Part shown: piece after piece, positions 1-38,874 of the stretch | Numbering within the stretch: position 1 is the first letter of the stretch | How the letters are laid out: every line of letters starts with the position of its first letter | DNA from: Rhodothermia bacterium | Lineage (GTDB): Bacteria; Bacteroidota; Rhodothermia; Rhodothermales; JAAAOL01 | NCBI GenBank assembly: GCA_030428385.1 | Contig: JAUIDY010000055.1 | Coordinates: forward strand, 1-38,874 | DNA: 38,874 bases | Direction: 5' to 3' | The notes under the pieces: model-generated | The model's input: only the letters and a program-made list of their open reading frames with translations | Told to the model about the DNA's origin: nothing | The model's database searches: none | Program-made: the position numbers and the translations under genes

Positions 1-666
1 GGACAAACCTTCGACGGGTGTACCTTTGTGGGACAGATGTCAACCAGCCCACAGATCGCCTTTCGTGCGATCAACTCCACGTTTGAAGATATTTCCATGA
101 GTATCGTTGGCGATGCCCAGTTTGAGGGGTGTACGTTTTCAAATGGTCAGCTCGAAACGGGCGGTTGGCGGAGTGTGTCGGGGCCTCGTTCGCTGCGTTT
201 CGAAGGGGGAAAACTTGAGGGCATGACCCTACGGCTGTATGAGCGTACCCGCTCTCCCAATGAGATTGCGCTGGATTTACAACATGTCGATTTAATCAAC
301 TCGCGGATTGTAGCCGTTTCAGATGGCTCTACCGTGCGGATCAACGGCGGGACAGTAACGCTGGAAGAAGAGCCCCTCGTTTCCATGCGCAATGATGTCC
401 GGGTGACTTTGATGGAGGTGGACATTATGGCGAATGGAAGTGCCGAGGTGTTTAAATTCACAAATGGCGGGGCCTTGTCGTTAGGAGAAGGCGTGCACAT
501 CGTAGCGCCTGAAAGTCCATTGGTGCGGGCACCGGGAGGAGGCGTTGTGCGGCTAAGCGGGATGGGGCGATTGTGTGAGGCGTGCGCCACCAATTGCAAC
601 GCGTGTACCGTGCAAGTAAAAGAAGCAGGGGCCGTCCTGGAGCCCGGTTTTGTGGATTCGCCGTAG
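1..666 (+). CDS. Partial beta-helix-like hypothetical protein (5' end outside window)
   Basis: The reading frame is open from base 1 and stops with TAG at 664-666, so the start lies upstream and only about 221 C-terminal residues are visible. The protein has short repeating units with alternating hydrophobic residues and glycine/asparagine turns, including two FxGCTF-type copies near residues 4-9 and 42-47. This pattern fits a right-handed parallel beta-helix of an exported or surface protein. Near the end (574-606) four cysteines form a CxxCxxxCxxC cluster, which could be a disulfide knot or a metal site. No family is recognised. The gene converges with the SecA-like gene, with four bases between the two stop codons. 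Confidence 0.6.
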   Translation, partial: GQTFDGCTFVGQMSTSPQIAFRAINSTFEDISMSIVGDAQFEGCTFSNGQLETGGWRSVSGPRSLRFEGGKLEGMTLRLYERTRSPNEIALDLQHVDLINSRIVAVSDGSTVRINGGTVTLEEEPLVSMRNDVRVTLMEVDIMANGSAEVFKFTNGGALSLGEGVHIVAPESPLVRAPGGGVVRLSGMGRLCEACATNCNACTVQVKEAGAVLEPGFVDSP

Positions 667-670
667 CGCG

Positions 671-3073
671 TTAGGAATGGGGACGTTTCCAGCGTTTCCA
701 TATTGCCCAGCCCAAAAGCAACGGCCAGGTCATGATGGCTGCGCCCGCCGCAAACGCACTGCTTCCTTTTCCAAACAGTGCATCCTGCAAGTCGTTCAAG
801 GCCTGGTCATTAATGAGATACGTCCAGGTAGAGGCAGGGCCCTGTAAGTCGGTGTCGTCAAATCCGTCCTTATTAATCACTAGGGTGGCAAACGATGCAG
901 CCGTCCGCTCGGCGATCGTGGCGTGAATTACCCCAAAGGCAGCGGCCACCTGTTTATGGAATTCATGCAACGGGTCGAGGCCACCAATGCCTACCAGGTG
1001 GATGCCTTCACGGATCTGGGTGATCAAGGCCAGGTGTTCGGCCCAGCACGCATCGATATGATGTAAGAGAATGGCTCGTTCTGCCCGCACCACCATGTCC
1101 TGACCCACTTGTTCGACCAGGGCCCGATACCGGTCTGGGGCCCGCTCCGTGCAAATAGAAGGCAGGACGGATTCTGTTAAAAGCGCAAACCTCCATTGTT
1201 GGAGGGTGGCACGCTGTTTCTCGACCAACAGGGCATAGCGCCACATGGTCTTGCGGATCTCATAGTTTTGTCCCTCCACGATGCGCTGCAGCCTGTCTGT
1301 CTCCCGATGGATAATAGGATTCCGCAAGGGGGTGGCTTGATGAGGAGGACGCAGCTTGGGAGGAATCAACGAATCAATCCCAAACCGCACCATCAGGTCG
1401 TCTTCCAGGCTCACGAAAAAACGCGACGTACCCGGATCGCCCTGCCGACCAGCGCGTCCGCGGAGTTGGTCATCAATGCGGCGACTTTCGTGGCGGTTTG
1501 TCCCGATGACATACAGGCCACCGAGGGCACGCACCTGGTTATACATCGAGGCATCAGTTCCGCCGAGGCGGATGTCGGTGCCCCGCCCCGCCATGTTGGT
1601 TGAGATGGTGACGGCCCCAAGGGTTCCCGCTTGGGCAATGATCCGGGCTTCTGCTTCATCGTTTCGGGCATTGAGCACTTCACAGTCGATACCCGCTTCG
1701 TTTAGTCGCCTGGCGATTAACTCCGACTCCTCCACGCTGGCCGTTCCTACCAATATGGGGCGGCCTGACGCGTGTACCTGGCCTATTTCATGAATCAAGG
1801 CCTGATACTTGGCCTCTGTGTGTGTAAAAATCAGATCCGGTGCATCATTTCGGATGAAGGGGCGGTGTGGAGGGATGGGAACAACGGAAAGGTCGTAAAA
1901 CGCCTTGAATTCACGCGCCGCAGACTGGGCCGTGGCGGTCATGCCGCTGAGGTGGGGATACTGCCGCAAGAAATGCTGCAGCGTGATGGTACCCAATATT
2001 TTGCCACCCGGTTGTATGGGGAGCCCTTCCTTGGCTTCGAGGGCGGCCTGTAATCCATCGGGCCAGCGCCGGTCGGGGATCATGCGCCCCGTAAATTCAT
2101 CCACAAGTGCGATCTGCTGATCCCGAATGATATAGTCCACGTCCCGATGGAGCAATACCTGTGCATGCAGCGCTTGGTTAACCTCGGTAAGTAATACATA
2201 ATTGTCATCATCATGCAGCTTGCCACATTCCAGGGCCGCTTCCACCCGTTCACATCCTCGCTCAGTCAGCAAAACATTGCGCCGATGTTCATCCAATTCC
2301 CAGTCTTGATGAGGTGCTAAGTTTGCAACTAACCCTGCAATCTGATAGAGATCTTCCGCCGAACGGGTGCGTTCCCCCGCAATAACCAGTGGGACCCGCG
2401 CTTCATCTATCAGCAAGGAATCGGCCTCATCAATGAGAGCCATAGAAAAAGGGCGCTGTACCAACTCCTCCTTGGTTCGTCCTAACTGCATCCGCAAAAA
2501 GTCAAAGCCTGCTTCCTTGGCGGTTGCATAGGTGACATCGGCTGCATAGGCTTTTCGTCGCTTGGTTGTGGACATTCCGGCCTGAATTGCCTCCACGCTC
2601 AGTCCAAAGAATTGATACACCGGGCGCATCCAGTCGGCATCGCGGCGTGCCAGATAGTCGTTGAAGGTCAACACATGCACACCCTTGCCTGACAGGGCAT
2701 GCAGACAGACTGGCAGGACAGCTGCCAGGGTTTTGCCTTCTCCAGTCTGCATCTCCACCAATTTCTGTTGATGAAGCGCAATGCCCGCCATGATCTGGAC
2801 ATGGTAGGGGCGGAGTCCTAGCAGTCGGGCGGCTACTTCGCATACTAAAGCATAGACGTCCACCAGAAGCTCATGAGGACATCCGCCTTGCCGTGCCTGC
2901 TCGCGTAGCTGAGCCGCATGTAGTCGTAACTGTTTATCTGAGACATTGGCCCAATTTGCTTCCTGTGCCCGAATGCGTGTCGCCGTTGCTTCGAACGATG
3001 AAAGGTCGTATTCCACCCGATTCGGGTCTTGCAGCGAATGGAGTCGTTGTTTCCAGGAAGGAAAAGACGGCAT
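671..3073 (-). CDS. SecA-family protein translocase ATPase, SecA2-like with C-terminal membrane segment
   Basis: An 800-residue SecA homologue, a DEAD-type motor ATPase that drives unfolded proteins through SecYEG. Visible motifs are the Walker A TGEGKT at residues 110-115, the DEAD box at 215-218 within LIDEADSLLIDEAR, the VDEFTGR and GMTATA stretches, TNMAGRGTDI, and LRGRAGRQGDPG of the second nucleotide-binding domain. It is shorter than housekeeping SecA of Bacteroidota (from general knowledge often above 1,000 residues). It lacks the C-terminal cysteine-rich zinc-binding tail and instead ends in a hydrophobic stretch (about residues 775-792) followed by KRWKRPHS, suggesting a membrane anchor. 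These traits favour a second, accessory SecA. No accessory Sec partner is nearby. Start is the ATG at 3073; no clear Shine-Dalgarno. Confidence 0.88.
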   Translation of the reverse strand: MPSFPSWKQRLHSLQDPNRVEYDLSSFEATATRIRAQEANWANVSDKQLRLHAAQLREQARQGGCPHELLVDVYALVCEVAARLLGLRPYHVQIMAGIALHQQKLVEMQTGEGKTLAAVLPVCLHALSGKGVHVLTFNDYLARRDADWMRPVYQFFGLSVEAIQAGMSTTKRRKAYAADVTYATAKEAGFDFLRMQLGRTKEELVQRPFSMALIDEADSLLIDEARVPLVIAGERTRSAEDLYQIAGLVANLAPHQDWELDEHRRNVLLTERGCERVEAALECGKLHDDDNYVLLTEVNQALHAQVLLHRDVDYIIRDQQIALVDEFTGRMIPDRRWPDGLQAALEAKEGLPIQPGGKILGTITLQHFLRQYPHLSGMTATAQSAAREFKAFYDLSVVPIPPHRPFIRNDAPDLIFTHTEAKYQALIHEIGQVHASGRPILVGTASVEESELIARRLNEAGIDCEVLNARNDEAEARIIAQAGTLGAVTISTNMAGRGTDIRLGGTDASMYNQVRALGGLYVIGTNRHESRRIDDQLRGRAGRQGDPGTSRFFVSLEDDLMVRFGIDSLIPPKLRPPHQATPLRNPIIHRETDRLQRIVEGQNYEIRKTMWRYALLVEKQRATLQQWRFALLTESVLPSICTERAPDRYRALVEQVGQDMVVRAERAILLHHIDACWAEHLALITQIREGIHLVGIGGLDPLHEFHKQVAAAFGVIHATIAERTAASFATLVINKDGFDDTDLQGPASTWTYLINDQALNDLQDALFGKGSSAFAAGAAIMTWPLLLGWAIWKRWKRPHS

Positions 3074-4110
3074 GTCAAAAGTACGGGTATCAGCGACGTG
3101 GGTACCTTTTTCTCAGATACGAGAATAATGCCAAGAGAAAAGATGTCAGCTACCACATCCGTCTTTTGGGAGTGGGGTGGCGATCCTGGCGAGCAAACGG
3201 GGTTCTATACTATTAAGGAAGAGGGGGGCCACAGGCGCAACCAGTGGTTGCCGGAAGGTGAAGAGAACGAAAGGCCTTAATACCCCGGACTGCCAGGGGG
3301 GCACGGCGTTTTCTGTATTTCCCCCACGAACCGTAAAGGGCATTCAAAGAGAGGTCATATCACCGAAAAAAAGGGAAGGGGGGAGTGTTTGAAGCACATT
3401 GCCTTTGAAAAACAGCAGGAAGATTGTAGTTTATTGAAAGGGATGTAAATATTTCTAACAAGCATAAGTGGTAATGCGGCATGTTCGCCTAAAAACAAAA
3501 GTCATTTTTACAATAAATCATAAAATAATGAATTGAGAACGTTTTTCTATACGGATATGTGTTTCTCTTTGTCAAGTCTGTGATTGGACAGGGTGAGAAA
3601 AAGTATTCTTGACATCATTCTCAAGATGCTTTAGCTTCATAAATGCTTCCTAATGAAAGCGATCCCAGCTTAATCCAAAAGCATCAACTAGGCCTTAGGA
3701 GTCCCTGTTGGTAGCGCTTACATCGTAGATGTTGTCCTCTATCTTCTCCAAGATTTGCGAGAAGATTCGTAATAATAAGATCATACGCGCATGCGGGTTC
3801 ACCCACACGCCCGCTTTTTAGCTACGGAAAACACCCGCTTCACTCTATCCGTTAATCGATGTCGGAGTGTATGCTTGGATCGACTATATACCATGTCGCC
3901 CCTCAAGAGGAGGCTGGGTATTGTTTGTTTTTCCGTGACCACAACAAGGCCATAATAATAAGGCATTGGGTGATTCATGCAGGCAAAAATGGGTTTATGC
4001 CCGGATGCTGCTTTGCAGGGCTGGGCTTTGCCTCGTCGACCCCTCAGCCAATACCGAATCTTCCCAATACGTAACACACTAACCGTTCCCATACTTGGAG
4101 GTGTCACAAC
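3074..4110. other. Long non-coding region, partly AT-rich, between SecA-like gene and TonB receptor
   Basis: About 1 kb without a convincing gene; the short open frames here lack family features and plausible starts. The centre, roughly 3400-3560, is clearly richer in A and T than its surroundings. Visible structure: a palindrome GCAACCA-G-TGGTTGC at 3237-3251 upstream of the SecA-like gene, an 8-bp inverted repeat ATCTTCTC/GAGAAGAT at 3741-3766, a TTGACA hexamer at 3609-3614 without a good -10 partner, and TTGAGA (3533-3538) spaced 17 bases from TATGTG (3556-3561). The region probably holds divergent promoters for both flanking genes, but no promoter can be fixed from sequence alone. Confidence 0.5.
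4097..4103 (+). promoter_or_regulatory. Strong ribosome binding site for the large TonB receptor
   Basis: GGAGGTG sits seven bases before the ATG at 4111. Clear Shine-Dalgarno sites are scarce in this window, so this one stands out and fixes the start of the receptor. It suggests high translation of this outer-membrane protein. Confidence 0.7.
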
Positions 4111-7100
4111 ATGAGATGGGTTAAACTGCTACTACTAACCCTGCTGCTTCCGGCGACAACAGCCCTTGCCCAAACGGGTAAGATTGCCGGTGTTATTACG
4201 GAGGCGGCAACCGGAAACCCCATACCTGGGGCCAACGTGGTGATTGAGGGAACCACGGTCGGCTCGGTAACGGACATTGATGGTTACTACGTAATCCTTA
4301 ATGTGCGCCCAGGTACCTACAACCTCACTGCCTCATTTATCGGCTTTCGCTCTGAAGTGCGCCAAGGCATCCGTGTCAATGTTGACTTGACGACGGAAAT
4401 CGACTTTGCGCTCCAGGAAGAAAACGTTGAATTGGGCAGCCTTGTCGTTACAGCCGAACGCCCCATCGTTCAGCGCGACGTTTCTGCTAGCGTGGCTAAC
4501 ATCACGGCAGAAGAAATTCAGAACCTGCCCGTTACGGATATCGACAAGGTGGTCGGTCTCCAAGCTGGCTTTGAGCGCGGTCTCACCATTCGTGGAGAAG
4601 GTGGCGACCAGGTTCAGTTTATGGTCGATGGCCTATCGATGGCCAGCGGTCGTAACAATACCCCCTTCACAGGCGTGAGCTACACGTCGGTGCAGGAAGT
4701 GCAGGTTCAAACGGGTGGCTTCAACGCGGAGTACGGCAACGTTCGCTCCGGGTTGATCAACGTCATTACGAAAGAGCCTGCTGGCAACCGCTATAGTGTA
4801 GACGCCATTGTGCGGTACAGCGGTGCTTCGGCCAAGAATATGCCAGGTGGTAATGTGGACGGACAAGAGGTGGATGGTCCCTGGGCCATGAACACCTTTA
4901 ACCTTCGCCCCATGTTCTCCGATCTTCCTGAAGACCAGAACGTGGTTATGAATGGAGCCTCGGATGCCAATGGCTGGGATGCTTGGCAGCAAGCGTCGCA
5001 TCGCCCGTGGGGCGGCTGGAACGCATTGGCCGATGCCTACAACAGCGATAACGGCACCAACTTCTCGGGGGCCGATATCCAGAATGCGTTCCGCGATCAT
5101 TACCTCCGCAAAGACCTGGAGGTGGATGTGCCTGATTACGAAATCGATGCGTCGGTAGGGGGCCCCGTACCGGGCTTGCACCAACTGCTTGGCGACCTTC
5201 GCTTCTTGGCTTCGTACCGCACAACCCAGACCGCTTATGGTATGGGGGGAAATGCGCGTGAATCGTTCGATGAAAGCGTTGGGCAACTGAAGCTGATCTC
5301 GAACTTTGCGCCGGGCATGAAGCTGACGGTGAATGGTCTGATTGGGAATCAGGCAGGTTTGAACCGCAGCGAGTCGGGCCAGCCCAACCTCACGACGGGC
5401 GAACTGCCCACCTATCCGTGGGATGGCGGTACGTCTTCCGTCTTTACCCAAGTTGGGAATACCGCGCCGGACCGTGCATTGGGTGAGCTTTACAGCAACC
5501 TTCCCTTCCAGTTGATGGATATCGACCGGGCGATGGTGGGTGCACAGTTTACGCATACGTTGAACAACAAGACGTTCTACGAAGTCCAACTGCAAAGCAT
5601 CTCGACCGAGTATGACACACGCGCCATTGGCGACCGTGCGTCCATCGACGATTTGAGCTTCAGCTACCTTAACGGTACCCTGGTGGTTGACGAAGCGCCG
5701 TTTGGTTACTCGCAAAAAGACGGCTCGGACGCGTTTGCTGCTGGCTTTATCACCGGTGGTCACTGGGGCAGCGGGTTCGACCGCTCCACGGTGCAGCGCT
5801 TCTCGGGGCGTTTTGACATCACCAGCCAGATCAACCGCTACAGCCTCGTGAAGGCTGGTGTGGAGTATATCTACTCGGATTATGACACGGACTTCGGGGA
5901 AGACGACCCGGAGCATCCGCACAACGGCGACCCGAAATGGAACTGGGAGCGTCAGCCCCAGCAAGCCGCGGCTTACATCCAGGACAAGCTGGAATTCCGG
6001 GGCATGATCGCCAATATCGGCCTGCGCCTCGACTACTTCCATGCCGGTGGCGACTGGTACGTTTATGACGAGTATGAGCGTGCCTTCTCGGCTTCCTTCG
6101 GTCTCGACCAGATCGACGAAACGCTGCAGCAGGAGCCCACAGATCGTCAGGTGACGCTGAGCCCCCGCCTTGGGGTGTCGTTCCCCGTGACCGACAACAG
6201 CAAGCTGTACTTCAACTACGGCCACTTCCGCCAGATGCTGAACCCGCAGTCCCTGTTTAACTTGCAGGAAGACTTCACGGGTGCGGTGCGGGCCATTGGT
6301 AACCCGAATCATCCGTTGCCGCGGACGGTAGCGTACGAGTTGGGCTTTGAGCAGAACCTGTTCAACCAGTACCACCTGCGCGTGGCGGGTTACTACCGTG
6401 ACCTCCGCGACCAGCCGCGCAACGTGACGTTCATCAGCCTTGACGACCTTGTTAACTACCAGGTCGCGCAGCCGTGGAATTACAGCGACGTGCGGGGCTT
6501 CGAACTGACGCTGACGAGAAACCGGGGCGAATGGATCCGTGGTTTTGTGAACTACACCTACTCCGTGCGTAAAGCCGGTAACTTCGGCTTCAGCCAGTTC
6601 GACGAAAACACGACGGCCCAGCGTAACTTTGTGTCTTCCACCACAGAGCACTACGCGAGCAAGCCGATTCCGGAGCCGTATGCCCGCTTCAACCTCGAAG
6701 TGCTGCTGCCCGATGACATTGGGCCGGAAGTTGGCGGAACCCACCTCCTTGGAGACTGGCGGATCAACTTCCTCGGCGAATGGCGGAAAGGCATTGCCAT
6801 GACATGGAACGGCCAGAGCCTGGCCAACGCCACGGGCGGTGCCAGTGATCGTGACCTGCAAGGTAACGTGCGCTGGAAAGACTACTACATGCTCGACATG
6901 CGCTTCAGCAAGAACTTTGGCACCCGCCTCGGCGATGCCCAGTTCTTTGTCGACTTCACGAACGTCTTTAACATCCGCCATATGTATATCGCGGGTGGTC
7001 AGCTCTGGAGCGATGGCAACAACGACCAGTTGAACTACATGCGTTCGCTGCATCTGCCGAGTGATACCTTCCCCGAAGATATCGCCGCTGGTTATCAGTG

Positions 7101-7395
7101 GGTACATGGCGATGACAAGCCGGGCGACTTCCGGAAGCCAGATGTGGCCTTTACGCCGATTGTTGTAGGTGCGTTGCCCGAAACGGGTGCCGATCGTCCG
7201 CTCTACTATGTGCCGAATGAAGATGGCACCAGCGGTTCCTACTTCGAATGGAACGGCAGCAGCTTTGTGCAGGCGGATCAGGGTCGTGTGGACCAGGTCC
7301 TCGATGACAAAGCTTACATCGACATGCCGAACCATACGTACAGCACGTTCCTGAACCCTCGGAACGTATTCTTCGGCCTTCGCCTCTCCTTCTAA
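4111..7395 (+). CDS. Large TonB-dependent outer-membrane receptor
   Basis: A 1,094-residue receptor of the TonB-dependent type, which takes up large or scarce ligands across the outer membrane using energy passed on by TonB. Order of parts: signal peptide at residues 1-21 ending ALAQ, a carboxypeptidase-regulatory-like beta-sandwich at about 24-105 (GKIAGVITEAATGNPIPGA, then DGYYVI), a plug domain at about 118-225 with LTIRGEGG and VQFMVDGL, then a long beta-barrel rich in aromatic strands that ends in GLRLSF with the terminal phenylalanine usual for barrel assembly. Start is supported by GGAGGTG upstream. It is followed by a strong hairpin and then by a secreted protein and a PorV-family protein, which suggests a shared surface function. 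The ligand cannot be read from sequence. Confidence 0.92.
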   Translation: MRWVKLLLLTLLLPATTALAQTGKIAGVITEAATGNPIPGANVVIEGTTVGSVTDIDGYYVILNVRPGTYNLTASFIGFRSEVRQGIRVNVDLTTEIDFALQEENVELGSLVVTAERPIVQRDVSASVANITAEEIQNLPVTDIDKVVGLQAGFERGLTIRGEGGDQVQFMVDGLSMASGRNNTPFTGVSYTSVQEVQVQTGGFNAEYGNVRSGLINVITKEPAGNRYSVDAIVRYSGASAKNMPGGNVDGQEVDGPWAMNTFNLRPMFSDLPEDQNVVMNGASDANGWDAWQQASHRPWGGWNALADAYNSDNGTNFSGADIQNAFRDHYLRKDLEVDVPDYEIDASVGGPVPGLHQLLGDLRFLASYRTTQTAYGMGGNARESFDESVGQLKLISNFAPGMKLTVNGLIGNQAGLNRSESGQPNLTTGELPTYPWDGGTSSVFTQVGNTAPDRALGELYSNLPFQLMDIDRAMVGAQFTHTLNNKTFYEVQLQSISTEYDTRAIGDRASIDDLSFSYLNGTLVVDEAPFGYSQKDGSDAFAAGFITGGHWGSGFDRSTVQRFSGRFDITSQINRYSLVKAGVEYIYSDYDTDFGEDDPEHPHNGDPKWNWERQPQQAAAYIQDKLEFRGMIANIGLRLDYFHAGGDWYVYDEYERAFSASFGLDQIDETLQQEPTDRQVTLSPRLGVSFPVTDNSKLYFNYGHFRQMLNPQSLFNLQEDFTGAVRAIGNPNHPLPRTVAYELGFEQNLFNQYHLRVAGYYRDLRDQPRNVTFISLDDLVNYQVAQPWNYSDVRGFELTLTRNRGEWIRGFVNYTYSVRKAGNFGFSQFDENTTAQRNFVSSTTEHYASKPIPEPYARFNLEVLLPDDIGPEVGGTHLLGDWRINFLGEWRKGIAMTWNGQSLANATGGASDRDLQGNVRWKDYYMLDMRFSKNFGTRLGDAQFFVDFTNVFNIRHMYIAGGQLWSDGNNDQLNYMRSLHLPSDTFPEDIAAGYQWVHGDDKPGDFRKPDVAFTPIVVGALPETGADRPLYYVPNEDGTSGSYFEWNGSSFVQADQGRVDQVLDDKAYIDMPNHTYSTFLNPRNVFFGLRLSF

Positions 7396-7407
7396 TTAGA
7401 GGAACGT

Positions 7408-7459
7408 CGCTCCGCACCGGTCTTCCCCGGGGTTTCCCGGGAGGCCGGTGGTCGGAGCG
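7408..7459 (+). terminator. Strong intergenic hairpin after the TonB receptor
   Basis: An inverted repeat in which CGCTCCG (7408-7414) pairs with CGGAGCG (7453-7459) and CACCGG with CCGGTG further in, with additional GC pairs near the loop. No clear T-run follows, so it may be a partial terminator or an mRNA-stabilising structure that sets the ratio between the receptor and the next gene. Confidence 0.55.
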
Positions 7460-7507
7460 GCATGTCAAGAGCCCCTCTTGCATTCCCCTTATCAAACAAA
7501 AACTATT

Positions 7508-9763
7508 ATGACACTTGCTAATCATGTCTACCTCTGGCGGAGGGCGGGAACAGGCTTGCTGTTGCTGTTGCTTCTCGTCGGACTGACAGAAGATGCTCAA
7601 GCGCAGTGGACCCCCAAGTGGCTCAATGTGGGGGACCTTCAGACCCGTTACCTCTCTGGCGGTGCTGCTCCTGAAGGTGATGAAGTTGCCTGGCACCACC
7701 CAGGTATTCGTCCGCGTTCAGCCTATAGCCGCTGGCGCGGGATGTGGATTGCCACTCAAAACTTTACGGACGAAAACGGTCGGTTGTGGGAAAACAGAAT
7801 TTCCCATATCGGTCCTCGTATCACCGGGGTCGGGCAGGTATTTGATATCTCCCAGGCCCTCGTTTCGCGTTATCCCCAACCAACGGTGGAAGTGGACGGG
7901 GCTGCTACGTTTGCGGAACCGGTGGTGGTGGATGAGGTGGATCCCAGCCTCGCGCCAGACCGCATGGTGCTTCAGGAAATCAACACCTCGGTGGGGATTA
8001 CCTTGAATCAACGGGCCATGCAGTGGAGCCATCCGGACCACGAAAACTATCACATCGTCGAATACGTCTTCACTAGCACGGGGAACGTGGATGGTGACGA
8101 CGAAATCGAAATCTCGGATAACAACGTCGATAACGTCTTCTTCGTTTTCCTGGAGCGCCCAACGGGTGCGGGTGCCTTCTCAGGTGCCTGGGATAACAGT
8201 GCTGGCGGTGTTGCCTGGGGGCAGTACACCATGAACGATGCCATCGGTGATGGCGTGAGCGATTATGGTGTTGACTTCCGCGCGCAGTTTGCATGGCTAG
8301 GTAACATTAAGGAAACGGGTTCTCTCGAATTTAATACGTTAGGGAACCCATTCCGGGCTAACCACCAGTGGAACTCGCTCGCTGATGACACCCTGGGCCG
8401 CCTTGGTAGCGCCTCCTTCTCGGGTGTCGTTACGCTCCATGCGGATACCGAAGCCCATGAGCCGGGTGCCTCGTCGCCAGACGACCCGGCGCAGCCGTAT
8501 ACGATGACCTACCTCAACTCAGACTACGGGGATCTTACCAGTACGTCTGACCACAACAACGAGGTGGCGATGGCACGTGAGCGTCGCTGGATCGAGTGTG
8601 GTTCTACGGGGTCGGCGGCTACCAACGATGCTGCTATTGCCTCGGATCTGGCAGGAAACTGCACGCCGGGTACGTCGCCGCGTTCGTGGCCGACCCATGC
8701 GCGCCTCGTTCAGGGACAGGACGCCAGTGCGGCGTTTGACTCAGATCCTGACTTCATCAACCAGACTGCCGACCCGACCCGCGGTGCCGGTGCTGGTGGC
8801 TGGGGCTTCATGACTGCTTATGGTCCGTATGACATGTCCCATGGCCAGGAGGTTCGCATTGTGTGGGCCGAAGCCGTGGCTGCCCTGAGCGACGAAGCCG
8901 AGTGGGAAATTGGGCGTGCCTACAAGCTCTCGGGTTGGGATGATTCCATGATCCATGAGTTTGATGCCGACGGCAATGGCACCATTGACGCGGACGAAGC
9001 GATGACGAAGAACGAATGGGTGTTCACCGCCCGTGACTCGCTCTTCCAGACCTTCCAGCGCGCCCTGGATAACTTCAACAACGGGTTCAACGCCCCGCAT
9101 CCGCCGCCGCCCCCCACGTCTTTTGTCGTGACCTCTGGTACCGATAAAATTGACATCTCGTGGACGGCGAGCCAAGCTCCGGCCGGTGGCTGGGAACTGT
9201 GGCGTGCCCAAAAGCACTATTCGGGCATCATGACCACCCTCGAAACCAACGCAAGTGGAATCGGGGTGCCGGACGTAGCCCGCAGCTATGAGTTGGTAGC
9301 GACGCTTCCAGGTAGTGCCACCTCCTTTGAGGACACCCAGGTGGTGCGTGGCGGTTCGTATTACTACTACCTGCAAGCCGTGGGTAGCGATGGTACGAGG
9401 AGCAGCCGTTACTATACCCAGACGTATAACCCGGCCTTCCTGCGGCGTCCGTCGGTAGAAGGTGACCTGAGCAGGGTTCGCATTGTGCCGAACCCCTTCC
9501 ACCTGGGTGCCGACCCGGCTGTGCGTCTTGATGTGCAAGACCGTATTGCCTTCTACGACCTGCCCGGGCAAGCACGCATCGACATCTATACTGAACTTGG
9601 TGAGCTGGTTCGAACCATTGAGCACACCGATGGAAGTGGTGACGATTTCTGGGATCTGACGACCTCGTCCCGCCAGCTTGTGGTGAGTGGCATTTATCTA
9701 GCCAACATCACGAACACGGCAACGGGCGAGAGCGCCATTCAGAAGTTCATCATTATCCGGTAG
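7508..9763 (+). CDS. Secreted protein with T9SS-like C-terminal sorting domain
   Basis: A 751-residue exported protein of unknown role. The ATG at 7508 is preferred over the GTG at 7448 because it begins directly before a classic signal peptide (basic start, a run of leucines, cleavage near DAQAQ at about residue 33). Near residues 480-495 there is a calcium-loop-like stretch DADGNGTIDADE. Around residues 530-630 there is a fibronectin-III-like segment preceded by a proline run. The last 90 residues (VRIVPNPF, IDIYTELGELVRTI, SGIYLANI, KFIII) match the general pattern of the type A C-terminal domain recognised by the type IX secretion system. Its position between a TonB receptor and a PorV-family gene agrees with export to the surface. 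No Shine-Dalgarno is visible. Confidence 0.8.
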   Translation: MTLANHVYLWRRAGTGLLLLLLLVGLTEDAQAQWTPKWLNVGDLQTRYLSGGAAPEGDEVAWHHPGIRPRSAYSRWRGMWIATQNFTDENGRLWENRISHIGPRITGVGQVFDISQALVSRYPQPTVEVDGAATFAEPVVVDEVDPSLAPDRMVLQEINTSVGITLNQRAMQWSHPDHENYHIVEYVFTSTGNVDGDDEIEISDNNVDNVFFVFLERPTGAGAFSGAWDNSAGGVAWGQYTMNDAIGDGVSDYGVDFRAQFAWLGNIKETGSLEFNTLGNPFRANHQWNSLADDTLGRLGSASFSGVVTLHADTEAHEPGASSPDDPAQPYTMTYLNSDYGDLTSTSDHNNEVAMARERRWIECGSTGSAATNDAAIASDLAGNCTPGTSPRSWPTHARLVQGQDASAAFDSDPDFINQTADPTRGAGAGGWGFMTAYGPYDMSHGQEVRIVWAEAVAALSDEAEWEIGRAYKLSGWDDSMIHEFDADGNGTIDADEAMTKNEWVFTARDSLFQTFQRALDNFNNGFNAPHPPPPPTSFVVTSGTDKIDISWTASQAPAGGWELWRAQKHYSGIMTTLETNASGIGVPDVARSYELVATLPGSATSFEDTQVVRGGSYYYYLQAVGSDGTRSSRYYTQTYNPAFLRRPSVEGDLSRVRIVPNPFHLGADPAVRLDVQDRIAFYDLPGQARIDIYTELGELVRTIEHTDGSGDDFWDLTTSSRQLVVSGIYLANITNTATGESAIQKFIIIR

Positions 9764-9772
9764 TTATGTGAC

Positions 9773-9804
9773 GCGGGGTGACCGCCGCTGGCGGTCACCC
9801 CCGC
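9773..9804 (+). terminator. Perfect 12-bp stem hairpin between secreted protein and PorV-family gene
   Basis: GGGGTGACCGCC and GGCGGTCACCCC form a 12-bp perfect stem (9775-9786 with 9790-9801) closed by the loop GCT, extendable by two pairs past one bulged base. It lies ten bases after the upstream stop codon. No T-run follows, so attenuation or protection of the upstream mRNA is as likely as full termination. Confidence 0.6.
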
Positions 9805-9885
9805 ACCTCAGCAATATTTAGACTACCCATGTGGACTTCCCCACGGCGTATGTCTACGAACCATTCAAACCGAGAAGGTGACCCT

Positions 9886-10923
9886 ATGATGAATCATAGA
9901 TACAAGCTGAGCATCTTGCTTATGCTCTGCCTCTTCCTCGTGCCCACCGCGTCTGCTCAAATTGATCCGGGCGATGTGGACACGGACAAAATTGCCCAAA
10001 CGGGCTTCAAGTTTCTCGAAGTGTCGACCGACGCCCGGGCGGCAGCCCTCGGCGATGCCCTGACGGCGTTTGAGAATTCTTCCTCATCGGCGATGTTCTA
10101 CAACCCCGCCGGTATGGCCAACCTCGACGGCCAGTTCAGTGCAGCCTTTGGCATGACGCAGTGGATTGCCGATATCAACTACAACTCCGCCAGCGCCGCC
10201 TACAATACCGGTGGCTTTGGTGTAGTGGGTGTCTCGCTCGTTTTTGCCGACTACGGCGATGACTTTATCGGGACCGTTGCGTCAACCGATGAAGACGGTT
10301 TCACCGAGTATGGCGAACTAGGAGTCGCCAACCCGAGCCCAACATCGTTGGCCGTAGGCGTTGGCTATGCCATCGCTCTCACGGACCGCTTTTCCGTAGG
10401 GGCCAACATCAAGTACGCGGCTCAGGATCTGGGTGAAGCGGTGCAATCGACGGACGGTGAAACCGAAGCCAACGATGTCTCGACGGCTGCGTTCGACTTC
10501 GGCGTGCTCTACAAAACGGGCTTCCGCAGCCTGAATTTTGCCATGAGCGTGCGTAACTTCGCGCAGGAACTGCAATACGTGAGTGACAACTTCGAACTGC
10601 CGCTGACCTTTAACGTCGGCGTTTCGATGGACCTCATGGACCTTGCCAACGTCAATCAGGACGTACACTCGTTCCGGGTAGGCGTAGAAGGCAAGCGCCC
10701 GCGTGACTTTTCCGAGCAGATCAAACTGGGCGGTGAGTACACGTTCATGAACATCTTCTCGCTCCGTGGTGGCTACACGTTCCCGACGGACGAGCAAGGC
10801 ATCAGCTTGGGCGCTGGGCTTCAGTATGGCATCTCTGGCGTTCACCTGGGCGTTAACTATGCCTACACCAGCTTCGGCGTGTTCAACGATGTGCAGCGTT
10901 TTGGTGTAAACCTGACGTTCTAG
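9886..10923 (+). CDS. PorV/PorQ-family outer-membrane protein
   Basis: A 345-residue beta-barrel protein of the PorV/UPF0164 type. PorV itself is the outer-membrane shuttle that passes type IX cargo to the attachment complex; paralogues are often coded beside cargo genes. The signal peptide covers about residues 1-25 (ending TASAQ). The family's N-terminal signature is clear: FLEVSTDARAAALGDA followed by MFYNPAGMANLDGQF. Alternating amphipathic strands run to a terminal phenylalanine (GVNLTF). The start is the first of two adjacent ATGs at 9886, with AAGGTG five bases upstream; the frame is open further upstream, but that part lacks a signal peptide. It closes the receptor / secreted protein / PorV module. 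Confidence 0.85.
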   Translation: MMNHRYKLSILLMLCLFLVPTASAQIDPGDVDTDKIAQTGFKFLEVSTDARAAALGDALTAFENSSSSAMFYNPAGMANLDGQFSAAFGMTQWIADINYNSASAAYNTGGFGVVGVSLVFADYGDDFIGTVASTDEDGFTEYGELGVANPSPTSLAVGVGYAIALTDRFSVGANIKYAAQDLGEAVQSTDGETEANDVSTAAFDFGVLYKTGFRSLNFAMSVRNFAQELQYVSDNFELPLTFNVGVSMDLMDLANVNQDVHSFRVGVEGKRPRDFSEQIKLGGEYTFMNIFSLRGGYTFPTDEQGISLGAGLQYGISGVHLGVNYAYTSFGVFNDVQRFGVNLTF

Positions 10924-10951
10924 CCGATGCTTCCCACATACGCTGTGTGTT

Positions 10952-10966
10952 AACAACGACGTTGTT
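10952..10966 (+). repeat. Short palindromic hairpin after the PorV-family gene
   Basis: AACAACG-A-CGTTGTT is a perfect 7-bp palindrome around one central base, about 28 bases past the PorV-family stop. It could be an operator or a small transcript hairpin. Confidence 0.35.
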
Positions 10967-10985
10967 GCCACGCAGCACCGATAGG

Positions 10986-11038
10986 GTCAGTAGCCCGTAG
11001 AAAGTGTTGCCCTGTGCACCTTGCTGCGGGCTACTGAC
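10986..11038 (+). terminator. 12-bp inverted repeat before the CRTAC1/TPR block
   Basis: GTCAGTAGCCCG (10986-10997) and CGGGCTACTGAC (11027-11038) are perfect reverse complements separated by 29 bases. The element ends 20 bases before the first lipoprotein gene. It may end the upstream transcript or act as a leader structure or operator for the seven-gene block that follows. Confidence 0.5.
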
Positions 11039-11058
11039 ACGTTTGTCCATTTTATTCG

Positions 11059-12819
11059 ATGCTAGGGCTTTCTGAAACGATGCAGGTGGAGTGTGTCTGG
11101 TGCTTGCTCCTATTGATGCTGCTCACCGGTTGCGCGAAGCCGGAGAACTCTCCGGCAGGCGAGCCGGCGACCTCCGCATTGCCCATCACGCCTCTCGCTT
11201 TTGTGGACGTCGCTCCGGACGCCGGGTTGGGTGCCTTTGAGCATATTGATGGGAGCGAAGACCGCTTCTGGTTTCCCGAAAAAATGGGAGCGGGCGGAGG
11301 TTTTGTAGACATAAACGGGGATGGCTGGCACGACGTGGTGCTGGTTGGAGGGGGTCAACTTTCGCCGAGTGGCCCCGCTGATGTCCGGGCCCTCTGGCTT
11401 TTCCTCAACAACAAAGACGGGCAGTTCACGGACGCGACAGAAGCCTGGGGATTAGCCGATGTGCGCGCCTATGGGACAGGCATTACCGCTGCGGATTACG
11501 ACAACGATGGGGATCAGGATGTTTATCTTACCACCTTTGGAAAAAACCTGCTCTTTCGTAACGAGGGTACTCGCTTCGAGGAAGTAGGAGAAGCCGCTGG
11601 GGTTGCGTTGCCCGCTGCCTGGAGTAGCTCCGCCCTCTTTTTCGATGCAGACCGGGACGGCCACGTGGATCTGTATGTGCCAGGCTATGCCGATTGGTCG
11701 TTGGAAACCGATATTGACTGTCACCGAAGCGGAGGACGCCCCGATTATTGTCCCCCTGCCACCTATCCGAGCGCCAAAAGCTACTTCTACCACAACAACG
11801 GAGACGGGACGTTCTCTGAGGAAACCGCGCAGCGAGGATTCGCCGATGCACCCGGCAAGGCACTGGCGGTGGCCGAGTGGGACTTCAACCGGGATGGTTG
11901 GTCCGACGTGATGGTGGTGAACGATGGGCAACCCGACTTGCTTTACCACAACAACGGAGATGGCACCTTTACCGAACGCGGAACCGTGAGTGGCATCGCC
12001 TTTGGTGAACACGGCGAAGCGCGGGCCGGAATGGGGATCGACATTGGCGTGGTTGATTCGACGAGGCGCCCCTCGGTGTTTGTGGGCAATTTCTCCAGTG
12101 AGATGGTGGGCGTGTATCGACAGATGGAAAGTGGGTGGTTTGTAGACCGAGCCGCCGCGTCGCGGATAGGTGGGGCCAGCCTGACCACCCTGGCCTTCGG
12201 CGTCCTGCTGTTTGACGCCGATCTCGATACCGATCTGGATCTGTATGTCGCTAACGGCCATGTGTACCTAGACCCGCTGGATGGGTCGGCGTACCGCCAG
12301 CCGCCTCACCTGTTTATCAACCAGGGAAACGGAACCTTCAAAGACATGGCTGATACCATCGGCGGCGTCTTGACACAGCCTATGCTGGCACGGGGCGTGG
12401 CATCGGCAGACTATGACCGCGATGGCGATGTGGATTTGTTGGTGACCGAAAATAGCGGTCCTGTGCATCTGCTGCGCAATGACTCACAGCGGGGGCGGGT
12501 TGTCCGGGTTCGATTGTCGCAACCTGCGCACAATCCTGATGCACTCGGAGCACATGTATGGGCGGTTGTGCAGGGAGCCGAGCCACAACAGCGGCGGGTC
12601 CGAACCGGCTCGGGGTATTTGTCACAGTCCGAACAGGTATTGACGTTTGGGTTAGGCACGGCCACCCATATTGACTCACTGGTGGTACAATGGCCCGACG
12701 GGCAGATAGATCGGTTTGAAGGACTCCCCGCCGAGCATGAAATACATCTGAGAAAAGGAGCAGGAACGGTTGACCAAACCCCACTCCCTGTTCGGCGTCT
12801 CCCCGCGACTGATTCGTAA
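11059..12819 (+). CDS. CRTAC1-family lipoprotein 1 (FG-GAP/VCBS repeats plus ASPIC/UnbV domain)
   Basis: A 586-residue predicted lipoprotein. The signal segment ends in the lipobox LTGC with the lipidated cysteine at residue 25; an ATG at 11080 would also keep this signal. The body holds at least six calcium-binding DxDxDG-type loops of FG-GAP/VCBS repeats, at about residues 84, 148, 196, 275, 386 and 451, which should fold as a beta-propeller. Residues about 475-570 form the ASPIC/UnbV domain (VRTGSGYLSQSEQ, TFGLGTATHIDSLVVQWPDG). Cysteines 221 and 231 lie in an insert shared with the other two copies in this window. Family members are extracellular proteins of largely unknown function. It is followed after 90 bases by a TPR lipoprotein. 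Confidence 0.88.
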   Translation: MLGLSETMQVECVWCLLLLMLLTGCAKPENSPAGEPATSALPITPLAFVDVAPDAGLGAFEHIDGSEDRFWFPEKMGAGGGFVDINGDGWHDVVLVGGGQLSPSGPADVRALWLFLNNKDGQFTDATEAWGLADVRAYGTGITAADYDNDGDQDVYLTTFGKNLLFRNEGTRFEEVGEAAGVALPAAWSSSALFFDADRDGHVDLYVPGYADWSLETDIDCHRSGGRPDYCPPATYPSAKSYFYHNNGDGTFSEETAQRGFADAPGKALAVAEWDFNRDGWSDVMVVNDGQPDLLYHNNGDGTFTERGTVSGIAFGEHGEARAGMGIDIGVVDSTRRPSVFVGNFSSEMVGVYRQMESGWFVDRAAASRIGGASLTTLAFGVLLFDADLDTDLDLYVANGHVYLDPLDGSAYRQPPHLFINQGNGTFKDMADTIGGVLTQPMLARGVASADYDRDGDVDLLVTENSGPVHLLRNDSQRGRVVRVRLSQPAHNPDALGAHVWAVVQGAEPQQRRVRTGSGYLSQSEQVLTFGLGTATHIDSLVVQWPDGQIDRFEGLPAEHEIHLRKGAGTVDQTPLPVRRLPATDS

Positions 12820-12909
12820 GATAGTGGCGCCATCCCACCCTTTAGAACACACCTGAAAATTCAACGCACGTTGGCCTCGGCGTGCGGGCAGATGACGGAA
12901 CGACGTGTT

Positions 12910-14142
12910 ATGCACCCGATGAAGAAATGCGATCTCCTAGTGGTATGTCTCCTTTGCGCGGCAACCATCATGGGCTGCGGCAATGACCCTTCCACCCTTC
13001 CTACCACTGAAGAAGCACGGCGGGAAGCTGACCCTCGTGCCATTGCCTTTTTGCTCGAAGCCCAGCAAGCCTTCGAGTCGGAATACTTTAACCCCGCCCT
13101 GATGATGATAGACAGCGCGGCGGTTTATGCGCCCAACCTCGCCGACATTCCTTTTTTGCAAGGGCGGATTCTGACCAAGATGCGGCAATATGGCCCGGCG
13201 TTGGAAGCGTACGAAAAAGCCCTGGCCCTCGACCCGAATTATCCAGGGGTGTACCTCAACCTGGGCAATAACGCCTACCAACGGGGTGAACCGCATGAGG
13301 CGTTGGCGTTGTATCGGAAGGAAAAAGGAGCCGCCAACACCACCTTGTATCTCACGCAGTTGGGACGTGCCTACGCCGATCTGGGAAAAACAGACAGCGC
13401 CCGGATTGCATTTGAGGAAGCCCTCGCCATGGATCCTGAAGATCCAGCAGCATACATGTGGCTTGGGCAATCGTATGAAGATGAGGGCGACTTTGAAAAG
13501 GCATTGGAGTTTTCCCGCCAAGGGTTGGCGCTGCATCCTGGTAACCTCAACTATGCCTATGTGGTGGGGGTGCAACTGCTGCGCATGGAGGATTTTCAGG
13601 GTGCCGTCGACATGCTGAAGCCCGTAGCGGATGGCATGCCCTGGCATTATTCTGCCCATTATAACCTCGCACAGGCATACGCCGGGCTCGGAGATACGGT
13701 GCAAAGTGGGTATTACCTCGAATTATCTGATGGACTGCTGGAAGGACGAAAGGAAACCACCAAGTGGGAAGACTTACTCAAAGAAAACAGCGAAGAACCG
13801 ATGCTGTGGGTGAATTATGGCATGGCGCTGCACGAGGAGGGGCGGATGCAAGAAGCCATTGAGGCGCTAAATGTGGCCTATTCGCTTCGTCCCGATTGGC
13901 TGGAACTGCAGAACAATATCGCCAACATCCACATGGAGATTGGCGATATGAATGGAGCCTTGGCCCGCTTCCATGCCCTGTTGGATATCGATTCCACCAT
14001 GGCGGATGTATGGCTCAACCTGGGCACGGTGCACGCGATGTCGGGGAATTATGCGGAGGCGCGTACTGCTTGGGAAACGGCACTGCAGCATGCGCCCAAT
14101 CACCCAGAAGCGACAAGTTACCTCGCCCAACTGCCTCAATAG
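12910..14142 (+). CDS. TPR-repeat lipoprotein 1
   Basis: About 410 residues: a signal peptide with lipobox IMGC, then roughly ten tetratricopeptide repeats, helical pairs that serve as protein-docking surfaces. Typical TPR phrases are ALEAYEKALALDPNYPG, SARIAFEEALAMDPEDP and EARTAWETALQHAPNHP. Starts at 12910 and 12919 are both possible; either puts the lipidated cysteine near residue 20-23, whereas the open frame upstream to 12871 gives a poor signal. The opening phrase (LADIPFLQGRI) and the PWHYSAHYNLAQAYAGLGDT stretch recur in TPR lipoprotein 3, so the two are paralogues. Its stop codon abuts the next CRTAC1 gene with no gap, which points to translational coupling. Confidence 0.85.
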   Translation: MHPMKKCDLLVVCLLCAATIMGCGNDPSTLPTTEEARREADPRAIAFLLEAQQAFESEYFNPALMMIDSAAVYAPNLADIPFLQGRILTKMRQYGPALEAYEKALALDPNYPGVYLNLGNNAYQRGEPHEALALYRKEKGAANTTLYLTQLGRAYADLGKTDSARIAFEEALAMDPEDPAAYMWLGQSYEDEGDFEKALEFSRQGLALHPGNLNYAYVVGVQLLRMEDFQGAVDMLKPVADGMPWHYSAHYNLAQAYAGLGDTVQSGYYLELSDGLLEGRKETTKWEDLLKENSEEPMLWVNYGMALHEEGRMQEAIEALNVAYSLRPDWLELQNNIANIHMEIGDMNGALARFHALLDIDSTMADVWLNLGTVHAMSGNYAEARTAWETALQHAPNHPEATSYLAQLPQ

Positions 14143-15915
14143 ATGCGATTTCTGGAACACACGGGCGTTTCATTATTGGTGCAATGGATCATGGGGGCAG
14201 TGTTGGTCGGCCTACTGGTTGGGTGCGGCGGGAACACGCCTACGCCCACTGTCGAAAACAACGCGTTGCCCGAATCGGCAAGCGCCTTGCGGTTTACTAC
14301 CGTCACCGCGGGCACTGGCTTGGGGGATTTTAAACATGTTAATGGTGCGTTCGGCAAGTTGTGGTTTCCAGAAATCGTTGGTGGGGGAGCCGGGTTTATG
14401 GACTACGATGGCGATGGATGGGAAGACCTTGTGCTGGTCCAAGGCGGCACATGGGCAGAGAGTCCACACCCCCCGGTTTCAGCACTTGCCCTGTATCGTA
14501 ACCAGGGAGATGGTTCATTCACGGAGGTGACCGACCTGGTGGGATTGGAGGAGGTCGTCGCCTATGGGATGGGTGTCGCGCTTGCGGACTACGATAACGA
14601 TGGCGACCCCGACATTTTTCTAAGCACCGTGGATCGCAACCTGCTTTTTCGGAACGAGGCGACTGCGGATGGACAGCCCCGGTTTGTGGAAGTTGGGCTA
14701 GCCGCTGGGCTTACCGACATAGCTGAATGGAGCACCTCGGCCTTGTTCTTTGATGCCGACCTGGATGGCTATCTCGACCTGTATGTGGGCAATTATGTCG
14801 ATTGGTCGCCCGAAAAAGACATCGTGTGTACCATCGTCGAGAATAAAAAGTCGTATTGTACCCCCCAACTCTACGAAGGCACCGCGGGGCGTTTTTATCA
14901 CAACAACGGCGACGGGACTTTTTCAGACTGGACGGTGGAGGCCGGTTTCGCGGATGCACCCGGGAAAACGCTGGGTGTGGCAGAATGGGATTTTAATCAG
15001 GATGGCTGGTCGGATATTGTGGTTGCCAACGACACCCAGCGGGATCTGCTGTACCTGAATCAAGGAGATGGGACGTTTGTGGAACGCGGCGTGGCGAGCG
15101 GGCTGGCCTTCGACGAAAATGGAAAAGCGCGTGCGGGTATGGGGATCGACATTGGGATTTTGGATGAGACGGGACAGCCTTCCGTGCTGGTGGGCCATTT
15201 CCACAACGAGATGATGGGTGTGTATCGGCAGGTGGGAGACGCGCTTTTTGTGGACCGTTCAGCCCCTGCCCAGATTGGGCGGGCATCGATGGCCACGGTC
15301 ACCTTCGGGTTGTGCCTCTTCGACGCCGACCTAGATGGAGACCTGGACGTATTTGCCACCAATGGTCATATTTCCGAAGACGTAGAACTGGTGATGGGCA
15401 ATGCCCCATTTCGGCAACTTCCGCATCTCTTTCTAAACGAAGGCGAGGGGCGTTTTTCAGAATCGACGTTGTCGCTGACGCCGCCTGTGGTGGGGCGGGG
15501 GGTCGCCACTGCCGATTATGATCGGGATGGCGATGTGGATCTGCTCGTGACCGAAAATGACGGCCCCGTGTATTTGGTGCGGAACGAGTTAGAGGAAGGC
15601 CAGGCAGTACGCGTTGCCTTACAAGGTACAACCGCCAACCGCGATGCATTGGGAGCCCAGGTCGAAGCGGTGGTTGGGGCGCGACGTATGCATCAACGGG
15701 TCCGCAACGGTTCCAGTTACCTGGCCTCGTCTGAAAAAACGTTGACGTTTGGATTGGGCACTGCCTCCCAGATCGATACGCTGATCGTTCATTGGCCGGG
15801 AGGTGGTGTGGATCGGTATACGGCGCTTCCGGCGCAGCACGAAGTGTTGATTTCCCAAGGCGAAGGCATCCTTGCGCATCATCCGCTAGAGAAAGGGGAG
15901 GCTATGCGTGAATGA
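14143..15915 (+). CDS. CRTAC1-family lipoprotein 2 (FG-GAP/VCBS repeats plus ASPIC/UnbV domain)
   Basis: A 590-residue predicted lipoprotein starting immediately after the preceding TAG. The lipobox is LVGC with cysteine 28. Calcium-loop repeats are clear: MDYDGDGWEDLVLV near 87, ADYDNDGDPDIFL, FDADLDGYLDLYVGN, WDFNQDGWSDIVVAND, FDADLDGDLDVFATNGH and ADYDRDGDVDLLVTEND. The ASPIC/UnbV domain fills the last 110 residues (VRNGSSYLASSEKTLTFGLG). Cysteines 229 and 239 sit in the insert after the third repeat, followed by CTPQLYEGTAGRFYHNNGDG. This segment is much closer to copy 3 than to copy 1. The next gene overlaps its stop by four bases (ATGA). Confidence 0.88.
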   Translation: MRFLEHTGVSLLVQWIMGAVLVGLLVGCGGNTPTPTVENNALPESASALRFTTVTAGTGLGDFKHVNGAFGKLWFPEIVGGGAGFMDYDGDGWEDLVLVQGGTWAESPHPPVSALALYRNQGDGSFTEVTDLVGLEEVVAYGMGVALADYDNDGDPDIFLSTVDRNLLFRNEATADGQPRFVEVGLAAGLTDIAEWSTSALFFDADLDGYLDLYVGNYVDWSPEKDIVCTIVENKKSYCTPQLYEGTAGRFYHNNGDGTFSDWTVEAGFADAPGKTLGVAEWDFNQDGWSDIVVANDTQRDLLYLNQGDGTFVERGVASGLAFDENGKARAGMGIDIGILDETGQPSVLVGHFHNEMMGVYRQVGDALFVDRSAPAQIGRASMATVTFGLCLFDADLDGDLDVFATNGHISEDVELVMGNAPFRQLPHLFLNEGEGRFSESTLSLTPPVVGRGVATADYDRDGDVDLLVTENDGPVYLVRNELEEGQAVRVALQGTTANRDALGAQVEAVVGARRMHQRVRNGSSYLASSEKTLTFGLGTASQIDTLIVHWPGGGVDRYTALPAQHEVLISQGEGILAHHPLEKGEAMRE

Positions 15916-16973
15916 AAAGACGGACAAGGATTACGCCCGTTTTATGTTTGGGAGTTAGTGTCCTCCTGCTATTGGGGGGCTGTCGACCGGAAAACGTCCA
16001 AACACCTGCCGAACGGCTACAAGCTGCCGGTCCTGAGGTTGCCCGGATGTTGGTACAGGCCCGGGAAGCCACCGAAGCGGGGGCGTACCAAGAAGCGTTA
16101 TTGCTTGCAGATCAACTCATTAAAACAGCACCCGAGTTTCCGGAAGGGTACTACCAGCAAGGGCTTGTCTATTTTCACCTGCATCAACTCGGAGCGGCTG
16201 ACTCGGCCCTGGCACGCGCCGTCGCCCGCGACCCGTACTCGCGTGGGGCCTGGTACCAGCGTGGGCATGTGGCCTTTGAGGATGCCCATTACGACGAAGC
16301 CATCCGGCGGTATCAAAGGCAGCGTGATGTTATTCTTCAGTCGCCGCCGCGACTACGAGATTATTATCATGAAACCGACCGGGTTGCCTTGCCACAGACA
16401 TGGTTGCAGATCGGGAGAGCCTATCAACTGAAGCAGGTGGCCGATAGTGCGCGGCTGGCCTATCAACAGGTGATACAACTCGATAGCACCCATGCTCAGG
16501 CCCACGCTTGGTTAGCAGAACTGTATGAAGAGGAGGGACGCATGGAAGTCGCGGCGCAGCATGCCCGACTGGCGTGGATGCATGATTCGGATAATCCGAC
16601 CTACGCCGATCAACTCGGGGGCCTTCTTTTTAAGCAGGGAAACGTGGACGAGGCCTTGCCCCTGCTTGAACAGGCCGTGCGGGCCATGCCCTGGAAAGCC
16701 AGTGCAACCTATAACCTGGGGCGGGCGCTGGTGGCTTCGGGGGCAGCCGAGCGAGGCGAGCAGTACCTCATGCATACGGATGTGCTGCAAGAGTTGGAAC
16801 AGGCCATCAACCATGCCCGCGCTGGCGTGGCGCGCTACCCCAAGGATCCGGCCCGGTGGGAGTTCCTCTCGAACCTGCTGGGACGTGCCGGACTGCGTGC
16901 AGAACAAGCCCAAACCATGGCTGTGGCACGCACCCTCAAAGCCAACGATTCGACGCAGGTAAATCCGAACTAG
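15912..16973 (+). CDS. TPR-repeat lipoprotein 2
   Basis: A 353-residue predicted lipoprotein with lipobox LGGC (cysteine 24) and about seven tetratricopeptide repeats, for example YQEALLLADQLIKTAPEFPEG, ADSARLAYQQVIQLDSTHAQA and VDEALPLLEQAVRAMPWKASA. It is shorter and more divergent than the other two TPR lipoproteins here but keeps the shared late motif A-x-YNLGRAL. Its ATG overlaps the stop codon of CRTAC1 copy 2 (ATGA), and the cytochrome gene starts five bases after its stop. Tight coupling on both sides suggests that it works with these neighbours, probably as a docking protein in the periplasm or on a membrane face. Confidence 0.85.
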   Translation: MKRRTRITPVLCLGVSVLLLLGGCRPENVQTPAERLQAAGPEVARMLVQAREATEAGAYQEALLLADQLIKTAPEFPEGYYQQGLVYFHLHQLGAADSALARAVARDPYSRGAWYQRGHVAFEDAHYDEAIRRYQRQRDVILQSPPRLRDYYHETDRVALPQTWLQIGRAYQLKQVADSARLAYQQVIQLDSTHAQAHAWLAELYEEEGRMEVAAQHARLAWMHDSDNPTYADQLGGLLFKQGNVDEALPLLEQAVRAMPWKASATYNLGRALVASGAAERGEQYLMHTDVLQELEQAINHARAGVARYPKDPARWEFLSNLLGRAGLRAEQAQTMAVARTLKANDSTQVNPN

Positions 16974-16978
16974 ATGAA

Positions 16979-19726
16979 ATGGGCGTCCGGAAAAAATATA
17001 TCAAGCTACCCCAAAAGCAGCGTCGCCTGGTAAGTATTGTCCTGGCGGGATACCTCCTTTTGCTGCTCAACAGCCTCATTCTGCTTCTATTCGATAGCTC
17101 TACGGCTTCGGCCTACATGACCAATGTGCTTCTGCACGTAGTACTGGGCGTTCTATTGGTGCTGCCCGTAACGGTCTTCCTGGTGCTGCATCTGATGAAA
17201 ATGCCGTTTCACCTCAACCGGTCCGCAACCGTGGCGGGGGTTGGAACGGCGCTTTCCTTGGGGGTGCTGCTGGCCTCGGGATTTGGCTTGGTCGTTTATG
17301 GAGCCACGTTCGGCGGAGGCTGGATGCTCACCTCTCACCTCGTCTCCGCCGTTGTTACGGTGCTGGCCTTTGTGGGGCATGTTTCGCTCAAAAAGGGCGT
17401 GCGGTACCATTTTCTGGAGTGGGGCGATCAATGGCGAAAGGGTCTTGCTCCGGCGGTCCGTCACCCGTTCGGGCTTACCCTTTTGGCCGGGCTGGTGGTG
17501 ACGGCCTTGCTCCTGGTGCCTTGGCAAGGAACGAGCGACGTTTTTGTTGACCCCGGAGGAGACAATCCGTTTGCGGCCTCGCAAGCCATCCTGGCCCATG
17601 ACCAATACCTGGATCCCGAGGACCTGACCCGCTCCAATTCGTGTGGGCAGGTAGGCTGCCATCCCGATCTGGTGGAACAGTGGTCGGAATCGGTCCACCG
17701 GTTCTCCTCGTTCAACAATCCGTATTACAAGCGGACCGTAGAACTTATGGTCGCACGCAGCGGCGAAGCGCCCACCCGTTGGTGCGCCTCTTGCCACGAC
17801 CCCGTGGTGTTGTTTTCGGGAGGTTTTGGGAATGCGCAGCCGTTGGATATGGAACATGAGACGGGACAGGAGGGCATTACCTGCCTGTCGTGCCATGCCA
17901 TAGAAAGCCTGCGCGACCTGCGAGGCAACGGGCGTTTTGTCATCGGTCCACCGGATGAATACCCATTTGCACGCGCCACCGGCGGCGTGGGGCAGTGGGT
18001 TCATAACAAACTGATACGCATCAAGCCGGAACCCCACCGCAACGCGATGATCAAGCCTGTGCATCGGGCTGAGGCTTTTTGCGGGTCCTGCCATAAAGTG
18101 GGCCTGCCCCCCGAAGTGAACAATTATCGCTGGAAACGTGGCCAAAACGAATGGGATGCCTGGCATGCAAGCGGAGCCTCGGGAAACACCGTGCGCTCTT
18201 TTTACCTGCCCTCGCAAGCTGAGAACTGCGTGACCTGCCATATGCCGCTGGTTCCTTCTGACGACCAGGGGGGCACCGACGGATTAATTCGAAGCCATCG
18301 GTTTGCTTCTGCCAACACCGCCCTGCCGTACCTGAATGAACACCCTGCCCAGTTAGATGCCGTTCAGAACGCACTCGCGGACTCGATTGTCACCGTAGAC
18401 ATCTTTAGCGTCACAGTGAACGGACGCACGTACGGTCCTGATGACGCCATGCCCGTGTTGCAGCCACGACAAGAAGTGGCCATAGACGTGGTGGTGCGCA
18501 ACCGGAAGGTGGGGCACATGCTGCCAGGTGGCACCAACGATAGCAATGAGATGTGGCTGGAACTCCAGGCCCACAGTGAATCGGGAGACCGGGTGTTGGC
18601 TTCCGGACTCTTGGATGGACAGGGGCGGGTCGATTCCAGCGCTCATTTCTGGGGGGCAGTGCTGGTAGACCGGGCCAGTCAGATTATCGATAAGCGCAAT
18701 GCACAGGACTGGATCGCTACGGTATATGCCCACACCATTGGGCCGGGAACGGCGCATACGGTGCACTATCGGTTTGTGGTGCCCGACGAGCAACCGATTG
18801 TTGGCTTTCGCGCTGCCCTTCAACACCGCAAGTTTAAGTGGCAATACAACAACTGGGTGTTTCGGGGGCACCCCATGCCGGACCAGCCCGATTCTCTCGC
18901 GACCGCTGCCGTCGACTTGCGGCAATGGACCCTGAATGAAGAGGTCGCCCCTAGCCTTCCCATCACCACAATGGCCCATGCCGAGCGACAAGCGGGTGCT
19001 CCGCCGCTTTCCATGCGGCCCCGGTGGGAACGGTGGAACGACTATGGCATCGGGCTTTTCCTCGAAGGGGATACCCGTGCCGCCCTGGCTGCCTTTGCGC
19101 AGGTGTCCAATATCGCCCCGGAAAGCCCCGAGGGTCCTGTGAATCAGGCGCGGGTGTTCCTGGAGGAGGGTCAGCTTGACGAAGCCTGGGCAGCCCTCGA
19201 AGAAGCAGAACGGCGACGTCCCGGATACTTAAAAAATGCCTACTTCCGAGGGGTGTATTTTAAGGCGTTGGGGCAGTATGACGAAGCCATCGCCACATGG
19301 ATGCAGGTCTATGAAGACTATCCCATCGACCGGGTGCTTTTGCTCGACATTGGGCGGGTGCACTATCTGGCCGGTCGGTACGAGGAAGCACTGGTATGGT
19401 ACGACCGGGTGCTTGACATCGACCCGGAGGCGCTTGGTGGATTGTATAACCGGATGCTTGCCCTGGGGGCATTGGGACGTCAGGACGCGTTTGAGGAAGC
19501 CCAAGCCCTGTATGAATACCACAAGGACGACGAAGATGCGATGGCGATCACCACCCCGTTTAAGCAGCGCCATCCTATGGCGAACCGCGAGGCGCAGCCC
19601 ATCCATTTACATGAACTGACGGCACCGTCACCCGCTCAGGTTTCTCCGTCGTTGGCTTCTGACCCTGCACCCGTTCCCGGTATCCCTCCTGCCGTACCGT
19701 CTCACTCACCCGCTACCCGTCGCTAA
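16979..19726 (+). CDS. Membrane multiheme cytochrome c (c554-like) fused to C-terminal TPR domain
   Basis: A 915-residue protein. ATG at 16979 is chosen because it begins with a basic segment before the first membrane helix; the open frame upstream overlaps the previous gene. Five hydrophobic helices lie at about residues 17-38, 49-73, 84-107, 118-137 and 163-182. A heme region follows, with four CxxCH sites at 269-273, 302-306, 368-372 and 417-421 and a preceding CX4CH at 222-228. Histidines between them are possible distal ligands. The spacing recalls the cytochrome c554-type multiheme family that passes electrons in the periplasm. Residues about 440-670 look like beta-sandwich sequence, 680-855 are TPR repeats, and the last 60 residues are proline-rich. 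Covalent heme attachment would need the Ccm machinery. Confidence 0.87.
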   Translation: MGVRKKYIKLPQKQRRLVSIVLAGYLLLLLNSLILLLFDSSTASAYMTNVLLHVVLGVLLVLPVTVFLVLHLMKMPFHLNRSATVAGVGTALSLGVLLASGFGLVVYGATFGGGWMLTSHLVSAVVTVLAFVGHVSLKKGVRYHFLEWGDQWRKGLAPAVRHPFGLTLLAGLVVTALLLVPWQGTSDVFVDPGGDNPFAASQAILAHDQYLDPEDLTRSNSCGQVGCHPDLVEQWSESVHRFSSFNNPYYKRTVELMVARSGEAPTRWCASCHDPVVLFSGGFGNAQPLDMEHETGQEGITCLSCHAIESLRDLRGNGRFVIGPPDEYPFARATGGVGQWVHNKLIRIKPEPHRNAMIKPVHRAEAFCGSCHKVGLPPEVNNYRWKRGQNEWDAWHASGASGNTVRSFYLPSQAENCVTCHMPLVPSDDQGGTDGLIRSHRFASANTALPYLNEHPAQLDAVQNALADSIVTVDIFSVTVNGRTYGPDDAMPVLQPRQEVAIDVVVRNRKVGHMLPGGTNDSNEMWLELQAHSESGDRVLASGLLDGQGRVDSSAHFWGAVLVDRASQIIDKRNAQDWIATVYAHTIGPGTAHTVHYRFVVPDEQPIVGFRAALQHRKFKWQYNNWVFRGHPMPDQPDSLATAAVDLRQWTLNEEVAPSLPITTMAHAERQAGAPPLSMRPRWERWNDYGIGLFLEGDTRAALAAFAQVSNIAPESPEGPVNQARVFLEEGQLDEAWAALEEAERRRPGYLKNAYFRGVYFKALGQYDEAIATWMQVYEDYPIDRVLLLDIGRVHYLAGRYEEALVWYDRVLDIDPEALGGLYNRMLALGALGRQDAFEEAQALYEYHKDDEDAMAITTPFKQRHPMANREAQPIHLHELTAPSPAQVSPSLASDPAPVPGIPPAVPSHSPATRR

Positions 19727-21486
19727 TGCGCCCTTTGGAATCAATCAGACTTTTCGCCCGACTTATGGTGGGCAGTATGGTGTTGGGAGGGCTGTTTACT
19801 GCCTGCGGCACACCGGATGAACCGGTGGAATCACCGTCGACCGAGCAAGAGGAAGCGCTCCAATCGCTGACATTCACCGAGGTCACCGAGGAGGCGGGCC
19901 TGGAGGGGTTTCGGCACACCACGGGCGCCTTTGGCAACCGGTGGTTTCCAGAGTCGATGGGTTCAGGCGGCGGATTTGTTGATTTCGACGACGATGGCTG
20001 GCCCGATATCGTACTCACAGGAGGGGGGACCTGGCCCGATCATTCCGATGCCGCGCCGGTGGAGGCACTCCACCTCTATCGCAACAACGGAGACGGGACG
20101 TTCGACGAGGTAACGGCTGAGGTGGGCCTCGGAGGCATTCATGCCTATAGCCTGGGCGTGACGGCTGCCGACTACGACAACGATGGCGATCAAGACCTTT
20201 TCATCACCACGTTGGGGGAGAACTTGCTGTTTCGCAATGACGGGGGGCGTTTCTCGGAGGTGGGGACGGAAGCCGGGGTAGCTGGAGGCTTTTCCTGGAG
20301 CACCTCGGCCATGTTTTTTGATGCCGACCGGGACGGACACGTCGATTTATACGTGGGCAACTACGTTGATTGGACCCCGGAGAATGACCTCATCTGCATG
20401 CTCGAAGGCATGATCCGCAGTTACTGCACCCCGGAATTGTATGAGGGGGTGCCTGCCCGCTTTTACCACAACAACGGCGATGGTACGTTCAGCGACTGGA
20501 CCGACCGTGCAGGCTTCGCCGTTGCGCCCGGCAAAACATTGGGGATGGCCGAGATCGATGTAAATGGAGATGGCTGGTCGGATCTGTTCGTGGCCAACGA
20601 TACCCAACGAGACCTGTTTTACCTGAACAATGGCGATGGCACCTTTAAGGAACAGGGTGCCTTGAGTGGGATGGCCTACGATGAAAACGGCAAGGCGCGG
20701 GCTGGCATGGGCATCGATGTGGGCGTAGTGGATGAAACGGGTGAGCCGACGTTGTTTGTCGGTAACTTTTCAAAAGAGATGATCGGCGTGTTTCGGCACA
20801 TTGGCAATGGACTGTTTGTGGACCGCGCTGCGGCCTCTCAAATTGGTCGCCCCAGCCTGCTGACCCTCACTTTCGGGCTCTTTCTGTTCGATGCGGACCT
20901 GGACGGTGACTTCGATCTGTATGCCGCCAATGGGCATGTGCAGCCAGAAATTGATGAGACGCAAGAGGGCATCGACTACGCCGAATCCGCCCATCTCTTC
21001 CTGAACCAGAGAGACGGGTTGTTTGAGGATGTGGCGGCAGGAGATCTAGCAAAACCCATCGTCGGGCGCGGAGCGGCCTATGCCGACTATGACCGCGACG
21101 GCGACCTGGACATTCTGGTGACCGAAAACAGCGGCCCGGTCCATCTTTACCGGAACGACCTTGACACTGGTCGCTCCGTGCGCGTGCATCTGGAAGGAAC
21201 AGCCAGCAACCGTGACGGGCTGTCCGCCCGCGTCATGGGATACGTGGCGGGGAAGCCCCTGACCCGCTATGTCCGCACCGGATCCAGTTTTCTTGCCGTT
21301 TCGGAGAAGGAAGTAACCTTTGGGCTCGGGCAAGCCCCCTACCTCGACTCCCTGGTTGTCTATTGGCCGAGCGGGGCTGTAAATCGGCATGGGGCACAGG
21401 AAGCCGGATTCCAACTCACCCTGACGGAAGGGGAATCAATCGCCGAGGCTACCCCATTTAACACCCTGTCTTTGCCGCCAAACTAG
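19726..21486 (+). CDS. CRTAC1-family lipoprotein 3 (FG-GAP/VCBS repeats plus ASPIC/UnbV domain)
   Basis: A 586-residue predicted lipoprotein whose ATG shares one base with the cytochrome stop codon (TAATG), so the two are probably translated together. The lipobox is FTAC with cysteine 27. Repeats include VDFDDDGWPDIVLTGGG, ADYDNDGDQDLFITTLG, FDADRDGHVDLYVGNYVDW, IDVNGDGWSDLFVAND, FDADLDGDFDLYAANGH and ADYDRDGDLDILVTENSG, then an ASPIC/UnbV domain (VRTGSSFLAVSEKEVTFGLG). Cysteines 224 and 234 repeat the CX9C spacing of the other copies. The sequence YCTPELYEG and the DTQRDL phrase mark it as the closest relative of copy 2. It is probably surface-exposed or periplasmic. Confidence 0.88.
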   Translation: MRPLESIRLFARLMVGSMVLGGLFTACGTPDEPVESPSTEQEEALQSLTFTEVTEEAGLEGFRHTTGAFGNRWFPESMGSGGGFVDFDDDGWPDIVLTGGGTWPDHSDAAPVEALHLYRNNGDGTFDEVTAEVGLGGIHAYSLGVTAADYDNDGDQDLFITTLGENLLFRNDGGRFSEVGTEAGVAGGFSWSTSAMFFDADRDGHVDLYVGNYVDWTPENDLICMLEGMIRSYCTPELYEGVPARFYHNNGDGTFSDWTDRAGFAVAPGKTLGMAEIDVNGDGWSDLFVANDTQRDLFYLNNGDGTFKEQGALSGMAYDENGKARAGMGIDVGVVDETGEPTLFVGNFSKEMIGVFRHIGNGLFVDRAAASQIGRPSLLTLTFGLFLFDADLDGDFDLYAANGHVQPEIDETQEGIDYAESAHLFLNQRDGLFEDVAAGDLAKPIVGRGAAYADYDRDGDLDILVTENSGPVHLYRNDLDTGRSVRVHLEGTASNRDGLSARVMGYVAGKPLTRYVRTGSSFLAVSEKEVTFGLGQAPYLDSLVVYWPSGAVNRHGAQEAGFQLTLTEGESIAEATPFNTLSLPPN

Positions 21487-21493
21487 CCCTACC

Positions 21494-22720
21494 ATGCTGC
21501 GCCCTTCTGTAATACTGTCTCTTCTGCTGGGTGGCCTGCTGTTATTCGGTGCTTGTACCCGAACAGGACCTCAGGGAGAGACTGACACGGCACCGCCTAT
21601 GGATCCGACCACGGAGCGGATGCTGTATCAGAGTACGCAAGCGCTCCAAAGTCATGCGTTTGTCCAAGCGCTGGCGCTGGTGGATAGTGCTGAGGCGCGC
21701 GCGCCGGGACTGGCCGACGTGCCCTTTTTGCGCGGACGCATTTATGCCGAACTGGTGCGCCTGAAAGAAGCCGAAGCGGAATACCGCAAGGCGCTGGCCC
21801 TGCGCCCCAACTATCCCGGCGCATGGAATAACCTCGGCAACACCGCTTTCCGGGACCAACGCTACAGTGAAGCGATTCAGTTGTACCACCGCGAACTAGC
21901 CGCCAACCCCGATCCACGCCCGTGGCGAGGAATTGCCCGTGCGTACGTGGAACTGGGGAAGACGGACAGCGCACGTTTTGCCTTCGAGCGGGCCCTGGCG
22001 CTTGATGAGACCTTTGCCGAGGCGCATTTTGGACAGGCGTTGCTGCTGGACGATTTGGGCGATGCGGAGGGAGCCCTGAAAGCCGCTCGGGAGGCGCTTA
22101 CCTACGATCCTGACAATCTTGAATATCAGTACCATGTAGGTGCGTACCTTGTCAAACTGGGCCGCCCGGGCGAGGCACTGGCCTTGCTCGAATCCGTGGC
22201 AGAGGCATGGCCGTGGCATCAAGGGACCCACTATAACCTGGCGCAGGCGCTCATGCGGCTGGGCCGCACGGACGAAGCCGAGGCCATGCAAACGCGGGCG
22301 GAACAACTGCGGGACCTCCAAGCCCAGATTTCCCACCTCGAGAACACCGCCCGCGTACAGCACCGTGATCCGTTTGCCCACGCAGCACTCGGCTCGATGC
22401 TCCGGCGGGTGGGGCGGTACAACGACGCCATGCATGCCTATATGGTATCCTTGTATCTGGATCCCAGCAACCTGGAGGTGTACAACAACGTGGCTGTCTT
22501 GCACCTGCTGCGTCAGGATACCACGGCTGCCATCCGGGCGTTTGAGCAGATCGTTCAGGTTGATGCTACCAATCCGCATGCTTGGTTGAACCTCGGAAGC
22601 CTGTATGCGCTCTCCGATCAACTTGATGGTGCCAAATATGCGTGGGAAAAAGTGCTAGAGTACGACCCGGGAAATGAAGTCGCCTCCCGCTATCTGGCGT
22701 CGTTGACTCCTGTCCCTTGA
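21494..22720 (+). CDS. TPR-repeat lipoprotein 3
   Basis: A 408-residue predicted lipoprotein, lipobox FGAC with cysteine 21, starting seven bases after CRTAC1 copy 3. It has about nine tetratricopeptide repeats, such as EAEAEYRKALALRPNYPGAW, SARFAFERALALDETFAEA and AIRAFEQIVQVDATNPHAW. It aligns along its length with TPR lipoprotein 1, sharing LADVPFLRGRI near the start and a YNLAQAL phrase in the middle, so the CRTAC1/TPR pair looks duplicated as a unit. It is the last gene of the block; about 220 non-coding bases follow. Likely role: scaffold for its CRTAC1 partner or the cytochrome. Confidence 0.86.
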   Translation: MLRPSVILSLLLGGLLLFGACTRTGPQGETDTAPPMDPTTERMLYQSTQALQSHAFVQALALVDSAEARAPGLADVPFLRGRIYAELVRLKEAEAEYRKALALRPNYPGAWNNLGNTAFRDQRYSEAIQLYHRELAANPDPRPWRGIARAYVELGKTDSARFAFERALALDETFAEAHFGQALLLDDLGDAEGALKAAREALTYDPDNLEYQYHVGAYLVKLGRPGEALALLESVAEAWPWHQGTHYNLAQALMRLGRTDEAEAMQTRAEQLRDLQAQISHLENTARVQHRDPFAHAALGSMLRRVGRYNDAMHAYMVSLYLDPSNLEVYNNVAVLHLLRQDTTAAIRAFEQIVQVDATNPHAWLNLGSLYALSDQLDGAKYAWEKVLEYDPGNEVASRYLASLTPVP

Positions 22721-22939
22721 TTCCGTTTGGCTATCAAGGCAAGGGATTCTGTACGGGGCGTTTTTCTGTGCCCTTTGTAGGAAAGTCACGTGCTTGTCAC
22801 GTATCGCGGTTCCTTTTTGCTTATTGATTTTTGTATTCTTGATTTCCACATGTTGAATTAGGTGGTTGCTTCCCCCATTTGTTCAGGTGTGATCTATATA
22901 AAAACAGTTTCCACTCCACCTAAACATGATACATAAGTG
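22721..22939. other. Intergenic region before the second TonB receptor
   Basis: About 220 bases separate the lipoprotein/cytochrome block from the next receptor. It is more AT-rich than the genes, with a T-rich stretch at about 22810-22845, a duplicated GTCACGT (22785-22802) and TATATAAAA just upstream of the receptor. A promoter for the receptor is likely here, but I cannot fix its elements. No convincing intrinsic terminator is seen after the upstream gene. Confidence 0.4.
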
Positions 22940-25222
22940 ATGCCGTTGGTATGTAGTACGGTAGGGAAGGGAAAAACACTTCTCGGTTGGAGCATCGCCT
23001 TTTGCCTGTGGGCCGTGATGGGTGTAAGCGTGTCGTGGGCGCAAAATGCCACCATTCGTGGATTTGTCATCGCCGAAGAAGATGGCGAGTCGCTCCAGGG
23101 CGTCAATGTGGTGCTCGATGACCTTAGAGGCAACCTGGAAGGGGGAGCGACCGATGGCGATGGGTTTTACCTCATCCCCGGCATTACGCCCGGCCAGTAT
23201 GTGCTGCGGGCCACGTTCATCGGGTTTGCCACCTATGTGGACACGCTGACGCTGGAACCAGGAGCACGGCTCTTGCGCAACATCGAGATGTCGAGCGGGT
23301 CAGTGGAGATGGATGAGATCGCGGTGGAAGCGGAGCGCGAGAGCGGAGCCGCACGGGTGACAGCGGGGTTGCAGTCCGTGCAGGCGCAAGACATTGAGTT
23401 GGTGCCTGCCCCTGATGTGTCGGGCGACCTCGTCTCGTACCTGTCTACCATGCCCAGCGTGGTGCTTATGGGCGACCGAGGCGGGCAGGTCTTTATCCGG
23501 GGCGGAGAGCCCACGCAAAACATGACCATGATCGACGGGATGGACGTGTTCCAGCCGTTTCATGTGCTGGGCTTCTATTCGGCGTTCCCCTCCGAGATTG
23601 TGAGCCGTGCGGATATTTACGCGGGCGGGTTTGGCAATAAATACATCGGGCGCATTTCGTCCGTGATTGATGTGTACACCCGCAACGGCAACAAACGCGC
23701 CCTCAGTGCCTCGGCCTCGATGTCGCCCTTTACCAGCGCGGCCCACCTGGAGGGGCCGTTGCTGCGCGACCGCATCTCCATTCTGGGTTCTGCGCGGGTG
23801 TCTACGCTTGATCAGTTTGCCTCGCAATACATCGATGCCCCGCTGCCGTTTAAATTCAACGACTTCTTTGGCAAGATCCACGCCCGCGTGGGGCGCAGCA
23901 CCCAGGTCTCGGTATCGGCGCTGAGCACCTACGACCGGGGCACGCTCATTTCGGAAGATGACTTTTTCCAGCGTTCGGATGCCATCGCCTGGCGGAATAC
24001 AGCCATTGGGGGCCGGTATCTGGTAGCCCCCGCTGCCCTTTCGGTGTTGGGCGAAGTGTTGGTTTCCTACTCGCGCCTTGACAGCGAATTCGGGCCGCCC
24101 GGAGATCCTACCCGCACGGCGGTGCTAGAGACCGTTAATACGGCGGTCAACATGACTAACTATGTCGGCAACTCGGAAGTAAACTGGGGCTTTTTCTTGA
24201 AAGCCCCTACCACGGAAGCAGAGCTTGATGGCTTGTTTCAAAACGTCCAGACCAAACGCTTCCTGACAAGCCACACCGGAGCGTATCTGGAACCTGAGAT
24301 TTACCTGCGCAATGGCTTGTATATCCGTCCTGGATTCAGCGTGCAGGCGTTTGGCACCGCCGATATCTCGTTCGAGCCGCGCCTGCGTGTGCGTTGGGAG
24401 GGCGGGATTCATCACCTGAGTGGGGCTGCGGGCATCTACCGGCAGCACATCTTGGGCGTGAGCGACCGCCGGGATGCGACAAACATCTTCACCGCGTGGC
24501 TCGAAACGCCCGTTCACGAAGGCATGCGGGCGGTGCATGTGCTATTGGGCTATCGGGTGGAGCCCGCACCATGGATGGAGGTGTCGCTAGAGGGTTTCTT
24601 TAAAGACATGGACAACCTGTTCATCGGCGAGTGGACCGCGTTCCCGAGTTTTACCACCCGTTTGCAGCAAGCCTTTGGGCAGTCAGCCGGCTTCGATTTG
24701 CGCTTAGAGCTTCGCCGCCCGGCCTTCTATGGCTTCATCAACTATGGTTATTCCAACACGCTGTACGAAGTGATTCCAATCAGCGAGGCGTCGATAGATC
24801 CCGGCAAGTTTCGCCCGCCCCATGACCGCCACCATCAATTAAATGCGCTGTTGGCAACCAACCTTTACGGGTTTGATGTGAGTGTGCGCTGGCAGTTTGG
24901 CTCCGGGTTGCCCTATACGCGCGTGGAAGGATTCGACGGGTTTATTCTGATGGATGGCGTGGTGAATGTGGATGAAGTTCGGGGATTCCCCCGTGTGATT
25001 TATGAAAGCATCCCGTATCAGGCGGTGTTGCCTGCATACCACCGGCTTGATATCTCCGTCGAGCGGTCCTTCTCGTCCCCCGGTGGGTTGGAAGTCACCA
25101 CGCAGGTGGGGCTGCTCAATGTGTATGACCGAACCAACCTCTTTTCTCTGGATTTGCTTACAGCCCAGCGTTCCGATCAACTTCCCGTCATTCCTGTTGC
25201 GGGGGTCAAAATAGGCTTTTAA
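22940..25222 (+). CDS. TonB-dependent outer-membrane receptor, plug and barrel with N-terminal carboxypeptidase-regulatory-like domain
   Basis: About 760 residues. A GTG at 22937 directly precedes the chosen ATG. The signal peptide ends near VSWAQ at residue 34. A carboxypeptidase-regulatory-like domain follows (TIRGFVIAEEDGESLQGVNV, then DGDGFYLIPGI), then a plug at about 130-240 (VFIRGGEPTQNMTMIDGMDV, YAGGFGNKYIGRISSVIDV) and a beta-barrel ending in GVKIGF with terminal phenylalanine. It is smaller than the receptor at 4111 and of a different subfamily. Three related lipoproteins follow on the same strand. This layout resembles receptor plus surface-lipoprotein uptake pairs of Bacteroidota, although the lipoproteins are not SusD-like. 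Confidence 0.9.
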   Translation: MPLVCSTVGKGKTLLGWSIAFCLWAVMGVSVSWAQNATIRGFVIAEEDGESLQGVNVVLDDLRGNLEGGATDGDGFYLIPGITPGQYVLRATFIGFATYVDTLTLEPGARLLRNIEMSSGSVEMDEIAVEAERESGAARVTAGLQSVQAQDIELVPAPDVSGDLVSYLSTMPSVVLMGDRGGQVFIRGGEPTQNMTMIDGMDVFQPFHVLGFYSAFPSEIVSRADIYAGGFGNKYIGRISSVIDVYTRNGNKRALSASASMSPFTSAAHLEGPLLRDRISILGSARVSTLDQFASQYIDAPLPFKFNDFFGKIHARVGRSTQVSVSALSTYDRGTLISEDDFFQRSDAIAWRNTAIGGRYLVAPAALSVLGEVLVSYSRLDSEFGPPGDPTRTAVLETVNTAVNMTNYVGNSEVNWGFFLKAPTTEAELDGLFQNVQTKRFLTSHTGAYLEPEIYLRNGLYIRPGFSVQAFGTADISFEPRLRVRWEGGIHHLSGAAGIYRQHILGVSDRRDATNIFTAWLETPVHEGMRAVHVLLGYRVEPAPWMEVSLEGFFKDMDNLFIGEWTAFPSFTTRLQQAFGQSAGFDLRLELRRPAFYGFINYGYSNTLYEVIPISEASIDPGKFRPPHDRHHQLNALLATNLYGFDVSVRWQFGSGLPYTRVEGFDGFILMDGVVNVDEVRGFPRVIYESIPYQAVLPAYHRLDISVERSFSSPGGLEVTTQVGLLNVYDRTNLFSLDLLTAQRSDQLPVIPVAGVKIGF

Positions 25223-25295
25223 TGCTTCTCGGCACATGACCGTGCGCCGATTCTCTACATTTCTACACCTTAAACCACGTATGAAACGTCGTCCC

Positions 25296-25329
25296 GGATA
25301 GTTTCAGCGCCCCCAGTGGGGCCCTATCC
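25296..25329 (+). repeat. Hairpin in the receptor-lipoprotein gap
   Basis: GGATAG (25296-25301) pairs with CTATCC (25324-25329), and inside it CCCC (25311-25314) pairs with GGGG (25318-25321). The inner loops are unequal, so this is a moderate structure. It lies about 75 bases after the receptor stop and may be a weak terminator or leader element. Confidence 0.35.
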
Positions 25330-25380
25330 ATATTCCCGACTCAGTTTGTGCGACACTGAATCATCCGCCACGTTGTGATC

Positions 25381-25399
25381 GCTTGAACGTTATTCAAGC
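25381..25399 (+). repeat. 7-bp hairpin 43 bases before the first lipoprotein gene
   Basis: GCTTGAA and TTCAAGC are perfect reverse complements around the five-base loop CGTTA. It sits in the leader of the lipoprotein genes and could be an operator or a transcript hairpin. Confidence 0.35.
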
Positions 25400-25441
25400 C
25401 CCGAGGTCATCCGATAGACCCAGGGTGGCTAAAGATTGCGT

Positions 25442-26497
25442 ATGATTCAAATAAGAGCAGTCCACACCAGGCAACGGTGGCTGATGCGCGGAAGCATCGC
25501 GTTGCTGCTGCTGGTTACGCTCACGCTAGGGTGTGAGCAAAACGTTGATCCCATCGCGGGCTCCGACTTCCCCTACACCATCTGGGGTTTTATGAACGCC
25601 GGGGCCGACACGCAGGTCGTCCGCGTCTTCCCGATTCGCGATGAACTAATCCCGGAACGCGGAAGTGAGATTGACGCGCGGGTGTTTTCGACCGATCTCA
25701 ACACGGGAGAACGTCGGGAATGGGTATACGAGCGTGTTCAGTTCGACAGTCTGATCGAGGGTCATCTGTTCAAAGCCCCATTCCGGGCAGAACACCTGCA
25801 TCGTTACCGGCTGGAGGTGGTGCGCTCAGACGGCGAAATGTCGAGCAGCGAGGTGGAAGTGCCTTCCGAAGTGGAATTTAACATCGACATCGATGAACAA
25901 AGTGTGGTCATTCCAGTCGAGATCCGAGGCGATATTCCCAACCTGATTGGCTTGCGTGTAACCTACCACGCCGTCAACATCCCGCCAGCTTCGGCCTGGC
26001 CTCCCGGAACGCCCGTGCCCGGTGCCGTGCAATTGCCGGTGATTATTTCGTATGATCATCTGGTGCGGCAGATTGATGGTGGCTGGCGGCTGGAAATTAA
26101 TATGACCCGCGATTTTGAGGCGGTCCGTTCTGCGTATCAAAATAACTGCCTGGTTACAGACATTGACGGCAGTGCGCCCTTTATTGTCTTACGACGCATG
26201 GATTTCTCAGCGTTGCTGGCCGATGGCTCCTGGGATCCCCCCGGTGGTATCTTCGACCCCAACGTGCTGTCGGTACCGGGTACGTTTTCCAACGTCGAGA
26301 ATGGCTATGGTTTCTTCGGGGCCGGGCAGGGTATCTTGCACGACTGGAGTCCGAACCTTCAGGTAGCCGAATTGGCAGGCTACCGGGCCGAGCAACGGTG
26401 CCTTGGCTTTGCGCAGGATATCCCCGAATGCTATGACCCCCCCATGCCGTGCTTGCAAGACAACATCGATGATATCTGGGAAGAATGGCTTGAGTGA
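25442..26497 (+). CDS. Tandem paralogous lipoprotein 1 of the second TonB receptor locus
   Basis: A predicted lipoprotein of 351 residues from the ATG at 25442 (a TTG lies six bases earlier). The lipobox is TLGC with cysteine 31. No family is recognised with certainty; size and place after a TonB receptor resemble DUF4249-type partner lipoproteins of Bacteroidota, which is only a guess. Features shared with the next two genes are PYTIWGF, VRVFPIRDE, a GERREW stretch, HRYRLEVVRSDGE, NLIGLRVTYHAVN, a WPPGTPV turn, and late cysteines in NCLVTD, RCLGF, ECYDPP and MPC. The short beta-strand pattern suggests immunoglobulin-like domains. The next gene overlaps its stop codon. Confidence 0.82.
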   Translation: MIQIRAVHTRQRWLMRGSIALLLLVTLTLGCEQNVDPIAGSDFPYTIWGFMNAGADTQVVRVFPIRDELIPERGSEIDARVFSTDLNTGERREWVYERVQFDSLIEGHLFKAPFRAEHLHRYRLEVVRSDGEMSSSEVEVPSEVEFNIDIDEQSVVIPVEIRGDIPNLIGLRVTYHAVNIPPASAWPPGTPVPGAVQLPVIISYDHLVRQIDGGWRLEINMTRDFEAVRSAYQNNCLVTDIDGSAPFIVLRRMDFSALLADGSWDPPGGIFDPNVLSVPGTFSNVENGYGFFGAGQGILHDWSPNLQVAELAGYRAEQRCLGFAQDIPECYDPPMPCLQDNIDDIWEEWLE

Positions 26498-27561
26498 TGG
26501 ATGGTTGTGAATACGCTGAGGCAAATCAAACGTTGGGACGGGCCCCGATCGGGGTGATAGCGTCTTTGCTTGTGGCACTTCTCCTGTTTGGGGGGTGTGA
26601 GGAAGGCGTCGATTATTTTAAAGGGACTGATCTCCCGTATACCATCTGGGGCTTCATGAATGCAGGAGCCGATACCCAACTGGTGCGCGTCTTTCCCATC
26701 CGCGACGAAATAAGTTTTGGCAATACAGGAAGCATCGACGCCCGTGTTTTTTCCACCAACCTCACCACGGGCGAGCAACGCGAATGGACCTATCGGCGGG
26801 TTGAATTTGACAACCTGATCGAAGGACATGTGTTCTGGTCACCGTTTCGTGCCCAGCACAACCATCGCTACCGACTGGACGTGGTCCGTTCCGATGGGGA
26901 GACAAGCAGCGCCGAGGTGGTGGTGCCTTCAAAAATTGACTTCGAGTTCGACATCAACACGTCCAGTACCATCATTCCAGTTCGCATCCTCGGCGATGTG
27001 CCCAACCTGATCGGGTTGCGCGTGACCTACGATGCGGTCAACATTCCGCCCTCCTCCGCGTGGCCGCCAGGCACGCCCGTAGCGCCGGCCGTCCATTTTC
27101 CCGTCACTATCTCCTACGACAAGCTGGTGCGCCAGATCGATGGCGGCTGGGCAATGGAAATTAACCTGGCTCGCGACTTTGCCGCGATTCGGATTGCCTA
27201 TGACGTGAATTGCCTTATTACGGACTATGAAGGCAGTGCGCCTGATGTATGGCTGGATCAAATGTCGTTTTCAGCTCTGCTCGGCGATTCTACATGGGAC
27301 GCCCCAGATGGTGAATTTAACCCCAACGTATTGGCGGTACCGGGGGCGCTGTCCAACGTAGAAAATGGCTACGGCTTCTTTGGCGCAGGGCTCGGCATTG
27401 TGGAGGGGTGGAGCCCCACCTATGAGGTCGTACGTAACGCAGGTTTTCGCGCCGAGCCTCGGTGTACCGGCTTTGCCCGCGATGTGCCCGAATGTTATAA
27501 CCCGCCCATTCCCTGTGTCGATGAGCGTCCGCCCGGCATCTGGGCGGAGTGGTTGAATTAA
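26497..27561 (+). CDS. Tandem paralogous lipoprotein 2
   Basis: A 354-residue predicted lipoprotein. The ATG at 26497 shares one base with the stop of the previous gene; a GTG at 26494 would overlap it by four bases. Either way the two are translationally coupled. The lipobox is FGGC with cysteine 34. The sequence follows lipoprotein 1 nearly position by position: PYTIWGFMNAGADTQLVRVF, NLIGLRVTYDAVN, WPPGTPV, NCLITD, and the end ECYNPPIPC. The first 35 residues before the conserved part are unrelated between copies, as expected for signal sequences under weak constraint. The function is unknown; co-expression with the receptor is likely. Confidence 0.82.
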   Translation: MDGCEYAEANQTLGRAPIGVIASLLVALLLFGGCEEGVDYFKGTDLPYTIWGFMNAGADTQLVRVFPIRDEISFGNTGSIDARVFSTNLTTGEQREWTYRRVEFDNLIEGHVFWSPFRAQHNHRYRLDVVRSDGETSSAEVVVPSKIDFEFDINTSSTIIPVRILGDVPNLIGLRVTYDAVNIPPSSAWPPGTPVAPAVHFPVTISYDKLVRQIDGGWAMEINLARDFAAIRIAYDVNCLITDYEGSAPDVWLDQMSFSALLGDSTWDAPDGEFNPNVLAVPGALSNVENGYGFFGAGLGIVEGWSPTYEVVRNAGFRAEPRCTGFARDVPECYNPPIPCVDERPPGIWAEWLN

Positions 27562-27607
27562 GAAGGCCGATGATGTGACGTTGTGCGGATCTGACGTTCG
27601 CTAAAGG

Positions 27608-27633
27608 CGTTGATGCTGTGCTTCCCATCAACG
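27608..27633 (+). terminator. 8-bp hairpin between lipoproteins 2 and 3
   Basis: CGTTGATG (27608-27615) and CATCAACG (27626-27633) are perfect reverse complements around a ten-base loop, 46 bases past the stop of lipoprotein 2. No long T-run follows. It could lower expression of the third copy relative to the first two. Confidence 0.45.
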
Positions 27634-27659
27634 ACTCTGTTTCATAATCGTCGTCTACG

Positions 27660-28748
27660 ATGGACTCCCTGTTGCAACGCCCAGCCTGTACGGAAAAAAG
27701 CGCCATCTCCACCTCGCACACACATAACCGATGGTGGCTTCTCTTTGGCCTTTTCAGCGTTTTCGTGCTCCTCGCCGGATGCGAAGACAGCGTCGATCCG
27801 TTTAAAGGGACCGAACTCCCGTATACCATCTGGGGCTTCCTGAATGCAGGGACCGACACCCAGTTTGTGCGCGTCTTTCCCATTCGCGATGAATTAATTC
27901 CGGATGTAAATGTCGACCTCGATGCCCGTGTCTACTCCACGGACCTGACTACCGGAGAACGCCGCGAATGGATATACGAGAGGGTGGACTTTGATACCTT
28001 GATTGAAGGACATCTGTATTGGTCCGCCTTCCGCGCCGAACATAGCCACCGCTATCGACTGGAAGTAATGAGCCCCGAAGGCGAGGTGACGAGTTCCGAA
28101 ATCACCGTGCCCTCGGAAATTGAGTTTCATGTCGACATTCGGGAGAACAGCACCAAGTTTCCGGTTCGCATCATTGGTGATATTCCCAACCTTGTCGGGT
28201 TGCGGGTTACGTACAACGCCGTGAATGTGCCGCCCCAACTAGCATGGCCGGTAGGCACGCCCATCGCGGATGCGGTGGCGCTGCCCGTTTCCATCGATTA
28301 CCGGAATGTCGTTGAGCAAACGGACGACGGCTGGGAAATGCTGATCGATATGCGCCGCGACTACACCGCCGTGCGTGAGGTCTTTCGCCTAAATTGTCTG
28401 GTGACGGATGAACTGGGCAGTGCGCCCGACCTGTGGCTGCGGGGGATTGAGTTTGCGGCCCTCGCTGCCGATTCGTCCTGGGACCCACCCGGCGGCGAGT
28501 TCGACCCCAACCTCCTTTCGGTCCCAGGCACTTTTTCAAACGTGACTAACGGCTACGGCTTCTTCGGAGCTGGGCAAGCCATTTCCCAGGGATGGACACC
28601 TACAGTAAACGTGAGCCTGGATGCGGGCTTTAACTTTGAGGCACAGTGCCAGGGCATTTCTCCTGTTCCCATTCCTTCCTGCATGGATCCGCCGGTTCCC
28701 TGCGTCGGCGAGCGGTTGCCGGGACTGTGGCGGATCTGGCTGCGGTAA
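27660..28748 (+). CDS. Tandem paralogous lipoprotein 3
   Basis: A 362-residue predicted lipoprotein starting at the ATG at 27660, with lipobox LAGC at cysteine 41 and an unusually long polar stretch before the hydrophobic core (an internal start is possible but none is better placed). It shares with copies 1 and 2 PYTIWGF, RVFPIRDELIP, GERREWIYERV, NLVGLRVTYNAVN, NCLVTD, and a final SCMDPPVPC. It is the most divergent copy in the middle (RNVVEQTDDGWEMLIDMRRD) and the only one separated from its neighbour by a gap, 98 bases with a hairpin. It converges with xylose isomerase; 22 bases lie between the stops. Confidence 0.82.
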   Translation: MDSLLQRPACTEKSAISTSHTHNRWWLLFGLFSVFVLLAGCEDSVDPFKGTELPYTIWGFLNAGTDTQFVRVFPIRDELIPDVNVDLDARVYSTDLTTGERREWIYERVDFDTLIEGHLYWSAFRAEHSHRYRLEVMSPEGEVTSSEITVPSEIEFHVDIRENSTKFPVRIIGDIPNLVGLRVTYNAVNVPPQLAWPVGTPIADAVALPVSIDYRNVVEQTDDGWEMLIDMRRDYTAVREVFRLNCLVTDELGSAPDLWLRGIEFAALAADSSWDPPGGEFDPNLLSVPGTFSNVTNGYGFFGAGQAISQGWTPTVNVSLDAGFNFEAQCQGISPVPIPSCMDPPVPCVGERLPGLWRIWLR

Positions 28749-28770
28749 GAAAAAAGTCCAGTGCGTGGTC

Positions 28771-29940
28771 TTAACGCACACCCATCAGCAACTCGAACAA
28801 CAGTTGGTCGAGCTTTTCGTAGCCGAGGCCGCGGGCACCGAGGGCAGCGCGGTCGAAGCTGTGGGCTTTGAGCGTGGCGGCCGTATCGGCGGCGTAGCTG
28901 CCTAGGGCGGGTGTCGGCTGGGAGGCTTCGGTTAGCTCGGCAAGCAGGGCCTGAATCTCGGCGTCTTCGTTGAACTGCTGCGCCTTCTCTTTCAGGATGA
29001 GGTAGCTGCGCATGCAGCCCCGGGCGAAGTCTTTTACACCTTCGAGGTCTTCGGTGCGGAATGCGTGGGCATCGAAGTGGCGCGAGCCGTCGTAGCCCAC
29101 GTCTTCGAGGAACTTGACGAGGAAGAAGTTGGACTTGATCAGGTACGACGCAAACCGGAAGTCCTGGTCGTAGCGCCCCGGGTTCTGGTCGTTCAGGTCA
29201 ATGTGGAACAGCTTGCCTGCGTCCCACGCTTGCGCCACGGCATGCGTGAAGTTGAGCCCCGCCATCTGCTCGTGCGCCACCTCGGGGTTGACGCCCACCA
29301 TGTCGGCATGGTCCAGCGTCTCAATAAAACCGAGCATCGCGCCGGTGGTGGGGAGGAAGATGTCGCCGCGTGGTTCGTTGGGCTTGGCTTCGAGGGCGAA
29401 TTGGTACCCATAGCCCTGGTCGATGGAGTATTCGCAGAGGAAGTTGAGCGCCTCGCGGAACCACTTCAGCCCATCCAGCGGGTTTTTGGTGGCGTCGGAT
29501 TCGGTTCCTTCGCGACCGCCCCAGAAGACGTAGACTTTGGCTCCTAACTCAGCACCCAGGTCCATCGACTGCATCGTTTTTTGCAGCGCATAGGCACGCA
29601 CGGCGGGGTCGTTCGAGGTAAACGCGCCGTCTTTAAAAGCCGGGTCGGTGAACAAGTTGGTCGTCGCCATCGGAACCACGAGTCCCGTGTCGGCGAGGGC
29701 CTGCTTAAAATCTGCCACAATTTGGTCGCGCTCGGCAGGCGTCGCGTCAATCGGGACGAGATCGTTGTCGTGGAAGTTGACGCCATACGCTCCGACTTCG
29801 CCTAGGAGATGGACGATTTCGACCGGGCTGAGGCGCTGGCGGGTGGGCAGGCCAAACGGGTCGGCACCGGGGTTGCCCACGGTCCAAAGGCCAAACGTGA
29901 ACTTATGCTCGGGAAGCGGGGCGTAGGAGTCGGTAGCCAT
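28771..29940 (-). CDS. xylA: Xylose isomerase
   Basis: A 389-residue class I xylose isomerase of the short, actinobacterial-like type. It interconverts D-xylose and D-xylulose (and glucose/fructose) in the cytoplasm using two divalent metal ions. All expected residues are visible: the ring-opening histidine in FHDND (H57, D60), metal ligands and catalytic lysine in [11 protein letters not shown] (E184, K186), [10 protein letters not shown] (E220, H223), [15 protein letters not shown] (D248, D258, D260) and HFDAH (D290). The length is normal. The start is the ATG at 29940, without a clear Shine-Dalgarno. It is the last of a run of minus-strand genes; no xylulokinase or xylose transporter lies beside it in this window. 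Confidence 0.95.
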
Positions 29941-30056
29941 GTTAAAAGCGGTTACAACGGGAAGTGATAAGATGAATAAGGCGGGCGGGAATATATCACC
30001 GCAAGGCGCTTCTGTCCAGCCTGCATGAAGGCTTTAACCAGAATGTCATGCAACGT

Positions 30057-30077
30057 AGAAAAGCGCTTGCGTTTTTC
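30057..30077 (-). terminator. Possible terminator of the epimerase gene
   Basis: On the minus strand, GAAAAACGC and GCGCTTTTC form a short hairpin around AA with one bulge, giving a T-rich 3' arm. It is nested in a wider inverted repeat, GAAGGCTTT (30027-30035) with AAAGCCTTC (30078-30086). It lies about 20 bases past the epimerase stop and would separate it from xylose isomerase. Confidence 0.4.
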
Positions 30078-30097
30078 AAAGCCTTCTTCTCAAAAAC

Positions 30098-31084
30098 CTA
30101 CTCCCAAGCGGCTTCATGGGCGGCTATGATGGCGTCCATCGTAGCATTTAGCGTTTCGTTGACCACCTGCCGTGCCGGATCGGCGTCGTACCACGCGAGG
30201 ATTTCGCGCACCCCCCGCGAGAAGGGGGTGGCTGCGTTAAAATCGGGTACGGTGCGTTTGATTTTGCTGTTGTCGAACACCATGCTGTGCATCTTGTCAC
30301 CCAGCAGGCCCGCGCCCCATTCGGGGTCATACTGGGCAATGACCTCGGATGGCACATGTACGATGTCGGCGGTGGTGCCAGCAGCGTCCGCGACAAGTTC
30401 AAAAATTTGATTCCACGTTAGCAGTTCGTCGGAGGTGATCTGAAACGTCTCGCCGATGGCGTGGCTGTTGCCCAGCAACCCCACGAGCCCTTTGGCGAAG
30501 TCGCGGTGGTGGGTGAGGACCCACAGCGAGGAGCCGTCGCCGTGGACGATGACTTTTTTGCCTTTGCGCATCCGATCAACCACCGTATAGCCTCCTGACA
30601 TCGGCAGCAGCGTCTGGTCGTATGTATGCGAGGGGCGGACAATGGTGATGGGAAATTTGGATTCGCGGTAGGCCCGCGTCAGCCGCTCCTCACAGGCGAT
30701 CTTGTTGCGTGAGTATTCCCAGAACGGGTTGTTGAGCGGCGTCGATTCGGTCACAGGCAGGCTGACGGGTGGTGTCTGGTAGGCCGAGGCCGAACTGATA
30801 AACACGTATTGTTTGGTCCGTCCCGCAAACAGTTGCAGGTCCGTTTCGATGTGTTCGGGCGTAAACGCGATCCAATCCACCACAGCGTCGAACGTACGGT
30901 CGCCGAGGGCGGCCTCCACCGAGGCTTTGTCGCGAATGTCGCCACGGAGCACGGTTGCTCCTTTCGGTGTGGGGCGGTGCGATTCGCCTCGGTTCAAAAG
31001 AAAAAGGTTCATGCCGCGTTCAATCGCGAGGGGAGCACACGCCGAACTGATGATGCCGGTGCCGCCGATAAAGAGGACGTCCAT
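30098..31084 (-). CDS. NAD-dependent epimerase/dehydratase family protein (extended SDR)
   Basis: A 328-residue extended short-chain dehydrogenase/reductase. The N-terminal dinucleotide-binding motif is GGTGIISS (residues 7-14), the acidic/amide stretch GDIRD follows at 48-52, and the active site shows the serine region SSASAY (97-102) with YSRNK (Y124, K128). Such enzymes act on nucleotide sugars or related polyols in the cytoplasm; the sequence does not fix the substrate. HRDFAKGLVGLL and SDELLTWNQIFE match the middle of the family's substrate domain. It lies between a secreted esterase-like hydrolase and xylose isomerase, so a sugar-related role is plausible. Start is the ATG at 31084. Confidence 0.88.
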   Translation of the reverse strand: MDVLFIGGTGIISSACAPLAIERGMNLFLLNRGESHRPTPKGATVLRGDIRDKASVEAALGDRTFDAVVDWIAFTPEHIETDLQLFAGRTKQYVFISSASAYQTPPVSLPVTESTPLNNPFWEYSRNKIACEERLTRAYRESKFPITIVRPSHTYDQTLLPMSGGYTVVDRMRKGKKVIVHGDGSSLWVLTHHRDFAKGLVGLLGNSHAIGETFQITSDELLTWNQIFELVADAAGTTADIVHVPSEVIAQYDPEWGAGLLGDKMHSMVFDNSKIKRTVPDFNAATPFSRGVREILAWYDADPARQVVNETLNATMDAIIAAHEAAWE

Positions 31085-31173
31085 GGTGGGTAAGCGTTAG
31101 AAAATGAAAGAAGTTTGCGACAACGGGTCGTGATGTATGACAGTTCGGTGTGGCGGCATCCAACCGTCATGAG

Positions 31174-32049
31174 TTAGTCAGCGCCCATTTCAGGCCAATC
31201 CGGGTCGAGGATGTTGTTGTCGTGCATCCAGTCGGCGAGGCGCTGGGGCCAGGTGCTTAAGGTTTTCAATTCGGAGCGATTGCCCATGTTAAAGGCATGG
31301 GCACCGCGTGCGTAAATATGAGCCTCGGCGGGAATACCGGCGGCGTGGTAGCCATGGAGCAGGCGAAGCGTGGGGGCGGCGCAACACGGATCGTCGATGG
31401 CGCTGAGCAGAAACGCAGGCGGGGCGTCGGCGGGGATGGATTCAGGCACAAAGCGCGGCCCTGGGTAAATCAAGATCTGAAAATCAGGCTTGCCGTTGGC
31501 ACGGTCGATGGGATCAGGGGCTTCGGGATCGCCGTCGCCCGAGGCATAGGCAATCATCGACACCACTTCGCCGCCTGCGGAGAAGCCCATCATGCCGATG
31601 CGGTCGGGATCGATGCCCCATTCGTCAGCACGGCTTCGCACGAGGCGCAGGGCGCGGTAGGCGTCTTGCCGTACGTGTTCATCCACGGAATACGGCGAGC
31701 CTTCTTCGTTGGCGAGACGGTATTTAAGCGCAAACGCTGCCACCCCGATGCTGTTGAAGAATTCTGCGGCTTTACGGCCTTCAGCATCAAACACCAACTC
31801 GCGGTGCCCGCCGCCAGGGGCAATCACCACGGCTGCGCCGGTGGCGAGGGAATCGGGGGGCAAGAATACGGTGAGGGAGGGATGGTGGATGTTGCGCACC
31901 CACCAGTCGCGGGCCTCTTCGGGTTCGTCTTTACGGTCTTCAAAACCGGGAGCGCCGTTTTCCCAGAGTGGAATCACGTCGTTTTGTTGGGCAAACGCCG
32001 ACGCGGGTATCCACAGGACGGCAAGAAAAAGAGCAAGTCGGAGGGGCAT
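31174..32049 (-). CDS. Secreted alpha/beta hydrolase (acetyl-xylan-esterase-like)
   Basis: A 291-residue exported hydrolase. The ATG at 32049 is chosen because it starts a clean signal peptide (MPLRLALFLAVLWIPASAFA, cut near residue 20); the longer open frame upstream runs into the DUF1499 gene. It has the alpha/beta-hydrolase catalytic set: oxyanion loop APGGGH (77-82), nucleophile in GFSAGG (S157), acid in SAIDDP (D219 or D220) and histidine in GAHAFNMG (H251). Proteins of this pattern are often annotated as esterases acting on plant polysaccharides, sometimes wrongly as xylanase. With xylose isomerase two genes away, deacetylation of xylan fragments is a reasonable guess, not shown. Confidence 0.85.
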   Translation of the reverse strand: MPLRLALFLAVLWIPASAFAQQNDVIPLWENGAPGFEDRKDEPEEARDWWVRNIHHPSLTVFLPPDSLATGAAVVIAPGGGHRELVFDAEGRKAAEFFNSIGVAAFALKYRLANEEGSPYSVDEHVRQDAYRALRLVRSRADEWGIDPDRIGMMGFSAGGEVVSMIAYASGDGDPEAPDPIDRANGKPDFQILIYPGPRFVPESIPADAPPAFLLSAIDDPCCAAPTLRLLHGYHAAGIPAEAHIYARGAHAFNMGNRSELKTLSTWPQRLADWMHDNNILDPDWPEMGAD

Positions 32050-32122
32050 GGCTGTGGGGGACGGGGGGAAGGGTTGCGAAAATACGGCCCCCCATAACCA
32101 ATCGGTAGCGTGCGCGTGTGAT

Positions 32123-32584
32123 TTATCGAAGGTGCAGGTGGCCTTCAAGTTGGCCCAAAATCGTTGCCACGCGACGTGCATTGACGCCCCAGTCGCTGTG
32201 TCCCACGCGGCTAGCACTGCGAATGTGTACCGCCGAACCCTGATCCTGCGGGGTGATCGCCACCGCCACGTCGTCCTTGAACACAAACACCCGGTAGACC
32301 GCATCGATGCGATGGGTGTTGGGGTTGACACGTACGGAGTCGGCCCCGGTGTGTTGGAGGGCGGCCTGAGCTTGGAGAAACAACTCCTCCGGCGAAAGCG
32401 GAGAGGTTCGGGTGGTGCGGGCGCAGTTGGGTGTGTCTGGGCAGGGAGGGAGCGGGTTGGTTGCTGCCGCTGCCTTCATCGACGCAGGCGGCCTGAGGTC
32501 AGGGATCGTTGCTAGCAAGTAGAACCGGAGTCCCACCAGTCCAAGGAGGAGCCCACCGCCCAACCAGAGAAGGCGCCGGATCAC
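32123..32584 (-). CDS. DUF1499-domain protein
   Basis: A 153-residue protein starting at a GTG (32584) that overlaps the ccmE stop codon by four bases (GTGA); the longer frame upstream would lie inside ccmE. Residues about 4-24 form one membrane helix or uncleaved signal. The rest fits DUF1499: CPDTPNCARTT near the start of the domain, then RIDAVYRVFVFKDDVAVAI and IRSASRVGHSDWGVNARRV. The molecular role of this family is unknown. Coupling to ccmE suggests co-expression with cytochrome c maturation genes, although this may reflect position only. Confidence 0.85.
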   Translation of the reverse strand: MIRRLLWLGGGLLLGLVGLRFYLLATIPDLRPPASMKAAAATNPLPPCPDTPNCARTTRTSPLSPEELFLQAQAALQHTGADSVRVNPNTHRIDAVYRVFVFKDDVAVAITPQDQGSAVHIRSASRVGHSDWGVNARRVATILGQLEGHLHLR

Positions 32585-32979
32585 AGCGCCACGTTCTGCA
32601 CTTCCTCCAGACCACGCGCGTCGTTGTATTTCGACGGGCACTTCACCAGGATATGCTCGGCGACAAACACATCACCGCGCATCTTGCCCTCGATGACCAG
32701 CTTTTCGGCGTCCTCGAAGTTGGCGGGCTTGGGGTTGGAATACTGCACCTGCCGGACCGTACCCGCTTCGTCGCGCATGTGGAAGGTGAAGATGTTGCGG
32801 GCCGGGTCGTAGGCATACTGCTGGTCTTCTTCCCAGTAGCCCACCACATGCGCCGAAGAACCTGTTTCGGTGGCTTGGGTGAAGTCCATGTAGCCGCCTA
32901 CCTGTTCGCCAAAGTTCAGGAACAGCAAAGAGGCAAAGCCTGCAATAAGGACCAGGGCAACGATATTTTTGACTTTCAT
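32581..32979 (-). CDS. ccmE: Cytochrome c maturation protein CcmE, heme chaperone of the CxxxY type
   Basis: A 132-residue periplasmic heme chaperone anchored by one N-terminal helix (residues about 5-22). It receives heme from CcmC with help of CcmAB and passes it to the CcmF/H ligase for attachment to apocytochromes. Family marks are HVVGYWEE, YDPARNIFTFHMRD, VQYSNPKPANFEDAEKLVIEG and FVAEHILVKCPSKY. The usual heme-binding histidine of the HxxxY motif is replaced by cysteine (C114, with Y118), as in the CxxxY variant described for archaea and some bacteria. The ATG at 32979 gives a normal start; an in-frame codon at 33030 would overlap ccmD. Confidence 0.9.
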   Translation of the reverse strand: MKVKNIVALVLIAGFASLLFLNFGEQVGGYMDFTQATETGSSAHVVGYWEEDQQYAYDPARNIFTFHMRDEAGTVRQVQYSNPKPANFEDAEKLVIEGKMRGDVFVAEHILVKCPSKYNDARGLEEVQNVAL

Positions 32980-33001
32980 GGGATGCGCGTATTGAGGTGA
33001 A

Positions 33002-33259
33002 TCAGTCGGTGTCTGAAATGTTCGATTCAAGGCTTCGTTCCACCTTTTCGAGGTGGCGGTCCGTGCGGAGTGTCACGAACATGAGCCCAAACCAGATGAT
33101 CAGCGCCACGGAGAGCACGACAAACAGTTTGTCATGGGCCAACATCACGCTTTCGATGCCTGTGGGCGCCTGCGTGGGCACGCTTTGCCCGGCCCACACG
33201 CTGTCATAAGCAGTCGAAACGGCAGTGGAATCTTGAAGGATGGTTGGTTCAAGGATCAT
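33002..33259 (-). CDS. ccmD: CcmD-like small membrane protein
   Basis: An 85-residue protein with one strong membrane helix at about residues 45-63 (LFVVLSVALIIWFGLMFV) followed by a charged tail (RTDRHLEKVERSLES). CcmD proteins share this plan: a short helix with a basic, coiled-coil-like cytoplasmic tail that helps release holo-CcmE from CcmABC. Sequence similarity within the family is low, so the call rests on size, topology and the place between ccmC (three bases upstream) and ccmE (22 bases downstream). The N-terminal stretch of about 40 residues is longer than in proteobacterial CcmD. Confidence 0.75.
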   Translation of the reverse strand: MILEPTILQDSTAVSTAYDSVWAGQSVPTQAPTGIESVMLAHDKLFVVLSVALIIWFGLMFVTLRTDRHLEKVERSLESNISDTD

Positions 33260-33262
33260 GGG

Positions 33263-33988
33263 TCACAGGAGGTCATCGTCGTGATCAACGCGCCGCTGGA
33301 GCAGGGCGAGGCGGACGCGCTGGGTGTAGAGCACCCAGAACAGCCCGATAAAACCGATGATCGCGGGGTAAAACACGAGTCGCATCACCGGGTGGGTAAT
33401 GTCGCTGAATGCGGGGTTGCCGTCCGCACCGGGGTGCAGGCTTTCGAGCTGGCGGGGCAGGACGTACAGCAAAAAAGGCACCGTGACGAAGGCAAACAGG
33501 TTGTACACCGCCGCGATACGTGCCTGCTTGCGCGTGTCTTCTATGCCGGAGCGCAGGACAAAGTACGCGCCGTAGATCAGCACCTGCACCGCGGCCATCG
33601 ACTGTTTGGGGTCGAAGTTCCACCAGATGTCGGCGCTGACATACCACGTAAACCGCGCCCACACGATGCCTGTCAGCAGGCCCAACAGGCCAAACACCAC
33701 CGCCATCATCGCCGCCGCCCGTGCCCGTATGTCGCGCACATAGTCACCCGTTTGCAGCACCCGGAAGGAATGATACGCCGAAACGCCGGTCGCGGCCATC
33801 ATCGTAAACCACATCGGGACGTGGAAATACAGGTTGCGGGCCGTGTGTTCCAGGATGTTGATTTTGGGGATGTTCAGCAGATACCCGCCAAACGAAAATG
33901 CCCCCAGCACCACCAGCGTCAGCCACACAAAGACGCCGTTGCGGATAAGCCGGTAGCGGGTGAGGTTGATGGTCGGCGGTGTGCTCAT
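33263..33988 (-). CDS. ccmC: Heme exporter/handling protein CcmC
   Basis: A 241-residue polytopic membrane protein of the CcmC/CcsA heme-handling family. It has about six helices, the tryptophan-rich periplasmic motif SADIWWNFDPKQS (W122, W123), and two histidines in the expected places (H56 in YFHVPMWF and H185 in LESLHPG) that would hold heme while it is given to CcmE. The ATG at 33988 is preferred; the frame is open to 34042, but that extension is not conserved-looking. It lies in the order ccmB-ccmC-ccmD-ccmE, with ccmD starting three bases after its stop. Confidence 0.9.
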   Translation of the reverse strand: MSTPPTINLTRYRLIRNGVFVWLTLVVLGAFSFGGYLLNIPKINILEHTARNLYFHVPMWFTMMAATGVSAYHSFRVLQTGDYVRDIRARAAAMMAVVFGLLGLLTGIVWARFTWYVSADIWWNFDPKQSMAAVQVLIYGAYFVLRSGIEDTRKQARIAAVYNLFAFVTVPFLLYVLPRQLESLHPGADGNPAFSDITHPVMRLVFYPAIIGFIGLFWVLYTQRVRLALLQRRVDHDDDLL

Positions 33989-34113
33989 GGGATGAAACGT
34001 AAAACGTGAGGGTGATAGCTTCGTCGTTGGAAGCTTGGTCAAGGTCGTGCTGTTGGGAAGGCGGTAACGATCATGGATTGTGCAGCGTCGATGGATGAAA
34101 GTTCACGTTTCAC

Positions 34114-34785
34114 TCAGTCCTGCCAGACGTAGTCAAACAGCAACACCGACGCGCTGATGACGACCCCGGCGAAGCCCGTCAGCGCCAGCAACTCATCCAC
34201 TGCCGCTGACCAGCCGAGGCCGTTCGGGAAGGCGCTTCGCGTGCTGCCAATGACGGACAGCAGCAGCGGAAACAGCAGCGGGAAGAGCAACACCGGCAGC
34301 AGCGGTCCCCGGCTTGCCGTGCGGGCAATGATGGCGGAAAGCAACGTCGTTGCCCCCGCCAAGCCCAGCGCGCCGAGGAACAGCGTCAGCAGCAGCAATC
34401 CCGGTAGCCGTATGTTGACGTTCAGGAACACAACAAACGCACCTACCGCCACAAGATTCAAGCAGAAGATCAGCAAGAAGTTGTAAAATAGTTTACCCGC
34501 ATACACCATGCTGCCCCGCGTGTTGAGCTGGAGCAGCAGCACCGTCCCGCGTTCCTCCTCGCTGATAAACGCCCGGCCCAGACCAATCGCCGCCGAAAAC
34601 AGGATCACGATCCAGAGCACCGCCGCCTGCACCCGCTCGCTCACGGGTTCTTGACCCACAGCAAACAGCACCAGCAGCAATGCCGAAAAAACAAACATCA
34701 GCAGCATGTTGATGGCGTAGCGGTTGCGCAGTTCCAGCCGCACATCTTTCATAAAAACCGCCCATGCTCCGTGGAGCCAACGCAT
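34114..34785 (-). CDS. ccmB: Heme exporter protein CcmB
   Basis: A 223-residue membrane protein with about six helices, the permease partner of the ATPase CcmA in releasing heme-loaded CcmE from CcmC. Family marks are the start AVFMKDVRLELRNR, ISEEERGTVLLLQLN in the first cytoplasmic loop, and the glycine/leucine-rich later helices. The ATG at 34785 is preferred; a TTG at 34818 would add eleven residues. ccmA, which usually precedes ccmB, is not upstream: the next gene runs the other way. A gap of 125 bases separates it from ccmC. Confidence 0.9.
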   Translation of the reverse strand: MRWLHGAWAVFMKDVRLELRNRYAINMLLMFVFSALLLVLFAVGQEPVSERVQAAVLWIVILFSAAIGLGRAFISEEERGTVLLLQLNTRGSMVYAGKLFYNFLLIFCLNLVAVGAFVVFLNVNIRLPGLLLLTLFLGALGLAGATTLLSAIIARTASRGPLLPVLLFPLLFPLLLSVIGSTRSAFPNGLGWSAAVDELLALTGFAGVVISASVLLFDYVWQD

Positions 34786-34900
34786 ACAGGCCGAGGTCAG
34801 GTGAATCGGGTCACTCAAGGATAACAGTTCCTGCCTAGATTCGCCACGCGCCAGCGGCTATCTTCTCCCCACTTTTGCAAACACGAGGTGTTGACGATTC

Positions 34901-35842
34901 ATGATCTCCATTGATCACATTGTGGGCGCGTTGCTAGGTACCGCCGTGGGTGATGCGCTGGGTATGCCCGTCGAAGGGCTGAGCCACCAGAACGTGCGGA
35001 TGTATTACAAAGGCATCAAAGAATACCGCGCCGATGAAAAACGCGGCGACTTGCAGACCGGGCAGTGGACGGGTGACACACAGTGTACATTTGCGATGGC
35101 AGAGGTGCTCGCTTTGGGAGATGCCGAGTACGCAACCCGTCTTGCCGAAGTCTATACCCACCTGTTGCCTGAAGCGCGACGCTGGGACCCGGTCACCATT
35201 CAGCGTGTGAAAGACAATACACTTGATCTGCCACACGAACCTACAAACGGCGCGGCGATGATTGCGGCACCGCTCGGGGCATGGTGGGCTGCAACCGGGG
35301 CGACACGGGATGCTGCGTTCAATCTGATGATGCCGTTGTTTTCCGTGACCCACCGCCACCCGGCAGCGCTAGCAGCAGGGTTTGGGCAGGCGTTTGCTAT
35401 TAAAGTCGTGTTAACCACGCCCGAAGCAATTCTCGACCGGGATGTATGCTGGAAGCAACTGGTGGATACCGTCATATGGGCCGAAGATCGGCTCGGCGAT
35501 GACCACCGCGTTTCAAAGCGTTTGCAACGCCTCACCAACCACCTGCGTGACTTTCCCCTCGATTTGCAAGACCTGTGCGACGGCACGGGCACCTACGCCG
35601 ATGAATCGTGGCCCTTTGCGGTAGCGATGTTCGTCCGCAATCCCGGCCTGCTCGAAGCGACGCTGCTGTCGTCAATTAATGTGGGCGGTGATGCGAATAC
35701 GGTGGGCGCGATGGTGGGTGCCCTGCTCGGCGCGTGGCATGGCTGGGCTGCATTTCCGGCCGAGTGGAAAGAAGGCTTGGAGGCAACCAACGACCTCGAA
35801 GCCCGTGCCAGCCAGTTTGCGGCGGCAATGCTTGACCAGTGA
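34901..35842 (+). CDS. ADP-ribosylglycohydrolase-family protein with altered metal-site motifs
   Basis: A 313-residue all-helical protein of the ADP-ribosylglycohydrolase (DraG-like) family, which removes ADP-ribose from proteins or related compounds using two magnesium ions. Family marks are the start GALLGTAVGDALGMPVEG, the first ligand motif region GQWTGDTQCTFAMAE (T57-T60) and the late VGGDANTVGAMVGALLGAWHG (D264, N266). The usual motifs read T-D-D-T and D-x-D; here one aspartate in each place is replaced (G58, N266), so activity may be reduced or changed. GAGGTG lies ten bases before the ATG. It is divergent from ccmB, with 115 bases between starts. Confidence 0.85.
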   Translation: MISIDHIVGALLGTAVGDALGMPVEGLSHQNVRMYYKGIKEYRADEKRGDLQTGQWTGDTQCTFAMAEVLALGDAEYATRLAEVYTHLLPEARRWDPVTIQRVKDNTLDLPHEPTNGAAMIAAPLGAWWAATGATRDAAFNLMMPLFSVTHRHPAALAAGFGQAFAIKVVLTTPEAILDRDVCWKQLVDTVIWAEDRLGDDHRVSKRLQRLTNHLRDFPLDLQDLCDGTGTYADESWPFAVAMFVRNPGLLEATLLSSINVGGDANTVGAMVGALLGAWHGWAAFPAEWKEGLEATNDLEARASQFAAAMLDQ

Positions 35843-35868
35843 CTATGAAAAAAGCCAAAGGCGAACGA

Positions 35869-36078
35869 TTAATTTGCCCCGCCGTAGTTTACCTCAAAGT
35901 GCTTCTTCACCAGCTTGTTGTATTGCCCTTTGGAGATGTAAATCCGGTGGCGAAAGGGTTCGGTGGGTTTTTCCTGCACCAAGACTTCCCGCTGGTCATA
36001 ATCCCAAAGCAGGATTCGCCCCGACCGTAGGTCCAGGTCAATGTAATAGCGGGTTTCTTTGTCTTGTGGCTTGGACAT
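35869..36078 (-). CDS. Small conserved-looking hypothetical protein
   Basis: A 69-residue protein, unrecognised. It is likely real because it follows murB on the same strand after nine bases, starts with ATG and has an ordered, charged composition: YYIDLDLRSGRILLWDYDQR followed by HRIYISKGQYNKLVKKHF. The pattern suggests a small beta-rich protein with a C-terminal helix. There is no signal peptide or membrane helix, so it should be cytoplasmic. It is probably co-transcribed with murB; no functional link can be drawn. Confidence 0.6.
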   Translation of the reverse strand: MSKPQDKETRYYIDLDLRSGRILLWDYDQREVLVQEKPTEPFRHRIYISKGQYNKLVKKHFEVNYGGAN

Positions 36079-36087
36079 GGCTCAAAA

Positions 36088-37158
36088 TTATTTCTTGTCC
36101 ACCGTCACATCGCGCTGCTCCTTGCCGCGCTGGGCGCGTTCTTTGGCGGTGATGATGCCTTCTGGTTTCGGGACCTGATACGGCGGTGAGGACGTGGGCG
36201 GCGCAAAGTCGCCGATCATGGCGATTTCGGTTTCGAGGTGGTAGCCGGTCTCACGGGCGACGGTGTCTTGCACATGCTGGATCAGTGCCCGCACGTCGGC
36301 GGCGGTGGCCCCGCCTCGGTTGACGATGATGTTGGCGTGACGGTGGGTGACCTCGGCCCTGCCAATGCGTGTACCCAGCAGCCCACACTCGTCAATGAGC
36401 CGCCCCGCCCCGATCCCGTCGATCTTCTGAAAAATAGAACCCGCACTCGGCTCGGTGTCCAGAGGCGGATGCCGCTCCGAGCGCCACGCGAGGTTGGCAG
36501 AAATGGTATTGCGCATCCAGTCGATGTCGGCGGGTTCAAGTTGGAACGTCGCCGAGAGCACCACGTCGTCTCGCTCGTGCAAGATAGACTGGTCGTAGCC
36601 GAAGTTGAAGTATTCGACACCGACCGTTTTATGCTCATTCTCTTCGGTTAGCAACTCGGCTTCCAGCAACACTTCTTCGATATACATCGTGCGTTCCCGC
36701 GCTGGCGGTGGGGAGAGGAAGTGCAGGTTTTGCCACAGCGCCCCGCCCACCGTCGAGGGGATACCTGCGTAATGCTCCAGTCCCGACAGCCCTGCCGCCA
36801 CGGCCGTTTCGATCACGTCGCGCCAGATGATCGCGCCGCTTTCGGCATGCAGGTGGTTCGTATTCTGGTTCACCGACACCTGTTGCGCCCGGTTTCGAAT
36901 CACCAGCCCGCGAAAACCCCGGTCGCCCACCAAGATGTTGGCACCGAGTCCCAAGAGGAAATACGGTATGTCCAGTTTACGGGCGGCTTCGATGGCACGA
37001 CGCAGTTCCACTGCCGATGTGGCTTCAAAGAACAAGTCCGCCGGGCCCCCAATTTGGAACGTCGTCATGGGTGCCAGCACCACATCGCGCCGGAGACGAT
37101 CTGCGCCAAGGGTTCGAAGAAGCGCCTTTCGGGTAGTTTCAGAAATAGCAGGAGGCAT
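36088..37158 (-). CDS. murB: UDP-N-acetylmuramate dehydrogenase (MurB)
   Basis: A 356-residue FAD enzyme that reduces UDP-N-acetylglucosamine enolpyruvate to UDP-N-acetylmuramate with NADPH in peptidoglycan synthesis. Visible marks are the substrate-positioning stretch MTTFQIGGPADLFFEA, the FAD-binding LGLGANILVGDRGFRG, YAGIPSTVGGALWQN, the proton-donor region PSAGSIFQKIDG (serine within AGSIF), GAGRLIDECGL and late HRHANIIVNRGGATAADV with ETEI near the end. The ATG at 37158 is chosen because the family begins near it; the 35-residue extension to 37263 looks non-coding. A charged tail of about 40 residues after GDFAPP is extra compared with typical MurB. Confidence 0.92.
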   Translation of the reverse strand: MPPAISETTRKALLRTLGADRLRRDVVLAPMTTFQIGGPADLFFEATSAVELRRAIEAARKLDIPYFLLGLGANILVGDRGFRGLVIRNRAQQVSVNQNTNHLHAESGAIIWRDVIETAVAAGLSGLEHYAGIPSTVGGALWQNLHFLSPPPARERTMYIEEVLLEAELLTEENEHKTVGVEYFNFGYDQSILHERDDVVLSATFQLEPADIDWMRNTISANLAWRSERHPPLDTEPSAGSIFQKIDGIGAGRLIDECGLLGTRIGRAEVTHRHANIIVNRGGATAADVRALIQHVQDTVARETGYHLETEIAMIGDFAPPTSSPPYQVPKPEGIITAKERAQRGKEQRDVTVDKK

Positions 37159-37324
37159 CAAAGATGAGGAAGGCAAAGATTTTGGCAAAAAACGTGATAC
37201 TTTGGGCGGCAGATAGTAGGTTCTAGCCGACGGTGAATGTTTGGCAGAAGTGTCCGTATGCAACTTCCCGAATGCGCTCCACCTACAACAACATCTCCCT
37301 TGATCACCAATCTATGAGGCCCTC

Positions 37325-38155
37325 ATGGCTAACAACTTCCCCAATCTAACCAAGGCGCTGGTTCGTGGCATCGTCTTCGTCTTCATTTTCTTTATCATCG
37401 CGGGCATTGCCTCGTGCAACATGTCTACCACCATCGAGTCGGGTGAGGCAGGCGTTCGCTATAGCATTTTTGGTGGGACGGATACAACCATTACCTACGG
37501 CGAAGGCTTAAAAATCCACGCGCCGTGGGTGAATGTTATTGAATACGATATCCGCGTGCAGGAACGGCTGGAAGACATCACGGTGCTTTCGTCCAACGGT
37601 CTGTCCATCGGTTCCGATGTGTCGATTCGCTGGCGACCCATTTCGTCGCGCCTACCGGTTCTCCATGTGACCTACGGCCCAGATTATTACCGCAAGCTCG
37701 TGCAGCCGGAACTGCGCAGTGCCGTGCGTGAGATTGTGGGGCAATACACGCCAGAAGAACTCTATTCCAGCAAGCGCACCGAGTTGCAAGAGCAAATCAT
37801 GCAGAAGGTGAAAACGAGCGTTGAAGTTAATCACATTGATGTAGACGCCGTGTTGATCCGCGATGTGCGCCTGCCCGACCAAATCCAGCGGGCCATTGCG
37901 AACAAGCTGGAAGAGGAACAGGAAGCCGAACGCTACCAGTTTACGCTGGAAAAGGAAAAGCTAGAAGCCGAGCGCAAAGAGATCGAAGCGACCGGGCAGG
38001 CCGAGTACCAGCGCATCATCACGGCGAGCCTTTCGCAGCAGTTCTTGCAATTTAAAGGCATCGAAGCCACGCAGCAACTCGCTACGTCGCAGAACGCCAA
38101 AACCGTCATCGTCGGGGGCGAAAATGGTCTTCCGGTGATCCTCGGCGGACAATAA
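37325..38155 (+). CDS. Prohibitin-family SPFH membrane protein
   Basis: A 276-residue SPFH (stomatin/prohibitin/flotillin/HflK) protein. One membrane helix at about residues 13-31 (RGIVFVFIFFIIAGIASC) is followed by the SPFH domain (GEAGVRYSIFGG, EGLKIHAPWVNVIEYDIRVQ, VSIRWRPI, RSAVREIVGQYTPEELYS) and a strongly charged coiled coil at about 195-230 (LEEEQEAERYQFTLEKEKLE). Such proteins form ring-like membrane assemblies that organise proteases or membrane domains. The match to prohibitins is closer than to HflC, but no FtsH partner is nearby. It starts 166 bases from the divergent murB. Confidence 0.9.
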   Translation: MANNFPNLTKALVRGIVFVFIFFIIAGIASCNMSTTIESGEAGVRYSIFGGTDTTITYGEGLKIHAPWVNVIEYDIRVQERLEDITVLSSNGLSIGSDVSIRWRPISSRLPVLHVTYGPDYYRKLVQPELRSAVREIVGQYTPEELYSSKRTELQEQIMQKVKTSVEVNHIDVDAVLIRDVRLPDQIQRAIANKLEEEQEAERYQFTLEKEKLEAERKEIEATGQAEYQRIITASLSQQFLQFKGIEATQQLATSQNAKTVIVGGENGLPVILGGQ

Positions 38156-38255
38156 ATCTTGGACAGTGAGACTGGGGGTGTGGGAGAGAGGGAGAACTAC
38201 TTTCCCCACCCCTTCTCTCGTCTGAGAGCGTAACGTCAAAAGCTGAAAGCCGGAA

Positions 38256-38585
38256 ATGCCCCAGCAGAGACAGGACTTTTTCGAGCGGGTGTGGGACGTG
38301 GTCGCGCAGATTCCGCATGGTAAGGTCACCACGTACGGCCACATCGCGGAATTCCTGGGCACCAAAAGCGCAGCCCGCACGGTGGGCTGGGCGATGAACG
38401 CCGCCGCGGGCACCGACTTGCCGTGTCACCGCGTCGTGAATCGGTTTGGCGCGCTCAGCGGCAGCCGCCATTTTGAGGGCCCTTTTGTGATGCGCGAACG
38501 GCTGGAAAACGAAGGCATCGAGTTTACCGACGACGATTGCGTGGACCTGAGCCTGCACCTGTGGATTCCAGGCCACGACGCGTAA
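38256..38585 (+). CDS. Short MGMT-family protein (DNA-binding alkyltransferase domain with PCHR cysteine)
   Basis: A 109-residue protein consisting only of the C-terminal, DNA-binding domain of O6-alkylguanine-DNA alkyltransferase. It begins with FFERVWDVVAQIPHGKVTTYGHIAEFLG, keeps RTVGWAMN (helix-turn-helix with the base-flipping arginine) and the active-site motif LPCHRVV with cysteine 57. Alkyltransferase-like proteins of this size usually have tryptophan at that place; here cysteine is kept, so it may still accept alkyl groups. Possible roles are alkylated-guanine repair or flagging such lesions for nucleotide excision repair. There is no N-terminal methyltransferase-type domain. The ATG at 38256 starts the family match. 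Confidence 0.85.
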   Translation: MPQQRQDFFERVWDVVAQIPHGKVTTYGHIAEFLGTKSAARTVGWAMNAAAGTDLPCHRVVNRFGALSGSRHFEGPFVMRERLENEGIEFTDDDCVDLSLHLWIPGHDA

Positions 38586-38874
38586 GTACACCATTGCCGT
38601 TCTTGCCGCGTCATCCTGAGCGAGCACAGCGTGTCGAAGGATCTCCCACCTATAGGCACAGCAAAACGCAGACGTGGGAGATCCTTCGACTGCGGTCTGA
38701 GAAACGGTCTGGTACGTCGATTTGGGGCTGCGCCGGTCGCTTTTCCGCCCATCGCCGCCCGATGCCCTGCGGCTCCGCCTTCGGTTTCTCGGCCCGTAGC
38801 GTTGCTACGAGCCTCGAAATCGGACGACGCTGGTCTCGAAAATCGCCTCGGCTCGCCTGCCAACCCCCGTACCA
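38586..38874. other. Non-coding end of window with a mobile-type palindromic repeat
   Basis: No supportable gene lies here. The first part contains a 17-bp inverted repeat described separately. The rest, from about 38700, is GC-rich and read on either strand gives only short frames without family features. It may be the remnant or edge of the next intergenic region. Confidence 0.45.
38633..38690. repeat. 17-bp perfect inverted repeat with 24-base spacer
   Basis: GTCGAAGGATCTCCCAC (38633-38649) and GTGGGAGATCCTTCGAC (38674-38690) are exact reverse complements. Just before it is CATCCTGAGCGAGC. The phrase 'CATCCTGAGC...GAAGGATCT' is familiar as a dispersed palindromic repeat in many environmental bacteria. 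It could act as a REP-like element or a transcript end after the MGMT-family gene. Confidence 0.65.

Follow-up and report, generated by a model that had tools for sequence, protein, structure and literature searches.

Why is the gene for a membrane multihaem cytochrome (CYT) embedded in a tightly packed row of CRTAC1-type and TPR lipoprotein genes, and does such a row encode one system or more than one? Bacteria have many CRTAC1/ASPIC-UnbV proteins (the genome studied here has 40 matching segments), but no function is known to us to have been established for this group. The window, that is, the whole analysed stretch of 38,874 nucleotides of contig JAUIDY010000055.1 from a Rhodothermia bacterium, had been described from its letters alone as holding seven such genes, and this make-up was confirmed: three CRTAC1-type lipoproteins (CRT1–3), three TPR lipoproteins (TPR1–3) and one five-helix cytochrome with its own TPR tail, all on the plus strand. 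The close spacing also held, with successive junctions from TPR1 to TPR3 of 0 bp, a 4-bp overlap, a 5-bp gap, a 1-bp overlap and a 7-bp gap; CRT1 and TPR1 are 90 bp apart. The boundaries of the block had been drawn too narrowly, as the same-strand run extends from a TonB receptor at 4111 through 28748 (Table 1).

Table 1 Genes of the same-strand run in the window, with module assignment and supporting matches.
Feature	Position	Strand	Module	Remarks
TonB-dependent receptor A, SusC/RagA-like	4111..7395	+	A (start)	64-65% orthologues in same place in G034/G024
P10, secreted protein	7448..9763	+	A	63-65% orthologues in G034/G024
PorV/PorQ-family outer-membrane protein	9778..10923	+	A	NF033709, 197.9 bits vs cut-off 90
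CRT1, CRTAC1-type lipoprotein	11059..12819	+	A	67-72% orthologues in G034, G024, G006
TPR1, lipoprotein	12910..14142	+	A	60-64% orthologues
CRT2, CRTAC1-type lipoprotein	14143..15915	+	A	
TPR2, lipoprotein	15912..16973	+	A	Orthologues directly 3' of CRT2 in G034 (51%) and G006 (61%)
CYT, membrane pentaheme cytochrome	16979..19726	+	B	Start ATG
CRT3, CRTAC1-type lipoprotein	19726..21486	+	B	Directly 3' of CYT
TPR3, lipoprotein	21494..22720	+	A	58-60% orthologues in G034/G024, in rows without the cytochrome pair
TonB-dependent receptor B	22937..25222	+	A	64% orthologues in same place
Three tandem DUF4249-type lipoproteins	25436-26497, 26494-27561, 27660-28748	+	A	

Domain assignments were consistent with these annotations. 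All three CRTs matched Pfam FG-GAP_3 and UnbV_ASPIC above cut-offs, TPR1–3 matched Pfam TPR families, and CYT matched Cytochrome_C554 and TPR. The six non-cytochrome proteins all carry lipobox-like cysteines, as judged by pattern matching and reading by eye only. Both TonB receptors contain CarboxypepD_reg and Plug domains, with the SusC/RagA subfamily model scoring receptor A below its curated cut-off; no SusD match was found among the neighbouring window proteins scanned. The C-terminal tail of P10 weakly resembles a T9SS type-A signal (TIGR04183, E 2.4e-4; 21 bits, cut-off 23), and the three DUF4249-type copies, the first of which has the DUF4249 match, are 58-66% identical to one another. 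Promoter and terminator scans gave counts close to the shuffled background.

Comparison with related genomes did not support the idea of seven genes forming a single conserved unit and showed two conserved modules that are merged in the window. Synteny delineates module A as an outer-membrane cluster of the Rhodothermales, which runs from a TonB receptor through P10, a PorV-family protein and alternating CRTAC1/TPR lipoproteins to a second TonB receptor, with DUF4249 proteins last. Module B, recovered by synteny over nine phyla, consists of the membrane cytochrome followed by a CRTAC1 partner, here CRT3. In one relative (G034), the module A row is collinear with that of the window except that precisely CYT and CRT3 are missing, and this genome has its cytochrome-CRT3 pair ~0.94 Mb away; a second relative (G024) likewise has module A without the pair and keeps the pair elsewhere in the genome. 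The proposed association of all the CRTAC1 and TPR genes with the cytochrome thus fails for CRT1, CRT2 and TPR1–3, because many relatives have CRTAC1/TPR lipoproteins beside TonB receptor, P10 and PorV genes with no cytochrome, but it stands for CRT3.

What did prove real was the link between cytochrome and CRTAC1, together with fusions of TPR and CRTAC1 in one protein. With adjacency defined as a gap of -350 to +800 bp, a CRTAC1 gene lay directly 3' of CYT on the same strand, across nine phyla, in 46 of the 70 named loci that could be tested, often with a 4-bp overlap at the junction, and CRTAC1 occurrence dropped steeply with distance. By phylum, the pair was found at 34 of 37 such loci in Acidobacteriota and at 0 of 14 in Poribacteria. 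A separate Acidobacteriota sample gave the pair in nine of ten CYT-positive genomes, seed left out, and in all nine the copy adjoining CYT was the genome's best-scoring CRTAC1 (P about 3e-21 with a generous background). Across 99 genomes of the order, 44 had both genes, one CYT only, four CRTAC1 only and 50 neither, giving a Fisher p of 3e-22 that is not corrected for phylogeny. Evolutionarily, the two genes appear from their sequences to have moved together as a pair, since a grouping of Calditrichota, Cyclobacteriaceae and family f8 is present in both gene trees. The cytochrome occurs without a CRTAC1 neighbour in family f15 and at all 14 testable Poribacteria loci, and can therefore act without an adjacent partner. 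Snuella sedimenti CAU 1569 is a named strain that has the pair. We found no description of the CYT-CRTAC1 pair in the open-access literature searched, and the only CRTAC1-multihaem neighbourhoods found there were in a paper on hydrazine synthase (PMC12758564).

Structurally, CYT is composed of a five-helix membrane domain (five hydrophobic segments), a pentaheme c domain with an Ig-like domain, and a TPR tail, and its AlphaFold2 model has a pLDDT of 89.5 and a pTM of 0.87. The haem motifs (four CxxCH and one CX4CH) have cysteines and histidines that are invariant across 61 CYT sequences. Invariant distal histidine candidates number four for the five haems (His240, 353, 440 and 513), one haem having no evident invariant histidine. 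By fold and profile, the haem domain is a relative of the pentaheme cytochrome c552 of Thermochromatium tepidum (5ze8: Z 17.8, rmsd 3.5 A over 343/385 residues; profile E 2.1e-12), and it is related to ExtKL. The ExtKL model (NCBIfam equivalog NF040886) matched 24 of 31 CYT members, below cut-off, and CYT is not ExtKL itself, as the window protein reaches only 22.5 bits against the 250-bit cut-off. In the membrane domain, His53 and His120 are invariant (61/61), a conserved transmembrane histidine pair of the kind expected in membrane haem-b, quinol-reactive cytochromes (CbcL, b561 type), and probably form a haem b site; a second histidine pair is partial (His134 in 33/61). This haem b is deduced from the two histidines, as none of the cytochrome b families gave a convincing match to the membrane domain (2 of 26 members matched cytochrome b561, the window member having no match).

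The CRTAC1 and TPR copies had been thought to reflect duplication and mixing of a two-gene unit, with CRT2 resembling CRT3 and TPR1 resembling TPR3. Only the latter likeness was upheld, TPR1 and TPR3 being the closest TPR pair (38% versus 26 and 33%). Identities among the three CRTs differ little (53.6, 53.8 and 55.5%), and the tree pairs CRT1 with CRT2 (SH-aLRT 98) rather than CRT2 with CRT3. Given this near-equidistance, and because CRT1, CRT2 and TPR1–3 each have their own orthologues in other families of the order (51-72% for CRT1, CRT2 and TPR2), the idea that a CRTAC1/TPR unit was recently duplicated in tandem was rejected. CRT2, the one CRT modelled, superimposes on murine CRTAC1 (9etn) with a Z of 40.3 at 2.3 A over 454 residues, with 21% identity. 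A partnership of TPR and CRTAC1 proteins draws support from natural TPR-CRTAC1 fusions that are encoded beside CYT. As for a physical complex of neighbours, TPR1 and CRT2 were modelled by AlphaFold as one linked chain (in-frame read-through of the intergenic TAG), and both halves were well folded, but the interface was not confident (pTM 0.63).

The analysis showed how the genes are linked, which domains the proteins have, which residues are invariant, what the haem domain is related to and that TPR and CRTAC1 are naturally fused, whereas the haem b, the quinone, the docking and the partner are inferred. With synteny showing two modules merged in the window, we think it somewhat more likely than not that module B works as an electron relay linked to quinone, with a CRTAC1 lipoprotein docked to it. 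The membrane domain would hold at least one haem b at His53/His120 and trade electrons with the quinone pool, and the electrons would travel via the five c haems of the periplasm-facing c552/ExtKL-type domain. The TPR tail of CYT and the TPR lipoproteins would dock CRTAC1 lipoproteins, which, once docked, could hold or position a redox partner or substrate. Where module B is inside module A, as in the window, the relay may serve what module A takes up or displays. More tentatively, and at somewhat less than an even chance, the pair would belong to a redox system that spans phyla, is linked to quinone and has so far gone undescribed. In it, CYT would bind its substrate or partner through the CRTAC1 propeller as a subunit, TPR proteins or TPR domains would dock CRTAC1, and the many CRTAC1/TPR lipoproteins of outer-membrane clusters would have radiated later from that CRTAC1 partner.

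Other readings concern what the merger means in the window. It could be purely genomic, with CYT-CRT3 dropped into an uptake cluster (or lost from other copies of it) and CRT1, CRT2 and TPR1–3 functionally unrelated to the cytochrome, as would fit the separated modules of G034 and G024 and the combination, in family f15 of the same order, of module A with a solitary CYT. Yet there are three independent contexts in which module B is enclosed by CRTAC1/TPR/TonB genes (L102, family f3 with L063 and L065, and the window), and the near-zero gene spacing suggests co-transcription; we rate this account as somewhat unlikely. At the opposite extreme, the sequence-only reading envisaged that all seven products form a single dedicated complex, with the cytochrome sending electrons outward to surface propellers; tight gene packing, the TPR-CRTAC1 fusions and the outward electron flow of b-plus-c fused cytochromes such as CbcL (PMC9129911) are in its favour, but only the CYT-CRTAC1 and CRTAC1-TPR links are kept rather than the set as such, and no redox centre is known in the propeller, leaving it very unlikely.

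The role of the partner is likewise contested. CYT could be the electron entry for periplasmic or surface sugar oxidation, from FAD/PQQ dehydrogenases through the pentaheme to quinone, with CRTAC1/TPR lipoproteins binding glycan. Sugar-related neighbours do occur in single clades: Snuella sedimenti has the row SusC-SusD-CRTAC1-CYT-GH97-GH101, an FAD_oxidored gene is near or directly 5' of CYT at seven loci of one clade, the L102 block includes a PQQ dehydrogenase with haem, and a 3-keto-disaccharide hydrolase is near L064, L092 and L101. The CRTAC1 propeller is also similar in structure to aldos-2-ulose dehydratase (Z 27), a score within the 24-31 that many propellers reach. On the other side, these enzymes do not recur from phylum to phylum (FAD 7, PQQ 4 and 3-keto hydrolase 3 of 120 loci), and the window genes examined included no FAD/PQQ-type dehydrogenase; we hold the proposal to be unlikely. 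A recurrent dehydrogenase partner was rejected, as none of the FAD, PQQ, GMC, 3-keto hydrolase, GFO, SusD and GH97 representatives searched over the 120 loci proved widespread. The pair thus has no recurring neighbour enzyme of known substrate, a point that also weighs against the relay reading. Alternatively, CRTAC1 could help to assemble or stabilise the cytochrome while standing outside the electron path, and the TPR proteins could likewise be scaffolds; CRTAC1 has no haem motif (no CxxCH in the TPR-CRTAC1 fusions), and a precedent is offered by hydrazine synthase, a multihaem complex whose beta subunit is a propeller with no known active site (PMC12758564). Cytochromes lacking an adjacent CRTAC1 in Poribacteria and f15 are unexpected on that account unless a distant copy serves, and we hold it to be distinctly unlikely.

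Present in bacteria of at least nine phyla, the CYT-CRTAC1 link offers a first way into the function of a large, functionally uncharacterised family of bacterial proteins, and the conserved two-gene cassette and the TPR-CRTAC1 fusions make two questions testable: whether CRTAC1 binds the cytochrome, and what the pair oxidises or reduces.

Among known systems, SusC/SusD glycan uptake loci resemble module A in having a TonB receptor (SusC-like in the window by a match below cut-off) and outer-membrane lipoproteins in one gene row, but the window has CRTAC1/TPR lipoproteins in place of SusD, as far as the scanned proteins go. Animal CRTAC1 (cartilage acidic protein 1), a secreted protein, has the same fold as CRT2 over the propeller and ASPIC region, whereas the bacterial proteins are lipoproteins whose genes lie among redox or outer-membrane genes. 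Like module B, the homologues of hydrazine synthase that occur outside anammox bacteria have a multihaem c554-type gene adjoining a CRTAC1 family gene (PMC12758564), but theirs come with alpha and beta-gamma subunits and CYT is of another make-up; hydrazine synthase was absent from the fold and PDB profile match lists of the CYT haem domain. Geobacter CbcL (six helices, two b haems and nine c haems; PMC9129911) fuses membrane helices with haem b, probable in CYT, to a periplasmic multihaem c domain, and is likened to CYT by architecture, CYT having five c haems, a TPR tail and a CRTAC1 partner. The pentaheme PHC family of T. tepidum cytochrome c552 (5ze8) and Geobacter ExtKL (PMC11976967) shares with CYT the five c haems and Ig-like domain, and to these CYT adds the five-helix membrane domain, the TPR tail and the pairing with CRTAC1. 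Membrane helices, c552/ExtKL-type pentaheme and TPR together make a new architecture for this family, whose cytochromes have been investigated for their part in electron transfer to the outside of the cell.

The seven CRTAC1, TPR and cytochrome genes that the sequence-only reading had placed at 11059-22720 are arranged as it claimed, with its coordinates confirmed, and the junctions from TPR1 to TPR3 measure, in order, 0, -4, +5, -1 and +7 bases. Its borders did not hold, as the same-strand row extends further both ways, from a TonB receptor (4111) to DUF4249 genes (28748).

Same-strand gene row in the window (CRT, CRTAC1-type lipoprotein; TPR, TPR lipoprotein; CYT, membrane pentaheme cytochrome)
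Feature	Position	Strand	Remarks
TonB receptor	starts 4111	+	upstream part of row
P10, secreted protein	7448-9763	+	upstream part of row
PorV/PorQ-family protein	starts 9778	+	upstream part of row
CRT1	11059-12819	+	FG-GAP_3 and UnbV_ASPIC above Pfam cut-offs
TPR1	12910-14142	+	several TPR families (Pfam)
CRT2	14143-15915	+	FG-GAP_3 and UnbV_ASPIC above Pfam cut-offs
TPR2	15912-16973	+	several TPR families (Pfam)
CYT	16979-19726	+	Cytochrome_C554 domain and TPR tail (Pfam)
CRT3	19726-21486	+	FG-GAP_3 and UnbV_ASPIC above Pfam cut-offs
TPR3	21494-22720	+	several TPR families (Pfam)
Second TonB receptor	starts 22937	+	downstream part of row
Three tandem DUF4249-type lipoprotein paralogues	25436-28748	+	after second TonB receptor; 58-66% identical

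The tail of P10 is T9SS type-A-like, scoring slightly under the model cut-off, and its gene adjoins the PorV/PorQ-family gene. Outside the row lie an 800-residue SecA-like protein (671-3073, minus strand), possibly an accessory SecA, with a hydrophobic stretch at its extreme C-terminus (residues 773-791), and a xylose isomerase gene (28771-29940, minus strand; TIGR02631, 565 bits) adjoined by NAD-dependent epimerase and esterase genes.

The block is two modules, an outer-membrane row and a CYT-CRT3 pair, rather than a single unit. The nearest comparison, locus L085 of genome G034 (another family of the same order; 51-67% identity to window genes), runs TonB receptor, P10, PorV, CRT1, TPR1, CRT2, TPR2, TPR3, TonB receptor, DUF4249, with precisely CYT and CRT3 absent from the TPR2-TPR3 interval, and G034 carries a CYT-CRTAC1 pair elsewhere (L067, at 1.11 Mb). 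Genome G024 (L084) has the row without CRT2 and TPR2 as well; rows of TonB receptor, P10 and PorV accompanied by CRTAC1 and TPR genes, with no adjoining cytochrome, occur in families f15 and f13, and in family f3 and locus L102 the pair likewise sits inside such a row. A second CRTAC1/TPR cluster in the window's own genome (L017, contig C86) has no cytochrome.

A species-genome scan gave at least 589 confirmed CYT relatives, the best 80 of which were kept and come from Acidobacteriota, Poribacteria, Rhodothermota, Gemmatimonadota, Bacteroidota, Planctomycetota, Calditrichota, Fidelibacterota, Latescibacterota, Pseudomonadota and KSB1. Among these best 80, 70 loci were testable (800 bases or more available beyond the end of CYT), and in 46 of them CYT is immediately followed by a same-strand CRTAC1 gene: 34/37 in Acidobacteriota, 3/3 in Gemmatimonadota, 3/6 in Rhodothermota, and one locus each in Bacteroidota, Planctomycetota, Calditrichota, Fidelibacterota, Latescibacterota and Pseudomonadota, with none of 14 in Poribacteria. 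CRTAC1 density drops steeply with distance from CYT. Sixteen Poribacteria loci (among L111-L145) have the cytochrome and no adjoining CRTAC1 gene; three (L118, L121, L145) carry a TPR-CRTAC1 fusion 4.6-5.9 kb upstream. Sensor-kinase-like and response-regulator-like genes, recognised by eye and clustering, lie near CRTAC1-CYT-CRTAC1, mostly just upstream, in Acidobacteriota loci L126, L136, L138, L147, L148 and L156.

As a guard against best-hits-only selection, a second, evenly drawn set of 80 Acidobacteriota genomes (CYT threshold E 1e-80) yielded CYT in ten genomes besides the seed, nine with CRTAC1 downstream on the same strand (aligned gap 63-480 bases); all nine carry several CRTAC1 genes, and in each the CYT-adjoining copy is the top CRTAC1 match. 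In the window's order, the 99 genomes covered divide into 44 with both genes, one with CYT only, four with CRTAC1 only and 50 with neither (raw counts, kinship ignored), a match also largely kept within two families of variable presence, f2 and f5. Members of Calditrichota, Cyclobacteriaceae and family f8 cluster in both gene trees (quick trees, SH-aLRT only), and this recurrence suggests that the pair was transferred as one unit. The L102 MAG, labelled Neomarinimicrobiota, may be mis-binned and its label doubtful, since its CYT and that of the window share 60% identity.

The CRT2 model matches murine CRTAC1 (9etn, Z 40.3). In a midpoint-rooted tree CRT1 and CRT2 group to the exclusion of CRT3, and the Rhodothermales outer-membrane copies nest within a wider cytochrome-linked set from several phyla, which suggests that their radiation came later, a direction inferred from midpoint rooting. 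TPR and CRTAC1 proteins would be partners, physically or functionally, because natural fusions (about 1070-1350 residues, TPR part N-terminal) join both; these adjoin CYT in many Acidobacteriota and in Calditrichota, Gemmatimonadota and Pseudomonadota, and Pfam confirms TPR, FG-GAP_3 and UnbV_ASPIC in that of L157. Fusions such as L157:14675-18235 also bear a C-terminal extension of about 450 residues unrecognised by Pfam. A linked TPR1-CRT2 model, reading through the in-frame TPR1 stop, has well-folded halves (mean pLDDT 88.2) whose relative placement is without confidence (pTM 0.63; no interface score in the output).

CYT itself is modelled confidently (pLDDT 89.5, pTM 0.87). Its haem domain is placed with the PHC family, known from cable bacteria and Geobacter (PMC11976967), because residues 212-672 match the Thermochromatium tepidum pentaheme cytochrome c552 (5ze8) in fold (Z 17.8, 343 residues) and profile (E 2.1e-12, well ahead of remaining matches), and 24 of 31 CYT members hit the NCBIfam ExtKL model, at scores under its cut-off. 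No cytochrome b family convincingly recognised the membrane part, in which His53 and His120, on helices two and four, are invariant in 61/61 sequences; we read them as one putative haem b site. The C-terminal tail ends, at residues 872-878, in a conserved EAQPIHxH motif, its histidines present in 56/61 and 60/61 sequences.

Most likely, CYT would be a quinone-linked pentaheme relay docking the CRTAC1 lipoprotein through TPR contacts. A serious rival, given sugar-linked neighbours in separate clades, is that CYT is an electron entry point from sugar oxidation: SusCD and glycoside hydrolase genes lie near the pair in Snuella sedimenti, an FAD oxidoreductase close to CYT at seven loci of a single clade, a 3-keto-disaccharide hydrolase near three loci, and a PQQ dehydrogenase with a haem domain inside the CYT/CRTAC1/TPR block of L102 (L102:7125-19782). 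None of these neighbours, however, is general.

We found no description of the CYT-CRTAC1 cassette in the open-access literature searched, and its novelty is provisional because coverage was incomplete; the one CRTAC1-multihaem neighbourhood found there is that reported for hydrazine synthase homologues (PMC12758564). PHC members have been classed with cytochromes that are potentially catalytic and have an open-coordinated haem (PMC11976967). The quinone link proposed for the relay is plausible by analogy, since fused b- and c-type inner-membrane cytochromes such as CbcL are known (PMC9129911), a fusion that CYT, with its putative haem b, would resemble.
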